A program made the translations under genes and the position numbers. From NCBI GenBank assembly GCA_020062665.1, contig JAGUVW010000061.1, forward strand, positions 46,881 to 110,880: 64,000 bases of DNA, in the 5' to 3' direction. Of the stretch, positions 1 through 64,000 are shown piece by piece. Under the pieces are notes generated by a model. That model made no database searches. It was not told where the DNA came from and saw only the letters and a list, made by a program, of their open reading frames with translations. The DNA is from Pseudomonadales bacterium (GTDB lineage Bacteria; Pseudomonadota; Gammaproteobacteria; Pseudomonadales; Ketobacteraceae). Each line of letters opens with the position of its first letter. Position 1 is the first letter of the stretch.

Positions 1-735
1 CTCATAAACCTCGTCAAAGCCCACCAGTGTCGACTGCTGCAGCACCGGCTGATAGATCGGCTCGCGGGCGTGTCCCCAGAATTGCGACGCGGCGATGTCG
101 AAATCCCCCAACCGATACTGAAAGCGCAGCGCAAAACTGCTATCGGACTGTCCGTTTTCGAAGACGCTGTCTATTAGCGGGGCGGACAAAGTGCGCAGTC
201 GATCTTTCTGTTCTGCGATGCGGCGTTCACGGGTATAGGGCAGCACCCAGGCGGAAATCACCAGATCCTGATAGAAGGTGCTCGCCGTCACGCCGGGCTG
301 TCCCAGTTTGACGTCGCCCTGAAAATCCTCAACCATATCACGCTGGTTCAGCAGGTCGATGGGGTTCCATGCCTCCAGAATGCTCCAGTTTTCCTGCAGA
401 ATGCCCAGCTTGATGTCGGTACGATCGATGCGTGAACGGATGACGGCTTCCTTGATGTCGCCGGAAATCTTGTCCTGCGTATGACGCGCAACGCGCAGGT
501 AGGCACCCAGATCGAAGCGGGTATCCCGTGTCAGATCGGTTGTCCAGTCCAGGCTGCCCAGCACGCTGGGGATGGTGGAGGCGGTGCTCTGTTCCGGGAA
601 CAGTGGATCATCCGGAAAATACAACGCATCCACACCGATATGACCACGCGGCATCTGCGCGATGGCGTCCAGGGAAAACAGCAGTGCTGCGGAGAGCAGC
701 ACTGTGGATTCGATCGTGGAACGGGCCTGCTTCAT
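1..735 (-). CDS. Outer-membrane protein, DUF1302-like, partial at the left edge
   Basis: The open frame starts at the ATG at 735 and continues without a stop to base 1, so only 245 N-terminal residues are visible. Residues 1-26 form a signal peptide ending near LDAIAQ. The rest has alternating polar/hydrophobic strands and phrases such as LGAYLRVARHTQ, ENWSILEAWNPIDLLNQRD and FALRFQYRLGDF, typical of large beta-barrel proteins of the DUF1302/alginate-export type (family recognition by eye). Its ATG overlaps the TGA of the LolA-like gene by 4 bp (ATGA), so it is translationally coupled to that gene and belongs to the PKS operon. I infer that it provides the outer-membrane end of an export or lipid-handling route; the substrate is not known from sequence. 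An RND/MMPL exporter gene often lies near such pairs and could be just outside the window. Confidence 0.7.
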   Translation of the reverse strand, partial: MKQARSTIESTVLLSAALLFSLDAIAQMPRGHIGVDALYFPDDPLFPEQSTASTIPSVLGSLDWTTDLTRDTRFDLGAYLRVARHTQDKISGDIKEAVIRSRIDRTDIKLGILQENWSILEAWNPIDLLNQRDMVEDFQGDVKLGQPGVTASTFYQDLVISAWVLPYTRERRIAEQKDRLRTLSAPLIDSVFENGQSDSSFALRFQYRLGDFDIAASQFWGHAREPIYQPVLQQSTLVGFDEVYE

Positions 736-1541
736 CGAGACCAATACTCCAGGCGGGCTTCAGTCAGGTCGGATTCCCGCAGGCCGGTTTTGAAGCGATA
801 GTTTTCCCAGATGATTTCCGATTCTGAACCATCGTTGGCATTGGTCATCACGATGCGGCCGGGGCGCCAGTGTTTGCCTTCGAACTGCTGATAGTCAAAA
901 AACTGCAGACGTTTCAGTTCGCGGCCCTGGCGATCGAAGTACACGATCTGGACGGGTTGCCAGATGCGGGGATCGATGGTTTCCACCAGCTTTTCATACC
1001 CGGAGTAGGCGTACTTGGGAATATTGGCGATGGTATGGCAGGTGATAGCGGGTTCGCCACAGGGTTCGTCGCGGATGAACTCGTAGTCGTAATTCGACAG
1101 TTCCCAGGTGGCGATATCCTCGTAGGAAAATTCCGAACCGGCAAAGGAACCGGTTTTATCCCGCGATGCCAGGCGCTTGGAGCGCTTGGTGGCGGGCAGG
1201 AAAATCCACTGGTCGTCGGGTGCACTGGGATGGGTGTGGGTGAGCGACACAAAGCCCGCCAGGTCTCGCGGCTTGGAGAACACCACCAGACGCTTGTCAC
1301 CGTCATCGCGCACTTCGAGTGTATTCATCTCGAATTCACGGGTGGCGCTGACACCGCCAGGCCGCTTGACTGTCATTTTTCCCACTACCACAAAATCGAC
1401 ATAGCCGGCGTCCTTGCTGTCGACGGTGTAAGCGATTTCGCGGCCGCGCGCGTTTTTGTCGGTGATGCCGGTGCTGGCCAGAATGGTGGGCGCGATCAAC
1501 AACGTGGTCAAAAGTGCGGAACAACAAGATATCTTCAGCAT
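732..1541 (-). CDS. LolA-like periplasmic lipid-carrier protein (outer membrane lipoprotein-sorting family)
   Basis: This 269-residue protein begins at the ATG at 1541 with a signal peptide (MLKISCCSALLTTLLIAPT...). A longer upstream frame reaches 1622 but would overlap the AOS gene and bury the signal peptide. The mature part has the pattern of the LolA-like family (PF17131 type): GREIAYTVDSKDAG, EVRDDGDKRLVVFSKP, DQWIFLPATKRSKRLASRD, then GSEFSYEDI and a C-terminal ENYRFKTGL strand. Members are periplasmic carriers encoded beside RND/MMPL exporters, often in polyketide or aryl-polyene type clusters. The start lies 1 bp after the AOS stop (TGA C ATG) and the stop overlaps the next gene by 4 bp, so it is inside the PKS operon. 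I infer that it carries the lipid product, or remodels the envelope to accept it. It is not classical LolA, which is shorter and located elsewhere. Confidence 0.75.
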   Translation of the reverse strand: MLKISCCSALLTTLLIAPTILASTGITDKNARGREIAYTVDSKDAGYVDFVVVGKMTVKRPGGVSATREFEMNTLEVRDDGDKRLVVFSKPRDLAGFVSLTHTHPSAPDDQWIFLPATKRSKRLASRDKTGSFAGSEFSYEDIATWELSNYDYEFIRDEPCGEPAITCHTIANIPKYAYSGYEKLVETIDPRIWQPVQIVYFDRQGRELKRLQFFDYQQFEGKHWRPGRIVMTNANDGSESEIIWENYRFKTGLRESDLTEARLEYWSR

Positions 1542-1542
1542 G

Positions 1543-2856
1543 TCATTGGCCCTTGGCAGTCTGATTGGGTTGGAGGGATTCGCGGGCGATGATATCCAGC
1601 ATCCCGGACATCTGGGCTTCATTGTGATCGGCGCTGATAAAGCAGCGCAGCCGCGCCGCGTCGCGGGGCACCACCGGGTGCATGACAGCGTGGGCGATGA
1701 AACGGCTTTCCAGCAGCAGCGACATCAGGCGCAGGGCGTTTTCGTCGTCGATCATCATGGGCACGATCGGAACGCCAGGCACGCTGGTGCGGCAATCGAG
1801 TCCTTTCATTTCGGCAAGCTGTTTGAACCGGATGGAATTGTGCTGCAGACGGGTAACCCGCTCCGGCTCTGCTTTGGCCAGCCGAACGGCTGCGAGCGCG
1901 GCGGCGGCATTGGCGGGGCTGATACCGGTGCTGTACAGCAACAGCCCTGGGCAGAAGTGGTGCAGCAGTTCGATCAGTTTGCTGGAACCAGCCAGGAAGC
2001 CGCCGCAGCTGGCGAAACTTTTCGACAGGGTGCCCACGATCAATTCGACTTCGGATGTTGGCACATTGAAATGCTCGCAAACGCCGCGACCTGTGGCACC
2101 AACGGTGCCACAGGAATGCGCTTCGTCGATCATCAGCCAGGCGCCGAACTCATTTTTCAGTTCCACCACTGCAGGCAGATCCACCAGATCGCCATCCATG
2201 CTGTATGCGCCTTCCACCAGGATGACGGTTTTGCGATGCTGGCTGCGATTTTCTGCCAGCAGGCGCTTCAACGCTTCCATGTCGTTGTGGGGGAAAGCAA
2301 TGCGCCGTGCGCCGGACATCACGGCACCTTTTACGCCGCTGTTGTGCATATACTCGTCGTGCAGGATCAGGTCCCGTTTGTCGAGCAGATAGCCGATGGC
2401 CGACACGTTGGTGCTGTAGCCACCGACGCCCACCGTGGCTGCTTCGAATCCGCTGAACTCCGCCAGTTCCTGTTCCAGTTCGCGGTGCAGTTCGATTTCA
2501 CCGCCCACCATGCGGGCAGCACCTGCGTGAGTGCCGTATTGATGGATGGCGTCGCAGGCTGCAGCCTTCACCCGTGGGTCGTTGGAAAGTCCCAGGTAGT
2601 TGTAGTTGGAGAACGTGACGTAATCTTCGTTATCGATTTGCAGTACGCTGGACACTGTGCCATTGCGTGGTTGGAAATATGGGTTGCGCAACGACGAGTT
2701 CTGGTTGTACAGGGAATGAATGCGTTGCAGCAGTGCGTGCTCTGCATAGTCTTCCACCTTGAGGGTTTCGCTGGCCTGGGCCAGCGGCTGCGCCGATACC
2801 AGTTTCGAGCGAATCTGATTGAGCAGGTTGTCAATCGGTGTGTGTGCAATAGTCAT
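1543..2856 (-). CDS. PLP-dependent alpha-oxoamine synthase (AONS/KBL/SPT family) of a PKS cluster
   Basis: The 437-residue protein is a fold-type I PLP enzyme of the alpha-oxoamine synthase family, which joins an acyl thioester to an amino acid with loss of CO2. Visible marks are FSNYNYLGLSNDPRV near residue 83, the cofactor-binding MIDEAHSCGTVGATGRG near 240, and the Schiff-base lysine in GTLSKSFASCGGF near 275. The first 60 residues exceed a biotin-pathway BioF N-terminus, and no bio genes are nearby. It lies 15 bp downstream of the PKS stop with a GGGAG ribosome site. Because the PKS lacks a thioesterase, I infer that this enzyme off-loads the ACP-bound chain onto an amino acid to give an alpha-amino ketone, as in serine palmitoyltransferase chemistry and in amino-polyketides such as vitroprocines. 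The amino acid substrate cannot be read from sequence. Confidence 0.88.
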   Translation of the reverse strand: MTIAHTPIDNLLNQIRSKLVSAQPLAQASETLKVEDYAEHALLQRIHSLYNQNSSLRNPYFQPRNGTVSSVLQIDNEDYVTFSNYNYLGLSNDPRVKAAACDAIHQYGTHAGAARMVGGEIELHRELEQELAEFSGFEAATVGVGGYSTNVSAIGYLLDKRDLILHDEYMHNSGVKGAVMSGARRIAFPHNDMEALKRLLAENRSQHRKTVILVEGAYSMDGDLVDLPAVVELKNEFGAWLMIDEAHSCGTVGATGRGVCEHFNVPTSEVELIVGTLSKSFASCGGFLAGSSKLIELLHHFCPGLLLYSTGISPANAAAALAAVRLAKAEPERVTRLQHNSIRFKQLAEMKGLDCRTSVPGVPIVPMMIDDENALRLMSLLLESRFIAHAVMHPVVPRDAARLRCFISADHNEAQMSGMLDIIARESLQPNQTAKGQ

Positions 2857-2871
2857 GTCGGGATGCTCCCA

Positions 2872-5800
2872 TTATTGGATAGTGATTTCGTTGAAGGCTT
2901 TTTCCACCAGGCTGTTGATGGTGGCGTGGCCTAGCAGTTCGACGACGGAGTAACTGATACCGATAGCCTGCAGCAGCTGGATCTGGATCTCGGTGGACAT
3001 GAGCGAATCGACGCCGAAGGAATCGAATGCCAGTTCGGGCTTGAGCCGTTCGGCAGAGGTTTTAAGGGCCATGGCGATGACATCGGCAATCACCGTACGC
3101 AAAACTTGATGGGCTTCTTCCTCTGGCATGGCTTTGATGGCGTGATGCAGCTGTTCCACCAGCGAGGCGTCACCACTTTGGGCCTTGCGGCTTTCTGCCA
3201 CCAGCTTACTGAATGCGGGTGAATTGCCACCGACCGCTTCATAAGCCGCCCAGCGTTCCCACGCGATTTTTTCTGCGATGGCGATCTGAGTCTGGTTTTG
3301 CATCATGGCGCGTCCAACGCCGCGCAGCGCGGCCGATACTTTCAACGGTGCAAGGCCGATCTGGGTCAGGTGCTGTTCGACACGGGCATCGCCTTCGAGC
3401 ATGCCGACCTCCGCGATGGCACCAAAATTGATGCTCAGGGCATTCAATCCCAGGGCGCGACGCTGATGGGCCAGGCCATCGAGGAATCCATTGGCAGCGC
3501 AGTAGTTGGCCTGGCGACTGTTACCGACCAGATTCGCGATCGATGAAAACAGCACGAAGTGATCAACATGCGTTTTCAGCGCCTGCAGGCATTGGTGCAG
3601 CGCATGGGCACCGCCGGCTTTCACGGCCATCACCTTGGCGATGTCGGCTTGTTTCATGTCGGTGAGCAATTGATCTTCCAGCACGCCTGCTGCGTGAAAG
3701 ATGCCTTTCAGCGATGGGTTGCCAATGCAAAGCGTTTGCATCAGATCCCGCACTGCAGCGCTGTCGGCCATATCCACGGCATGGCCGGTGACCTTCGCGC
3801 CTTCGTCCTGCAGGCGTTGAATCAACGTGTCGGCATTGGGTGATGCCGCGCCACGCCGGCTCACCAATGCGATATGACCTGCACCGTTCGATGCCAGCCA
3901 ATGGGCCACTTCTGCACCGAGTCCGCCGAATCCGCCTGTCACCAGATACAACCCATCACGGGAAAACTGTGGTGCTTCCGGCAGGACGGCGGCGAATGGC
4001 GCTTGCTGTCCATTGAACGACACTTCCTGCCACGCATCCGGGCGCAGAGTGGCAGCCTGTTCCAGCAAATGCTTAACCGCGATTTTGGCAGACGGAGGAA
4101 TCAAGCCGTTGGCCGCGTCGGTGATCACGGATTCCAGCATGGCCGGGAAATGGCGGTTCTTCTGCAGTCCGTGCAGATCTTGTGGGCAGCGTATGAACTG
4201 CCCGCACTGTTGCGGCAGCGCAAACGGTGCTTGCGTGTCACTCAGATCCACCAGGCAGCCGCCTCGCAGCAGATTGGCGAAACCGATCTCGCGGCTCCAC
4301 CGCGCCAGGGGCCCAGCGATAAGATGAAATCGCGTGTCCGAAGCAGCGTCATAGCCATCGAACGAAACCACCTGGGCTCCATTGCGGGTCAGTCGACGGG
4401 CGAGCGCTGCACCCAGCGCGCTGTCTTCCACCAGCACGTGAGTGCTTTTCAGATCGCCGCAGGATTGTTCGATCAGCGCCGCCTGGGCTTCAATGATGGC
4501 GGCTGTTGCTTGCAGTTCAGGGTCAGAGGTGTTGTTCGCTTTCACCAGAATCGCGTCCTGCTCGGACACTACAATCCGTGATGCCAACTGACAAGGGACG
4601 ATGCCGTACACTCGATCGCCTTGTTTGAACTGTGTGGTAGCTGCGCCTGCCAGAATGACGACGCCGTAGATTCCCATCAGATTTTCGTTGACGGGTTTGA
4701 ATGCCAGCTGCGTGACGCGGATCTGGTACTGGGTAGATGCAACCTGACTTTCCTGTGGCAGTACGCGGGCGGTGAAGACAGAACCTTTCTTTTCGATCAG
4801 GACAGGCGTGCTATCCAGGTTTTCCACTATCGTGGTCTGTTCCTGTTCGAGTACCGCCGAACGCACCAGCTCCACACCGTAACGCTGGCCATTGCGCAGC
4901 GCGATCTCATCGATGGTGTCAGCGTTCAACATCTCGATGAACAGACACTGGGCCTGATGATAGAGATCTTCTTCGCTGGCAACATCGATCATGGCTGCAT
5001 CCAGCGATTCCTGCTCATTGCGCACCACCCGCACGAATCCGGCAACCGCAGTTTGCGCCGGGATCACCTGATCGTTTGCCAGGATTGATGCTGCCTGGCG
5101 GGTTACTACGCGCAGTTTGCAGCGCTGTTGATTGTGAATCAGTCCGTGCACCACTCGCAGCAGATCTTCCACTGAATGTTGGCCGGTCGGATCGGGGTTG
5201 CCTTTCAGCCCCGCGTCGGCGAGCACCGCAACATGGGTAGCCGCGTTCAGCGTGGCGGTGTCGTGCAACTCGCCCACAGCAAAACGTTGGAACGGGGTGT
5301 CAACACTGCGGCAGACTTCTGCAAGTGCGTCGGCCAGACGATCGGCAGGATTCGCGATGATTGCCAGCAGGCCAATATTCCGATCCAGCTTTTCCAGCGG
5401 TGGCAGGGCATTCCACACTCGCTGATAATCGCCTTTGGGCAAGCTGCTACTATCGGTTTTCCCACGCATGGCAACGCAGTTGAGGCCTTGGATGGTGGCG
5501 AAAATAACACCCTCTTCATCGGCGAGATCGAAGTCGCACAGGATACGTGCAGCATCGCCGGCAACGATGCGGGCATGGCAGATGATTTTTTCCTTGGCGG
5601 CATCGAATACCAGCAGTGAATCCAGGGAAACCGGCAGATAGGCGCCGTCGTTGGTTTCCATCAGGCTCAGTGCAGACTGGAAACAGCCATCGAGCAGCGA
5701 TGGGTGCAGTATGTAGGCCGAGGTGTCCTCGCCTGCACAGTCTGGCCGTTGTAAGGTTGCCAACACTTCAGCCCGTTGCCGGTTGCGCTTCAACCCGACG

Positions 5801-8800
5801 ATGGAGCGGAACGCCGGGCCGTATTGCAGGGACAGATCTCGCAGTTCCTGGTACAGGGTATCCACATCAACGGATTCGCCGGAAAACTCCTGCAGTACGT
5901 TGGTGCCCAGATGGCGGGGCTGCTTGATGGACAGCGGATAAATCTGCGCATCGGCGTGCACAACGGGCGCCCTGTCGGCCTGGGTATCGATGGCCAGCAG
6001 TTTTGCCTTGTTGCTGAACTCGTCGAATACAACCTGAAGTCGCGTTGGGCGATCGTGATTCAGGATCAAGGCTTCATGGATGCTGATGTTGCGCAGGCTC
6101 CAGCCGCAATGTGCGTCGGTCTGCGGCCAGCGTTGACGGGCCTTTTCGCACAAGGCCTCAAGATAAGCAGCCGCCGGCATGATGGCCGCGCCATCGACTT
6201 TGTGATCGAACAGATAGTTGACGCGGTTCAGGTTGAGATCGGCGCCACCGTCGGCGCACAACGGATCCTGTTGCGATTCCAGGCGATCCTGGGCTTGCCA
6301 CAGGGATTCGCGCCAGAGCGGTTTGCGCTGCCACGGATAGGCGGGCAGGGAAACGAGTTTGCCCCGTGGTTCGCGATGCTTCCAATCCACTTGTCCACCA
6401 CAGGTGAAAATATCTGCCACTGCTTGCCGCACAGCAGCCTGCTCGGGCTTGTTCATCCACAGAGTGGCAACGGCATTAGCCGTGGCACCCTGTTCCTTGA
6501 ATACTTCTTCGATGGAGCGGCGCAGCACCGGATGGGGGCCCACTTCCACAAATAACCTGTACCCATCTGCCAGCATGCTGCGAATGGCTTCGGCGAAATA
6601 CACTGGGTCGCGCACGTTGTCACACCAGTACTCGGCATCGTAGAACCGGGTGTTGATGGCGTGTCCTGTTTGCGCACCCGTGACGGTGGAGTAGAGGGGC
6701 AGGGCAGGGGTTGCGGGATTCAGGCATGCCAGCTTGCCGCGCAGTTCGGGCTTGAGCTGTTCCATCACCGGGCTGTGATAGGGAACGGCCACATCCAGCA
6801 TTCGTGCAAACAACTTGCGACTGTTCGCCAAAGTGCAGATTTTGTCGAGGCTGTCGGCATCGCCGGCGACGGTTACGCTGGACGGAGAATTGATGGCGGC
6901 CAGCGAAACTTTGCCGCCGTACGGCGCTATCAGCTCGGCAGCGTCGGCTTCGGACAGGCCCAGCGCCAGCATTTTTCCCATTCCAGCAGTGGTTGCCTGA
7001 ATCCGGCTGCGCTGGCAGCTGACGCGCAACGCATCTTCAAGCGTCAACATGCCAGATGCCCACGCCGATGCTACCTCGCCAACGGAATGCCCCACCACCG
7101 CATCAGGTGCGATGCCTTCTGCCTTCAACATGGCGGTCAGGCCCATCTGGATCATCAGATTGGCAGGCTGAGCAAACTCGGTGCGTTTGATGCGGGATTC
7201 CGCTTCGTCCTTGAACATTTCCGCCAGAATGGAAAAGCCGGCGATTTTCTGGAAAATTCCATCGGCGTTCACCAGCGTGTCGCGGAAAATGGCATTCTCT
7301 TCGAACAGTTCGCGCCCCATGCCATGCCACTGGGGGCCCATGCCGGTGTAAATGAAGGCCACCCTGGAATCGCCGGCGCTATTGCGTTCGCCCTGGACAC
7401 AACCTGCGGGCGATTCACCGGCCAGGTGTTGTTGCAACGCGGACTGGAGTGCTTCCTTCGTTTCACCCCACACCGCCAACCGGTGTGACAGATGGGTGCG
7501 GCGACGACTGGCGGTATAAAGAATGTCATCCAAAGCCGTGGCACTGGAACCGAGCACCTCGATGAATTGCTCCGCCCGTGCACGCAGTGCGTCCTGATCG
7601 CGAGCAGAAATGGGTAACAGCCGCACGCCTTGAGTCTGCGCGCTCGTGTCCTGCGTGTCGGTATCTACTACTACAGGCGATCCCAAAATCAGGTGAGCGT
7701 TGGTGCCGCCATAGCCGAACGAATTGATGGCGATTTTGGACGGCTTGTTTTCGGGTTCCAGCGGAATCGCGGTTCTGGGCAAGGATACTGAAGCCGGGAT
7801 GGCCGGGTTGATTTCCTGCAGGCCCGCCACCGGCGGTATAGTGTTGTGGCGGAACATCATGAGGGATTTGATGACGCTGGCGATGCCCGCCGCTGCTTCC
7901 AGGTGGCCGATACTGGATTTGACTGAGCCGACATGGCAGCTGCCGCGCTGGCCGTACACTTCTGAAATCGCTTTAGTCTCCAGCGGATCACCCACAGCGG
8001 TTCCAGTGCCATGGGCTTCGACATACACCACGTCATCTGCTTTGCATCCACTGTTGGCCAACACTTTGTTCATCAGTTCACGCTGAGCCTCGGGATTGGG
8101 CACGGTGATGCCGCTGGTGCGCCCGTCCTGGTTGACGCCTACACCTTCCACAATGGCCAGTATCACGTCGCCGTCCCGCTGTGCGGCGGCGAGATCCTTC
8201 AGCACCACGATGCCGCCACCTTCGCCCCGACCGTAACCATCGGCGCGCGCATCGAAGCTTTTGGAACGTCCGTCCTTTGCCAGAAAACGTCCTTTCGACA
8301 TCGCGATGGTGTATTCCGGTCGCAGCATAAAGTTGACGCCGCCCACCAGTGCCATTTCACATTGATTCGATTTGATCGCGGTGACCGCCTGTGCAAACGC
8401 AACCAGAGAAGACGAACAGGCGGTATCCACCGAAAAACTGGGGCCGTGGAAATCGAAAGCGTAGGAAATCCGGTTCGACAACATGGTGAGTGTCGCGCCC
8501 GCTGCGCTGTGGGAACCGATGGTATCCCTGGCCCCGGTACCAAATTGATTGAGCAGATGATCGACGGTGAAACCGCCTACAAAAACGCCGGTATCCGATC
8601 CTGCCAGGTGCTCCGGATCGAGCCCAGCGGACTCCATCGCTTCCCAGCTCAACTCCAACAGCATGCGTTGCTGAGGATCGATGAATTCCACTTCGCGTGG
8701 TGAAAAATTGAAAAATTCCGCGTCGAAACCGCGATAGTCATAGTCATGAAGAAAGTGTCCGGCCTGCACGTAGGCCTTGCCCGATGCCTCGGCAGGGTTG

Positions 8801-8979
8801 TGGAACTTGTCCAATGACCACCGATCCATCGGGGTTTTGCTCACATAGTTCCGACCTGAAAGCAGATTTTGAAAGAACTGCTCTGGCGTGTTGGAGCCAC
8901 CGGGGAATTTGCAGGCCGCGCCGATGATTGCAACGCCGGATTTTGCGTGCTCTTGCACAGTGTTTTCGCTGTAATTCAT
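2872..8979 (-). CDS. Single-module reducing type I polyketide synthase (KS-AT-DH-psiKR/ER-like-KR-ACP)
   Basis: The start at 8979 is chosen because TGGAG lies 8 bp upstream; a longer frame to 9051 has no such site. The 2035-residue protein carries KS (active Cys in VDTACSSS near 185, then EAHGTGT and KSSIGHLEAAAG), AT (GHSVGE near 631), DH (HKVDGAAIMP near 925 and LLDGCFQ near 1095), a linker resembling a structural KR half, an ER-like region near 1400-1560, KR (VTGGFGGLG near 1675, Tyr in QANYCAAN near 1825) and ACP (Ser in GVDSLM near 1991). The ER-like region keeps GDRVYGI but its NADPH loop reads VEDSALGAALARRL instead of a GGVG motif, so enoyl reduction is probably lost. At the AT HAFH/YASH specificity position I read VPYH, which is not decisive. 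There is no thioesterase or methyltransferase. The layout suits an iterative PKS making a partly reduced or polyene acyl chain, released by the AOS encoded 15 bp downstream. Confidence 0.9.
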   Translation of the reverse strand: MNYSENTVQEHAKSGVAIIGAACKFPGGSNTPEQFFQNLLSGRNYVSKTPMDRWSLDKFHNPAEASGKAYVQAGHFLHDYDYRGFDAEFFNFSPREVEFIDPQQRMLLELSWEAMESAGLDPEHLAGSDTGVFVGGFTVDHLLNQFGTGARDTIGSHSAAGATLTMLSNRISYAFDFHGPSFSVDTACSSSLVAFAQAVTAIKSNQCEMALVGGVNFMLRPEYTIAMSKGRFLAKDGRSKSFDARADGYGRGEGGGIVVLKDLAAAQRDGDVILAIVEGVGVNQDGRTSGITVPNPEAQRELMNKVLANSGCKADDVVYVEAHGTGTAVGDPLETKAISEVYGQRGSCHVGSVKSSIGHLEAAAGIASVIKSLMMFRHNTIPPVAGLQEINPAIPASVSLPRTAIPLEPENKPSKIAINSFGYGGTNAHLILGSPVVVDTDTQDTSAQTQGVRLLPISARDQDALRARAEQFIEVLGSSATALDDILYTASRRRTHLSHRLAVWGETKEALQSALQQHLAGESPAGCVQGERNSAGDSRVAFIYTGMGPQWHGMGRELFEENAIFRDTLVNADGIFQKIAGFSILAEMFKDEAESRIKRTEFAQPANLMIQMGLTAMLKAEGIAPDAVVGHSVGEVASAWASGMLTLEDALRVSCQRSRIQATTAGMGKMLALGLSEADAAELIAPYGGKVSLAAINSPSSVTVAGDADSLDKICTLANSRKLFARMLDVAVPYHSPVMEQLKPELRGKLACLNPATPALPLYSTVTGAQTGHAINTRFYDAEYWCDNVRDPVYFAEAIRSMLADGYRLFVEVGPHPVLRRSIEEVFKEQGATANAVATLWMNKPEQAAVRQAVADIFTCGGQVDWKHREPRGKLVSLPAYPWQRKPLWRESLWQAQDRLESQQDPLCADGGADLNLNRVNYLFDHKVDGAAIMPAAAYLEALCEKARQRWPQTDAHCGWSLRNISIHEALILNHDRPTRLQVVFDEFSNKAKLLAIDTQADRAPVVHADAQIYPLSIKQPRHLGTNVLQEFSGESVDVDTLYQELRDLSLQYGPAFRSIVGLKRNRQRAEVLATLQRPDCAGEDTSAYILHPSLLDGCFQSALSLMETNDGAYLPVSLDSLLVFDAAKEKIICHARIVAGDAARILCDFDLADEEGVIFATIQGLNCVAMRGKTDSSSLPKGDYQRVWNALPPLEKLDRNIGLLAIIANPADRLADALAEVCRSVDTPFQRFAVGELHDTATLNAATHVAVLADAGLKGNPDPTGQHSVEDLLRVVHGLIHNQQRCKLRVVTRQAASILANDQVIPAQTAVAGFVRVVRNEQESLDAAMIDVASEEDLYHQAQCLFIEMLNADTIDEIALRNGQRYGVELVRSAVLEQEQTTIVENLDSTPVLIEKKGSVFTARVLPQESQVASTQYQIRVTQLAFKPVNENLMGIYGVVILAGAATTQFKQGDRVYGIVPCQLASRIVVSEQDAILVKANNTSDPELQATAAIIEAQAALIEQSCGDLKSTHVLVEDSALGAALARRLTRNGAQVVSFDGYDAASDTRFHLIAGPLARWSREIGFANLLRGGCLVDLSDTQAPFALPQQCGQFIRCPQDLHGLQKNRHFPAMLESVITDAANGLIPPSAKIAVKHLLEQAATLRPDAWQEVSFNGQQAPFAAVLPEAPQFSRDGLYLVTGGFGGLGAEVAHWLASNGAGHIALVSRRGAASPNADTLIQRLQDEGAKVTGHAVDMADSAAVRDLMQTLCIGNPSLKGIFHAAGVLEDQLLTDMKQADIAKVMAVKAGGAHALHQCLQALKTHVDHFVLFSSIANLVGNSRQANYCAANGFLDGLAHQRRALGLNALSINFGAIAEVGMLEGDARVEQHLTQIGLAPLKVSAALRGVGRAMMQNQTQIAIAEKIAWERWAAYEAVGGNSPAFSKLVAESRKAQSGDASLVEQLHHAIKAMPEEEAHQVLRTVIADVIAMALKTSAERLKPELAFDSFGVDSLMSTEIQIQLLQAIGISYSVVELLGHATINSLVEKAFNEITIQ

Positions 8980-9794
8980 GGTAAAACTCCATTTCAGGTT
9001 CGGTGTGAAAAAGCCAGCAGAAAAGTCAGCATGCATGCCTTTGGCAGACACAAACGATCGTGCTGCTTCTTTGCTGCCAGAGCGATCGCTGTGCGCCTGG
9101 GTTGCCGTAAAGCGCGAAATTACGCTTTTTCAGGCATGAAAATTCCCTCCCCAGATCAGTCATGGCCTGGATTTTTTGGTAATCAGGAAGTGCCCCCGGA
9201 GAGATCGAGCCTACAGCTTGGCTGTTGTGAACGATGATCCTATGACGCCACCATTACGCTTTCAGGATGCCTACTGTAGATTCCAAAATTTTTTTCCTCC
9301 ATGAAAAAGTAAAATCGAGTGCCCTGCACTAATTACAAAATAAATATGATTTAACGTTGAGTGATGCAGTGCGACTGTTAGGTGAGTTTGCTCAGTGCGG
9401 ATCATTATTCGGTGCTGAAACTGCAAAAAATCTGCAATGCAGTTTATCTAATGAAGATTCTCTGCAGAAAACCCGGCCTGGCGTTTGAGCTTCACGGGGC
9501 GTGATGGTGGCGATTGAAACACATTGCAGCGGATACTGAGTCAGACTTTGTAATGATTGACTTGGCGTTTGATTTGTTGTCGGCAGAGCGCGTGAATGCG
9601 CAGTCAAATGAATGATGTGGCGATAAATTGTACCGCGTGCCGATTTTTTTTCGGAGCGTGGCGCTTCTGCTGCTAATGAAGTGATGTTAACTGGTTTGGT
9701 TGATTTGTGTGCGTTTCTGCTTTGACGTTGTGCGTTTTCGGTCGGGAAATTCCAACGGTGTCACAACAGGTTTTCGCCGCGGCTGCAGGGATGC
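8980..9794. other. Non-coding, AT-richer region upstream of the PKS operon
   Basis: About 815 bases separate the PKS start from the SDR stop; both genes are on the minus strand, so this holds the PKS operon promoter. Base composition is visibly richer in A/T than the flanking genes, especially 9280-9400 and 9540-9680. It contains two imperfect direct repeats (9119-9138 and 9253-9269) and a short inverted repeat AGTGC-CCT-GCACT at 9318-9330. I could not place a convincing -35/-10 pair. A 71-codon frame at 9392-9607 (minus) has no family features or clear ribosome site, and I do not call it a gene. Confidence 0.6.
9119..9269. repeat. Imperfect direct repeat ATTACGCTTT(TT)CAGG(C)ATG upstream of the PKS
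   Basis: ATTACGCTTTTTCAGGCATG at 9119-9138 recurs as ATTACGCTTTCAGGATG at 9253-9269, in the same orientation and 134 bases apart. Both lie upstream of the PKS start, so they could be regulator sites, but chance or an old duplication is possible. Confidence 0.35.
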
Positions 9795-10628
9795 TTACTC
9801 CGCTATGTGATCCAGGCCGAATTTTCTGCGCAGAATGCTGTCCAGCAATCGGGTCGGTATACAGCGTGCCAGCAACGGAAACGCAGTGCTGCCGTTGCCG
9901 ATGCGGGCCATGGCGGGTGGCTTGGGTTGCTCCAGCAGGCGGAGCAATTCCTCCACGAATGTCACCGTGGGTGTGGGGTTGTATTGGGATGCACGTGCCC
10001 GTTGCAGAATGCCGTCCTTTACTGGTTCATACAGGGAATGTTCACCCAGGGTGCGCGACAGCGATGCTTCGGCATTATTGCCAAACTCTGATTCGATGGC
10101 GCCGGGCTGGATCACCATCACATCGATATTGAACGGTGCCAGTTCCATGCGCAGGGCATCGGACGCCGCGTGCAGCGCTGCCTTGGTGGCGCAATAGGCG
10201 CCGGAAAACGGCGTCACCAGAATGCCGGACACAGAACCGATATTGACAATGCGGCCGCCACCGCGCTGTTTCATCCCCGGCACCAGCGCTCGGGTCAGCG
10301 CCAGCGGGCCATAGAGATTGGTGGCAAACTGACGCTCGATTTCTGCCTGCGGCATTTCTGCCAGCGGCCCCATGGCCCCATAACCCGCGTTGTTGATCAG
10401 CCAGTCGATGGCGTCGCCATTGCTTGCGATGGTGGCGAGCGCGTCATCGATGCTGCTGGTCGAGGTCACATCCAGCGCCAGCACCTTGATGCCTTTCTGG
10501 CGCAAGGCGTCCAGCTTTTCCAGCGAGCGGGCAGTGGCGTACGCGCAATAGCCTTTCTCGTGCAGACGGATGGAAAGCTGACGGCCAATGCCGCTGGAGC
10601 AGCCGGTGATGAGTACAGTTCTGGACAT
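9795..10628 (-). CDS. SDR-family oxidoreductase
   Basis: This 277-residue protein is a classical short-chain dehydrogenase/reductase. The cofactor motif TGCSSGIG is at residues 8-15, the structural NNAG motif is near 87, and the catalytic Ser...YCATK lies near 140-155. The C-terminal 70 residues (TPTVTFVEELLRLLEQPKPPAMARIG...) match the SDR subgroup often annotated as retinol-dehydrogenase-like or DltE-like. AGGAT precedes the ATG at 10628 by 8 bp. It begins only 26 bp after the cusA stop and could be co-transcribed with the efflux operon, but nothing links it to metal resistance. Substrate unknown; NAD(P)-dependent oxidation or reduction of an alcohol/carbonyl is the only supportable statement. 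Confidence 0.85.
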   Translation of the reverse strand: MSRTVLITGCSSGIGRQLSIRLHEKGYCAYATARSLEKLDALRQKGIKVLALDVTSTSSIDDALATIASNGDAIDWLINNAGYGAMGPLAEMPQAEIERQFATNLYGPLALTRALVPGMKQRGGGRIVNIGSVSGILVTPFSGAYCATKAALHAASDALRMELAPFNIDVMVIQPGAIESEFGNNAEASLSRTLGEHSLYEPVKDGILQRARASQYNPTPTVTFVEELLRLLEQPKPPAMARIGNGSTAFPLLARCIPTRLLDSILRRKFGLDHIAE

Positions 10629-10654
10629 GGAAGCATCCTGTTGTGTGGTTGGTA

Positions 10655-13600
10655 TCAGTCAGTCCGATGACGGTGAGCGCGCTTCAGTTTCCATTCTTCC
10701 CGCAGACAATACAAGGTGGGCACCACGAACAGAGACAGCAGTACCACGACCATGCCGCCCACGCTCGGTATTGCCATCGGCACCATGATGTCGGCGCCCC
10801 GGCCAGTGGCACTCAATACCGGAAGCAGTGCGATGATGGTGGTGGCGCTGGTCATCAGGCAGGCCCGGATACGCAGCTGGGCCGCTTGCAGTGTGGCTTC
10901 GTGTATTGCAGCGATGGAATCGGGTTTGTGCTCGCCGAACACCTGCTGCAGGCGCGTCGCCATGATCACGCCGTCGTCGGTGGCGATACCGAACAGCGCA
11001 AGGAATCCCACCCACACCGCGATGCTCAGGTTCACCGTGCCCATGTTGAACAGCTCGCGCAGGTTTTCGCCGAGCAGCGAGAAGTTCATGAACCAGGATT
11101 GCCCGTACAGCCACAGCAGAATGAAGCCACCGCTCCAGGCGATGAGCACACCGCTGAACACCTGCAGGCTCAGATAGACCGACTTGAACTGGATGTACAG
11201 CAGCAGAAAAATCACCGCCAGCGCGATGGGTACAACCAGCAGCAGCGTCTTGTTCGCCCGCACCTGGTTTTCGTAATTGCCGGCAAAGCGGAACTTCACG
11301 CCGGCCGGCACCACAAGTTGACCCTGTGCGATTTTTTCGCCAATAGCGCTCTGAGCGCGCTCCACCAGATTGGTCTCCGCCACCTCTGGCTGACGATCGA
11401 AGGTAACATAACCCACCAGAAACGTGTCTTCGCTCTTGATCATCTGCGGGCCTTTTACGTATTCGATGGCCGCCAGTTCGCCCAGGGGAATCTGCATGCC
11501 TTCGGGTGAGGGAATCAGAATGCCGCCAAGCTCATCGATCTGATCACGCAGTTCCCGCAGATAGCGCACACGCACGGGATAGCGCTCGCGGCCTTCCACC
11601 GTAGTGGTGACGGGCTTGCCGCCGATGGCGACCTCAATCACGTCCTGCACCTGCTGGATACTGATGCCATAACGGGCGATACGCTCGCGGTCGATGCGAA
11701 TTTCCAGATAGGGCAGGCCTTCGATCCGTTCGGCAAACACCGTGTCCGCCTTCACGCCGGGTATCTGCTTCAGAATTTGCTCCAGTTGCAGTCCGAACGC
11801 TTCGATGGTAGCCAGATCCGGCCCGTAGACTTTAATTCCCAGCGGCGCGCGAAAACCGCTTTGCAGCATGATGATGCGCGTTTCGATGGGCTGCAGTTTG
11901 GGGGCTGAAGTGGTGCCAGGAATGCGCGCGGCATTGACGATTTCCTGCCAGATATCATCGGGCGAACGGATATGATCGCGCCACTGTCGCACCCAGTCAC
12001 CATTGGCATCAAGAGTATATTCCGGCTTGTACTGGATGAGCGTTTCAAACATGGAAATGGGTGCCGAGTCCAGCGCTGATTCTGCTCGGCCCAGCTTGCC
12101 TACCACCAGTTCGACTTCCGGAATCGCGGCAATCGCCTGATCCTGCTTCTGCAGCACCTCGGTGGCTTCACCAATGGATGCATGGGGCATGGTGGTGGGC
12201 ATGAACAGGAAAGAGCCTTCATCCAGCGCCGGCATGAACTCCTTGCCCAGTCCCGGAAAAATGCGGTTCACGGTGGTGCTGTCGCTGATGATTGAGGGCA
12301 GCCAGAAAAACGTCTGCGCGAAGCCAAGCCAGATCGTCACGCCTAGCACCACTAGCAGCGATGGAATGCTGAGGATGACCGCCTTGTGTTGCAGACTCCA
12401 GCGTAGCATCGGGACATAGAAATGTTGCAGCAACAGCAGCGGCACCAGTACCAGCGCCACCAGGATCAGCACCAGCAGCGTATTGAGGAACAGGCCGGTA
12501 GCGGGCCCCAGCGGCTGCCAGGCGCTGGCGAGGAAAATCACCACCAGAAATCCCGTGGCAATCGAGGCGATGCGCCCGTAGTGTGAGGGCTTTTCATCGA
12601 CCTGTGCGCGCTCGCGCCGGAAAAACCAGTGAGCAAGCGCAGGCAATACAACCATCGTGATCGCGATAGAGGCCACCAGCGCGAAGGTCTTGGTGTAGGC
12701 CAGCGGGCCAAACAGCTTGCCTTCGGCGCCGGACATGGTGAATACCGGCAGAAAACTCACCACGGTGGTCATGACAGCGGTGATCACTGCACTGCCCACT
12801 TCGCCGGTGGCCCGGGCGATCACCCGGACCGGATCCTCATTCGGCGAGGCGCGCAAGTGGCGCACGATGTTCTCGCACAGCACGATGCCCATATCTACTA
12901 CAGTTCCAACGGCGATGGCGATACCCGACAGCGCAACAATATTGGCGTCCACGCCGAACAGTTTCATCAACACAAAGGTGGCCAATACCGTCAGTGGCAA
13001 CAGCGATCCGATCAACAGACTGCTGCGCAGATTCAACAGGATGACCACCACCACCAGCAGAGTAATCAGAATCTGCTGCAGCAGTGCGTCGTTCAGGGTG
13101 TTCAGCGTTTCATAGATCAGACCGGTACGATCATAGAACGGCACGATGGTGAGCTGGGAACGAGTGCCATCCGCCAACACTTTGTGCGGTAACCCCGGCG
13201 CGACCTCGGCGATTTTCTTCTTCACGTTCTGAATGGCCTGGAGCGGGTTGTCGCCGAAGCGCACCACCACCACACCACCCACCACCTCGGCCCCGGACTT
13301 GTCCAGCACACCCCGCCGCAAGGCAGGCCCCAGCGTCACATGGGCAACATCGCGGATGAATACCGGCACGTTGTTACGTGACGTGATGGCGATGTTTTCG
13401 ATATCGGCGACGGATTCGATAAAGCCGACGCCGCGAATCACATATTCCACCCGGTTGACTTCGATCGTGCGCGCGCCGACATCCAGATTGCCCGACTTGA
13501 TCGCGTCGAATATCTGCGGAATCGTCACTCCATAGGCGCGCATGGCGTCGGGATCAACGTCCACCTGATATTCCTTGACGAAACCACCGATGGATGCCAC

Positions 13601-14179
13601 TTCCGCCACGCCGGATGCTGCCGTCAGCGCGTAGCGCACCAGCCAGTCCTGCACCGAGCGCAATTCATCGAGTTCCCAGCCGCCGGTGACGTTGCCTTCT
13701 GGATCGCGTCCCTCGAGGGTGTACCAGAACACCTGCCCCAGCGCGGTGGCGTCCGGCCCCAATCCGGGTGTCACATCGGCAGGCAGCGTGCCGGCGGGCA
13801 GGCTGTTCAGCTTTTCCAGAATGCGACTGCGTGACCAGTAGAATTCCACATCGTCGTTGAAGATCACATAGATCATCGAAAAGCCGAAGTTGGAATAGCT
13901 GCGCACGGATTTCACTCCCGGCAAACCCAGCAGCGCCACCGTGAGCGGATAGGTGATCTGGTCGTCCACATCCTGTGGAGAGCGGCCGGGCCACTCGGTG
14001 AAAATAATCTGCTGGTTTTCGCTGATGTCAGGGATCGCATCAACAGCCACCGGGTAGCGCTCGATGAAACCAGAACGCCAGTCGAACGGCGCAAACATAA
14101 AGCCGGCGCCGCAGATCACCAGCATGAACAACACCACAAACAGCTTGTTGCGGATGCAATATTCGCTAAAGGCTTGCAT
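10655..14179 (-). CDS. cusA: CusA/CzcA-family heavy-metal RND efflux pump
   Basis: The 1174-residue inner-membrane protein is an HME-type RND pump that exports metal ions from periplasm or cytoplasm through a CusB-CusC conduit by proton antiport. TM1 is at residues 12-32 and the TM4 proton-relay segment reads GIAIAVGTVVDMGIVLCEN near 425. The porter-domain phrase FLFMPTTMP (near 660) and TRIIMLQSG (near 765) keep methionines where Cu/Ag-transporting CusA proteins have them, which favours monovalent Cu/Ag over Zn/Co. It is about 130 residues longer than E. coli CusA; the extra length is mostly a hydrophobic stretch between the first and second halves (about residues 530-640). It lies 13 bp after cusB in a cusC-cusB-cusA order. 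Metal choice is inferred, not proven. Confidence 0.9.
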   Translation of the reverse strand: MQAFSEYCIRNKLFVVLFMLVICGAGFMFAPFDWRSGFIERYPVAVDAIPDISENQQIIFTEWPGRSPQDVDDQITYPLTVALLGLPGVKSVRSYSNFGFSMIYVIFNDDVEFYWSRSRILEKLNSLPAGTLPADVTPGLGPDATALGQVFWYTLEGRDPEGNVTGGWELDELRSVQDWLVRYALTAASGVAEVASIGGFVKEYQVDVDPDAMRAYGVTIPQIFDAIKSGNLDVGARTIEVNRVEYVIRGVGFIESVADIENIAITSRNNVPVFIRDVAHVTLGPALRRGVLDKSGAEVVGGVVVVRFGDNPLQAIQNVKKKIAEVAPGLPHKVLADGTRSQLTIVPFYDRTGLIYETLNTLNDALLQQILITLLVVVVILLNLRSSLLIGSLLPLTVLATFVLMKLFGVDANIVALSGIAIAVGTVVDMGIVLCENIVRHLRASPNEDPVRVIARATGEVGSAVITAVMTTVVSFLPVFTMSGAEGKLFGPLAYTKTFALVASIAITMVVLPALAHWFFRRERAQVDEKPSHYGRIASIATGFLVVIFLASAWQPLGPATGLFLNTLLVLILVALVLVPLLLLQHFYVPMLRWSLQHKAVILSIPSLLVVLGVTIWLGFAQTFFWLPSIISDSTTVNRIFPGLGKEFMPALDEGSFLFMPTTMPHASIGEATEVLQKQDQAIAAIPEVELVVGKLGRAESALDSAPISMFETLIQYKPEYTLDANGDWVRQWRDHIRSPDDIWQEIVNAARIPGTTSAPKLQPIETRIIMLQSGFRAPLGIKVYGPDLATIEAFGLQLEQILKQIPGVKADTVFAERIEGLPYLEIRIDRERIARYGISIQQVQDVIEVAIGGKPVTTTVEGRERYPVRVRYLRELRDQIDELGGILIPSPEGMQIPLGELAAIEYVKGPQMIKSEDTFLVGYVTFDRQPEVAETNLVERAQSAIGEKIAQGQLVVPAGVKFRFAGNYENQVRANKTLLLVVPIALAVIFLLLYIQFKSVYLSLQVFSGVLIAWSGGFILLWLYGQSWFMNFSLLGENLRELFNMGTVNLSIAVWVGFLALFGIATDDGVIMATRLQQVFGEHKPDSIAAIHEATLQAAQLRIRACLMTSATTIIALLPVLSATGRGADIMVPMAIPSVGGMVVVLLSLFVVPTLYCLREEWKLKRAHRHRTD

Positions 14180-14192
14180 AGAGACTCCGCTG

Positions 14193-15686
14193 TCAGGGAT
14201 GCTGGTGGCCGGCGTGGGGATCGGCGGGAGCCGTGCTTGCAGGCGTTGGACTCATCATGCTGGGCATGGCGTTGATCTGCATCGCACTATCGATTCTGAA
14301 GGCGCCTTTCACCACCACCTGTTCACCTTCGTGTAAACCTTCAAGCACGATATAGGCATCGTCGGCCCGCGGCCCCAGCACCACTTCGCGGCCTTCAAAT
14401 GTCGGCTTGTCCTGATCGGGAACGCGCACGTATACCACCGCGCGCTTGCCGGTGATCAGCGGTGCCGTCACCGGAATCAGCAGCGGTGCCTGCTGTTTTT
14501 GCGAGGTGAAATATCCCAGGGATTCTGCCGGTACCAGATCCATGCCGCAGATATCGCAGCTGCCGGGCTTGTCCTTGATGATCTCCGGATGCATCGGGCA
14601 GATGTGTTTGCCTTTCAGGTCGTCCGCCAGCACCTTGCCTTCGCCGGCGATATCCGACTGTACCGTGGCACGCACAAACATGCCGGGCTTGAGCACGTCG
14701 TTCTCATTGCGCACATTCAGGCGTACCGAAGCAGTGCGGGTTTGCGGATTCACCACCGGATCAATGAATGCGACCCGGCCGTGCCAGGTTTTGCCGGGAT
14801 TGGCGTCGATAGTGAACGCAACATCCTGGCCGTAGCGCAGCCAGGGCAGCTGGGATTCATACGCTTCCAGCGTCACCCACAGATGCTCAGTGGACGCCAC
14901 CTGAAACAGGCGTTGTCCGGTTTCCAGATACTGGCCCTGTTTCACTGCTTTTTCGATCACGATGCCATGCTGCGGTGAATACAGTGTGAAACGCTCCGCC
15001 GTTTTTTGTCGCGTTTCCAGATCGCGTATCTGCGCTGCACTGAGTCCCCAAAGGCGCAACTTGTCGCGCACTGCTTCCAGTGTCGCCTGACTGGCCAACG
15101 CCACGCTGGACTGGCTGGATGGGCCGGGATTTCTGGATTGAAAGTTCCGCGCGCTGCGCAGCGCCTGCTGCAATTCCTGCTGGGCCGTGATCAGATCCGG
15201 GCTGTAGATCTCTGCCAGGTGGTCGCCTTTGCGTACCGCCAGGCCGGTGTAGTTGACGTAGAGCTTCTCTACTCGCCCGGAAAAATACGCGGTGATATCG
15301 CTGACCAGTGTTTCATCGAACGCCACTTCACCGAACAGACGCATATGACGGGAAGGAAATCCCCGGGTTACTGGCGCAGTCTCCACTTCCGCCAGTTTCA
15401 GCGCGGATGCCGACAGCGTTATTTGCGCGGGGCCAGAGGTGGAAGCGGCTTCGTCCTTCACTGGCACCAGCGACATGCCGCAGATGGGGCAGCGCGCTGC
15501 CGGATCTGTGGAACGGATCTGCGGATGCATGGAACAGGTGTAATACTGCACGCGCTGGGTGCTTTCGAGTTGATGGCCGGTATGATCCTGATGATCAATG
15601 TTCTGCGAAGATGACTGCGCGACTGTGGCGGAACTGAGTCCCAGCAACGACAGGCTCGCCAAACTGGCAACACATAATTTTTTCAT
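14193..15686 (-). CDS. cusB: CusB-type periplasmic adaptor with two heavy-metal-binding domains
   Basis: The start at 15686 is preceded by a near-perfect AGGAGGTGC site and overlaps the cusC stop by 4 bp (ATGA); a longer frame to 15758 is unlikely. The 497-residue protein has a signal peptide (MKKLCVASLASLSLLGLSSA). Near residue 32 it carries YYTCSMHPQI...CPICGM, a heavy-metal-binding domain, followed by lipoyl-hairpin-barrel adaptor segments. A second copy, HICPMHPEI...CDICGM, is near residue 365, between barrel and membrane-proximal segments. The tail ends DPHAGHQHP, another possible metal ligand cluster. Adaptors of this family bridge CusA and CusC and hand metal to the pump. Two such domains in one adaptor, plus the His-rich tail, is more than the E. 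coli protein has. Confidence 0.9.
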   Translation of the reverse strand: MKKLCVASLASLSLLGLSSATVAQSSSQNIDHQDHTGHQLESTQRVQYYTCSMHPQIRSTDPAARCPICGMSLVPVKDEAASTSGPAQITLSASALKLAEVETAPVTRGFPSRHMRLFGEVAFDETLVSDITAYFSGRVEKLYVNYTGLAVRKGDHLAEIYSPDLITAQQELQQALRSARNFQSRNPGPSSQSSVALASQATLEAVRDKLRLWGLSAAQIRDLETRQKTAERFTLYSPQHGIVIEKAVKQGQYLETGQRLFQVASTEHLWVTLEAYESQLPWLRYGQDVAFTIDANPGKTWHGRVAFIDPVVNPQTRTASVRLNVRNENDVLKPGMFVRATVQSDIAGEGKVLADDLKGKHICPMHPEIIKDKPGSCDICGMDLVPAESLGYFTSQKQQAPLLIPVTAPLITGKRAVVYVRVPDQDKPTFEGREVVLGPRADDAYIVLEGLHEGEQVVVKGAFRIDSAMQINAMPSMMSPTPASTAPADPHAGHQHP

Positions 15687-16957
15687 GGCGCACCTCCTGC
15701 GAGATCCGTGCGATAGAAGCGTCCGCTGGCAAGCAGCAGGGCGTGATAGGCCTTCCACTGATCGGCCTGGCTTTTTACAGCCAGCAGTTGCAGCTCTAAT
15801 AGCAGCTTTTCTGCATCCAGCAGCTCAAGGAACGTCGTCTGTCCGGTCTGATAAGCGCGCAGCTGTGCCTGCAGGGATTCCTCCGCCCGTGGAATCAGAT
15901 CGTCTTGATAGAGCGTCAGCTTGCGCCGCGAATCCCGCAACTGGAATTCAGCTTGGTGGACTTGTGCAGTCAGCTGATCCTGCAGGAATGCCTGACTGTC
16001 CTGCGCAGACAGCACGCGACTGTGAGCCGCCTTCTTGAGGGCGTCATACTGGCTGAACCAGATCGGTGCGGACACCGCGATGCCCACGTATTCGGGAAAG
16101 TTGTCGCCGTCCTTCATCATCGGATCGGTGGATTCATTCACGAACATATGGCCGTATCGCAGAGTGACTTCAGGGCCGTAGCGTTTGTCGGCCAGCGCTA
16201 CCGCTGTTTCGGCGTTACGCAGCAGCGATGTCTGTTGCTGCAACATGGGATGCTGCTGGATCTGCGTGTCGAGTGCGGCAGAATCCAGCGCAGGAATATC
16301 CGGCAGACGCTCCGGCCAGGGCACCGACTGCGCACCGCTGCGATCACTTAGCAGCGTGGCAATGCGTGCCTGCAAAGACGGCTTTTGTTGTTCCAGCGAA
16401 AGCAGCTCATCCGTGGCCTTGCCCACTTCCAGCTGAATGCGGATCAGGTCGGGATGGCTTGTGGTCGCCACGCGATAGCGGGCTCGGGCGATGGCTTCCA
16501 GCTCCTGCAGCAGCGCCAGGTTTTTCTGGCTGATGGCGAGCGCCTGCTGCCAATAGAACAGATCGGCGTACAGGTCGCCGGCCTGCATCTGCAGTTCCAG
16601 CCGCCGTGCCTGCCATTGCCAGTACCCGGCTTCGGCCTGCTGCTGGCGAGCCGACTTCTGCAGTCCGCGCACACCGAACCAGGGCAGCCGTTGTTCCAGC
16701 ATCAATTCCTGGCTCTGCGGCCCGTCTTTGGGTTCGTCGGGCTTGAAATAATAGTCATAGGTAATCATCGGCTCCGGCAGAAACCCGCTGGCATCGGCGC
16801 TGTTCACCCGCGCCTGCCAGTTCTGGAATTCTGCCTGCAATCCGTGATTGCGCTGCAGCGCCTGCCGCAGAAAATCTTCAAAAGGATCGGCTCGCAGCGG
16901 CGATGACAGCACAACACCGATGCATAAGATCAACAGGGAATAACGATATGACGGCAT
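15683..16957 (-). CDS. cusC: TolC-family outer-membrane factor of the Cus-type efflux system
   Basis: This 424-residue protein has a signal peptide (MPSYRYSLLILCIGVVLSS) and two long helical repeats of the outer-membrane efflux protein family, with LELQMQAGDLYADLFYWQQAL and a repeat-like LLDAEKLLLELQLLAVKSQAD near the C-terminus. Such proteins form the trimeric outer-membrane/periplasmic tunnel for RND pumps. It is the first of three overlapping or nearly overlapping pump genes and begins 49 bp after the small secreted protein gene. It is called CusC/CzcC-like from position rather than from metal-specific residues. Confidence 0.87.
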   Translation of the reverse strand: MPSYRYSLLILCIGVVLSSPLRADPFEDFLRQALQRNHGLQAEFQNWQARVNSADASGFLPEPMITYDYYFKPDEPKDGPQSQELMLEQRLPWFGVRGLQKSARQQQAEAGYWQWQARRLELQMQAGDLYADLFYWQQALAISQKNLALLQELEAIARARYRVATTSHPDLIRIQLEVGKATDELLSLEQQKPSLQARIATLLSDRSGAQSVPWPERLPDIPALDSAALDTQIQQHPMLQQQTSLLRNAETAVALADKRYGPEVTLRYGHMFVNESTDPMMKDGDNFPEYVGIAVSAPIWFSQYDALKKAAHSRVLSAQDSQAFLQDQLTAQVHQAEFQLRDSRRKLTLYQDDLIPRAEESLQAQLRAYQTGQTTFLELLDAEKLLLELQLLAVKSQADQWKAYHALLLASGRFYRTDLAGGAP

Positions 16958-17006
16958 AACTCCTCCATGCTTCGATTGGAATGGGACAAATCGGGGCAGG
17001 GCGGAA

Positions 17007-17396
17007 TTACAGGCGCAGAATATCCTGACGCGCGACGGGCAGATCGGGCCGGAGCAAGGTGGTGTCAGGCCAGGGTGGAGCGGTTGCAGTGGCGGCGGGT
17101 TGCCAAAGGGCGTATTGCAACAGGGTGAAGGGGATCAGAGCATGCGTCGGTGCATCGAGGCTGGCGCTGCCCGAAGCACTCTTGGTAAGCTGCCAGTCCG
17201 ACAGCGCGCAATCAGCACCGGGTTTCGCCCGATATTCAGGGCAGTTAGGGCAGTGATCCTGGGACATGACCCGATCCGGCGTCATCGGCACAAAGGCCAT
17301 GGCACAGGGCTGCAGCGCCAGGGACAGCCAGATGGCTGCCAGCAACGTGATAATCCTGTGTGTGAGCCGAAGACGGCGCAGGCGCGAAAGGTTCAT
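17007..17396 (-). CDS. Small secreted protein with CPNCP motif, first gene of the cus operon
   Basis: The 129-residue protein has a basic N-terminus and a hydrophobic segment (ITLLAAIWLSLALQPCAMA) that reads as a signal peptide or single membrane anchor. The exported part contains HCPNCPEYRAKPGADC, a cluster of three Cys and one His that could bind metal. Proteins of similar length and Cys pattern are common as first genes of metal RND operons, but I do not recognise a named family. It lies 49 bp upstream of cusC in the same direction. A role as periplasmic metal sensor or carrier is inference. The ribosome site is weak; the ATG at 17396 is chosen because it gives the complete signal sequence. 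Confidence 0.65.
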   Translation of the reverse strand: MNLSRLRRLRLTHRIITLLAAIWLSLALQPCAMAFVPMTPDRVMSQDHCPNCPEYRAKPGADCALSDWQLTKSASGSASLDAPTHALIPFTLLQYALWQPAATATAPPWPDTTLLRPDLPVARQDILRL

Positions 17397-17433
17397 GTCG
17401 GAAATACTAGGGACAAAACCCCGTTAGCGCAAC

Positions 17434-17451
17434 GCTGGAGCCGGCTCCAGC
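17434..17451. promoter_or_regulatory. 18-bp perfect palindrome between the cus operon and msrA
   Basis: GCTGGAGCCGGCTCCAGC is its own reverse complement. It lies in the 98-bp space between the divergent small cus-operon gene and msrA. The core CTGGAG-N4-CTCCAG resembles the dyad of MerR-family metal regulators such as ZntR (CTGGAGTCGACTCCAG from memory). No -35/-10 pair with a 19-20 bp spacer brackets it on either strand, so a MerR-type mechanism is unproven. It is not followed by a T-run, so it is not a normal terminator. Confidence 0.5.
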
Positions 17452-17494
17452 CCTGTTTCAGATCAACCATTCGCCGCATTCCGGGAGACAGACC

Positions 17495-18136
17495 ATGTTC
17501 AAACGCTATATCGATTCCCGCAAACTGCAGATGCCCACACCCGAGCAGGCCTTGCCGGGGCGCTCTGCTCCCATGCGCATCCACAATCGTCATCATGTCA
17601 ACGGCAATCCCTTGCAGCCGCCGTTTCCTGCCGGGATGGACCAGATCGTTTTAGGGTTGGGTTGCTTCTGGGGTGCCGAGCGAAAATTCTGGCAACTACC
17701 TGGCGTCTACACCACCGCAGTGGGTTACTCCGCCGGACACACACCCAATCCCACGTACGAAGAAGTCTGCAGCGGCCTGACCGGACACAACGAAGTAGTG
17801 CTGGTGGTGTTCGATCCCGCCGTGATTACGCTGGAAGAAATTCTGCGCGTGTTCTGGCAGGCCCACGATCCCACGCAAGGCATGCGGCAGGGCAATGATG
17901 TCGGCACGCAATACCGTTCCGGCGTTTATACCTTCAATGACGCACAACAGCGCATTGCAACCAATCTTTTGCAGCAGTACCAGGCAAAATTATTGCAATC
18001 CGGTTACGAATCCGTGACAACAGAAATCCAGCCCGCCGGCCCGTTCTACTACGCCGAGGATTATCACCAACAGTATCTGGCAAAAAATCCCGGCGGATAT
18101 TGCGGGCTCGGCGGCACTGGCGTCTGTTTCGACTGA
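17495..18136 (+). CDS. msrA: Peptide-methionine (S)-S-oxide reductase MsrA
   Basis: The 213-residue protein matches the length of E. coli-type MsrA (about 212). The catalytic Cys sits in [13 protein letters not shown] near residue 55, followed by [17 protein letters not shown] and [12 protein letters not shown]. The C-terminal [14 protein letters not shown] carries the resolving cysteines. It reduces methionine-S-sulfoxide in proteins using thioredoxin. A GGGAGA site lies 6 bp before the ATG. It is monocistronic and diverges from the cus operon. Since copper promotes oxidative damage, shared control through the palindrome between them is possible but not shown. Confidence 0.95.
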
Positions 18137-18258
18137 CAGCGTCAATCGCGCAGAAAATTTCCTCTGCAAACACGCGCTCGCGGTGTGAACGTCAGCATCA
18201 GCCTGATAGAATGTCGCCGCATCAGGAATGCGTGAATCACGAGGAATCTACCCAAGCC

Positions 18259-19287
18259 ATGATCCGTTCTGACCGAGTTCTGAAAGGATTGCCCGAGTTG
18301 TATCAGATGGATCGTTGGCTGGAACAGGATGACCTTCCCTACGCGGTGCAGACGCTCACCGCCATTGAAGTCGGTAGCGACTGTCTTCCGGTTTACTGTT
18401 TCCAACTCGGTAATCCCAATCCCAAGGCACCCACGCTCATTTTTACCGGTGGTGTGCACGGTGTTGAACGCATCGGAACCCAGGTGCTGCTGTCATTCAT
18501 GCACACGCTGTTCGAGCGCCTGGACTGGGATGAAAGCATGGAAGATCTGCTGCGCCATGTGCGTCTGTTGTTCGTTCCGCTGGTCAATCCCGGTGGCATG
18601 CTCACCCGGCGCCGTTCAAATCCCAACGGTGTCGACCTGATGCGCAATGCACCCATCGACGCGCAAGGGAACGTGCCGTTCATGCTCGGCGGACATCGGG
18701 TGAGTCGCTATTTGCCGTGGTATCGCGGCCGTCGTCATTCACCGATGGAAAACGAAGCCAGCGCGCTGCTCAATCTGGTGGAAGAAGTTGTGCTGCAATC
18801 GGAATTTGTGATTTCACTGGATTGCCATTCCGGTTTCGGTCACCAGGATCAGGTGTGGTTTCCTTACGCCTACACACCCGACCCGTTCGACGATATCGGC
18901 GAAATGTTTGCGCTACGTCTGCTGTTCCGCCGCACTCATCCCAACTTCGGTTTCTACAAGATCGAGCCGCAATCCCGTCACTACACCACGCACGGCGATC
19001 TGTGGGATCACATCTATCGCAAGACGCTGAATCGTCGCGCCGGCGTCTATCTGCCGCTGACGCTGGAAATGGGAAGCTGGTTGTGGGTGAAGAAGAATCC
19101 GTTGCAGATCTTCAATTCAATGGGCATCTTCAATCCGGTGTTGCCTCACCGGCATGAGCGCGTGTTGCGGCGCCATCAGTGTCTGATGGAGTTCCTGATT
19201 CGCGCCGCCCGCAGTTTCAAAAACTGGCTGCCCCATCCGGCTGATCGCCGCGACTGGATGCATCAGGCGATTGAGCACTGGTACTGA
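18259..19287 (+). CDS. M14-family zinc carboxypeptidase-like protein (DUF2817-like)
   Basis: The start at 18259 (MIRSDRVLKG) is the first sensible ATG, with GAGGA 13 bp upstream; a frame extending to 18100 overlaps msrA and lacks family residues. The 342-residue protein has FTGGVHGVERIGTQ near residue 68, giving the HxxE zinc ligands of M14 peptidases. The third ligand His is in DCHSGFGHQ near 192, and a catalytic Glu is likely in LTLEMGSW near 273. NPGGMLTRRRSNPNGVDLMRN matches the substrate-pocket region of succinylglutamate-desuccinylase/carboxypeptidase relatives. No signal peptide is seen, so it is probably cytoplasmic. Its 3' end overlaps the convergent olsA gene by 71 bp. Substrate unknown. 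Confidence 0.8.
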   Translation: MIRSDRVLKGLPELYQMDRWLEQDDLPYAVQTLTAIEVGSDCLPVYCFQLGNPNPKAPTLIFTGGVHGVERIGTQVLLSFMHTLFERLDWDESMEDLLRHVRLLFVPLVNPGGMLTRRRSNPNGVDLMRNAPIDAQGNVPFMLGGHRVSRYLPWYRGRRHSPMENEASALLNLVEEVVLQSEFVISLDCHSGFGHQDQVWFPYAYTPDPFDDIGEMFALRLLFRRTHPNFGFYKIEPQSRHYTTHGDLWDHIYRKTLNRRAGVYLPLTLEMGSWLWVKKNPLQIFNSMGIFNPVLPHRHERVLRRHQCLMEFLIRAARSFKNWLPHPADRRDWMHQAIEHWY

Positions 19288-20035
19288 CACTGGCGCGGGC
19301 GTGCAGCCATTCCAGTTGCTGCGCCATCTCCTGCCGGATGCCGGCGACCTGACGCTCCAGCGATTCCGCCAGCAGTGGTCGCGCCTTCAGCACCACAACG
19401 GTAACCTTGATGCGCGGATAGGACAGCAGATTCCAGATGTGTCGCGTGAACTCATCATCGCCGATAAACGCTACCGGATTGTGGTCGAGCCCCTCTACTG
19501 AATAATGGATCACGACCGGGCAGACCTGGGTTTCAACATGATCGCAGGCATGAAACAACTTGCGATGAAACCGTAGCAGCGAACGGCCATCACTGGATGT
19601 ACCTTCGGGAAAGAACAGCACGGAACGGCCAGCCTGCAGGTAGTCCGCGATCTGGCGTGTGACCCGGTTGGTATCACCAGATCCCCGTTGAATGAACAGC
19701 GTACCGGTACCGTTGGCCAGATGCCCTACCAGCGGCCATTTCTTCACTTCCGCCTTGGACAGAAAATTGACCTGTGTCAGCCCGCCGATGACCGGAATAT
19801 CCGTCCACGAAACATGATTGCTGACGAACAGCATGCCGGTGGCAGATTTTTCCGGCAGCGTGCCGATGACCTCGATCTCCATCCCCAGCAAGCGCGTAAT
19901 GCGAAAAAGCCACCAGCGTTTGGTGGCTTTCAGAGCCCGGTTGCCGTTGTCCCAGAGTCCGCCGGTCAGCACCAGCAACACCAGGCCCAGCAGAATGTGC
20001 CCGAACAGCCGGGCAGCCTTGAACGATCTCACCAT
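19217..20035 (-). CDS. olsA: Lyso-ornithine lipid O-acyltransferase (PlsC family)
   Basis: The start at 20035 shares one base with the olsB stop (TGATG), and the preceding longer frame is rejected. The 272-residue protein has an N-terminal membrane helix (LFGHILLGLVLLVLTGGL) and the PlsC acyltransferase motifs NHVSWTD (HxxxxD, near residue 75) and FFPEGTSSDG (near 142). PlsC-type enzymes acylate glycerophosphates. Because this one directly follows olsB in a coupled pair, I assign it as OlsA, which adds the second acyl chain to lyso-ornithine lipid; OlsA proteins can also act on lysophosphatidate. The last 71 bp overlap the convergent peptidase gene, so the Ser-rich tail (ASVSTSAQSPDASS) may be dispensable. 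Confidence 0.85.
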   Translation of the reverse strand: MVRSFKAARLFGHILLGLVLLVLTGGLWDNGNRALKATKRWWLFRITRLLGMEIEVIGTLPEKSATGMLFVSNHVSWTDIPVIGGLTQVNFLSKAEVKKWPLVGHLANGTGTLFIQRGSGDTNRVTRQIADYLQAGRSVLFFPEGTSSDGRSLLRFHRKLFHACDHVETQVCPVVIHYSVEGLDHNPVAFIGDDEFTRHIWNLLSYPRIKVTVVVLKARPLLAESLERQVAGIRQEMAQQLEWLHARASVSTSAQSPDASSRGDQPDGAASF

Positions 20036-20829
20036 CAGGCCGCTTCCTGGGTTTTCAGGAAATGCTTGGCGTAACGGTTTGCCACGTTGCTCACATCCAG
20101 CAACACGAACACATCGGCGACATTGAAATCCGGGTCCCAACAGGCTTCACCGCAAATGCGCGCGCCCATGCGGGTGTAGGCTTTCAGCAACGGCGGGAAT
20201 GCCACTTTGGCGTTCGCATCCAGCGTCGTGACTTGCATCGGCAGCAAAGGCTCTACGCGGAATTCCTCGTCTGCCATGAACTGATCGCGGATTACCTGCA
20301 TGATGTTGGTGTAGTTGGCGCCGCCATCATTCAGCGAAATACTGGCGCAGCCGAACAGGTACTGGAAATCATGATCCTGCATGTACTTCGCCAGGAATGA
20401 CCACAGCACCGCGATGGTGGCACCGTTGCGATGCTCTGGATGAATGCAGGTGCGACCGATTTCCAGGAAACGACCGGGGCGATTGACGATACGATCGATC
20501 TTGAATTCGTGACTGGAATAGTAATGGCCAAAGCGCTCAGCCTGATCGCTGGTCAGCACGCGCGTATATCCTACGGGCAGACCTGTCGCTGTGTCGCGCA
20601 CCACCAGATGCAGGCACACATCATCCATCTCGTCGGCGTCGATGGGCTGGCCATTCCAGCGCATATTCACCGGCAGTGTGACGTTGTATTCCTCGCAGAA
20701 AATCTCGTAGCGCATGCGCTGCACTTCGCGAATATCTTCCAGCTCAGTCAGAAATGAAGCTTCAATTCGGGGACGGCGGGTGGGAAGGGACGTGGTGGTT
20801 CCGTGCAACACATTGTCGTTCTGCAGCAT
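20035..20829 (-). CDS. olsB: L-ornithine N(alpha)-acyltransferase (GNAT fold)
   Basis: This 264-residue protein has OlsB/GNAT features: RYEIFCEEY near residue 40, GYTRVL, the acyl-ACP-binding segment FLEIGRTCIHPEHRNGATIA near 121, LFGCASI near 158 and the C-terminal LLKAYTRMGARICGEACWDPDF. OlsB transfers a 3-hydroxyacyl chain from ACP to ornithine in the first step of phosphorus-free ornithine lipid synthesis. It is coupled to olsA, which completes the pathway. GGAGG lies 6 bp before the ATG. A PHO-box-like sequence 70 bp upstream agrees with the known induction of ornithine lipids by phosphate limitation in several bacteria. A general hemolysin-type acyltransferase annotation is the alternative, but the olsBA pairing argues for OlsB. 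Confidence 0.87.
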   Translation of the reverse strand: MLQNDNVLHGTTTSLPTRRPRIEASFLTELEDIREVQRMRYEIFCEEYNVTLPVNMRWNGQPIDADEMDDVCLHLVVRDTATGLPVGYTRVLTSDQAERFGHYYSSHEFKIDRIVNRPGRFLEIGRTCIHPEHRNGATIAVLWSFLAKYMQDHDFQYLFGCASISLNDGGANYTNIMQVIRDQFMADEEFRVEPLLPMQVTTLDANAKVAFPPLLKAYTRMGARICGEACWDPDFNVADVFVLLDVSNVANRYAKHFLKTQEAA

Positions 20830-20898
20830 CTTAGCCTCCGCATCAAGCTGTGCTGGGGCTAATGTAGAAGTGTCATGTTGCGCTCAGGTTAATGAGTG

Positions 20899-20916
20899 AT
20901 GAACTAATTATGACAA
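20899..20916 (-). promoter_or_regulatory. PHO-box-like sequence upstream of olsBA
   Basis: Read on the minus strand, TTGTCATAATTAGTTCAT matches 13 of 18 positions of the PhoB box consensus CTGTCATAWAWCTGTMAY. The first 7-bp half is nearly perfect, the second is weaker. It ends 70 bp upstream of the olsB ATG, a normal promoter distance, with only a weak -10-like ATTAAC after it. Confidence 0.5.
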
Positions 20917-20957
20917 TGTCACAATCCAGATGACGGGGTTGTAACAAGATGTGGAAA

Positions 20958-20976
20958 GGGCCGGAAATACCGGCCC
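20958..20976 (-). terminator. Hairpin after the chalcone-isomerase-like gene
   Basis: GGGCCGG and CCGGCCC form a 7-bp GC-only stem around the loop AAATA, 14 bp past the stop of the minus-strand gene. Read on the minus strand it is followed by only TTT, so it is a weak intrinsic terminator. Confidence 0.55.
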
Positions 20977-20989
20977 GTGAATTAACGAT

Positions 20990-21556
20990 TCAGCCTTTCT
21001 GGCCCAGCATTTCGGCTTTCAGACTCTTTTGTGCAGGCTGGTCAGACAGCCAGATACCGAAAAGCGCCTGCTTGAACGCCTCGCCAGCCACGGTGTTTTT
21101 CAGCTGACTGTTTTTGTAGATCTTCACGCCCTCGCCAGGCACATACACCATCTCGAACACATCGCCTTTTTTGATCGGCTCCTTGAAGGTGGCAAGGAAC
21201 GCATCGATCTGCGGCTGCAGCGGAGCAGTGTTGCCGTGGGTGGCATTTTCGAAGCCTTCCAGCGTGGAGTTGGTCATGCGCTCGCTGGTTACCATGTTGG
21301 ACACCATCTCCAGGCGGATGGCCATTTCATCTTCCTGCATGATGATCTTGACGGCATCGTTGTCGCGCTCCTTTAGATAGAGGGCACCCACGTACAGATC
21401 CATCATCCATTTTTCCCGCACCCCGGCGCCATTGAGCTTTAGCTCACTGGCCCCATCGTTCTTCAATGTATCCGGCACATTCACGCCGGCGACCTCGGCC
21501 GCGTATATAGATGAAGACAGCAGCGTGGCCGCCAGAAATACTCCTACTTTTTTCAT
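20990..21556 (-). CDS. Secreted chalcone-isomerase-like protein
   Basis: The start at 21556 has GAGGA upstream and opens with a signal peptide (MKKVGVFLAATLLSSSIYA, cleaved after AA). The 188-residue protein matches the chalcone-isomerase-like family of bacterial periplasmic proteins: LKLNGAGVREKWMMDLYVGALYL near residue 40, then MTSERM-like segments, KGDVFEMVYVPGEGVKIYKN near 130 and ALFGIWLSDQPAQKSLK at the end. The fold is known to bind fatty acids in plants; bacterial members have no proven isomerase role. It stands alone, with a terminator hairpin behind it. Fatty-acid or lipid binding in the periplasm is inference. Confidence 0.8.
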   Translation of the reverse strand: MKKVGVFLAATLLSSSIYAAEVAGVNVPDTLKNDGASELKLNGAGVREKWMMDLYVGALYLKERDNDAVKIIMQEDEMAIRLEMVSNMVTSERMTNSTLEGFENATHGNTAPLQPQIDAFLATFKEPIKKGDVFEMVYVPGEGVKIYKNSQLKNTVAGEAFKQALFGIWLSDQPAQKSLKAEMLGQKG

Positions 21557-21995
21557 TGTTTTATCCTCGTATTCAAAATGCGAACATCCCCCGAAACGGG
21601 AGCGCCAATCCCTGTTGGCGGAAGTCATCATACCGGGTTTTATTTGCCCATAAATGGGACTTCTGTTGCATTTTGGTCTCCCTGCTCCAAGTGTGGATAC
21701 GGCCCCGTGATTGTAGTGGCAGGCCGAGCCCTGGCGCCCGTCATAACCAGTTGTTTTTCCGCAATTCCCGCGGCTTGTAGTGGGCGTCCAGGTTGGCTGG
21801 AATGACACCGTTGAGTGCCGGAATTGCTATTGACCTAAATGACATAAAACGGCAAGATACCGTGCGTTTTCGGCCGGCGACCCGCTTTGCCCGCCCAAAT
21901 CCAGCTGAAATCACTGGTGAAGGGATCCTGCCCACCGCCCTGATGGGTACCCACCACCGTCAATCCACACCTAGTTTATGTAAGCCGAGGATTCC
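21557..21995. other. Divergent intergenic region between the chalcone-isomerase-like gene and etfBA
   Basis: No gene-like frame with family features lies in these 439 bases. For etfB, a -35-like TTGACC at 21830-21835 is followed after 17 bp by the poor -10 CAAGAT at 21853-21858. Near it is a small inverted repeat ACGG-N7-CCGT (21849-21863). No PsrA-type CAAAC-N4-GTTTG box was seen. Confidence 0.5.
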
Positions 21996-22741
<746 letters not shown>

Positions 22742-22745
<4 letters not shown>

Positions 22746-23671
22746 GCGTTCTAGTATATGCCGAACACGACAACGCCAGCCTGAAGGCCGCTACCCTCAA
22801 CGTGGTTGCTGCTGCCCAGAAGATTGGCGGTGAAATCACAATCCTGGTAGCCGGTTCCGGCTGTGGCGCCGTTGCCCAGCAAGCTGCAAAAGTCGCCGGT
22901 GTTGCCAAGGTTCTGGTCGCCGACAACGCAGCCTATGCACACCAGCTGGCTGAAAACGTTTCCGCTCTGGTTGCTGAAGTGGGCAAGGGTTACAAGCACA
23001 TCCTGGCCGCTGCTACCACCACCGGCAAGAACTTCCTGCCCCGCGCAGCCGCTCTGCTGGATGTTCAGATGATTTCTGAAATTTCCGGTGTGGTGAACGC
23101 CACCACTTTCCAGCGTCCGATCTACGCCGGTAACGCCATCGCCACTGTTGAATCCGCTCAGGCGATCAACGTGCTGACCGTGCGTGGCACTGCATTCGAT
23201 CCGGCAGCTGCTGAAGGCGGTTCTGCTGCGATTGAAAATCTGTCTACTGCAACTGACGCTGGTGTTTCCAGCTTCGTGGGCGAAGAAATCGCGAAGAGCG
23301 ACCGTCCCGAACTGACTGCAGCCAAGATCGTCATCTCTGGCGGCCGCGGCATGCAGAACGGTGACAACTTCTCCATGCTGTACAAAGTGGCTGACAAGCT
23401 GGGTGCAGCTGTAGGCGCTTCCCGCGCTGCGGTTGACGCAGGCTTTGTTCCCAACGACATGCAGGTCGGCCAGACCGGCAAGATCGTGGCTCCTGAGCTG
23501 TATGTGGCGGTCGGTATTTCCGGCGCCATCCAGCACCTGGCGGGCATGAAAGACAGCAAAGTGATCGTGGCCATCAACAAGGACGAAGAAGCCCCCATCT
23601 TCCAGGTGGCGGACTACGGCCTGGTGGCAGACCTGTTCCAGGCAGTTCCCGAGCTGGAAAAACTGGTCTGA
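22742..23671 (+). CDS. etfA: Electron transfer flavoprotein subunit alpha
   Basis: The 309-residue protein begins [20 protein letters not shown], typical for EtfA. The C-terminal FAD domain shows [13 protein letters not shown] near 200, [17 protein letters not shown] near 222, [29 protein letters not shown] near 245 and [23 protein letters not shown] near 278. It forms the FAD-carrying heterodimer with EtfB. The two genes are translationally coupled and end at a strong terminator. Confidence 0.96.
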
Positions 23672-23690
23672 TCCCTTGATCGATACAAAA

Positions 23691-23717
23691 AACCCGGTGA
23701 ATGCCGGGTTTTTTTTT
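23691..23717 (+). terminator. Intrinsic terminator of etfBA
   Basis: AACCCGG and CCGGGTT form a 7-bp stem around TGAATG, followed by seven more T. It lies 19 bp after the etfA stop. Confidence 0.92.
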
Positions 23718-23762
23718 GGCAGTATCTGGAAACATTATTTCAATAACAAAAAGGTTGGGTGT

Positions 23763-24515
23763 ATGAAAGTGACTAAGCCTATTCTGGTTTTGGCTTGTGC
23801 GGTGTCCTGCTCTGGTGTGGCCAATGCAAACTGGCTGGACGGAAGCCCTTATGTGGCTGGCGGATTGAGCTACACCATTTATGACGGACTGGACGACGTT
23901 GCTTCCGATGGCGATAGCGTTGACTATCAGCGTATAACCAAGAATACCTTCGGATTCATGGGGACAGCAGGCTGGGCTTTTCATGGCGGCTATTCACTGG
24001 AAATCTCCTACGCCGATTTTGGTGAGTTTGAAATCAACGAAGCCGTTGACGTTGGTGCTGGCCGCCTCGAAACAAAGGTTACCGGCAGCTTTACCGGAAA
24101 AAGCATAGGGATGCGCTACGACTGGTTGCAGTCGGACTCGATGAATGTCTATGGACGCTTCGGGGTTATGCGCTGGGAAGCAGCCTGGGAGTCCGATGTG
24201 GTTTATGCGGAACCTGGACTGAAGGAAACCAGCCGCCTGGAGTCCGACACAGACGGATCAGACCTGTATGCAGCGGTGGGTGGGCAATATGAAATCATGC
24301 GAAATTTGTTTGCATACGCAGAAGCCTACTATCTCGATGCCAATTTTGACAAAGATGGCTTCTCGACCAAGGAGCGGGTTTACGCCGTTTTCGGCGGGGT
24401 GATGTATCGTTTCGGTGACGTTGCCCGCCCCTCCGGTACAACAGACAGGCGTACTCGCGAAGTCACCGCCTGCGATCCCAAATACAAAGACATCAGCGGA
24501 ATAATGTGCGAGTGA
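23763..24515 (+). CDS. Outer-membrane beta-barrel protein (OmpA/OmpW-like size)
   Basis: The start at 23763 gives a clean signal peptide (MKVTKPILVLACAVSCSGVA, then NA|NW); the longer frame from 23676 would cross the etf terminator. The 250-residue protein has repeated aromatic-ended strands: SPYVAGGLSYTIYDGL, GGYSLEISYADFGEFE, MNVYGRFGVMRWEAAW, LYAAVGGQYEIM, LFAYAEAYYL and VYAVFGGVMYRFG. This is the pattern of a small 8-stranded barrel of the OMP_b-brl type. After the barrel, a short tail has two Cys (TACDPKYKDISGIMCE) that could form a disulfide. Function is not evident. Confidence 0.7.
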   Translation: MKVTKPILVLACAVSCSGVANANWLDGSPYVAGGLSYTIYDGLDDVASDGDSVDYQRITKNTFGFMGTAGWAFHGGYSLEISYADFGEFEINEAVDVGAGRLETKVTGSFTGKSIGMRYDWLQSDSMNVYGRFGVMRWEAAWESDVVYAEPGLKETSRLESDTDGSDLYAAVGGQYEIMRNLFAYAEAYYLDANFDKDGFSTKERVYAVFGGVMYRFGDVARPSGTTDRRTREVTACDPKYKDISGIMCE

Positions 24516-24546
24516 GCGTCAGCGCTATCCCTCGCATCAAGAGACA

Positions 24547-24576
24547 GAAGAAAGGAGCCAATCGGCTCCTTTCTTC
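24547..24576. terminator. Bidirectional terminator hairpin
   Basis: GAAGAAAGGAGCC and GGCTCCTTTCTTC form a perfect 13-bp stem with the loop AATC, between convergent genes ending at 24515 (+) and 24602 (-). The outer A/T-rich arms can serve as the U-tract on either strand. Confidence 0.8.
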
Positions 24577-24601
24577 TTGCTAACGATCCGGTTTATCCCG
24601 A

Positions 24602-24850
24602 TCAGGCAGTCTCGTGCTGCCGAATCATCTTGTAGAGCTCATCCTTCAGTTTGAGGCGCGCCTTCTTTTTGCCTTCCAGATATTCGTCGCTGGTATTTTC
24701 CACGCCGGTTTCGATGCGCAGCACCTCGTGATCAACCTCATGGTATTCGTCAAACAGGCGAGAGAAGTGGTGGTTGTTCAATTTCAGCGTGTGGATCGTG
24801 TCTTTCTTGTCGGGAAATTCCTGTAGCAGGTTGTGCTTTTCCAGAGACAT
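24602..24850 (-). CDS. YdcH/DUF465-family small protein
   Basis: The 82-residue protein beginning MSLEKHNLLQEFPD matches the YdcH (DUF465) family: NLLQEFPDKKDTIHTLKLNN, HHFSRLFDEYHEVDHEV and the C-terminal KKARLKLKDELYKMI. It is largely helical and charged with no signal peptide, so cytoplasmic. A frame 13 residues longer (to 24889) exists, but family members start at MSLE-type sequences. Function is unknown in the family. Confidence 0.8.
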   Translation of the reverse strand: MSLEKHNLLQEFPDKKDTIHTLKLNNHHFSRLFDEYHEVDHEVLRIETGVENTSDEYLEGKKKARLKLKDELYKMIRQHETA

Positions 24851-25070
24851 TCGGTGAGCCCTTCTGTTGTTGTCAATGAATCGCAGCATACCTCGCAGGG
24901 GCTATGACCCGGTTGACGCATATCAACCGCAATGGACATTCATGCATGCAACCAGGGAAGCGCGAACCGCTGATCGAAATGGTCAGAGGGCGCGGTAGTT
25001 TCGGTCATTCCGCCGCCGGCAGGCGCAGGGTAGACTCCATGGTCAACTATCCATCGATTGAGGGCGGGCG

Positions 25071-25670
25071 GTGGCCAATCCATTGAATAGTAAAGAACTA
25101 TCCGCACAGATTCAGGCCGGCCTGGCGCCGCTGAATAGACGTGCCTTCCTCAAAGCCGGGTTGGGTGTTGCGGTTGCGGCCTCCTCGGCGCTGACGCTGG
25201 GGTGTTCCAGCGAGGTGGCGGTCGATCCGGCATTGAAGGCGCTGTCGGCGAGCCAGCAGGCGCTGTTCCAACGCATGATGCACGTTCTGCTGCCCACTCA
25301 GGGCACTACGTTGGCCTCGGTTGATTCGGTGCCCGTGCTGGCCAATATCAATCACCTGTTTGCCGGGCTCGACGCCAAGGTGCTGGGCGATCTCGAGGGC
25401 GCGACGATGCTGTTCGAACACGGTTCTCTGTTGCTGGGCGGACACTTCAGCCGCTTCACCCGGCTCGATGATCCGGATGCTCTGGCATACATCGAGTCCT
25501 GGCAGAATGGCAACAGCCTGCAGCGCGGCATTGTTACCACGCTCAAGAAGATGATCTATGCCTCTTACTGGCGCGACGAAAAAACCTGGGCGCCGGTGGA
25601 TTACGACGGCCCGGTGTCCGACCGCTGGGGCCTTCCTTCCCTGGGCAATTCGCCCCTTCCTGCAGAATGA
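25071..25670 (+). CDS. Tat-exported small subunit of a GMC dehydrogenase (gluconate 2-dehydrogenase subunit 3-like)
   Basis: The protein of 199 residues starts at a GTG preceded by GAGG. RRAFLKAGLGVAVAASS near residue 23 is a twin-arginine signal, ending LTLGCSS, so it could also be lipidated at Cys44. The rest (LSASQQALFQRMMHVLLP, LEGATMLFEHGSLLLGG, GIVTTLKKMIYASYW) resembles subunit 3 of membrane-bound gluconate/sorbitol dehydrogenases. The final Met-Ser start of the GMC oxidoreductase overlaps its stop by 4 bp. I infer that it carries the flavoprotein partner to the periplasm by hitchhiking, since the GMC protein has no signal of its own. No cytochrome c subunit is present. Confidence 0.72.
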   Translation: MANPLNSKELSAQIQAGLAPLNRRAFLKAGLGVAVAASSALTLGCSSEVAVDPALKALSASQQALFQRMMHVLLPTQGTTLASVDSVPVLANINHLFAGLDAKVLGDLEGATMLFEHGSLLLGGHFSRFTRLDDPDALAYIESWQNGNSLQRGIVTTLKKMIYASYWRDEKTWAPVDYDGPVSDRWGLPSLGNSPLPAE

Positions 25671-27229
25671 GCATCATGACTGAATCGGTTCAACTGAAAG
25701 TTACAACGGCTCGCGATATCCAGCAGGCGTCGCTGTCGCTGACGGCGGATGTGGTGGTGGTGGGCTCTGGCGCTGGTGGTGCCGTGATGGCCTATGAAAT
25801 GGCGAAGGCCGGCAAGAAGGTGATTGTGCTGGAGGCCGGCCCTTATGTGCCGTCTTCCCAGTTCAACGAAAAGTTTCCCGACATGCTGGAGCTGCTCTAC
25901 GCCGATCACGGCAACCAGGCCACCTCCGGCGGTGATCTGCTGGTGTTGCAGGGCACCTGTATTGGCGGCTCCACGGTGGTGAATGGTTGCGTGGCGTTTC
26001 GCGTGCCGGATTTTATTCTGGCGGACTGGCAGCGGGATTTTGGCCTTACCAATCTGACGGTGGAGGCGCTGGCACCGTATTTCGACAAGGTGGAAAAGAA
26101 TCTCGCCATTCACGAAAACCAGGAGCACGAGATCAACCAGAACAGCCGCAAATTGCGCGATGGCGCGAAGGCGTTGGGTTGGTCGGTGAAGCCGCTGCGA
26201 CGCAACATTCGGGATTGCGCGCTCACCGGGCACTGCCTGTCCGGCTGCAAGACCGATCGCAAGCAGTCGATGCTGGTGACGTATCTGCCGTGGGCGTCCC
26301 ATCTTGGCGCCGAGATTTATGCGGACACCCGCGTGACGAAAATTCATGTGAAAGATGGCGCGGCTACCGGTGTGAGTGCGGAGGTGACCGACCCCAAATC
26401 CGGCCGCAAAGTTGCGGACGTGACGGTGAATGCAAAGGTGGTCGTCGCGGCGGCCGGCGCCATCCAGACGCCACTGCTGTTCCTGAACAGCAGCATCGCC
26501 AATTCCAGCGGACAGATCGGCAGGAATTTCGCCTGCCATCCATCCACCATGGTGGTGGCGGAGTTCGATCAGGATATTCACACCTGGCGCGGTGCGATGC
26601 TGGGTGTGTACGTGGATGAATTCGAGCATCCCAGCAAGGGCGGCTTTGTGCTCGAAGGCGGTGGCGCCGGGCCGGTGGAAATCGGCATGTCCACCGAGCC
26701 GGGCACGGGGTCGGTGTATCTGGATTTCATGTCGCGCGCAAAAAACTATGCGTCCTGCGTGACGCTGATTCACGACCACAACGTAGGTCAGGTGCGTCTG
26801 GAAGACGGTCGCAAGGTGATTGACTACTCGATTGCCGACAGCGATTTTCCCGCGATGAAAGCAGCGCTCAAAGCGGCCGCCAGAATCTATTTTGCGGCTG
26901 GCGCCAAGCGCGTGTTCCTGCCGACGGTGGATCGCCGCGTGGTGGAGTCGGCGGATCAGATCGACGCGGTGGTGGACGGTGTTGTCAACGAACCATTTGC
27001 ATTCCGGATGGTGTCCTATCATCCGCAAGGTACCATGCGCATGGGGTCAGACAAGAGCAAGGCCGTGGTGAATCCCTGGGGCGAGACCCACGATGTGAAC
27101 CGTCTGTTCGTGGCCGACGCCAGCCTGTTCCCCACGTCGCTGCTGGTGAATCCGCAGGAAAGCGTGTATGCCATGTCCCATTACATTGCCGATCATATCC
27201 TGAAGGACAAAGCCGCTTACTTCGCCTGA
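25667..27229 (+). CDS. GMC-family FAD-dependent oxidoreductase
   Basis: This 520-residue protein has the FAD Rossmann motif VVVGSGAGGAVMAYEMAKAG near residue 28, the GMC segment GTCIGGSTVVNGCV near 97 and GAIQTPLLFLNSS near 262. The catalytic His is in YHPQGTMRMG near 455, and the C-terminal LFVADASLFPTSLLVNPQESV follows. The Cys-rich insert DCALTGHCLSGCKTDRKQS near 185 is typical of the subfamily acting on long-chain alcohols or cholesterol-like substrates. With the Tat-exported partner encoded just upstream it probably acts in the periplasm as an alcohol dehydrogenase feeding the respiratory chain. The alcohol substrate is not readable; proximity to FadL and MaoC genes fits lipid or alkane-derived alcohols. 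Confidence 0.88.
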   Translation: MSIMTESVQLKVTTARDIQQASLSLTADVVVVGSGAGGAVMAYEMAKAGKKVIVLEAGPYVPSSQFNEKFPDMLELLYADHGNQATSGGDLLVLQGTCIGGSTVVNGCVAFRVPDFILADWQRDFGLTNLTVEALAPYFDKVEKNLAIHENQEHEINQNSRKLRDGAKALGWSVKPLRRNIRDCALTGHCLSGCKTDRKQSMLVTYLPWASHLGAEIYADTRVTKIHVKDGAATGVSAEVTDPKSGRKVADVTVNAKVVVAAAGAIQTPLLFLNSSIANSSGQIGRNFACHPSTMVVAEFDQDIHTWRGAMLGVYVDEFEHPSKGGFVLEGGGAGPVEIGMSTEPGTGSVYLDFMSRAKNYASCVTLIHDHNVGQVRLEDGRKVIDYSIADSDFPAMKAALKAAARIYFAAGAKRVFLPTVDRRVVESADQIDAVVDGVVNEPFAFRMVSYHPQGTMRMGSDKSKAVVNPWGETHDVNRLFVADASLFPTSLLVNPQESVYAMSHYIADHILKDKAAYFA

Positions 27230-27310
27230 AGTTCGTGAAGCCGACCGTCGCCAGCGGGCAGGGCGCAGTTGACTTATACTGCGCTTATGCCATTGGCACG
27301 GGACAGGCTC

Positions 27311-28087
27311 ATGCTGGAACTGATCGATACCCACGCTCATCTGGACATCCCCGAATTCGACTCGCAACGGGATGCATTGGTGCAGACCTGTGCGGAACGG
27401 GGAATGCGTGGGATCGTGGTGCCAGCGGTGGCGCGGACGACCTGGGATAATTTACGGGGCGTCTGCAATCAATCTCCGCTGCTGTGGCCGGCGTTTGGCC
27501 TGCATCCCTGCTACTGCGTTGAACACACGGATGAACACGTCCAGGCGCTGGAATCCTATCTGCAGCCGGGCGTGGTGGCGGTGGGTGAAATCGGCCTGGA
27601 TGCGTGGGAGGGGGATCATGATCTTCCGCGCCAGCAGGAATTATTCGCCGCCCAGCTGGCCATCGCCCGCAATGCACGTCTGCCGGTGGTGCTGCACGCC
27701 CGCAAGACCCACGATCTGCTGCTCAAGGAAATTCGTCGGCAGCGTTTTGATTGCGGTGGAGTGGTGCATGCTTTTTCCGGCAGTCAGCAACAGGCAGAGA
27801 AGTTCATCGAGCTGGGTTTTCTGATCGGTTTTGGTGGCGGCGCCACCTATGATCGCGCGCAAAAACTGCGGGCGATTCTGCGGGCCTTGCCGCTTTCCAG
27901 CGTGGTGCTTGAAACCGATTCACCAGACATTCCGCCCAGCTTCGCCAGGGGTGAAATCAACACGCCGGTGAACCTGTTCCGCATTAACGACATTCTGGCG
28001 GAGGTGCTGGGAATTGCGCCGGAAGAGCTGGCGGCACAGAGTACCCGTAATGCGCTGCGACTGTTCCGACCGGATCTGCCGCACTGA
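27311..28087 (+). CDS. TatD-family metal-dependent hydrolase
   Basis: I choose the ATG at 27311 because it gives the family N-terminus MLELIDTHAHLD; an ATG at 27287 would add eight residues. The 258-residue protein shows the TatD metal ligands: DTHAHLD (HxH), VGEIGLDAW (Glu near 92), VLHARKTH (His near 128), VVHAFSG (His near 153) and ETDSPD (Asp near 204). TatD proteins are Mg-dependent 3'-5' exonucleases or deoxyribonucleases involved in DNA repair. The gene is 81 bp downstream of the GMC gene in the same direction. Confidence 0.92.
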   Translation: MLELIDTHAHLDIPEFDSQRDALVQTCAERGMRGIVVPAVARTTWDNLRGVCNQSPLLWPAFGLHPCYCVEHTDEHVQALESYLQPGVVAVGEIGLDAWEGDHDLPRQQELFAAQLAIARNARLPVVLHARKTHDLLLKEIRRQRFDCGGVVHAFSGSQQQAEKFIELGFLIGFGGGATYDRAQKLRAILRALPLSSVVLETDSPDIPPSFARGEINTPVNLFRINDILAEVLGIAPEELAAQSTRNALRLFRPDLPH

Positions 28088-28217
28088 CGCAACTGGTGCC
28101 AACGCCCTGGCCGGTGGCCGTTGCGGCGCTGTTGGCTCCTCTCAATCATGATAAAATGTGGCCGTTCACTGGGTTCACCCCAGGGGCGAAACAGGTTTGG
28201 GTTGTTGAGGAGCCACC

Positions 28218-28469
28218 ATGTCACGTTCGGTCACCGGAGATTTGCCCATCGAGGCTGAAGTTATTGTCGAGAAGCTGCGGGAATTGGCGGTTAAACACGA
28301 TATTGAGTTTTCTGGCGATGTGGAAACCGGGTATGCCCGTGGCAAGGGGTTTCATGTGGAGTATGTCGTGGTGGGCATGCGATGCACGCTGACGGTCACC
28401 AAGAAACCCCTGCTGATACCCTGGTCGCTGGTGGAGTCTCAGCTGCATAAATTGTTCAAACAACGTTGA
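28218..28469 (+). CDS. Small protein, possibly polyhydroxyalkanoic-acid-system family
   Basis: This 83-residue protein has a strong GAGGAG site 5 bp upstream of the ATG. It reads as one helix (IEAEVIVEKLRELAVKH) followed by strands (IEFSGDVETGYARGKGFHVEYVVVGMRCTLTV) and a short helix (WSLVESQLHKLFKQ). This layout resembles the small PHA-granule-region family (PF09650 type), but the match is by eye only. It lies just upstream of the MaoC hydratase gene, whose family can feed PHA synthesis, so the pair may be functionally linked. Confidence 0.55.
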   Translation: MSRSVTGDLPIEAEVIVEKLRELAVKHDIEFSGDVETGYARGKGFHVEYVVVGMRCTLTVTKKPLLIPWSLVESQLHKLFKQR

Positions 28470-28494
28470 TTTTGATTACTGAGGGAGTAAGGCC

Positions 28495-28956
28495 ATGAAA
28501 ATGGTTGCGAAAGAAGTTCTGCAGGACATGATCGGCAAGGAAATGGGGGCCTCGGAATGGTTCCAGATCGACCAGGCCCGCATCAATGCGTTCGCCGACG
28601 CCACGCTGGATCACCAGTTCATTCACGTCAATCCCGAGCAGGCCAAGCACACACCGTTTGGCGGCACCATCGCCCATGGCTTTCTGACCCTGTCCTTGCT
28701 GCCTTACCTGCAAACCACCATGCCTGATCTGGTGGTGCCTGCCGGCCTCAAGATGGGCATGAACTATGGCTTCGACAAAATCCGTTTTCTGGCACCGGTG
28801 AAGGTTGATGCGCGGGTGCGTGCAGTGGCCAAGCTGAAGGATGTGGTGGAGAAGAACCCCGGCCAGTTCCTGCTGACCTCGGAATACTCGGTGGAAATCG
28901 AAGGCCAGCCCAAGCCTGCACTGATTGCCGACTGGATGGTGATGTACTTCGTCTGA
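28495..28956 (+). CDS. MaoC-family (R)-specific enoyl-CoA hydratase-like protein
   Basis: The 153-residue single hot-dog-fold protein has the hydratase-2 motif: INAFADATLDHQFIHVNPEQA near residue 29 (catalytic Asp and His) and GGTIAHGFLTLSLLPYL near 60. MaoC-like enzymes hydrate trans-2-enoyl-CoA to (R)-3-hydroxyacyl-CoA, used in fatty-acid breakdown or for PHA precursors. A GGGAG site precedes the ATG, 25 bp after the small upstream gene, and a strong terminator follows. Substrate chain length is not evident. Confidence 0.9.
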   Translation: MKMVAKEVLQDMIGKEMGASEWFQIDQARINAFADATLDHQFIHVNPEQAKHTPFGGTIAHGFLTLSLLPYLQTTMPDLVVPAGLKMGMNYGFDKIRFLAPVKVDARVRAVAKLKDVVEKNPGQFLLTSEYSVEIEGQPKPALIADWMVMYFV

Positions 28957-28981
28957 AGCGATTCCTGCGAACCCACAAATG

Positions 28982-29013
28982 AAAAAGGGAGCCTGGTGAA
29001 GGCTCCCTTTTTT
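28982..29013. terminator. Bidirectional intrinsic terminator
   Basis: AAAAAGGGAGCC and GGCTCCCTTTTT form a 12-bp stem around TGGTGAA, with T-runs on both strands, between the convergent maoC-like gene and the lipoprotein gene. Confidence 0.92.
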
Positions 29014-29029
29014 GTTGCGAGCTTATGCG

Positions 29030-31201
29030 TTACAGAACCGTCTCGCTGCCATCCGCCAGGGTGAACAGCAGGCTGCCGTTCAGCGGTGACACGGTGCCGA
29101 AGCGCACACCGTTCAGCAAGAGGTAGCCTGCAGTCTGGCCATCTTCCACAGTCAGATCCAGATCCATGATCAGGCCATCCTGGTTGGTGATGCGGATACC
29201 GGTGTTGTCGCCGGTGAAATTCAGGATGTCGTATTGCTTGCCACCCCAGGTCATGCGGATGCTGTCTGCCAGGCCATCGGCCAGTTGCGCAGGTGTGGCT
29301 GTCAGCGTGATTACGGCGCGGTCGCTGTAGTCGGGCAGATCGGTTTCGAAGCGCACGACCACATTGCTGTCGATGCCACCGTTGATAGTCAGGGAGCCGG
29401 CGAAGGACTCGCCCAGGTCGGAAGAGAATTCGCCGTTGGCAGTCAGCGCCAGCTGGATCTGATCCAGTCCGGCATAGCTGCCCTGGGTTTCAGCGCTGCG
29501 CACATTGCGCAGATCCAGGTCCAAGGTCACGCTGCCGTCGAACTGCATGCCGGCGGGATTTTCATCGGTGCCCTGCTGAGCGTAGTGAACCTGGATGGAG
29601 CCGGAAGCGCTTTCCGGCAGTTTCAGGTTGCGAATGTCCAGGCCGCCATTGAAGACCAGACTGACAGAGCCGCTGTCGATCAGCAGGGAGCCGGTATCGG
29701 TGTCGACAGTACCGGTTACGGTGAAGCCATAACGGTTGCTGCTGCGGCTGCTGCGGGTGAAGGTCACATCCACATCGGCATTTTCGATGGAACCGTAGAT
29801 CCGCACCACGCCGTCATAGAGAGCGAAGTGGCCGTAGACTCCCGCGCCCAGCGGCAGGGTCAGATCATTCAGGATGTCGCACAGCGAACGGCCGAAGAGC
29901 ACCAGATTCAGGGTGCCTTCGCAGATTTCCTGCAGTGATTTGCCGGCAATCAGCAAGCGGCAGGACAGGCGGGCCAGATAATTGGCCAAGCTGTCGCATG
30001 CGGCAGTCAGGGCCAGATCCGGCAACGCCACGATAGGGCCGTACTGTCCGGCGATCGCCAGTGCCTGCAGCATGTGCGTCAGATCCGCGCCGGTGGAAGC
30101 GCCCATGGAGCTGACCACTTGCGCAAAGGAAGACTGGTTCGGATCCAGGCTCAGATAGCCTTGCCACAGTTGCAGATCCTGCACAAAGGCCGCGACTTTT
30201 TCTGCGGTCGCGCCACCGGCACCGGGCGAAGCTTCGGAATCCGTCAAGCTGTTCAGCTCCGCATCCTGCAGCGTGGCAACCAGCTGCTGGAATTCACTGG
30301 TGAAGGTCACCAGATTCAGTTGCTGGGCGGTGGCCAACGCCTGTTGTACCAGATCCAGGAAGGACGGCACCAGTGCATCATCACTACGCTGGGTCAGTTG
30401 ACCGTTGTTGCCCACAAACGCGCTTGTCAGTGCCTGCAGCGTGCTGGAAAACGCCACGTCATTGGTCAGGCCCATGATAGAGCTGGACAGCAGGGCATAG
30501 CGCAGTTCGCTGCTGGTGGCGTTGCTCACCGCCGTCGGATTTGTAAGGTCGATGGCCTTCAACCCGATCAGGCTGCCTTCCAGTCCGAACAGGTTCTGCA
30601 CCTGAGACATGGCAACCGCAATGCTGACATCATTGAACCCCTGGGGCATCTGGGCAGCAAACTGGGCTGCCAGGTGGGTCAGGGTGGATACCGATGTGGC
30701 AATGCCCAGGCTGGCGGCAGGCAGGGCAGTGGTCAGCAGAAAATCGTTGCTGACCTGGAAGCTTTCGCCGAAATCGATCACCTGGTTGTCGTTGGCGTCG
30801 TATTGGCTGTCCGCGGCAAATGAGCCGCAACCGGCGGCCGCATCACACAACATCAAGGTTGGAGTGGAACCGGTGGCAGCTGTGACTTCGATATACACGG
30901 GGCCTTCGTAGCCCGAGATGGTGGCAGTAAACTGGCCGTTCTGATTGGTAGCGGTGCTGGCCAGCAGGCGCCCGCTGGTTCCGGCCTCGATGGCATAGAC
31001 AGACACCACGCCATTGCGAATCACACCCTTGCTTACAGTTCCTGTCACCGCGACAGAGCGGGAACCACTGTTACTTTGGCTGTTGGAATCCTGGCTGCCA
31101 CCACCGCCGCCTCCGCCACCGCAGGCTGCCAGTGCAGAAACCATGGTCAAAACAGACAGTTGAGCGATTTTCTTGAGGGAGAATTTAGATACAGATTGCA
31201 T
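29030..31201 (-). CDS. Large glycine-rich-linker lipoprotein of unknown function
   Basis: The start at 31201 (MQSVSKFSLKKIAQLSVLTM) gives a lipoprotein signal ending LAAC, followed by eight Gly and a Ser/Asn/Gln-rich linker; the longer frame to 31330 lacks such a signal. The 723-residue protein then has a beta-sandwich-like domain (SVAVTGTVSKGVIRNGVVSV...NGQFTATISGYEG) resembling carboxypeptidase-regulatory-like repeats. A helical middle follows (residues about 170-440), and a C-terminal part has repeated strand segments such as YGHFALYDGVVRIYGSIENAD and GSLTINGGIDSNVVVRFETD. It is probably anchored to the outer membrane. It is downstream of FadL in the same orientation but 433 bp away, so linkage is uncertain. 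No named family is recognised. Confidence 0.7.
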   Translation of the reverse strand: MQSVSKFSLKKIAQLSVLTMVSALAACGGGGGGGGSQDSNSQSNSGSRSVAVTGTVSKGVIRNGVVSVYAIEAGTSGRLLASTATNQNGQFTATISGYEGPVYIEVTAATGSTPTLMLCDAAAGCGSFAADSQYDANDNQVIDFGESFQVSNDFLLTTALPAASLGIATSVSTLTHLAAQFAAQMPQGFNDVSIAVAMSQVQNLFGLEGSLIGLKAIDLTNPTAVSNATSSELRYALLSSSIMGLTNDVAFSSTLQALTSAFVGNNGQLTQRSDDALVPSFLDLVQQALATAQQLNLVTFTSEFQQLVATLQDAELNSLTDSEASPGAGGATAEKVAAFVQDLQLWQGYLSLDPNQSSFAQVVSSMGASTGADLTHMLQALAIAGQYGPIVALPDLALTAACDSLANYLARLSCRLLIAGKSLQEICEGTLNLVLFGRSLCDILNDLTLPLGAGVYGHFALYDGVVRIYGSIENADVDVTFTRSSRSSNRYGFTVTGTVDTDTGSLLIDSGSVSLVFNGGLDIRNLKLPESASGSIQVHYAQQGTDENPAGMQFDGSVTLDLDLRNVRSAETQGSYAGLDQIQLALTANGEFSSDLGESFAGSLTINGGIDSNVVVRFETDLPDYSDRAVITLTATPAQLADGLADSIRMTWGGKQYDILNFTGDNTGIRITNQDGLIMDLDLTVEDGQTAGYLLLNGVRFGTVSPLNGSLLFTLADGSETVL

Positions 31202-31634
31202 GCCGGGACTCTCAAAAAGACACGTGTGTTCCGGCACCCCAGTGCTTCCGATGGACTGCTCAGGAACATCACCTGTCGGTATCCTTGACTCATCGTCCTT
31301 GGACGATCGTGACACTCTAAAAGTAGCCAAGAAATTTCACAGTGCAGGGCAATGTTGCGCGACAAATCACAAAATTCGCTGAATTAGTGACTTAGGGGAA
31401 AATGTGAGCATTATTCGGTAGAAACCGGGTATTTTGCGTGACAAAAAGATGGCGATGCGGAGTGGCGATGACGTTACATTCTGCAGAACGTCAAATCAGC
31501 GGGAGTCCTGATGTAGATGAACGGCTGTGAGTTTTGAGGGCATCGACGCTGGCTATATTTGCGCATTTACGCGGGGTGAAAAACTCCCCGTGTAAATGGC
31601 TGTCTGGCCCGCGAACGATGCCCTGCAGAATGGA
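31202..31634. other. Intergenic region between fadL and the lipoprotein gene
   Basis: No supportable gene is present. A hairpin at 31565-31597 follows fadL. An inverted repeat ATCGTCC-TT-GGACGAT at 31292-31307 lies about 90 bp upstream of the lipoprotein start and may be an operator. No clear -35/-10 pair was found. Confidence 0.5.
31565..31597 (-). terminator. Terminator-like hairpin after fadL
   Basis: ATTTACGCGGGG and CCCCGTGTAAAT form a 12-bp stem with one G-T pair around TGAAAAACT, 38 bp past the fadL stop. The lower stem is A/T rich but no separate T-run follows. Confidence 0.6.
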
Positions 31635-33353
31635 TCAGAACTTCTGATCCAGCGACAGCGCGAACAGGTAGGCCGTGGTTTCGTTCTTGAACGGGGTTGA
31701 GTAGTACGGGTTGTATACCACGTCGCCTTCAATGTTGCTGTTGGCGTTGTGTGACTTGCCGGCCGGTGTGCTGGATTCTGAATACAGGTATCCGAACGCA
31801 CCCTCAATCCGGGTTGTCTTGTTGAACTGCCAACCAAAGCCGGTTGTATACAGATCTGCTTCGGCGATTGGGAACAACAGATCGGTCGCATCATCCGGGA
31901 TAGATGTGGAGCGAGGTTCATATCCGAAGCGCAAGACGAAATTGTCGTTGAGTGTGTATTCAACACCCAGCGCCAAAGACCAGGAATCCTCGTAATTACG
32001 GCGGATACGCATTTCGTCCGGATCGGCGTAATCGCCTACACCGGAAACACGGTTGACGACACTGGCCAGAGTGAGGAAGTCGACGTTGCGGTCAAATTTG
32101 AAGTCCAGAGTGTCCCACACGCTGTACTCAATCCAGCGGGCGTCCACGTTCACTTTCAGGCTGGGTAGCACCTTGACAGAGGTGCCAAAGTTAACGGATT
32201 GCGGAGTGATGTACTCCAGTTCAACAGTGCCAGATTCAACCTTTTGTACGTTGAAAGGAGCCCCGTCTGCTAAAACGCCCAGAATCTGATCCAGTGGCAG
32301 GCCAAACGTGTCTTTGAGTCCTCCTGTTGTGCCCAGGAACGCGTCCGAGTTGGTCATCGAGAAATCACCGGACAGATCGGATGTGGATTCGCTGCGGTAA
32401 GAGAAGCCGAAAGACAGCCAGTCGTTGGCATGGTAGAGAATGCCGAAGTTGAAACCGATCGACATGAAATCTTCCATTTCCATTTCTAGGCGGCCCACGG
32501 TGTCGTAGCTGCCAAGAATATGGAGTTCTTCGCCCTCTGGCAGGATACTGTTCAGCGTTTCCAGAAACCTGGTCGTGGTCAGTGGTGCCCGAAAGAAAGT
32601 ATCAATGCCGAGCCCTTGATAAGAAAAAGTGATGCCGGCGCCAATCGAGAGCCTTTCGCTGACCGGGATGGCAATCGTGGGTGAGAAGTAGGTCAGGCGG
32701 GTAACGCCGACATTGATGCCTTGATAGGATCCCGGATCGCCTGGATCCTCGCTGTTTACGTCGTTGGCGCTTCTGGAGTAACCAACACCTTCCGGCGTAT
32801 AGACCGCAGTACCAAAGGTCCAACCGTTGGCTGAGTCCTCAAAAGCGATACCGCCGGTAGGCACTGCCAGCATCGGCAGTTCGACAATGCCGGCAAAGGG
32901 CAGCATCAAAACTGGATCTCCCGACGACGATGAAGTGTTTGCGACAGGGTCTTCACCCCAGCAATCCCGCCAGTTTTGGGCGGTGTTGCCCGGAAAGTTG
33001 GTCTGACATTCAGACGACAGGCTGTAATAGGCCTCCTTCACATCATCACCAGGAAGGATCGGCGCTCCAAACTGCGATTCCAGCTCCATATGCGCCACCA
33101 GCAACTTCACCTGCCGCTGGCGTCCCTTGATTTGGGCCAAACCGGCGGGATTGAAATGGATGGAGTCAATACCAGGGGGATCTGCGGTAACGGCGTTGCC
33201 GAGGGCGAGGGCCTTGGGGTTACCCATGGTGACGTTGTTGAGCAGCTGGGCTTGTGCCTGTGAGACAAAGAATATTGCAGAAGCGAGGGCAGTGTAGGCG
33301 GCTGTTTTGCCCAAATAACTGAGAGTCACCAATGGATATGCGTTTTTTTCCAT
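31635..33353 (-). CDS. fadL: FadL-family outer-membrane transporter for long-chain fatty acids or hydrocarbons
   Basis: This 572-residue protein has a signal peptide (about residues 1-35, ending AQAQ) and the FadL N-terminal hatch motif GNPKALALGNAVTADPPGIDSIHFNPAGLAQI near 42, where the NPA triplet is highly conserved. Many aromatic-ended strands follow, for example LSIGAGITFSYQGLGID, WLSFGFSYRSES and FVLRFGYEPRSTSIPDDA, and it ends AYLFALSLDQKF with the terminal Phe of outer-membrane barrels. It is about 120 residues longer than E. coli FadL. It imports hydrophobic compounds across the outer membrane. It might take up exogenous acyl chains for the FAAL-started NRPS, but general lipid or alkane uptake is equally likely. 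Confidence 0.9.
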   Translation of the reverse strand: MEKNAYPLVTLSYLGKTAAYTALASAIFFVSQAQAQLLNNVTMGNPKALALGNAVTADPPGIDSIHFNPAGLAQIKGRQRQVKLLVAHMELESQFGAPILPGDDVKEAYYSLSSECQTNFPGNTAQNWRDCWGEDPVANTSSSSGDPVLMLPFAGIVELPMLAVPTGGIAFEDSANGWTFGTAVYTPEGVGYSRSANDVNSEDPGDPGSYQGINVGVTRLTYFSPTIAIPVSERLSIGAGITFSYQGLGIDTFFRAPLTTTRFLETLNSILPEGEELHILGSYDTVGRLEMEMEDFMSIGFNFGILYHANDWLSFGFSYRSESTSDLSGDFSMTNSDAFLGTTGGLKDTFGLPLDQILGVLADGAPFNVQKVESGTVELEYITPQSVNFGTSVKVLPSLKVNVDARWIEYSVWDTLDFKFDRNVDFLTLASVVNRVSGVGDYADPDEMRIRRNYEDSWSLALGVEYTLNDNFVLRFGYEPRSTSIPDDATDLLFPIAEADLYTTGFGWQFNKTTRIEGAFGYLYSESSTPAGKSHNANSNIEGDVVYNPYYSTPFKNETTAYLFALSLDQKF

Positions 33354-33746
33354 GCGTAAAAGTCCGGCTCTTCAGCGAATCCATCCAAAAATCAGACGCG
33401 GATTCGGACTTCGAGCGGGAACCCCCTTTATTTTTTGTTTGGTATCGAAATCTGCTCCTTGCCTGCCTGCGATCCATTCACGGCAGGGGGAGTCTAAATC
33501 TTTAATTTTTATTTGCTTTGGCGCCGATCAGGCAACACTCGCCAAAAAAAGCATTGCCAGTGTATTCAAAATGCCGGCGGGTTCAATCAGTACTTCTGTA
33601 ATTTTGTTACTGTTCTGTGTATCTGTGCGGCAAGTGCGGACTATCTGTGATAGATCCCTGCCAACTCAATACGGTTTCGCAACTTTTGGCTGCTCAGGCA
33701 CATTAGCTGCGCTTCCTGTTCAACACAATAGCCGGAGTTGGTAGTG
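33354..33746. other. Intergenic region between the tolC-like gene and fadL
   Basis: These 393 bases hold no gene with recognisable features, no strong hairpin after the tolC-like gene and no promoter I could place with confidence. The stretch 33419-33530 is rich in T on the plus strand. Confidence 0.45.
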
Positions 33747-35348
33747 TCATTCCGCACCATCCCCTTTGCGCCAGGACTTGAAGGCGTCATACAGGCTCTT
33801 GTGACTCTGAGCAGGCTTGTTGTCATCTTCGAACGTCTTGATCTGCTGCTTGAATTTGATGTCGTCTATTTCTTCCAGATAAAGATTTTCGTCGCTGTCG
33901 AGACTGCTCACCGTGTCGGAGGAGGGTGCATCCAGCCAGCTATTGAGGGTGCGCAGATCTTCCGGTGTCAGTACGCCAGCGGCCTTTTTGAGTTTGAGGG
34001 TGTTGAGGATGTAGTCGTAGCGGGCGTTGGAGTATTCCTTGCGGGCCTGAAATACCTTGCGCTGTGACGACAGGACATCCGTCATGGTACGCAGACCGCT
34101 TTTCCAGCCTTCTTTCATGGTTCGCAGTGAGCTGTTGTTGGACTTCACCGCCCGCAGCCGCGCGTTGACACTGGCGACATCGGCCATTACCCGGGTGTGG
34201 TATTGGCGGGTCTCGCGAATGGCGTTGCGGCGGGCCAGTTCAACATCATCCCTGGCGCTCTGGCTTCGGTACTGCGCTTCCTTGGTCTGGGAACTGGTGA
34301 TGCCCCCTGTATACAGAGGAATGGCAAAGCGGACGCCAAAGGTGGTCGTGTCGGACGAGGGTGTGAAGCCTCCTCCTACATCGCTGTGGCGGTAGTCGAA
34401 GAACAGGTCTGCAGTGGGCGCATGACCGGCTTTTTTCTCGGTGATTTCCTTTTCGGCAGCCTGGGAGATGAATTGCGCTGCCAGTAGTTGGTAGTTGTTG
34501 CGCTTGGCGAATTCTTCCCATTCTGCCAGCTCGAGCGGTTGAGGCGGTTCAACGGGGATATTTTTAGGCAGCGGGCTTACCAGTTCGATGGGCTGTCCGG
34601 TCAGCAGGGTCAGGTTTTCTTTGAGTCCATCCAGTTGCGCCTGAATGACGATGACGCCGGCGCTGGCAAGATCGTACTGGGCCTGGATTTCGAAGAGGTC
34701 GGTATCCCGCATCAGGCCAAGCCGGTAGCGGTTTTTGATTTCGGTCAGCTGGGTGCGCAGCATTTTTTCTTCGGCCTCTGCGAGGCGCAACTCTTCCTGG
34801 GCCTTGAGTACGCCGAAGTAAGCCTCGGAGGTTCGGATGATCAATTCCTGCTGCGCCAGCGCGAGATCCGCTTTTGCGCCGTTATCCATCATCTGGGCCC
34901 GCTTGTAGCGGTGCCAGCGATCCATGCGGATCAGGGGTTGGGTGATAGTGACGCCGTACTGCTCCACCTCGTAATCACTCTTAGAGGCGGTTGTCGCTGT
35001 TAGATCCGACGAGCAGGCATCAAAACCGGGGGGGTTGTTGGAGTTGTTGATCCAGCAGTTCACCCTGTCGAAAGTGAATATCTCCTGGACAATATCCGGG
35101 TCGAAAGTCTGACCATCATACTGCTGCTTGGCCCAGGTTGCATTCGCTTCCGCCGTTGGCAGCAACGTGCCATACGCCTGCTCGACCTTTTCCCGGTCGG
35201 CCATGTATTTCTGCTTTTTGGATGCCCACTGCGCATCGTTCTTGCGGGCCAGATTGAAGATGTCAACCAGATCCTGGGCGATCGCTGTTGTACAGATGCT
35301 GAAAAGAAGTACCGATACAAAGCCGAGAATGACAGGAGATTTCTTCAT
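33747..35348 (-). CDS. tolC: TolC-family type I secretion outer-membrane protein
   Basis: The start at 35348 opens a signal peptide (MKKSPVILGFVSVLLFSICT...TAIAQ); the longer frame uses a TTG and adds no signal features. The 533-residue protein has DLVDIFNLARKNDAQW, the usual TolC N-terminus, two helical repeats (RTSEAYFGVLKAQEELRLAEAE near 150 and RYDYILNTLKLKKAAGVL near 440), and EQYGVTITQPLIRMDRW before the first coiled coil. TolC proteins form the outer-membrane exit duct for type I secretion, RND and MacAB-type pumps. It is divergent from the lipopeptide NRPS genes with a 530-bp space between, so it may export the lipopeptide, but it could equally be the general TolC of the cell. No inner-membrane partner is adjacent. 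Confidence 0.88.
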   Translation of the reverse strand: MKKSPVILGFVSVLLFSICTTAIAQDLVDIFNLARKNDAQWASKKQKYMADREKVEQAYGTLLPTAEANATWAKQQYDGQTFDPDIVQEIFTFDRVNCWINNSNNPPGFDACSSDLTATTASKSDYEVEQYGVTITQPLIRMDRWHRYKRAQMMDNGAKADLALAQQELIIRTSEAYFGVLKAQEELRLAEAEEKMLRTQLTEIKNRYRLGLMRDTDLFEIQAQYDLASAGVIVIQAQLDGLKENLTLLTGQPIELVSPLPKNIPVEPPQPLELAEWEEFAKRNNYQLLAAQFISQAAEKEITEKKAGHAPTADLFFDYRHSDVGGGFTPSSDTTTFGVRFAIPLYTGGITSSQTKEAQYRSQSARDDVELARRNAIRETRQYHTRVMADVASVNARLRAVKSNNSSLRTMKEGWKSGLRTMTDVLSSQRKVFQARKEYSNARYDYILNTLKLKKAAGVLTPEDLRTLNSWLDAPSSDTVSSLDSDENLYLEEIDDIKFKQQIKTFEDDNKPAQSHKSLYDAFKSWRKGDGAE

Positions 35349-35878
35349 GATGTCGTGTACTTTGTTGTTATGTCTTGGTTTTTGGGGGCTCAATGTACGC
35401 TATCGGTGAGAGCAATAAAAGCCTTGCAACCGACTCTTTTGCCTCTGACTGTTCATTTTTGACAGCGTTGGCAGAATGTCCTGCCGTGTTTATAAGATCA
35501 TATAAGCAAAGTGCCCGGAGCGATTCCGCCTTCTTGTTTATGCTTTGTAGGAGTGGTGTAAGGCATTGTTAACGCAAGGGATGGTGAAATGACCCGCTGT
35601 GGTAGTTCCGTATCTTGCCGAAGATATGTTGTTGAAAAACAATGTGTTATGGTGTATATCTTTTGCCTTGGCGCGTATACGGCCCATCTACTTTAATTAA
35701 GTAGCTATTTTGAATACAGTATCGCCTTTGTCGTGCATGGATTCATCAGGAACGGCTTGGCGTACCTGATTTCCATTGATGGAGTCTGTGTTTCGACCCA
35801 GGGAATCGGGTTCAACGCCGCGTCACCGGTTGCGGTGACAAGCAACAATAAGAAGAACTTGGCAGGAATAATGTCTTT
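35349..35878. other. Divergent control region between tolC-like and the lipopeptide NRPS genes
   Basis: This 530-bp region holds no credible gene. It is AT-richer than the flanking NRPS DNA. It contains a good promoter candidate toward the NRPS (35632-35660) and would leave a leader of more than 200 bases. A 5-codon frame (35871-35888) overlaps the NRPS start. No riboswitch fold was recognised. Confidence 0.55.
35632..35660 (+). promoter_or_regulatory. Sigma70-type promoter candidate for the NRPS operon
   Basis: TTGAAA at 35632-35637 and TATATC at 35655-35660 are separated by exactly 17 bp. They match 4/6 and 4/6 or better of the consensus boxes and point toward the NRPS genes, about 219 bp upstream of the first ATG. 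Confidence 0.5.
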
Positions 35879-38800
35879 ATGTCAGTAGATGTAAGCTCTG
35901 ATTCGTTCGACCCTTCCCGTTGCACCACCCTGATTGAATTATTAGAAACCCGGGCGGCGCTCAATCCCAACAAGGTGGTGTTTACATTCCTGCCTGACGG
36001 CGAAGACAAGGGTATCACTGTCACTTACGGTGAGCTGTCCAATCGCGCCAAGGCTGTCGCCAATCGCTTCCGCGAGTTCACGCAGGTAGGCGATCGCGCG
36101 TTGATGCTGTTCCCCTCCGGGCTTGAATTCATTTATGCGTTCTTCGGCTGTCTATACGCAGGCGTGATTGCGGTGCCGGCGTATCCACCGCGCCGTAACC
36201 AGAATCTGAACCGTCTCAAATCCATTATCGATGATTGCGATCCGTCGCTGGTGCTGACCACATCCAAGGTGATGACGGTGGCCGAGCCGCTGTTTGCAGA
36301 AACGCCGGGCTTGCAGGCACTGCTGTGGCAGACGGTGGATCTGGACGAGGCGTCGTCGCCGCTGGGATGGCATGAGCCGGCCATCAGCAAGGATTCGCTG
36401 GCGTTTCTGCAGTACACCTCCGGTTCCACCGGCAACCCGAAAGGGGTGATGGTGAGCCACGGCAATTTGATCTACAACGAGGCGATGATTTGCGCCGCGT
36501 TCCGCAGCACGGATCAGGACGTGTCGGTGAGCTGGCTGCCGATGTTCCATGACATGGGCCTGATCGGCACCACGCTGCAGCCGTTGTATTGCGGTGCTAC
36601 TTCTATCTTCATGTCGCCGGCGTCGTTCCTGCAGAAGCCGATGCGCTGGCTCCAGGCCATCAGCGATTATCGCGGCACGGCGATCTGTGCGCCCAACTTT
36701 GCCTATGAACTCTGTGCCCGGCAGATTACGGATGAGCAGAAGGCTCAGCTGGATTTGTCATCGTTGCGGATTGCGCTGTCCGGTGCCGAGCCTGTGCGCT
36801 CAGAGACGCTGGAATGTTTTATCGAAGCGTTCGAATCCTGCGGTTTCCGCCGTGGCGCATTCACGCCGACGTTCGGTCTGGCCGAAGCAACCCTGATGGT
36901 GAGTTGCGCGCTGGAGCAGAACCGGCCCCTCTACACTGACGTGGACACTCAGGCGCTGGCGGACAATCGTATTGTGCCGGTGGTGGCGGGTTCCAGTGTG
37001 AAATCCACCCGGCTGGTGTCGAACGGGACAACGTTTCTGGATGCCGAGCTGGCCATCGTCGATCCGCAGACCAAGCAGGTTCTGCCGGAAGGACAGGTGG
37101 GCGAGATCTGGTCGAAGGGCGATCACATCGCCAAAGGCTACTGGCGCAAGGATGACGCCACCGTTGAAACCTTCAAGGCATTTACGGCTGACAGGCGTGG
37201 CCCGTTCATGCGTACCGGCGATCTGGGCTGTCAGATCAAGGGCGAGCTTTACATCACCGGCCGTCAGAAGGATGTGATCATCATCCGTGGCCGCAACCAT
37301 TATCCCCAGGACATCGAGCTGACGGTGCAGCAGAGCCATGTGGCGCTGAAAGCCGATGCCGGCGCTGCGTTCGTCGCGAGTATCGACGGCGAAGAGCGTC
37401 TGGTAGTGGTGCAGGAAGTGGAGCGCAAATACCGCATGCGTCTGGTGGCAGACGTGGTGGCGGCTGCCATTCGCGAAGCCGTGGCGGAGAACCATGAGCT
37501 GCAGGTCTATGCGATTGTTTTCCTCAAACCCGGCGCGATTCTGAAAACCTCCAGCGGCAAGATCCAGCGCAGCGCCAACAAACAGGCGTTTCTGGATGGT
37601 ACGCTGGATGCCATCGAAGTCAGTTCGATGAAGCAACAGGAACTGTCGGAAAGCGGTAAGCAGGCGATCGAAGCTGCCCTGAAGTTGACGCGCGAGGAGT
37701 GGCTGGCGCTGCCGGCAGATCAGCAGGAACCGCGCCTGGTGCAATATCTGAAAGCCGCCATTGCCAGCGAAATCGGCGAGCAGCTCGACCGCATCCGCGA
37801 CGATATCAGCCTGATGGGGCTGGGGATTGACTCTTTGCAGATAACCCAGCTGTTCACCCGTCTGCGTGATCGCTTCAGGATCGATCTTGAATTACCGGCG
37901 CTGTTTGACGCGGCGGATTTCAATGCGCTGGCGGCGACGCTGGCGAATGCCATGCACGGCAATACGGTTTCGAAACTGCCGCCGCTGACTCCGGTTGCCC
38001 GCGAAGAACTGATGCCGATGTCATTTTCGCAGAAGCGCATGTGGTTCCTCGACAAATTGCGGGAAGGCAATGTTGCCTACAATTTGCCGTTCGCGCTGAA
38101 AATCCAGGGTGCACTGGATATTGCCGCAGCCCAGAAAGCATTTGAAAGCATGGTGCGTCGTCACGAGGTGTTGCGCACTGTGTACGTGGAAAGGGATGGT
38201 CGGGCCTACCAGCAGGTGATGCCGTCCAAACCCTGGGTGTTCGACATTGAAGACCTGACCTATCTGAAAGAACCCGCGTTGTCGAAAGCGATCGCCGACC
38301 GTATCGACCGGGAAGCGCGCAAACCCTTCAATCTGGCCACCGGCCCGGTGATCCGCACCCAGCTGCTGCAACTGCCGGCACTGGAATCCGATAGCGTGAA
38401 GGGCAGGGCGGCAGAACAATATCTGTTGCTGATCACCATGCATCACATCGCGGCGGATGGTTTCTCGCTGAAGGTGATTACCGACGAGATTTCCCGCGCC
38501 TATGAAGCGGAGATCCATGAAACTAAACCGGCGCTGCCGGAATTGCCGATACAGTACGCTGATTTCGCGCTCTGGCAGAAGAATCTGTTCGACAGCGGCC
38601 TGCTGAACCAGCAGCTGGATTATTGGGTGGATCATCTGCAGGGTGTGCCGGTGCTGGATATGCCGACCGATCACCCGCGCCCGCCCGAACAGAGTTTCCA
38701 GGGATCGAATTTCTATTTCTCCATCGAGAAGGACAAGGTTCAGGCGCTGAAGCAGCTGAGCCGCTCCCAGGGTGTGACGTTCTACATGACCCTGCTGGCG

Positions 38801-41800
38801 TCGTTCAAGGTGCTGCTGCATCACTACACCAGCAGCGAGGATATCTGTGTCGGTACGCCGATTGCGAACCGCACCACGCCGGAACTGGAAAAGTTGATCG
38901 GCTTCTTCGTCAATACGCTGGCACTGCGTTCCGACTTGAGTGGCAATCCGTCGTTCGTGGATTTCCTGCAGCGTGTGCGCAAGACCACCCAGGGCGCCTT
39001 CGCCAATCAGGAAATGCCGTTCGAACGCGTGGTGGAAGCCCTCGGCAATCCCCGCGACATGAGCTATTCACCGGTGTTCCAGGTGATGTTCGTGCTGCAG
39101 AACAGCACCATCGACGAAGAGTTCAATCTGGCGGGCGTGAATGTGGAAAGCCTGCACACGGCGCCCGGCACTGCCAAGTTCGACCTGACGCTGGAATTCA
39201 GCGAGGAATCCGGTGTTCTGCATGGTGATATCGAGTTCTCCACCGACCTGTTCGAGCGTTCCACCATCGAACGTTTTGTGGAGCACTATCGCCAGTTGAT
39301 CGACAGCATTCTGGCGGCGCCGCAAATGCCCATCGGTTTGCTGAATCTGCTGACGCCGGCGGAAAAAGTGCAGCTGCTGCAGACTTTCAACGCTACCGAC
39401 GAAAATTTCCCGCAGGGCGACACCATGCACGGGCTGTTCGAGGCCCAGGTGGCGCGAACGCCCAATGCAATCGCGCTGGTGTTCGAGCGTGAACGGCTGA
39501 CCTACCGTGAACTGAACGAGCGGGCCAATCGTCTGGCGCGGCATCTGCAGGCGCTGGGTGTGGCGAATGAATCCCTCGTCGGCGTCTGTATGGAGCGTCA
39601 AACCGATCTGGTGATTGCTCTGCTGGCGATTCTGAAAGCCGGTGGCGCCTATGTTCCGATCGACCCGAACTATCCGCCGGATCGCGTGGCCTACATGCTG
39701 GAAGATGCCAGTGCACCGGTGGTGATTTCCCAGTCCAGTCTGAACCACATGCTGCCGCCCGCGAATCCGCAAGGTGGTTTCCATGTGGTGAACGTGGATC
39801 AGCTGGATCTGTCCCACAACGATGTGGTGAATCTGAATGCTGCGATCGATAACCAGCAGCTGGGTTATGTGATTTATACCTCCGGTTCCACCGGCAAGCC
39901 GAAAGGGGTGATGATCACCCACGCCAACGCGGCGGCGCTGGTGCATTGGGCGCATACGGTTTACAGCGCTGAGGATCTGTCGGCCACACTGGCGGCCACG
40001 TCGATCTGCTTCGACCTGTCGGTGTTCGAGATTTTTGTCACCCTGGCAGCGGGCGGAAAAGTGATTCTGGCGGAGAATGTGCTGGCGTTGCCCACTATTC
40101 CCGCGAAGAACGAAGTTGTGCTGGTGAATACGGTGCCGTCGGCCATTGCGTCACTGCAGCGGGCGGGCAGTATTCCTGCCAATGTCCGCGTGATCAATCT
40201 GGCGGGCGAGGCATTGCCGGCGAGCCTGGTGGATGCACTCTACGAAACCACTCAGGTTGAGCGGGTGTACGACCTGTACGGCCCGTCTGAGGACACCACC
40301 TATTCCACCTTCACGCTGCGTGAGGTGGGCAAGCCTGCCACCATCGGCCGTCCCATCAGTAACACGCACGCCTACATTTTGAATCAGCACGGCCAGCTGG
40401 TGCCGCCGGGTCTGGCAGGGGAGCTGTATCTGGCCGGCACGGGCGTGACCCGCGGCTATCGCAATCGCCCCGAATTGACTGCAGAAAAATATCTACCGAA
40501 CCCGTTCGAGCCCGATGGCATCTACGCCCGCATGTACCGTACCGGCGACCTGGTGCGCTACATGGCGAACGGCAATCTGGAATATCTGGGCCGCATCGAT
40601 CATCAGGTGAAAGTGCGGGGCTTCCGCATCGAGCTGGGCGAAATCCAGACCGTGATCAACCGCGCGCCCGGTGTGCAGGAATGTCTGGTGGTCACCAGCG
40701 AGGATGCTGCAGGTGGCAAGTCGCTGGTGACCTATCTGGTGAGCAAGCTGGATGCCGTCACCGTGATTCAGTCTGCCCGTGCCATCATCCGCGAAAATCT
40801 GCCGGATTACATGATGCCGGCGGCGTTCGTGGTGCTGGACAAATTCCCGCTCACACCCAATGGCAAGATCGATCGCTCCGCGCTACCGGCTGCGAAGCTG
40901 GATGATATTCTGGGTGCGGATTTTGTTGAGCCGAGAACTGAAGACGAGCACAAGATGGCGCAGATCTGGCGCGAAGTGCTCGGACTGGAGCGGGTCGGTG
41001 TTACCAGCAATTTCTTCGAGCTGGGCGGCCATTCCCTGCTGGCGACGCAAGCGATTTCCCGCATACGTGACACCTTCAGGGTGGAGCTGCCGGTGAAGGC
41101 CCTGTTCACCATGCCCACTATTGCGGAACTGTGCGAGGCTCTGTCCACTGCAGGCGCACTGTCGCCGCTGGCGCCACCACCGGTGCAGCGTATTTCCCGC
41201 GACGGTGATATGCCGCTGTCATTCGCCCAGATGCGCCTGTGGTTCCTCAACCAGCTGGAAACCGGCAAATCCGAATACAACATCTCCACTTCCTACAACA
41301 TGCCAGCCGCGATCCGGTTGAAAGGCGACCTGAATGTCAGCGCGCTGCGCAAGGCGTTCCAGGCGCTGGTGGATCGTCACGAGTCCCTGCGCACGTCGTT
41401 CCTGATCGATGATGGCCGTGCGACGCAAGTGATCCGCGAGCCCACCGACTGGTTCATGGATGTGCGCGATCTGCGTCATCTGGATCACGAGGAACGCGAG
41501 GCGGAAATCATCAAGCTGGCGGAAGACGAGGCGACACGCTCGTTCGACCTGGTGCTGGGCAGCCTGGAAAAGGCCCGTCGCATCCGGCTGATGCGCACCC
41601 GTCTGCTGCAGACCGGCGAGCGCGAGCATGTGCTGCTGCTGACGATGCATCACATTATTTCCGACGGTTGGTCGCTGGGTGTTTTGATCGACGAAGTAGG
41701 CGAACTTTATCGTTCGCTGGTGCAGGGCGAAGCGCCGAATCTGCCGGAACTGCAGGTGCAGTACGCGGATTATGCATCCTGGCAACGCAAGTGGATGGAT

Positions 41801-44515
41801 GGCCCGGTGTTCGAGCACCAGCTGAATTACTGGCGCGGCGTTCTGGCCGGCGTGCCGGTGCTGGAGTTGCCGACGGATCATCCGCGTCCGGCCATGATGA
41901 CGTTCAACGGTTCCTACGAGCCGGTGAAGCTGGATCAAACACTCACGCAGAAACTGAACGCGCTGAGTCGCAGCCAGGGCACCACGTTGTTCATGACCTT
42001 GCTCGGCGCTTTCTACAGCCTGCTGTATCGCTACACCGGGCAGACCGACCTGTGCATCGGCACGCCGGTGGCCAACCGCGCGCGGCCGGAGTTCGAGCGT
42101 CTGATCGGCTGCTTCGTTAACAGTCTGGCGCTGCGGGTGAATCTGGACGGCGATCCACGCTTTGTGGATCTGCTGTCGCAAGTGCAGGACGTTACCCTGG
42201 CCGGTTACGAGCACCAGGATCTGCCCTTCGAGCGCCTGGTGGATGCATTGGGCGTGGCCCGCGATCGCAGCCACACACCGTTGTTCCAGGTGATGTTTAC
42301 CTTGCAGAACGCCTCCAGCACCCTGGGCATGTCCATGCCGGGCCTGGATGTGGAGATGCTGCCGTCGGTGGCGCGCACTGCCAAGTTCGACATCACGCTG
42401 AACCTGGAAGAGGGCAGCGACGGCCTGCTGGGCATGTTCGAATACAACACCGACCTGTTCGACCGCGACACCATCCACCGCATGGCGAACCACTTCGAGC
42501 GGATGCTGGAAGCGTTGGTGGAACATCCGCACCAGCGCCTGTCGGAACTGCCGTTGCTGAGCGAGAGCGAACAGCGCCTGATTCTGCAGGACTGGAACCA
42601 TCGCGGCGAAAGCTACGAGTACAACGACACCATTCACCAGCGGGTGGAAAAACAGGCCGCGCGCACGCCGTTCCGGGTGGCCGTGTCCATGGGTGCCGAG
42701 GCGCTCACCTACAAGGAACTGAACGAGCGCGCCAACCATCTGGCCCACTATCTGCGGGCGCAGGGCGTGGTGGCGGATCAACTGGTGGGCATCAGTCTGG
42801 AACGTTCCCTGGACATGGTGATCGCGATTCTGGGCATCCTGAAGGCCGGCGGCGCTTACGTGCCGGTGGATCCGAACAATCCGGAAGAGCGCAGTCGTTT
42901 CATTCTGGCGGATGCTGGCGTGTCCCTGCTGTTGACCCAGACCAGCATTGCCGCACAAATCCCGGCCGGCAACTACAAGGCGCTGCTTTTGGATCAGTTG
43001 CAGTCCGAACTGGCGGTGCAGCCGAATCACAATCCCGAACCCCTGGCGGATACTGACAGCCGTGCTTACGTGATCTACACCTCCGGCACCACTGGCAAGC
43101 CGAAGGGCGTGCTGATTCCGCATTCCAACGTGATCCGCCTGTTCACTGCCACTGAGCAGTGGTACAGCTTCGACGAACATGATGTCTGGACGGTCTTCCA
43201 CTCCTTCGCGTTCGACTTCTCGGTGTGGGAATTGTGGGGAGCGCTGTTCTACGGCGGCCGGGCCATCGTGATTCCGTCGCGGGTTGCCAAGTCCACCGAG
43301 GACTTCTACGAGCTGGTGTGCAATGAAGGCGTCACGGTGCTGAACCAGACGCCGTCGGCCTTCACCCAGTTCATCCGGGTGGACGAGTACTCCCGTGAGG
43401 ACAAGCCGAATCTGGCCGCGCGCCTGAAGCTGCGTTATGTGATCTTCGGTGGCGAGGCGCTGGATTTCGCCGCGCTGCAGAAGTGGGCGGATCATCACGG
43501 CCTGGATCAGCCGCAGCTGATCAACATGTACGGCATCACTGAAACCACCGTGCACGTGACCTATCACCGCATCCTGGCGCAGGATCTGGATCGTCGGCAG
43601 AGTCTGGTGGGCCGGCCGATTCCGGATCTGGATCTGTACATACTCGACAGCCACCTCAACCCGGTGCCCATCGGCGTGCCCGGCGAGCTGCATGTGGGCG
43701 GACAGGGCCTGGCCCATGGCTATCTCAACCGCCAGGACCTCACCGACCAGCGCTTCATCCCCAGCCCGTTCACCCAGGGCGTGCAGCGGGAGAAGGGGCT
43801 CTACCAGCGCCTGTACAAAACCGGCGACGTGGGCCGCTACCTGGCCAACGGCGTGGTGGAATACATGGGCCGTATCGACGATCAGGTGAAGATTCGCGGT
43901 TACCGGATCGAGCTGGGCGAAATCGAATCAGCCATCAGTCAGTATGAAGGCGTGCGCGAAAGCGTGGTGCTCGCCCGTGAGGACGTGCCGGGGGACAAGC
44001 GTCTGGTGGCCTATATCGCCGCCGACGAAGGTGCTCTGGAGCTGGCCGATCTGAAAACCCAGATCCGCAAGCAACTGCCTGATTACATGGTGCCCAGTGC
44101 CTATGTGGTCATGCCCACCTTCCCGCTGACCGTAAATGGCAAGATCGACAAGCGCGCGCTGCCAGTGCCGGACGACGCAGCGGTGCCAAAAAACGAATAT
44201 GTGGCGCCGCGCAACGAAACCGAGGAAGCCCTGGTGCAGATTTGGCAGGAAGTCCTCAATCTGGAGCAGGTGGGCGTTCGCGATAACTTTTTCGATATTG
44301 GCGGTCACTCCCTGCTGGCGACGCAGGTGGTGTCACGGGTGCGGGAACACTTCAATGTGGAACTGGCCCTGAGCGCACTGTTCGAAGAGCCCACCATCGA
44401 AAACATCGCCCTGCATCTTTTGCAGGCCGAACTGGCGGGCACGGACGAACTGGAAATGGCCGAACTGCTGGCCGAAATCGAGGGATTGAGCGAAGAAGAC
44501 CTGAAAAACCTCTAG
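35879..44515 (+). CDS. Lipopeptide NRPS 1: FAAL-ACP-C-A(Ala/Gly)-PCP-C-A(Thr)-PCP
   Basis: The 2878-residue enzyme starts the lipopeptide. Residues 1-590 are a fatty-acyl-AMP ligase (SWLPMFHDMGLIGTTLQP, APNFAYELC, GRQKDVIIIRGRNHYPQD). An ACP (Ser in GIDSLQ, near 651) then loads the acyl chain. C1 has HHIAADG (855). A1 has YTSGSTGKPKG (1335), and its pocket read by alignment to GrsA is DLFNNALTYK, a code associated with Ala (Gly is also possible). PCP1 has LGGHSLL (1718). C2 has HHIISDG (1925). A2 has YTSGTTGKPKG (2404) and pocket DFWNIGMVHK, the classical Thr code. PCP2 has IGGHSLL (2810). Both C domains look LCL type and there is no E domain, so both residues stay L. The acidic C-terminal helix (ELLAEIEGLSEEDLKNL) probably docks to NRPS 2. 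The AGGA ribosome site lies 11 bp from the ATG, a long spacing. Confidence 0.93.
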   Translation: MSVDVSSDSFDPSRCTTLIELLETRAALNPNKVVFTFLPDGEDKGITVTYGELSNRAKAVANRFREFTQVGDRALMLFPSGLEFIYAFFGCLYAGVIAVPAYPPRRNQNLNRLKSIIDDCDPSLVLTTSKVMTVAEPLFAETPGLQALLWQTVDLDEASSPLGWHEPAISKDSLAFLQYTSGSTGNPKGVMVSHGNLIYNEAMICAAFRSTDQDVSVSWLPMFHDMGLIGTTLQPLYCGATSIFMSPASFLQKPMRWLQAISDYRGTAICAPNFAYELCARQITDEQKAQLDLSSLRIALSGAEPVRSETLECFIEAFESCGFRRGAFTPTFGLAEATLMVSCALEQNRPLYTDVDTQALADNRIVPVVAGSSVKSTRLVSNGTTFLDAELAIVDPQTKQVLPEGQVGEIWSKGDHIAKGYWRKDDATVETFKAFTADRRGPFMRTGDLGCQIKGELYITGRQKDVIIIRGRNHYPQDIELTVQQSHVALKADAGAAFVASIDGEERLVVVQEVERKYRMRLVADVVAAAIREAVAENHELQVYAIVFLKPGAILKTSSGKIQRSANKQAFLDGTLDAIEVSSMKQQELSESGKQAIEAALKLTREEWLALPADQQEPRLVQYLKAAIASEIGEQLDRIRDDISLMGLGIDSLQITQLFTRLRDRFRIDLELPALFDAADFNALAATLANAMHGNTVSKLPPLTPVAREELMPMSFSQKRMWFLDKLREGNVAYNLPFALKIQGALDIAAAQKAFESMVRRHEVLRTVYVERDGRAYQQVMPSKPWVFDIEDLTYLKEPALSKAIADRIDREARKPFNLATGPVIRTQLLQLPALESDSVKGRAAEQYLLLITMHHIAADGFSLKVITDEISRAYEAEIHETKPALPELPIQYADFALWQKNLFDSGLLNQQLDYWVDHLQGVPVLDMPTDHPRPPEQSFQGSNFYFSIEKDKVQALKQLSRSQGVTFYMTLLASFKVLLHHYTSSEDICVGTPIANRTTPELEKLIGFFVNTLALRSDLSGNPSFVDFLQRVRKTTQGAFANQEMPFERVVEALGNPRDMSYSPVFQVMFVLQNSTIDEEFNLAGVNVESLHTAPGTAKFDLTLEFSEESGVLHGDIEFSTDLFERSTIERFVEHYRQLIDSILAAPQMPIGLLNLLTPAEKVQLLQTFNATDENFPQGDTMHGLFEAQVARTPNAIALVFERERLTYRELNERANRLARHLQALGVANESLVGVCMERQTDLVIALLAILKAGGAYVPIDPNYPPDRVAYMLEDASAPVVISQSSLNHMLPPANPQGGFHVVNVDQLDLSHNDVVNLNAAIDNQQLGYVIYTSGSTGKPKGVMITHANAAALVHWAHTVYSAEDLSATLAATSICFDLSVFEIFVTLAAGGKVILAENVLALPTIPAKNEVVLVNTVPSAIASLQRAGSIPANVRVINLAGEALPASLVDALYETTQVERVYDLYGPSEDTTYSTFTLREVGKPATIGRPISNTHAYILNQHGQLVPPGLAGELYLAGTGVTRGYRNRPELTAEKYLPNPFEPDGIYARMYRTGDLVRYMANGNLEYLGRIDHQVKVRGFRIELGEIQTVINRAPGVQECLVVTSEDAAGGKSLVTYLVSKLDAVTVIQSARAIIRENLPDYMMPAAFVVLDKFPLTPNGKIDRSALPAAKLDDILGADFVEPRTEDEHKMAQIWREVLGLERVGVTSNFFELGGHSLLATQAISRIRDTFRVELPVKALFTMPTIAELCEALSTAGALSPLAPPPVQRISRDGDMPLSFAQMRLWFLNQLETGKSEYNISTSYNMPAAIRLKGDLNVSALRKAFQALVDRHESLRTSFLIDDGRATQVIREPTDWFMDVRDLRHLDHEEREAEIIKLAEDEATRSFDLVLGSLEKARRIRLMRTRLLQTGEREHVLLLTMHHIISDGWSLGVLIDEVGELYRSLVQGEAPNLPELQVQYADYASWQRKWMDGPVFEHQLNYWRGVLAGVPVLELPTDHPRPAMMTFNGSYEPVKLDQTLTQKLNALSRSQGTTLFMTLLGAFYSLLYRYTGQTDLCIGTPVANRARPEFERLIGCFVNSLALRVNLDGDPRFVDLLSQVQDVTLAGYEHQDLPFERLVDALGVARDRSHTPLFQVMFTLQNASSTLGMSMPGLDVEMLPSVARTAKFDITLNLEEGSDGLLGMFEYNTDLFDRDTIHRMANHFERMLEALVEHPHQRLSELPLLSESEQRLILQDWNHRGESYEYNDTIHQRVEKQAARTPFRVAVSMGAEALTYKELNERANHLAHYLRAQGVVADQLVGISLERSLDMVIAILGILKAGGAYVPVDPNNPEERSRFILADAGVSLLLTQTSIAAQIPAGNYKALLLDQLQSELAVQPNHNPEPLADTDSRAYVIYTSGTTGKPKGVLIPHSNVIRLFTATEQWYSFDEHDVWTVFHSFAFDFSVWELWGALFYGGRAIVIPSRVAKSTEDFYELVCNEGVTVLNQTPSAFTQFIRVDEYSREDKPNLAARLKLRYVIFGGEALDFAALQKWADHHGLDQPQLINMYGITETTVHVTYHRILAQDLDRRQSLVGRPIPDLDLYILDSHLNPVPIGVPGELHVGGQGLAHGYLNRQDLTDQRFIPSPFTQGVQREKGLYQRLYKTGDVGRYLANGVVEYMGRIDDQVKIRGYRIELGEIESAISQYEGVRESVVLAREDVPGDKRLVAYIAADEGALELADLKTQIRKQLPDYMVPSAYVVMPTFPLTVNGKIDKRALPVPDDAAVPKNEYVAPRNETEEALVQIWQEVLNLEQVGVRDNFFDIGGHSLLATQVVSRVREHFNVELALSALFEEPTIENIALHLLQAELAGTDELEMAELLAEIEGLSEEDLKNL

Positions 44516-44785
44516 AAAAGCAAGGAGTCACTTTACCAGCTGGGGCTGGGAGGGCGACTCCCTTACAATAATCATAATAATAGGCAGGCCGTTGTGGCCT
44601 GCCACGCATTGTTTATAGCGTACTAAACTATCAGAATAAGTATGGCGGCATGATTCGATAGTTAGGCTTGGGGCCCAATCCACCGGACGCTTGTTGAGGT
44701 GTCCTGTCCTGTCGGCATTTAACCGACCCATGCGCTCCCGCTTCGTACATAACAAGCACAAAAATCTCACGGGCACTTTGATTAA
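44516..44785. other. Spacer between NRPS 1 and NRPS 2 with two hairpins
   Basis: The NRPS genes are otherwise tightly packed, yet this gap is 270 bp. It holds GGGAG-GGCGA-CTCCC at 44548-44562 and GGCAGGCC-GTTGT-GGCCTGCC at 44583-44603. Neither has a T-run, so they could act as pause or attenuation sites or RNA processing points. The NRPS 2 ATG has no strong ribosome site. No convincing internal promoter was found. Confidence 0.55.
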
Positions 44786-47700
44786 ATGACAGACAAGAAG
44801 TTACTAAACCGTTTGGCCAGCCTGTCCCCCGAACAGCGGGAAGCGTTGCTGAAGCAGCTGCAGAAGAAGAAAACTCAGGGCTCAGAGCCGCGCAAGGATG
44901 GCATCCAGGTTTACCCGCGTGACCACCAGCATCTGCCCATGTCCTATGCGCAGCAACGGCTGTGGTTTATCGATCAGCTTCAGTCTGGCAGCGCCAGCTA
45001 CAACATCTCCGCCGCTCTGCGCCTGAAAGGCAGTCTGGACGTCGAAGCCCTGCGCATGAGCTTCGACGAGATCGTGCGCCGTCATGAAGTACTCCGCACC
45101 ACCTTCATCACCGAGGATGGCCAGGGCCGTCAGGTGATCAATCAGCACCAGCGCTGGGAGCTGGCCACCATCAGCCTGGAGCCTTTGAGCCGCGAGGAAC
45201 AGGAGGAAGTCATTCGCGCCCGTTTCAAGGGTGATGCCCACACCTCTTTCGATCTGATCAACGGCCCGCTGCTGCGCACCCGCCTGATCCGGTTGAGCAG
45301 CACCGAGCATGTGATGATCGTCACCATGCACCACGTGATCGCCGATGGCTGGTCGATGGGTGTGTTCATCCGTGAAATGGCGCTGCTGTACGATGCATTT
45401 ACCCAGGACAAACAATCACCGCTGACGGATCTGAAAATCCAGTACGCCGATTATTCCCTGTGGCAGCGGGAGTGGCTGTCGGGCGAGCGGCTGGAGCGGC
45501 AGCTCAGCTACTGGAAAACGCGCCTCGATGGCGTGCCGGTGCTGGAACTACCGACAGATTTTCCCCGTCCGCCGGTGCACAGCTATCAGGGTGCCAATCT
45601 GCATTTCCGTCTGGATGTGGAAACGTCCCGCGCGCTGAATGAATTGGCCAAGAAGCAGGGCGTGACCCTGTTCATGGTGCTCTTTGCCGCGTTGCAAACC
45701 CTGCTGCATCGTTACAGTGGCCAGGACGATGTGTGTGTGGGAACCCCCATCGCGGGACGGGTGCGCCCGGAGCTGGAGCATCTGATCGGCTGCTTCGTGA
45801 ATACCCTGGCGATCCGCAGCGATCTGTCGGGCAATCCCACCTTTACCTCACTGCTGAAACAGATTCAGCAAAACCTGACCGGCGCCTACGATCACCAGGA
45901 TATTCCGTTCGAGCGTCTGGTGGACGAACTGGGTGTGGCGCGGGAAATGAGCCACACGCCGCTGTTCCAGGTAATGTTCGTGCTGCAGAACGCCACCAGC
46001 ACCAGCGCGCTGTCGCTGCCCGGCCTGAACATCGAGCTGCTGCCGGAAGAATCCGAGACGTCCAAGTTCGATCTCACCATCAACATGCGGGAAGAGAAGG
46101 GCTGCCTGCAGGGTGATTTCGAATATCGCACCGATCTGTACAGCGCCAATTCCATCCAGCATCAGATCAGTCATTTTCAGAATCTGCTGAAAGCGGTGGT
46201 GGCCAATCCCGCCGGTGGCATCGATGATTTTGATTATCTGAGCCCGCAGGAGCGTCAGCAGATTCTGGTGGAGTGGAACAATACTGCCACTGACTATGAA
46301 CGTGATTCCGATGTGCTGGATGTATTCCAGCAGACAGTACGACTGTTCCCCGAACGCGTTGCGGTGGAGCTGGGCAACCAGTCGCTGAGTTACACCCAGC
46401 TGGATCAGCGCGCCAATCATGTGGCGCTGTGGCTGATCGAGAAGGGCGTAAGGCCCGGTGCCCGCGTGGGTTTGTGCGCCGAGCGCAGTATCGAAACCAT
46501 CGCCGCGATTCTGGGTATCCTGAAAGCGGGTGCGTCCTATGTGCCGCTCGATCCTGCCTATCCGCAGGATCGCCTGCACTACATGCTGGACGATACCGGC
46601 GCTGGCATCGTCATCGCCCATCCTCATCTCACCGCCAATCTGCCGGTGACGCCGGACAATCTGATCGACCTGACCCGGCTGCAGACTGAATCCGCGCCGT
46701 GCCCTGATCCTGCCGTGCGGGTAGGGCCGCTGGCGCCGGCCTATGTGATGTACACCTCGGGTTCCACCGGTAAGCCCAAGGGGATCGAGGTGGTGCATCG
46801 CAACATCGTGCGGCTGGTGCGCAACACCAATTTCATGCAGCTGGATGAAAGCACATCCTTCCTGCAGTACGCGCCGATTTCATTCGACGCGGCGACGCTG
46901 GAAATCTGGGGGCCGCTGCTCAACGGCGGCAAGATCGTGGTGGCGCCGCCGGGGCAACTGACGCCGGAAGAACTGGGCGCGGTCATCGCGAAGGGCAACG
47001 TCAACGCAGCCTGGCTCACCGCTGCGTTGTTCCATGTCTTCGCGGAATATCATGCCGAGCAGCTCAAGCCGATTCGCCAGCTGCTGGCGGGTGGTGATGT
47101 GCTGTCGCCGAAGCTGGTGCGCAAAGTGTTGCAGCAGTTCCCCGGCATGACGCTGATCAACGGTTATGGCCCCACGGAAAATACGACGTTCACCTGCTGC
47201 TATCCGATGTATTCGCCGGAGGATGTACGGCACACGGTGCCGATCGGTCGCCCGATCGCCAACACCAAGGTGTACGTGCTGGATCGCAGTCTGAGACCGG
47301 TGCCCGTGGGTGTGCCCGGTGAGCTGTACACGTCGGGCGACGGTGTGGCCAATGGCTATCTCAATCGGGAGGAGCTCACCGCCGATGTTTTTATCCAGAA
47401 TCCGTTCTGCGCCGGCGATGACACCCGCCTGTACAAGACCGGCGATCTGGTGCGCTACTACCCTGATGGCAATATCGAATATCTGGGCCGTATCGATCAG
47501 CAGGTAAAGATCCGTGGTTTCCGCATTGAACTCAGTGAAGTGGAAGAAGCCATCAGCCGTATCAACACTATTCGCGAAGTGGCGGTGATCGCGCGGGAAG
47601 ATGTGCCGCGCGTGAAGCGACTGGTGGCGTATTTCGTTCCGGTGGAGGGCGCTCATCCCACCGCGATCGAACTGCGTGCCGAGTTGAAACAGTCGCTGCC

Positions 47701-50700
47701 GGATTACATGGTGCCGTCGGCGTTTGTGGCGATGGATTCGCTGCCGGTCACTGCCAATGGCAAACTTGACCGTCGCGCACTGCCGAAGCCGGAAACCGAC
47801 AACGAAGCCGCGCTGCAACGCATCCCGCCGCGCACCGAGAAAGAAAAAATTCTCGCCACCATCTGGTGTCAGGTGCTGAACCTGCAGGAAGTGGGTATCC
47901 GCGACAATTTCTTCGAATTGGGTGGTGATTCCATTCTCAGCATCCAGATCATCAGTCGCGCCAAGCTGGCAGGCCTGCATCTGACCACCAAGCAGATTTT
48001 CGAGAACCAGACCATCGAGGAACTGGCGGAAGTGGCCAGCGAGGCGGAAACGCCGGTGCTGGCAGAGCAGGGCATGGTGGTGGGCGACGTGTTGCTGTCG
48101 CCGATCCAGCAGTGGTTCTTCGAACACGACTTTGCCCATGAGCATCACTGGAACCAGTCGGTGTTGCTGGACATCCGGCCCGAGGCAAAACTGACGGAGC
48201 AGCAGATCGGCAAGGCGCTGACAGCAGTGGTGCAGCAGCACGACGCGCTGCGCCTGCGCTTTGTGCGCGACGGCGAACAGGTGCGGCAATTCCACCAGAG
48301 TGGCGTCAGCGGCGATGATCATTTTGTGCTTCACCACATCGAGCTGGAGCAGGATGACCCTGCCCGCATCGGTCAGCTGATTACCGAGCACTGCGCCCGC
48401 ATTCAGGCCAGTCTGGATCTGGCGCAGGGCCCTATTCTGGCGGCAGGCTTTTTCCGGCTGGCCGATGGTCAGCGTAAGCTGCTGCTGGTCATTCATCACC
48501 TGGTGGTGGACGGCGTTTCCTGGCGCATATTGCTCGACGATTTCACCCAGGCGTTGCAGAAAGTGCAGCAGCATGATGATCCGAAGCTGGGCATGAAAAC
48601 CACGTCTTACCAGCAGTGGATCAATGCCCTGAAAGATCATGTCAGCAGCGGCGCGCTCAACGAGGAAATGGAGCACTGGCGCAAGCTGGTGTGGGCAGAA
48701 AAGCCGGTGCTGCCGCTGGATGACCCCGACGGCAGTTTCACTGTTGCCGATACCGTGGTGCTGTCTCACCGGTTGGGCGAAGAACAGACGCAAGCGCTGT
48801 TGCGCGATGTCAATCGTGCCTATCGCACGGACATTACCGATGTGTTGATGACCGCGCTGGCCCGCACGTTCAGCGACTGGAGCGGCAACGTGGAAACCCT
48901 GCTGGAGCTGGAAGGCCATGGCCGGGAAATGTTCTCGGACAAGATCGATCTGAGTCGCACTGTCGGTTGGTTCACGTCGGTTTATCCGGTGCGCCTGCGC
49001 TATGAAAACGGTCAGTCCCTGCAGGACAACCTCAAGTCCATCAAGGAACAGTTGCGGCAGATCCCCAATCGCGGCTTTGGTTATGGTGCGCTGCGCTATC
49101 TGGGCACCGACGAGCAGCGCGATGAACTGGCGCAGGCACCCCAGGCTGATCTGGTGTTCAACTATCTGGGTCAGTTCGATTCCATCATCGAGAACAATCC
49201 CTGGTTCACCGTGGCTGCCGAAGAGCGCGGGCTGGAACACAGTCTCAACAGCGAAGATCCTCATCGCCTGAGCATCAACAGTCACATTGTGGACGGCCGT
49301 CTGCAGGTGGACTGGATTTACAGCGAAAAGGTTTTCAAGCCGCAGACGATCGAGCGACTGGCAACCCAGTATCTGCGCGCGCTGGAGCAGGTGATTCACC
49401 ACTGCACCCAGCCGGACGTGTTTGGCTACACGCCGTCGGATTTCCCGTTGACGCGGCTGGATCAGCAGCAGATCGATCGCCTGGTGGGCAAGCAGCGTGG
49501 CATTGTGTCCATCTATCCGCTGTCACCCATGCAGGAAGGCATGCTGTTCCACAGCCTGTTCGACAATGACGCGGGTGTCTATTTTGAACAGCTGAGCGTG
49601 GAAGTGATCGGCAATGTGGATCGCGATCTGCTGAAACAGGCGTGGATTCAGGTGGTGAACCGGCATCCGGCGCTGCGCAGTGCATTCGTTTGGCAGGATC
49701 TGGATCGTCCGCTGCAGATCGTCTACAACCGCATCGAAATGGAAGTGAACGAGTTCGACTGGCGCAACATCGATCCGGCCCAGGAACAGCATCGCCTGAA
49801 CGTGTGGCTGGAAAAGGATCGCCAGCGTGGCTTCGATTTCGACAAGCCGGGCCTGATGCGACTGGCGTGGGTGGATCTGCCGGGACACCGTTCGCGATTG
49901 ATCTGGAGTTTCCACCATATTGTGCTGGACGGCTGGTCGTTGCCGCTGGTGATGGGCGAAGTGTTCCAGACCTATGGCGCGCTGGTAAAAGGTGTGCAGC
50001 TGCAGTTGCCGGCTGCAGGTTCTTATGAGGATTTCATCGCGTACCTTGAGCGCTCCGACAAGGGCGATGCGCTGCAATTCTGGAAACTGTACCTGGCGGG
50101 CTTCGAAGCGGCAACACCACTGCCCAACAAGAAGCAGCGCAACCATCAGCAGGACAAGGTGTTTGCGGAACATCACCTGCGCCTGGATGACGCGCTCACC
50201 TCACGTCTGCAAACGTTTGCACGGGAACAGCATGTCACGCTGAATACCGTCATTCAGGCGGCCTGGGGTGTGCTGCTGGCTCGCTACAGCGGCGAGAAAG
50301 ATGTGGTGTTTGGCACCACGGTGTCCGGGCGCCCGGCCGAGCTGGCGAATGTCGAGCAGATCGTCGGCCTGTTCATCAACACGCTGCCGCTGCGTCTGCA
50401 GATCGACGACGACACCACCATCGCACCGCTGCTGCAGCGCATGCAGGAAGACCAGCTGGATCTGCGTCGCTACGAATTCACGCCGCTGGTGGATATCCAC
50501 CGTCATTCCGATGTGCCCGGCGATCAGGCGCTGTTCGACAGTATTCTGGTGTTTGAGAACTACCCGGTAGGCGAAGCGGTGCATAGCGCCGATGAACTGC
50601 TGGACATCGGCCACATCACCACCATCGAACACACCAACTTCCCGATCACGCTGATCGTGGAGCCATCGGATCGTCTGCTCATCAAACTGTCCTACGATGC

Positions 50701-53700
50701 CACTCTGTTTGAATCGTCTGCGATTCAGCGCACGTTGCTGCATCTGCAGCGTGTGATCCAGGGCGTGCTGTCGCAGCCGGACGTGCCGCTGTGGCGTCTG
50801 CCGATCCTGGGTGAGGAAGAGCGCAACCGCATCCTGCACGAGTGGAATCCGGAACCCGCCAACTATCCGCGCAATCTGTGTCTGCATCAGGTGTTCGAGC
50901 GTCAGGTGAAGGCGCATCCGGATCGTGTTGCACTGGTGTCCGGCCACACGGAAATCAGTTACGACGAACTGAACCGGCGTGCGAACCGTCTGGCCCGTTT
51001 GCTGCTGGAATCCGGTGTCAAGGATCAGGACTTCGTCACGGTAGCGCTCGATCGTTCCATCGACATGATCGTCAGCATCCTGGCGATTCTCAAGGCGGGC
51101 TGCGCCTACGTGCCGGTGGACCCGGAATATCCGGCGGAGCGCATCGGCTTCATGCTGGAGGACACCAAGGCGCCGGTGATGATTTCCGTGAGCCATCATA
51201 TCGAGCGTTTGAGCCCGATCATGGCTGAATCATCGCCGCAATCACGGCTGATTGTGCTGGATCGCGATGCTGAGCTGATTGCAGCAAAATCTGGCGAGAA
51301 CGTACGGCTTGCAGTGCGCGAAACGCCTCAGCGCCATGCCTATGTGGTGTATACCTCGGGCTCCACCGGCAAGCCGAAGGGTATCCTGGTCAATCAGCTG
51401 GGTGTGATCCGCCTGGTGCTGGATACCAATTATTTCCGCCTCGAAGATGACGACCGCGTGGCGCATTGTTCCAACGTGTCTTTCGATGCGTCGGTCTATG
51501 AGATGTGGGCACCTTTGCTGAACGGAACGACCATGGTGCTGTACAGCAAGGATATGCTGATCACGCCGGACGCCTTCTATGAGGAGTTGCTGCGCACCCG
51601 TACCAATGTGATCTTTATCACCACGGCATTGTTCAACGCCTTTGCTGCGGCGCGCCCTGAGATCTTCAGCGCGATGAAGTACGTGATGTTCGGTGGCGAA
51701 GCCTGTGATCCGAATCAGGTTCGTTATGTGCTGCGTGAATTCAAGCCGCGTCACCTGTTGCATGTGTATGGGCCGTCGGAAAACACGACTTTCTCCACGT
51801 GGTACGAAGTGGAGCACGTCAGCGACTGGGCGACCACCGTGCCCATCGGTCGCAGCATTTCCGGCTCCACAGCATTCATTCTGGATCGTCATCTGCAGCC
51901 GGTGTCGGTGGGCGTGACGGGCGAAATCTATGTCGGCGGCGATGGCCTGGCCATTGGCTATCTCAACGACCCGGAAAAAACGGCGGCCGCTTTCATTGCC
52001 AATCCGCTGGTATCCAAAGCGGAGGATCGTCTGTATCGCACCGGCGATCTGGCGCGCTACACCGAGGATGGTCAGATCGAGATTCTGGGCCGCGCCGATG
52101 ATCAGGTGAAGATCCGCGGTTTCCGCATTGAGCTGGGTGAAGTCGAAGCCAGCCTGACGCGGCTCGAAGCCGTTAACGAAGCGGTGGTGGTAGTGAAGCA
52201 GGATCAGCATCGCCAGAAGCGGCTGGTGGCTTATGTGCGCGTCAATGCCCGTGTGGACAGCAGTTTTATCCGGCGCGAAGCGGCCAAGGTGTTGCCGAAA
52301 CACATGTTGCCATCGGCATTTGTGGTGATGGAACAGTTCCCGCTGACACCGAACGGCAAGATCAACAAGCGAGCCTTGCCCGAACCCGAACTGGATAGCT
52401 CCAGCACCCAGCATTACGTTGCCCCGCGCAACGAGAAGGAAACCACGCTGGTGCACATCTGGGAGCAGGTGCTGAAGGCCGACACCGTGGGTGTGCACGA
52501 CAATTTCTTCGAACTGGGTGGCGATTCCATTCTCAGCATCCAGATCATCAGCCGCGCGAAAAAAGCCGGCCTGCATCTGACGGCGAAGCAGATTTTCGAA
52601 TTCCAGACCATCGCCGAACTGGCGGAAGCTGCGCAGGAACTGCAGGATATCATTCTGGCGGAGCAGGGCCAGGAAGAGGGCGTTGCACCGCTGACGCCCG
52701 TGCAACACTGGTTCTTCGATCAGAATATTGCAGACATCCATCATTTCAACCAGTCGTTGCTGCTGACCCTGGACAAGCGCGTGAGCGTCGAGCAGGTGAA
52801 GACAGCGTGGGAAGCCATCCTGCTGCAGCACGATGCGTTGCGTTTGCGTTACAACCGGCTGGAAAGCGGTGCCTGGCAGCAGAGCTTCCGCCCGTCGGAA
52901 CATGCTGAAACCCTGCTGGGCGAAGTGTTTGATGTAGTGAACCTGAGCGGTTTGCCGGTAGCATTGCGTGGCGAGCAGATCACCCAGCTGGCTGGGCAGG
53001 TGCAAACCGAGCTCAACATGAGCAAAGGCCCGCTGGTGCGGGTGATCTATTTCGACATGGGGCGTGATCATCCGGCGCGTTTGCTGATGGTGATTCATCA
53101 CCTGGTGGTGGACGTGTTCTCGTGGCGCATTCTGCTGGAAGATCTGCAGATCGGTCTGCAGCAGGCGGCGAAAGACGAGCGCATTGAACTCGGCAATAAG
53201 ACCACCTCCTATCGCCAGTGGGGCGAAGCGCTGATCCAGCTGGCGAACAGCGAGCAGCTGGATGCAGATTTCGATTATTGGCGTCAGCGCGCAGTGATTC
53301 GTCCGCCGCGGTTGCCGCAGGATAATCACGGCAAGAATCAGGTGGCCAGTGTCAAGGTGATCGAACGCAAGCTCGACAGCGCACAGACCCGGCGTCTGCT
53401 CACCGAAACCAGCCGCTGCTACCGCACCGAAATCAACGACCTGTTGCTGACGGCACTGGCCCGTTCCATCAGCGGCTGGACCGGTTCCGATTCCGTGCTG
53501 TTCGATCTGGAAGGTCATGGACGTGAACATGTGGCGGACATGATCGATGTATCGCGCACGGTGGGATGGTTCACCTCGATCTACCCGGTGGTGCTGGGCA
53601 TCGACACGCAGGTGGATCTGGGTGCGCAAATCCGCAGCGTGAAGGAACAGCTGCGTGCGATTCCCCGCAAGGGCATGAGTTATGGCGTGTTGCGTTATCT

Positions 53701-56700
53701 GTCCGAACAGCCGGAACGTCGCAATACACTGTCTGCCCTGGCGCACAGCCAGATCAGCTTCAACTATCTTGGCCAGCTGGATCAGGTGGTGGCGGGTGAT
53801 GGCCTGCTGAGCCAGGCGACGGAATCGCCGGGCGAAGAAATTGCGCCAGCGGGCATGCGCGCCTATTTGCTGGAAATCAGCGGCCGCGTGCAGAACGGCG
53901 AGCTGGTGCTGGCCGTCCGCTACAGTCACGCGATTCACGATCAGGCCACGATAGAACGTCTGATCAACCAGCTGGTGCAGGAAATCGGTACCATCATCGA
54001 GCATTGCAGCGATCTGTCTCACGCAGCTTATACGCCCTCGGATTTCCCGTTGGCGCGGCTGACGCAGGAACAGTTGGACACGCTGCTGCCGAAGAAAGGT
54101 GTCGAAGCGGTTTATCCCTGCTCACCCGTGCAGGAAGGCATGCTGTTCCACAGCCTGTACGAACCGGGGTCCTGGGTTTACTTCGATCAGGTGATCGTGC
54201 CGATCACCGGCGCGGTCAATGAAGCTGCGCTGTTCGATGCCTGGCGCGCTGTGATTGCGCGGCACCAGATTCTGCGCACCGGTTTCCTGTGGGATGGCGT
54301 GCAGCAGCCGCTCCAGGTGGTGATGGAGCAGATCGATCTGGATGTTCAGCGCTATGACTGGTCGCGGTTGCCGGCAGATCAGGCGCAGGAAAAATTCCAG
54401 CGTTATCTGGTGGACGATCGCAATCTGGGCTTTGGTTTCAAACGCCCTGGTGTGTTGCGTCTGTCCTGGGTGGCGATGCCGGGGAACGAGCATCGGCTGG
54501 TGTGGAGTTTCCATCATATTCTGCTGGATGGCTGGTCGTTGCCGATTGTATTTGGTGAACTGTTCTCGGCCTATGATGCCTTTAACGCCGGCAGGGAGTG
54601 GACGCCGCCGCCCGCGCCCCGTTACCAGGATTTCATCGGCTGGCACGTGCGGCAGGATCGCAACAAGGCGCAGACATTCTGGAAAAAATATCTGGAAGGT
54701 TTCTCTGCCGCCACACCGATTCCGGTGAAGAATTCCGCTGCTCTGGTAGCGCAGAAAGGGCGCGCAGGTGATTCCGCCAGCCGCTACCGGGAAGCACAGA
54801 CGGCAGTGGCCGGTCAGTTGCTGGAAGGGCTGCAGTCGCTCGCCAAGCAGCACCGCATGACACTGAATCACATCATGCAGGGTGTGTGGGCGGCGTTGCT
54901 GGAACGTTATTCCGGCGAATCCGATGTGCTGTTCGGCACTACCGTATCCGGACGCCCGGCGGATCTGGCCGGCATCGAAAACATGGTGGGCCTGTTCATC
55001 AACACCCTGCCCATGCGGCTGCGGGTGGACAAACACGCGCCTTTCATCGACTGGCTGCAAGGACAGCAGGATGCTCAGGGCGATCTGAAATTCTACGAAT
55101 ACAGTTCCCTGGTGGATGTGCAGAAGGCCAGCGCCTTGCCGGCCAAGCAGGCGATGTTCGAATCCATTCTGGTTTTCGAGAACTATCCCATCGACGAAAC
55201 CCTGGAGCAGACCCAGGCAACGCTGCGCATCGGTGAAGTGGACGCTTTCCAGCAAACCAATTTCCCGCTCACGCTGATCATCATTCCGGGCCGCGAACTG
55301 TTGCTGCGTTTTTCCTACGACAGTCATCTGTTCGAACCCGTCGTCATCGAGCGCATGCTGGGTCACATCCAGCAGATGCTGGTTGCCATCCACGGTAATC
55401 CAGGCATTCTGATTCATCAGCTGCCGTTGCTGACGGAACGCGAACAAGATCAGCTGGTGGATAACTGGAATCGCACCGAGCGCCTGTTCGCGTCCGATTC
55501 AACGCTGATGGAATTGTTCGAGCAGAAAGTGCAGCAGTATCCACAGCAGATTGCCTGCGAGTTCGGCGATCAGCGGGTTTCCTACGAACGCTTGAACTGC
55601 AAGGCCAATCAGCTTGCACGTCTGCTGATTGCCAACGGCGTGAAGCCCACCAATCCGGTGGCGATCTGTTTCGACCGCTCGCTGGCGATGGTGGAAGGCA
55701 TGCTGGCCATCCTCAAGGCTGGTGGTGTGTATGTGCCCATCGATCCCTCCTATCCCCAGGAGCGGGTGCAGCACATGATGGACGACACCCGCGCGCCGGT
55801 GTTGCTGACATCGCGGGAATACAGCGAACGTTTTGCCTATCTGGCAGAAACCGGTGTCACCCGCGTGCTGGAGTGGGAAACCCTCAGCAGTGGATTGCAG
55901 TCGCAGCCTGATAGCAATCCTGGTATTCGCCTGCCCAAGGGCAGTCGCTCGCTGGCGTATATCATTTATACCTCTGGTTCCACCGGTAAACCCAAGGGTG
56001 TGTGTGTGCCGCAGGTGGCGGTGAGCCGTTTGGTACTGAACACGGATTACGTGCAGCTGCAGCCGGGTCACCGCATGGGCCATGCTTCCAACGTGTCGTT
56101 CGACGCGGCGACGTTCGAATTCTGGGGCGCGTTCCTCAACGGTGGCACACTGGTCGGCATCGACAAGGAGACCACGCTCAATCCCGACGCTTTCGCGCAC
56201 ATCATCAAGCAGCGCAAGATTGACGTGCTATTCGTTACCACCGCGCTGTTCAATGTGCTGTCGAAGCAGACGCCGGATGTGTTCTCGCAATTGCAGTATC
56301 TGCTGTTCGGTGGCGAAGCCTGTGATCCCAACCAGGTGCGCGCGGTGCTGAATCAGGCGGGCGGCCCGGCGCATCTTCTGCACGTGTACGGCCCCACCGA
56401 AAACACCACGTTCTCGACCTGGTATGAAGTGAAGGACGTGCTGCCCGGTTCCACCACGGTGCCCATCGGCTATCCGATCGCCAACAGCACACTGTACGTG
56501 CTGGATGAACAGTTGCGTCCGGTGCCCATTGGCGTGCCCGGTGAAATTTATGTCGGCGGCATCGGCGTGGCGGATGGTTATCTGAACCGGCCGGAACTGA
56601 CCCGCGAAGTGTTTCTGACCGATCCATTCAACGCCAGCCGCCGCATGTACAAGACCGGCGATCTTGGGCGTCTTCTGGAATCAGGCGCGCTGGAAATTCT

Positions 56701-57337
56701 GGGCCGGATGGATGACCAGGTGAAAATCCGCGGCTTCCGGATCGAACTGGGAGAAGTGGAAACTGCCGTCAACCAGTTGCCGGGCATTCGCGAAACGTCG
56801 GTGGTGGTGCGCAGCGATGCCAGCGGCAACAAGCAGCTGGTGGCGTACTGCGAAAAAGTGCCCGAGCAGGAGATGCTGCCAGTGGCTGAACTGAAAGCCA
56901 AACTCAAGCAGTTCCTGCCGGATTACATGGTGCCCAGCGCCATCGTATTGCTGGATCACCTGCCCATCACGCCCAACGGCAAGGTGGACAAGCGGGCATT
57001 GCCAGCACCCGAAGCCGAAGACTATGCGTCGAATGCGTACGTTGCGCCGCGCAACCCCACCGAGGATGCACTGGCCGCCATCTGGTGCGAGGTGCTCGGT
57101 GTAGCGCAGGTGGGCGCCTACGATGATTTCTTCGAGCTGGGCGGCCATTCCCTGCTGATCACCAAGGTGTCCACCCGCATCAAGCAACAGCTGGGCGTGG
57201 AATTGCCGCTGCGTACATTATTTGAAGTCCCCACGGTTGCCGCGCTGGCGGAAATCATCTGCGCCGTCAGTTTCGTGCCGGCTGCCGATGCGGTTGCTGA
57301 TGAAGGGGAAGAGGAATTCGAGGAAGGTTCTCTATGA
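44786..57337 (+). CDS. Lipopeptide NRPS 2: C-A-PCP-E-C-A-PCP-E-C-A-PCP
   Basis: This 4183-residue enzyme adds three residues. The N-terminal helix (LLNRLASLSPEQREALLKQL) can dock NRPS 1. C3 is LCL type (HHVIADG, 182). A3 pocket reads DALWLGGTFK, Val-like. PCP3 (GGDSILS, 1047) is followed by E1 (HHLVVDG at 1237, EGHGRE, TVGWFTSVYPV). C4 is DCL type (YPLSPMQEGMLFHSL; HHIVLDG, 1710). A4 pocket reads DAYFMGVTFK, Ile/Val-like. PCP4 (2579) is followed by E2, whose motif is HHLVVDV (2771-2777) with Val for the usual Gly. C5 is DCL type (YPCSPVQEGMLFHSL; HHILLDG, 3243). A5 pocket reads DAFFLGVTFK, an Ile code. PCP5 (GGHSLL, 4119) has no E after it. The acidic tail (DEGEEEFEEGSL) suits docking to the TubC domain of NRPS 3. 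A4 and A5 share long phrases, suggesting module duplication. Confidence 0.93.
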   Translation: MTDKKLLNRLASLSPEQREALLKQLQKKKTQGSEPRKDGIQVYPRDHQHLPMSYAQQRLWFIDQLQSGSASYNISAALRLKGSLDVEALRMSFDEIVRRHEVLRTTFITEDGQGRQVINQHQRWELATISLEPLSREEQEEVIRARFKGDAHTSFDLINGPLLRTRLIRLSSTEHVMIVTMHHVIADGWSMGVFIREMALLYDAFTQDKQSPLTDLKIQYADYSLWQREWLSGERLERQLSYWKTRLDGVPVLELPTDFPRPPVHSYQGANLHFRLDVETSRALNELAKKQGVTLFMVLFAALQTLLHRYSGQDDVCVGTPIAGRVRPELEHLIGCFVNTLAIRSDLSGNPTFTSLLKQIQQNLTGAYDHQDIPFERLVDELGVAREMSHTPLFQVMFVLQNATSTSALSLPGLNIELLPEESETSKFDLTINMREEKGCLQGDFEYRTDLYSANSIQHQISHFQNLLKAVVANPAGGIDDFDYLSPQERQQILVEWNNTATDYERDSDVLDVFQQTVRLFPERVAVELGNQSLSYTQLDQRANHVALWLIEKGVRPGARVGLCAERSIETIAAILGILKAGASYVPLDPAYPQDRLHYMLDDTGAGIVIAHPHLTANLPVTPDNLIDLTRLQTESAPCPDPAVRVGPLAPAYVMYTSGSTGKPKGIEVVHRNIVRLVRNTNFMQLDESTSFLQYAPISFDAATLEIWGPLLNGGKIVVAPPGQLTPEELGAVIAKGNVNAAWLTAALFHVFAEYHAEQLKPIRQLLAGGDVLSPKLVRKVLQQFPGMTLINGYGPTENTTFTCCYPMYSPEDVRHTVPIGRPIANTKVYVLDRSLRPVPVGVPGELYTSGDGVANGYLNREELTADVFIQNPFCAGDDTRLYKTGDLVRYYPDGNIEYLGRIDQQVKIRGFRIELSEVEEAISRINTIREVAVIAREDVPRVKRLVAYFVPVEGAHPTAIELRAELKQSLPDYMVPSAFVAMDSLPVTANGKLDRRALPKPETDNEAALQRIPPRTEKEKILATIWCQVLNLQEVGIRDNFFELGGDSILSIQIISRAKLAGLHLTTKQIFENQTIEELAEVASEAETPVLAEQGMVVGDVLLSPIQQWFFEHDFAHEHHWNQSVLLDIRPEAKLTEQQIGKALTAVVQQHDALRLRFVRDGEQVRQFHQSGVSGDDHFVLHHIELEQDDPARIGQLITEHCARIQASLDLAQGPILAAGFFRLADGQRKLLLVIHHLVVDGVSWRILLDDFTQALQKVQQHDDPKLGMKTTSYQQWINALKDHVSSGALNEEMEHWRKLVWAEKPVLPLDDPDGSFTVADTVVLSHRLGEEQTQALLRDVNRAYRTDITDVLMTALARTFSDWSGNVETLLELEGHGREMFSDKIDLSRTVGWFTSVYPVRLRYENGQSLQDNLKSIKEQLRQIPNRGFGYGALRYLGTDEQRDELAQAPQADLVFNYLGQFDSIIENNPWFTVAAEERGLEHSLNSEDPHRLSINSHIVDGRLQVDWIYSEKVFKPQTIERLATQYLRALEQVIHHCTQPDVFGYTPSDFPLTRLDQQQIDRLVGKQRGIVSIYPLSPMQEGMLFHSLFDNDAGVYFEQLSVEVIGNVDRDLLKQAWIQVVNRHPALRSAFVWQDLDRPLQIVYNRIEMEVNEFDWRNIDPAQEQHRLNVWLEKDRQRGFDFDKPGLMRLAWVDLPGHRSRLIWSFHHIVLDGWSLPLVMGEVFQTYGALVKGVQLQLPAAGSYEDFIAYLERSDKGDALQFWKLYLAGFEAATPLPNKKQRNHQQDKVFAEHHLRLDDALTSRLQTFAREQHVTLNTVIQAAWGVLLARYSGEKDVVFGTTVSGRPAELANVEQIVGLFINTLPLRLQIDDDTTIAPLLQRMQEDQLDLRRYEFTPLVDIHRHSDVPGDQALFDSILVFENYPVGEAVHSADELLDIGHITTIEHTNFPITLIVEPSDRLLIKLSYDATLFESSAIQRTLLHLQRVIQGVLSQPDVPLWRLPILGEEERNRILHEWNPEPANYPRNLCLHQVFERQVKAHPDRVALVSGHTEISYDELNRRANRLARLLLESGVKDQDFVTVALDRSIDMIVSILAILKAGCAYVPVDPEYPAERIGFMLEDTKAPVMISVSHHIERLSPIMAESSPQSRLIVLDRDAELIAAKSGENVRLAVRETPQRHAYVVYTSGSTGKPKGILVNQLGVIRLVLDTNYFRLEDDDRVAHCSNVSFDASVYEMWAPLLNGTTMVLYSKDMLITPDAFYEELLRTRTNVIFITTALFNAFAAARPEIFSAMKYVMFGGEACDPNQVRYVLREFKPRHLLHVYGPSENTTFSTWYEVEHVSDWATTVPIGRSISGSTAFILDRHLQPVSVGVTGEIYVGGDGLAIGYLNDPEKTAAAFIANPLVSKAEDRLYRTGDLARYTEDGQIEILGRADDQVKIRGFRIELGEVEASLTRLEAVNEAVVVVKQDQHRQKRLVAYVRVNARVDSSFIRREAAKVLPKHMLPSAFVVMEQFPLTPNGKINKRALPEPELDSSSTQHYVAPRNEKETTLVHIWEQVLKADTVGVHDNFFELGGDSILSIQIISRAKKAGLHLTAKQIFEFQTIAELAEAAQELQDIILAEQGQEEGVAPLTPVQHWFFDQNIADIHHFNQSLLLTLDKRVSVEQVKTAWEAILLQHDALRLRYNRLESGAWQQSFRPSEHAETLLGEVFDVVNLSGLPVALRGEQITQLAGQVQTELNMSKGPLVRVIYFDMGRDHPARLLMVIHHLVVDVFSWRILLEDLQIGLQQAAKDERIELGNKTTSYRQWGEALIQLANSEQLDADFDYWRQRAVIRPPRLPQDNHGKNQVASVKVIERKLDSAQTRRLLTETSRCYRTEINDLLLTALARSISGWTGSDSVLFDLEGHGREHVADMIDVSRTVGWFTSIYPVVLGIDTQVDLGAQIRSVKEQLRAIPRKGMSYGVLRYLSEQPERRNTLSALAHSQISFNYLGQLDQVVAGDGLLSQATESPGEEIAPAGMRAYLLEISGRVQNGELVLAVRYSHAIHDQATIERLINQLVQEIGTIIEHCSDLSHAAYTPSDFPLARLTQEQLDTLLPKKGVEAVYPCSPVQEGMLFHSLYEPGSWVYFDQVIVPITGAVNEAALFDAWRAVIARHQILRTGFLWDGVQQPLQVVMEQIDLDVQRYDWSRLPADQAQEKFQRYLVDDRNLGFGFKRPGVLRLSWVAMPGNEHRLVWSFHHILLDGWSLPIVFGELFSAYDAFNAGREWTPPPAPRYQDFIGWHVRQDRNKAQTFWKKYLEGFSAATPIPVKNSAALVAQKGRAGDSASRYREAQTAVAGQLLEGLQSLAKQHRMTLNHIMQGVWAALLERYSGESDVLFGTTVSGRPADLAGIENMVGLFINTLPMRLRVDKHAPFIDWLQGQQDAQGDLKFYEYSSLVDVQKASALPAKQAMFESILVFENYPIDETLEQTQATLRIGEVDAFQQTNFPLTLIIIPGRELLLRFSYDSHLFEPVVIERMLGHIQQMLVAIHGNPGILIHQLPLLTEREQDQLVDNWNRTERLFASDSTLMELFEQKVQQYPQQIACEFGDQRVSYERLNCKANQLARLLIANGVKPTNPVAICFDRSLAMVEGMLAILKAGGVYVPIDPSYPQERVQHMMDDTRAPVLLTSREYSERFAYLAETGVTRVLEWETLSSGLQSQPDSNPGIRLPKGSRSLAYIIYTSGSTGKPKGVCVPQVAVSRLVLNTDYVQLQPGHRMGHASNVSFDAATFEFWGAFLNGGTLVGIDKETTLNPDAFAHIIKQRKIDVLFVTTALFNVLSKQTPDVFSQLQYLLFGGEACDPNQVRAVLNQAGGPAHLLHVYGPTENTTFSTWYEVKDVLPGSTTVPIGYPIANSTLYVLDEQLRPVPIGVPGEIYVGGIGVADGYLNRPELTREVFLTDPFNASRRMYKTGDLGRLLESGALEILGRMDDQVKIRGFRIELGEVETAVNQLPGIRETSVVVRSDASGNKQLVAYCEKVPEQEMLPVAELKAKLKQFLPDYMVPSAIVLLDHLPITPNGKVDKRALPAPEAEDYASNAYVAPRNPTEDALAAIWCEVLGVAQVGAYDDFFELGGHSLLITKVSTRIKQQLGVELPLRTLFEVPTVAALAEIICAVSFVPAADAVADEGEEEFEEGSL

Positions 57338-60300
57338 CCGTGTTTGAGTTGATGTCCCGGCTCGGTGCTGCCGGAGTCAAACTGTGGGTGGAAGAAGGAC
57401 AGCTGAAGTTCAAGGCACCCAAAGGCGCGCTGACGGCGGAATTGAAAGACGCGCTGGTGGCGAAAAAGTCCGAGGTGATCGAATTTCTCAGCGGCACCCG
57501 GGTGGGCACCAGTGGCGACGCGGATCGCATACCGCTGGCAGATCGCAGCCAGCCGCTGCATCTTTCCCACGCGCAAAACCGGCTGTGGTTCATCGAACAG
57601 CTGACACCCGGTAACAGCACCTTTCACATTCCCGCGCCCATGTTGCTGAATGGCATTCTGGATCAGGGTGCCATGGAGCGCGCGTTTCTGCAGTTGCTGC
57701 AGCGTCATGAGGCGTTGCGCACCGTGATTCGCGAAGTGGAGGGTGAGCCGCGCCAGATCGTCCAGTCGATCGAACGTTTCGTGATTCCGGTGGAGGATCT
57801 GACGTCGCTGCCGACAGGCGAGCGTCAGCAAAGCCTGCAGGAAAAGGTTGAGCGGGAAACGCGGGCGCCGTTCGATCTGGCCAATGGGCCGATGGTGCGC
57901 GCGAAGCTGTTCAAGCTTGACGACAACCAGCATGCGCTGGTGGTGGTGATTCACCACATCGTCACCGATGGCTGGTCCATGGGTATCTTCGTGCGCGAAA
58001 TGGCGGCACTGTACGCTGCCGAGCGCATGGGCGTGAATGCAACGCTGCCGCCACTGCCGGTGCAGTATGGTGATTTTTCCGAGTGGCAGCGTAATTGGTT
58101 GCAGGGTGATGTGCTGGATCGCCAGATCGCCTACTGGCAGCAGCAGCTGGCCAATGCGCCTGTATCTCTGGATCTGCCGTTCGATCGCCCGCGTCCGGCC
58201 GTGGTCACCCGGAATGGCACCACGCTGCCTGTCAGTTTCGACAGCACACTCACCGACGACATCAAAAAGCTGGCGCGCAAACTGGATACCACGGCCTACG
58301 TCATTCTGCTGGCGGCCTACAAGATTCTGCTGGGTCGCTGGTCGCGGCAGCGCGATATCTGTGTCGGCATGCCGGTGGCGGGGCGCACCCGTCCGGAAGT
58401 GGAAGGGCTGATCGGCTTTTTCGTCAATACACTCGCTATCAGAACGCAGCAGACCGGCAAGCCGACCTTCGAACAATTCGTGCGGCAGGTGCGGGAAAAA
58501 GTGCTGGGCGCGCAAATGCACCAGGACATTCCGTTCGAAGTGCTGGTGGAAGAACTCAACGTGCCGCGCAACCTGAGTTTTGCGCCGGTCTACCAGGTGT
58601 CACTGTCATTTACTGGAGCAGAAGGTAGTGCCGACAAGGTTCGTCTGGGCGGACTGGAAATCGCACCGCTGGAACTGGAACTGAGCGGCGCTCGCGCCGA
58701 AATGTCGTTGATGCTGGCGGATCACGGCCAGACCATTCACGGCATGATCGAATACAACACGGATCTGTTCGATCGCGCCACCATCGAAATCTTTGTCCAG
58801 CATCTGCAACGTTTGCTGCAGGCGTTCACCCGGCATCCGGAATCCTGCATCGACACTGTTGCACTGCTGAATGACAGCGAACTGAAAGAAGCGCTCAATC
58901 TGTCCGAGCATTGCGAAGCCGTACTGCCGCTGGCGCCGATGCAGCGCGACTTTTTCATCGACAGCCTGAAATCCGCCAACACGTTGCGCAATACCATCGG
59001 CGAAGCATTCGAGCTGCCATTTGTGGTGGACGTGGAACGTTGGCATCACGCCATCCAGAAGGTGGCGGACGCCAATCCGTTGCAGCGGGTGCGACTGGTC
59101 GAATCCACCAAACCCTGGCTCGATCCGTTCTATCAGGTGGTGGAACACCAGCAGTCGGTGTGGTTCGAATGCCTGGACTGGAGCGCCGAAACGTTGACGC
59201 CGGATGCGTTGCAGACCCGGCTAGATCAGCTGATCCTGCGGCCGTGGAATGTGCTGCATTCACCGCTGATCCGACACTATCTGGTGAAGCAGGCATCGGG
59301 CCGCAGTCTGTATTTGATGACCGCTCATCACGCGATCATGGATGGTGGCAGCCGGCGCTTCCATCGCGAAGCGGTGTTGCAGGCGTACCTGACTGGCGCG
59401 GTGCCTGTTGTGACACCGGCACGCATTCAGGACTGGATTCTGCAGCGCACCCGCAAGACCGACAATCAGGCGGTGCTCGATTTCTGGCGTCAGGCGCTGG
59501 CCGAGGCCGAACCGCTGGCGACCCGCGTGGCCGATCCCGGCGACGCGCAGGTGCAGACCTGGACGCTGTCTGCCGCCGACTATCAGGCGCTGGAACAGTT
59601 CTGCGGTCGCCATGGTGTGAGCGCTGCTGGTTATTTGCGTGCACTGTATGCGCTGGCGCTGGATCATTGCAGTCATCACAACGGCCCTGTTGTGTTGATC
59701 GACGCCGTGGCTGCGCGCCAGGATGTTACGTTTGAGTCCAACGGCTGTTTCTTCCAGTTCGTGCCCGATGTGCTGCAAAAAGTCGAGCCACAGCAGACCA
59801 TCTGGGATCTGGTGCAAGCCAATCGCGCCTGGCGCAAAAGTATCGGTGATGCCATTTATCTGTCCATGATGGCGCGTCAGCAATTCCTCAATCCTAACGG
59901 CATTGAGTTCCAGTTCAATGCGCGGGTCGGTGCAATCCAGGAATCGGTTCATATCGATGGGCGCGATATCGACGTGTATCACGCCCAGCCGGATAACGCC
60001 GGCACCGTAAAGCTGATGGTGAATCCGCACCAGGGCGGCGCCATTCTGCGTTACAGTTTCCGCAAGCAGGAGTTTGGTGGATTCGATCTGCTGCAACGGA
60101 TTGCCCATGTCCACAACCAGATCCTGGCGGGCGTCGATACGCTGCAACAGCTCGACTGGTTGCTGCCGGAAGAAAAAGCACAACAGCTGGCATGGCAAGG
60201 TAAGCAGGACACAGGTTACGGCAAGGAAACCTTGCTGGATCTGATGGCCGCGCAAGTGGATCGCCGTCCCGATCAGGTGGCAGTGATCTGCGGCACCCGC

Positions 60301-63300
60301 CAGCAGACCTATCGTGAGCTGGACAGCCTGAGCAATCGCATTGCGCACTGGCTGCAATCACGGGGCGTGCAGCGGGGACAGCGGGTGGCGCTGTGCGTCG
60401 GGCGCAGCCTGGAATTGCCCGCGCTTTATCTGGGTGTGATCAAGTCCGGTGCCGCTTACGTGCCGATGGATGCCGGCTATCCCGCCGATCGCATCGCCTT
60501 CATCGCCGAAGACAGTCAGGCGCCGGTGCTGATCACCGAGCAATGTGTGCTGCAGCGTCTGCGTGATGCCAATGTGCAGTTGCCGGATTCCGTCGAGTGT
60601 CTGCTGCTGGATGATCTGGACAGCATGCTCGCCGGACACTCCGATCAGCCGCTGACAGCCCAGCCAACGCCAGACGATCTGTTGTATTACGTCTATACCT
60701 CTGGTTCCACCGGGCGGCCCAAAGGTGCCGGTGTCTATCATCGTGGCGAGCGCAATCTGCTGCAGTGGTATGCCGACTTGCTGCAGCTTGCCGGGCAGGA
60801 CAGGGTATTGCTGATCAGCGCACTGGGTTTCGACCTGACGCAGAAAAACCTGTTCATTCCGTTCTGCACCGGTGCGACGTTGGTGATTCCGGATTTCGAG
60901 GATTACGATCCTGAGCGCCTGGCCGATCTGATCGCGCGCCAACAGGTGTCCGTGATCAACTGCGCGCCGTCGGCGTTCTATCCCATCGCGGAACTGGATC
61001 AACACGGCGGTTATCCGTTTGCGTCCCTGCGTCATGTGGTGCTGGGCGGTGAACCGATTCGCCTGAATACCCTCAAGCCCTGGTTCGATCATCCAGCCGT
61101 GCACTGTGTGCTGACCAACAGCTACGGCCCCACGGAATGCAGCGATGTCGTTGCGAGTTACTCTCTGCAGAGTATCGACGATCCCGCGCTATCCATGCCC
61201 GTCGGCCGGCCGCTGGCCAACACCCAGCTGTATATAGTGGATCAGTCAGGCCATCTGTTGCCGACCGGCGCCGTGGGCGAATTGTGCATCGCAGGCATCG
61301 GCGTCGGCGCGGGTTATTGGAATCGCGACGATCTGAATGCGCAGGCGTTTGCCAGCAATCCCTATGGCGAAGGCCGCTGGTATCGCACCGGGGATCTGGT
61401 GCGATACAACCCGCAGGGCGAGATCGTCTACGTGGGCCGCAAGGATTTCCAGGTGAAATTGCGCGGCTTGCGGATCGAGCCGGGTGAAGTGGATTCACTG
61501 CTCAAACAGATGGATCACGTGCGCGATGCACTGACGCTGGTGCGCGACGAACGCCTGATTTCCTACGTGCTGTCCCATCACACCTTCGATGTGGCGGCTG
61601 CCCGCGAAGCGTTGCGAGGCAAGTTGCCAGACTTCATGGTGCCTGCTGCGCTGGTGGTGCTGGACGCCTGGCCGCTGACACCCAACGGCAAGATCGATCG
61701 CAAGGCGCTGCCGCAACCGGATCAGGGCGTGTTGGGCCCCTACGTTGCACCGCGCAACGACAGCGAGCAGCGCATCGCCGACATCTGGTGTCAGGTGCTG
61801 AAGCTGCCCAAGGTCAGCGTGCACGCGAATTTCTTCGAAGTGGGTGGCCATTCCCTGCTGGCGACGCAGGTGGTATCGCGCATTCGCCAGGCGTTCGGCG
61901 TTGAATTGTCGGTGCGCACACTGTTCGAATCGCCCACCATCGAAAAACTCACCCGCGCCATCGGCGGGGCAGCGGCAGCCGGCCTGATTGATACGGCACC
62001 GCCGCTGGTGGCGCTGCATCCGCCCAATCGCGATACCTTGTCGTTCGCGCAATACCGCCTGTGGTTTGTCGATCAGCTCAATCAGGGCAGCAGCGAATAC
62101 AACCTGCCGTCGGCCTTGCGCATTCGTGGCGCGCTGGACGTGACGGTGTTGGATCGAGTGTTGGGCGAAATCGTGCGTCGTCATGAATCGCTGCGCACCA
62201 ATTTCGCGGAAAAGGATGGCGTGCCACAGCTGATCGTGCGCCCGCCGCAGGAATGGCATTCGCCGCTGGTGGATCTGTCTGCAGCCCAGGGTAGTGAACA
62301 GCAACGGTTGATTACCCAGTGGGTGGATCAGGATGCCAACGTCACCTTCGATCTGGCCAGCGATTCGCTGTTTACCACGCGCATCCTCAAGCTGGCGACC
62401 GACGATCACATCATTCTGCTGAACATGCACCATATCATTTCCGATGGCTGGTCCATCGGCGTGCTGGTGCAGGAAATCCAGGCGCTCTACTTCGCTTTCG
62501 CCGCGGGTCAGTCTTCGCCGTTGCCGCCGCTGCCGATCCAGTATTCGGATTTTGCCGTGTGGCAGCGCCAGTGGCTGCAGGGTGAAACGCTGGACAAGCT
62601 GCGCGAATACTGGAAATCCGCGCTGCGAGGTGCACCGGATGTGCTGCGTCTGCCCACCGACAAACCGCGCCCGAAAATCCAGACCTTCAACGGCGCCCAT
62701 TCACCGGTTCAGCTGGGCCGCGCGCTCACCGAAAAAGTGAAGCATTATTGTGACCAGCACGACCTGACCCCGTTCATGGTGCTGATGGGCGCGTACCAGC
62801 TGTTGCTGAGCCGCTACACCCAACAGCAGGACATCTGCGTGGGCATCCCCATCGCGGGCCGCAACCGGACCGAAATCGAAAACCTCATCGGCTTTTTCAT
62901 CAATGGTCTGGTGATTCGCACCCGGCTTGATGGCAATCCGTCGGTGCAGGATTATTTCACCCAGGTGAAACAAGTCGCCCTCGGTGCCTATGCCCATCAG
63001 GACATGCCCGCGGATGTTTTGCTCGACACCCTGAAACTGGAACGCAGCGCCGATACCTCGCCGGGCGCGCAGGTGGGCTTTGCGCTGCAGAACGTGGCGC
63101 AAACGGATTTGTCTGCCGTGCTGGGCAATCTCAGCATCGAACCCGTACCACGGGAACATAAAACCGCGAAATACGAACTGTCGCTGATCCTGCAGGAAAA
63201 CAACGGCGAGATCGGTGGTGTGGCGGAGTACAACACCGACCTGTTCTTCGCCAGCACTATCGAGCGCATGATGCGACAGTACTGCCACGTGCTGGAGCAG

Positions 63301-64000
63301 ATGCTGGATCAGCCAGAGCAACTGCTGGATGCGGTGCAGGTGGTGTCGCTGGACGAGCTTTACGGGTTGCTGCATCTGGATGTGGCGTCCTGCGAGTTGC
63401 AGCGCCTGTCACCCATGCAGCGCGACATGTATCTGGATACCTTGCTGGAACCGGCCACGCTCAAGAACAGTCTGGGCTACCACTTCATCACCAGCGGTGA
63501 TTTCGATCTGAACCTCTGGCAGCAGGCCTCGCAACTCCTGGTGGACACACAGCCGTTGTTGCGCGCATCGCTGCTGGCGGTGGATCTGCCCTATGTGGAT
63601 GTGGCGTATCTGAATATCGATCGGCAGCGCACCGTGCGCGTGCATTTCGAGGATCGCTCTGCCACGCCGATGAGCGATCAGCAAGCAGCGGATTTCGCCC
63701 AGAGCCTGATCTGGCAGCCGTACGACATTCATGGTGAGCTGCATCAATCCTTTGTGTTCAAACTGGATCGTGGCCGTCATCTGGTGGTGTTCCGCGCCAA
63801 TCACATCCTGCTGGATGGTGCCGGCATGGCCGTGCATCTGCACAATGTCATCGCCGCCGCGGAAAGCCTGCGCGCGCAACAGCACTATTTGTCGGCACCG
63901 GTGATCTACCCGGATTATGTGCAGGAAAACCTGCGTCGCACCGATACCCATGAAGTCATCGCCCACTGGCGTAACACCGGTCGCTCCGTCGAGGCGCTGG
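57334..64000 (+). CDS. Lipopeptide NRPS 3, partial: TubC docking-C-C*-A-PCP-C-C*...
   Basis: The ATG at 57334 overlaps the NRPS 2 stop by 4 bp (ATGA) with GAGGAAGG upstream. The frame is open to the right edge (2222 residues visible). Residues 1-52 look like a TubC N-terminal docking domain (MTVFELMSRLGAAGVKLWVE). C6 is LCL type (HHIVTDG, 208). A second condensation-fold domain C6* follows directly (APMQRDFFIDSL at 530, HHAIMDGG at 665). A6 (YTSGSTGRPKG near 1121, core GFDLTQKNLF) has pocket DLKNVGSDVK, which I cannot assign. PCP6 has VGGHSLLA (1503). C7 has HHIISDG (1700), and again a second domain C7* (LSPMQRDMYLDTL at 2022, NHILLDG at 2156) runs to the edge. Tandem C-C* in successive modules is unusual. 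C* might dock a tailoring enzyme, as interface domains do, or form another bond. Confidence 0.92.
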   Translation, partial: MTVFELMSRLGAAGVKLWVEEGQLKFKAPKGALTAELKDALVAKKSEVIEFLSGTRVGTSGDADRIPLADRSQPLHLSHAQNRLWFIEQLTPGNSTFHIPAPMLLNGILDQGAMERAFLQLLQRHEALRTVIREVEGEPRQIVQSIERFVIPVEDLTSLPTGERQQSLQEKVERETRAPFDLANGPMVRAKLFKLDDNQHALVVVIHHIVTDGWSMGIFVREMAALYAAERMGVNATLPPLPVQYGDFSEWQRNWLQGDVLDRQIAYWQQQLANAPVSLDLPFDRPRPAVVTRNGTTLPVSFDSTLTDDIKKLARKLDTTAYVILLAAYKILLGRWSRQRDICVGMPVAGRTRPEVEGLIGFFVNTLAIRTQQTGKPTFEQFVRQVREKVLGAQMHQDIPFEVLVEELNVPRNLSFAPVYQVSLSFTGAEGSADKVRLGGLEIAPLELELSGARAEMSLMLADHGQTIHGMIEYNTDLFDRATIEIFVQHLQRLLQAFTRHPESCIDTVALLNDSELKEALNLSEHCEAVLPLAPMQRDFFIDSLKSANTLRNTIGEAFELPFVVDVERWHHAIQKVADANPLQRVRLVESTKPWLDPFYQVVEHQQSVWFECLDWSAETLTPDALQTRLDQLILRPWNVLHSPLIRHYLVKQASGRSLYLMTAHHAIMDGGSRRFHREAVLQAYLTGAVPVVTPARIQDWILQRTRKTDNQAVLDFWRQALAEAEPLATRVADPGDAQVQTWTLSAADYQALEQFCGRHGVSAAGYLRALYALALDHCSHHNGPVVLIDAVAARQDVTFESNGCFFQFVPDVLQKVEPQQTIWDLVQANRAWRKSIGDAIYLSMMARQQFLNPNGIEFQFNARVGAIQESVHIDGRDIDVYHAQPDNAGTVKLMVNPHQGGAILRYSFRKQEFGGFDLLQRIAHVHNQILAGVDTLQQLDWLLPEEKAQQLAWQGKQDTGYGKETLLDLMAAQVDRRPDQVAVICGTRQQTYRELDSLSNRIAHWLQSRGVQRGQRVALCVGRSLELPALYLGVIKSGAAYVPMDAGYPADRIAFIAEDSQAPVLITEQCVLQRLRDANVQLPDSVECLLLDDLDSMLAGHSDQPLTAQPTPDDLLYYVYTSGSTGRPKGAGVYHRGERNLLQWYADLLQLAGQDRVLLISALGFDLTQKNLFIPFCTGATLVIPDFEDYDPERLADLIARQQVSVINCAPSAFYPIAELDQHGGYPFASLRHVVLGGEPIRLNTLKPWFDHPAVHCVLTNSYGPTECSDVVASYSLQSIDDPALSMPVGRPLANTQLYIVDQSGHLLPTGAVGELCIAGIGVGAGYWNRDDLNAQAFASNPYGEGRWYRTGDLVRYNPQGEIVYVGRKDFQVKLRGLRIEPGEVDSLLKQMDHVRDALTLVRDERLISYVLSHHTFDVAAAREALRGKLPDFMVPAALVVLDAWPLTPNGKIDRKALPQPDQGVLGPYVAPRNDSEQRIADIWCQVLKLPKVSVHANFFEVGGHSLLATQVVSRIRQAFGVELSVRTLFESPTIEKLTRAIGGAAAAGLIDTAPPLVALHPPNRDTLSFAQYRLWFVDQLNQGSSEYNLPSALRIRGALDVTVLDRVLGEIVRRHESLRTNFAEKDGVPQLIVRPPQEWHSPLVDLSAAQGSEQQRLITQWVDQDANVTFDLASDSLFTTRILKLATDDHIILLNMHHIISDGWSIGVLVQEIQALYFAFAAGQSSPLPPLPIQYSDFAVWQRQWLQGETLDKLREYWKSALRGAPDVLRLPTDKPRPKIQTFNGAHSPVQLGRALTEKVKHYCDQHDLTPFMVLMGAYQLLLSRYTQQQDICVGIPIAGRNRTEIENLIGFFINGLVIRTRLDGNPSVQDYFTQVKQVALGAYAHQDMPADVLLDTLKLERSADTSPGAQVGFALQNVAQTDLSAVLGNLSIEPVPREHKTAKYELSLILQENNGEIGGVAEYNTDLFFASTIERMMRQYCHVLEQMLDQPEQLLDAVQVVSLDELYGLLHLDVASCELQRLSPMQRDMYLDTLLEPATLKNSLGYHFITSGDFDLNLWQQASQLLVDTQPLLRASLLAVDLPYVDVAYLNIDRQRTVRVHFEDRSATPMSDQQAADFAQSLIWQPYDIHGELHQSFVFKLDRGRHLVVFRANHILLDGAGMAVHLHNVIAAAESLRAQQHYLSAPVIYPDYVQENLRRTDTHEVIAHWRNTGRSVEAL
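58910..60200 (+). other. C6*: second condensation-like domain of the first NRPS 3 module
   Basis: This segment begins at LPLAPMQRDFFIDSL, directly after the end of C6, and ends before the A6 N-terminus (LLDLMAAQVDRRPDQ). It has the full length of a C domain and keeps HHAIMDGG (first His codon at 59326). It has the floor-loop-like phrase SNGCFFQFVPDV where ordinary C domains have FVNTLPLR-type sequence. It contains no PCP between it and C6, so it cannot be a module of its own. Confidence 0.8.
63390..64000 (+). other. C7*: second condensation-like domain of the next NRPS 3 module, cut by the edge
   Basis: It begins at LQRLSPMQRDMYLDTL directly after C7 and shares with C6* the opening pattern PMQRD...D.L...TL.N..G..F. 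The motif at the HHxxxDG position is NHILLDG (Asn codon 63799-63801), so the first His is replaced; the second, catalytic His is kept. The C-terminal half is outside the window. Confidence 0.75.

Follow-up and report, generated by a model that had tools for sequence, protein, structure and literature searches.

Second condensation-fold domains beside LCL domains in a Ketobacteraceae lipopeptide synthetase and their tentative role in side-chain acylation

The window analysed here, a stretch of 64,000 nucleotides, corresponds to bases 46881-110880 of contig C22 in a 5.78 Mb genome whose nearest named relatives are Ketobacter and the gamma proteobacterium HdN1 (order Pseudomonadales). The host is described as a marine-type gammaproteobacterium. 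A lipopeptide line begins with NRPS1, which contains a fatty acyl-AMP ligase, an ACP and C-A-T-C-A-T, and continues with NRPS2 (C-A-T-E-C-A-T-E-C-A-T), the upstream partner of NRPS3, which carries the C-terminal tail DEGEEEFEEGSL. NRPS3 is a single open reading frame that runs beyond the right edge of the window and has the domain order docking-C6-C6*-A-T-C7-C7*-A-T (Table 1). Elsewhere in the window, a single-module polyketide synthase (KS-AT-DH-KR-ACP) lies beside genes for a short-chain dehydrogenase, an RND pump, a membrane fusion protein and an outer membrane efflux protein, and a 766-aa open reading frame is found that has no Pfam match and whose place in the genome G004 is taken by a similar-sized frame.

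Table 1. Positions of the assembly-line features and of neighbouring genes, in window numbering unless a contig is named first
Feature	Position	Strand	Evidence or remark
Polyketide synthase, single module	2872-9051	-	KS-AT-DH-KR-ACP
766-aa open reading frame	29030-31330	-	no Pfam match
NRPS1, begins lipopeptide line	35879..44512	+	domain calls, Pfam
NRPS2, partner upstream of NRPS3	44786..57334	+	domain calls
NRPS3, single open reading frame	57334-66537 (contig C22)	+	domain calls
TubC_N docking domain, NRPS3 N terminus	57346..57492	+	Pfam PF18563, 68 bits
C6, ordinary LCL condensation domain, HHIVTDGWS	57529..58899	+	Pfam Condensation 374 bits; LCL clade in trees
C6*, second condensation-fold domain, HHAIMDGGS	58912..60201	+	Pfam 76 bits; C* clade; AlphaFold pLDDT 95.5
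A6, adenylation domain	60232..61713	+	code DLKNVGSDV (homoserine), PMC12283262
T6, peptidyl carrier domain	61744..61962	+	domain call
C7, ordinary LCL condensation domain, HHIISDGWS	62005..63372	+	domain call; LCL clade
C7*, second condensation-fold domain, NHILLDGAG	63391-64701, window cuts at 64000	+	Pfam 81 bits; C* clade
GGDEF membrane gene between NRPS3 and NRPS4	66561-68375 (contig C22)		sequence reading
C8*	C22 116945-118138		degenerate: LKGLLDDA in place of HHxxxDG, 24 bits to Pfam

In both modules of NRPS3, an ordinary LCL condensation domain is followed directly by a second condensation-fold domain, here termed C*, as had been proposed from the letters of the window in the original prediction. 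The gap between the two domain calls is 12 residues in each module (LKEALNLSEHCEA and LYGLLHLDVASCE). Where a hidden PCP had been considered as a counter-explanation, the domain calls match no carrier domain between C and C*. The opening pattern that C6* and C7* were said to share is real in its PMQRD part, while the TLxNxxGxxF part fits these two domains and is loose across the family. Pairwise identities amount to 25% for C6/C6*, 21% for C7/C7*, 28% for C6*/C7* and 39% for C6/C7. The low values between C and C* indicate that C* was not copied from the neighbouring C domain, and local duplication is ruled out as its origin by the identities together with the trees; the same evidence speaks against the suggested possibility that C* would group inside the LCL or DCL clades with duplicated C6 or C7 sequence. 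The structure of C6* was predicted by AlphaFold as a complete two-lobed condensation fold (pLDDT 95.5), and prediction of the C6-C6* pair, proposed at the outset as a check, returned the full condensation fold for the pair (pLDDT 92.7). VIA matched C6* to LgrA with a Z value of 34 and to further C domains with 33; neither Foldseek nor VIA separated the subtypes or ranked starter domains of the acyl-CoA type above the remaining condensation domains. The LCL-C*-A-T order is found again in dozens of loci, which, taken with the complete predicted fold, argues that the C-C* pairs are not a chance arrangement.

Inspection of the genes to the right of the window, along contigs C22, C2 and C25 as well as in relatives, confirmed that the cluster continues there, with neither a TauD nor a P450 gene; in the source genome it was followed in outline, with a gap on either side of C2, towards C22 and towards C25. 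The genome holds at least five C-C* pairs, counting the two in NRPS3, C8-C8* in NRPS4, C11-C11* in NRPS5 and one more on contig C2. Pfam Condensation scores are 76-117 bits for C6*, C7* and C11*, and C8* is degenerate. The end of the line lies on contig C25, which carries A(end)-T-TE, EctB, a stand-alone C-like protein, an MFS transporter, a type II thioesterase and an RND pump, a gene order that agrees with the syntenic G004 cluster. EctB, a Dab aminotransferase, adjoins the end of NRPS5 in the source genome and in G004 and is encoded nearby in HdN1. A gene devoted to an additional acyl donor was not found in the cluster. Between NRPS3 and NRPS4 lies a membrane gene with a GGDEF domain, diguanylate cyclase-like as read from its sequence, which is also present at this junction in G004; HdN1 has restriction-modification-like genes there. 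The stand-alone protein that adjoins the EctB gene (L157 on contig C25; also L158-L160) is about 400 aa long and contains HHxxxDG. A C-like protein of this kind occurs near EctB in 6 of 21 genomes with C* and in none of 27 without it, and its presence in only 6 of the 21 rules it out as an obligatory partner of C*.

The phylogeny of C* against the other C subtypes, which had been recommended as a check, was constructed by maximum likelihood. C* forms one clade (SH-aLRT 100) on a stem of 1.8 changes per site, which lies outside the LCL, DCL and E domains, the EntF starter domain and three interface domains defined by their context. The separate subtype expected for C* is thus borne out, in quick trees that carry SH-aLRT support without bootstrap and, besides the LCL, DCL, E and interface domains, include a single EntF starter. 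The deeper placement of the clade, near DCL and interface domains, is weakly supported, and the separation from starter domains refers to EntF as the sole named reference, itself on a long branch. Among 391 genomes of the order, hits of a C* model that cover most of the domain score at least 198 bits, and ordinary C domains score 131 bits at most. Within the family, the sole genome examined that lacks C* is 54% complete; outside it, C* occurs in a small number of further families of the order and in three more genomes among 369 sampled from the class. The plasmid collection yielded only ordinary C domains, with 22-28% identity. Two occurrences can be mentioned separately: a 2.6 Mb gammaproteobacterial genome (G506) has NRPS open frames of more than 12,000 residues with C* (L147, L148), and a C*-first NRPS is found in a Desulfobacterales metagenome bin, outside the Gammaproteobacteria (L090).

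C* domains are mostly 20-46% identical to C6*, and their catalytic residues are nearly invariant: of 98 C* domains, 96 have the second (catalytic) His of HHxxxDG and all have the Asp, whereas 18 have another residue, mostly Asn, in place of the first His. Near-invariance of the motif at such low identity suggests that C* is catalytic, and C* is well supported as a distinct catalytic-type subfamily of the condensation superfamily. The two exceptions at the catalytic His are C8* of the source genome (LKGLLDDA) and C6* of HdN1 (HESVMDSA). The counterparts of C8* in G004 and HdN1 keep the motif, and C6* of the source genome keeps the motif lost in HdN1. Since the LCL domains preceding C* retain their own HHxxxDG and motif loss in C* is scattered, the pattern points to tailoring and not to elongation; such patchy loss in single modules would fit an optional tailoring step.

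The adenylation codes give an indication of the residues on which C* may work. Modules 6, 7 and 8 carry DLKNVGSDV(K) and module 11 carries DLKNFGSDV(K). The first of these codes, as DLKNVGSDVK, is listed for homoserine or homoserine lactone (Hse/Hsl; PMC12283262), and DLKNFGSDVK was called homoserine by antiSMASH 4.1 in the laxaphycin cluster (PMC7524897). Across relatives, with duplicates removed, 87 C* modules and 49 LCL-only modules were compared. A residue with a side-chain hydroxyl or amine (Hse, Dab, Ser, Thr or Lys) is predicted in 84 of the C* modules vs 18 of the LCL-only modules (Fisher test 1e-14, a value inflated by shared ancestry and obtained with nucleophile classes that were set after the codes had been seen). 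The three exceptions are starter modules (G005-type) in which C* opens the line. Codes of the Hse type account for 71 of the 87 C* modules, and Asp or His codes for none; the Dab and Lys assignments follow published codes, and the EctB gene beside the cluster supports that of Dab. Homoserine modules lacking C* also exist, 13 among the LCL-only set of 49, and C* is thus no requirement for Hse; the converse rule, that C* always accompanies a homoserine A domain, is ruled out by the Dab, Ser, Thr, Lys and aliphatic cases. As relatedness inflates the Fisher test, substrate changes were counted on the C* tree, which needs at least eight: two each to Dab, Ser and Thr, one to Lys and one to an aliphatic residue. 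Seven of these eight lead towards a nucleophile (binomial about 7e-6 vs a background of 5/36, or 0.005 vs 18/49 when Hse is kept), counts that may be biased if Ser, Thr and Hse pockets interconvert easily. The link between C* and nucleophile-bearing residues, read from predicted codes, therefore appears strong but is not independent proof.

C* is otherwise internal, as in this window, but two clusters (G005:C17 and G035:C39) each contain one NRPS that opens with C*, in the order C*-A-T-E-DCL-A-T. The A codes of these starter modules are aliphatic (DAFFLGIVF and DAFFLGGVF). In each cluster, the two other NRPSs start with a TubC_N-type docking domain, identified by Pfam in G005 and read from the sequence in G035. 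The C*-first NRPSs lack TubC docking and end in acidic tails (EFEEFTL and DFEEVTL) resembling the NRPS2 tail that precedes the TubC-bearing NRPS3. On the basis of these docking tails, and not of chemistry, the C*-first NRPS is likely the first protein and probably opens the assembly line in both clusters. A C* in this position would imply an acyl donor that does not come from an upstream T domain. In both clusters (L168-L176), the gene directly 5' of those for the C* NRPSs encodes a membrane protein; the G005 copy weakly resembles acyltransferase family 3, with 30.4 bits, slightly below the cut-off of 31.

Taken together, we propose that C* is a cis acyltransferase whose donor does not come from the upstream carrier and which acts on the alpha-amine at initiation and on side-chain oxygen or nitrogen internally, a reading for which we judge the chances to be evenly balanced. 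Among the ideas of the original prediction, that of a catalytic role, for instance forming an ester on Thr, fits best, although the residue is predicted to be homoserine. In an internal LCL-C*-A-T module, the A domain would load a residue whose side chain offers a nucleophile, predicted to be homoserine in this window, and the LCL domain would form the normal peptide bond on its alpha-amine. Since the alpha-amine is thereby taken, C* would add a second acyl group to the side-chain oxygen or nitrogen, using a donor other than an upstream NRPS carrier, most simply an acyl-CoA or acyl-ACP. In a starter C*-A-T module, C* would acylate the alpha-amine, the free nucleophile there. The predicted product is a lipopeptide bearing several acyl chains. 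The analysis shows the domain order, the distinct clade, the retained motif, the link to nucleophile-bearing residues, the starter position and the lack of TauD and P450 partners, and from these the reaction, its timing and its donor are inferred. The proposal is drawn from genes, the C*-bearing clusters having no known product; the literature searched gave no product for Ketobacter or HdN1 lipopeptides and no paper pairing Ketobacter with nonribosomal synthesis. The wider claim, that C* represents a new catalytic condensation subtype that acylates side chains in cis to yield multi-acyl lipopeptides and also serves as a starter acyltransferase, is put forward tentatively, as something short of probable.

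A structural or protective role without catalysis appears unlikely. Here, C* would dock a trans enzyme that is neither TauD nor P450, or would shield Hse- and Dab-thioesters from lactone or lactam cyclisation. Such a role would suit the precedent of the glycopeptide X domains, which are C folds without catalysis, the tendency of Hse and Dab thioesters to close into five-membered rings, and the C* domains that have lost the motif yet stay in the line. It is harder to reconcile with a catalytic His kept in 96 of 98 domains, with Ser, Thr and aliphatic starter residues that form no such rings, and with the Hse modules that lack C*. Moreover, no constant partner of C* was found, the C-like protein beside EctB being missing in most C* genomes outside the family.

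Similarly improbable is that C* performs other chemistry on the T-bound residue, such as dehydration, ring formation or the joining of the growing chain as an ester branch. The retained HHxxxDG and the hydroxyl groups of Hse, Ser and Thr are compatible with it, dehydrating (modified-amino-acid) C domains are known to act on Ser and Thr, and one of them, AmbE (7r9x), is among the fold matches. Dab and Lys, however, cannot be dehydrated, aliphatic starter residues have nothing to eliminate, and where C* opens the line there is no growing chain yet that could form a branch.

The proposal that C* is an interface domain, which would bring a TauD-type beta-hydroxylase to the residue on T as happens for siderophores with beta-hydroxyaspartate or beta-hydroxyhistidine, is largely refuted and very improbable, even though C* occupies the same place directly before the A domain. 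Reference interface domains were sought as divergent C-fold domains before Asp A domains, and G219, G158 and G086 each have one directly after a protein with C-TauD at its end, in line with interface domains of the published type. These three lack HHxxxDG, which C* keeps, and form their own 100% clade apart from C*; C* also fits the LCL profile (239) better than the interface profile (104), the latter built from three rows. The Hse and Dab codes of C* modules likewise depart from the Asp or His expected. A TauD partner was rejected on a search of the source genome, 17 relatives and the three interface-bearing genomes: the two TauD genes of the source genome lie away from its NRPS genes, none lies near the G004 cluster, and no hit was obtained in the closed, complete HdN1, with its six C* domains, or in the C*-bearing G007, G008, G027 and G030. 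The recruitment of a P450, suggested by analogy with X domains, fares no better, as no P450 lies in the cluster as followed on contigs C22, C2 and C25 or in its counterparts in relatives. Across 12 genomes a P450 partner was rejected: these genes are plentiful in the genomes searched, but where the cluster sits on one contig, in G004 and HdN1, it contains none, the nearest being more than 40 kb off in G004 and far off in HdN1. Finally, that C* is a decaying duplicate of no present role is hardly credible, since all family genomes examined that are sufficiently complete retain it, as do several other families, and its catalytic residues are nearly invariant, despite the degenerate C8* and a C6* that evolves faster than its neighbours (same-genus identity 46% vs 67% for LCL and 74% for A).

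Among known systems, interface (I) domains reportedly occur in siderophore NRPSs and resemble C* as a condensation fold before an A domain without a carrier of its own preceding it; those found by context here lack HHxxxDG, precede an Asp A domain and follow C-TauD, whereas C* has HHxxxDG, Hse or Dab codes and no TauD. Starter C domains (lipoinitiation, RzmA, PDB 7c1l with C8-CoA) have the same fold, and share with C* an N-terminal position in some cases and a proposed acyl donor from outside the NRPS line. C*, in contrast, lies for the most part inside the line, behind a complete LCL domain, and forms a clade separate from the EntF starter. The glycopeptide X domain (PDB 4tx2), no more than a general fold match, is also a condensation-fold domain beyond the elongation set, but it recruits P450s, while the C* clusters of G004 and HdN1 have none and C* keeps the motif. 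The CmodAA domain of AmbE (PDB 7r9x) likewise works on a hydroxyl residue, yet it is the sole C domain of its module, whereas C* is the second and also serves Dab and Lys. In tandem heterocyclisation, two condensation-superfamily domains are adjacent without a carrier as well, but both are of the Cy type, and here LCL is paired with an unrelated subtype. Such Cy-Cy tandems are covered by a 'Cy_tandem' rule (PMC12971057). The literature within reach, which covered neither the main publication on interface domains nor the bulk of the subscription journals, contained no tandem of LCL and a second subtype.

If true, the proposal would make C* the first integrated side-chain acyltransferase class of the condensation fold beside a normal C domain. 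Genome-mining tools would probably take C* for a C domain of the ordinary, interface or damaged kind and mispredict the product. If C* acylates side chains, it would give peptide engineering a portable part for acylation. The proposal also makes a concrete prediction for Ketobacter and for alkane degraders of the HdN1 type, namely that their lipopeptides would carry several acyl chains.
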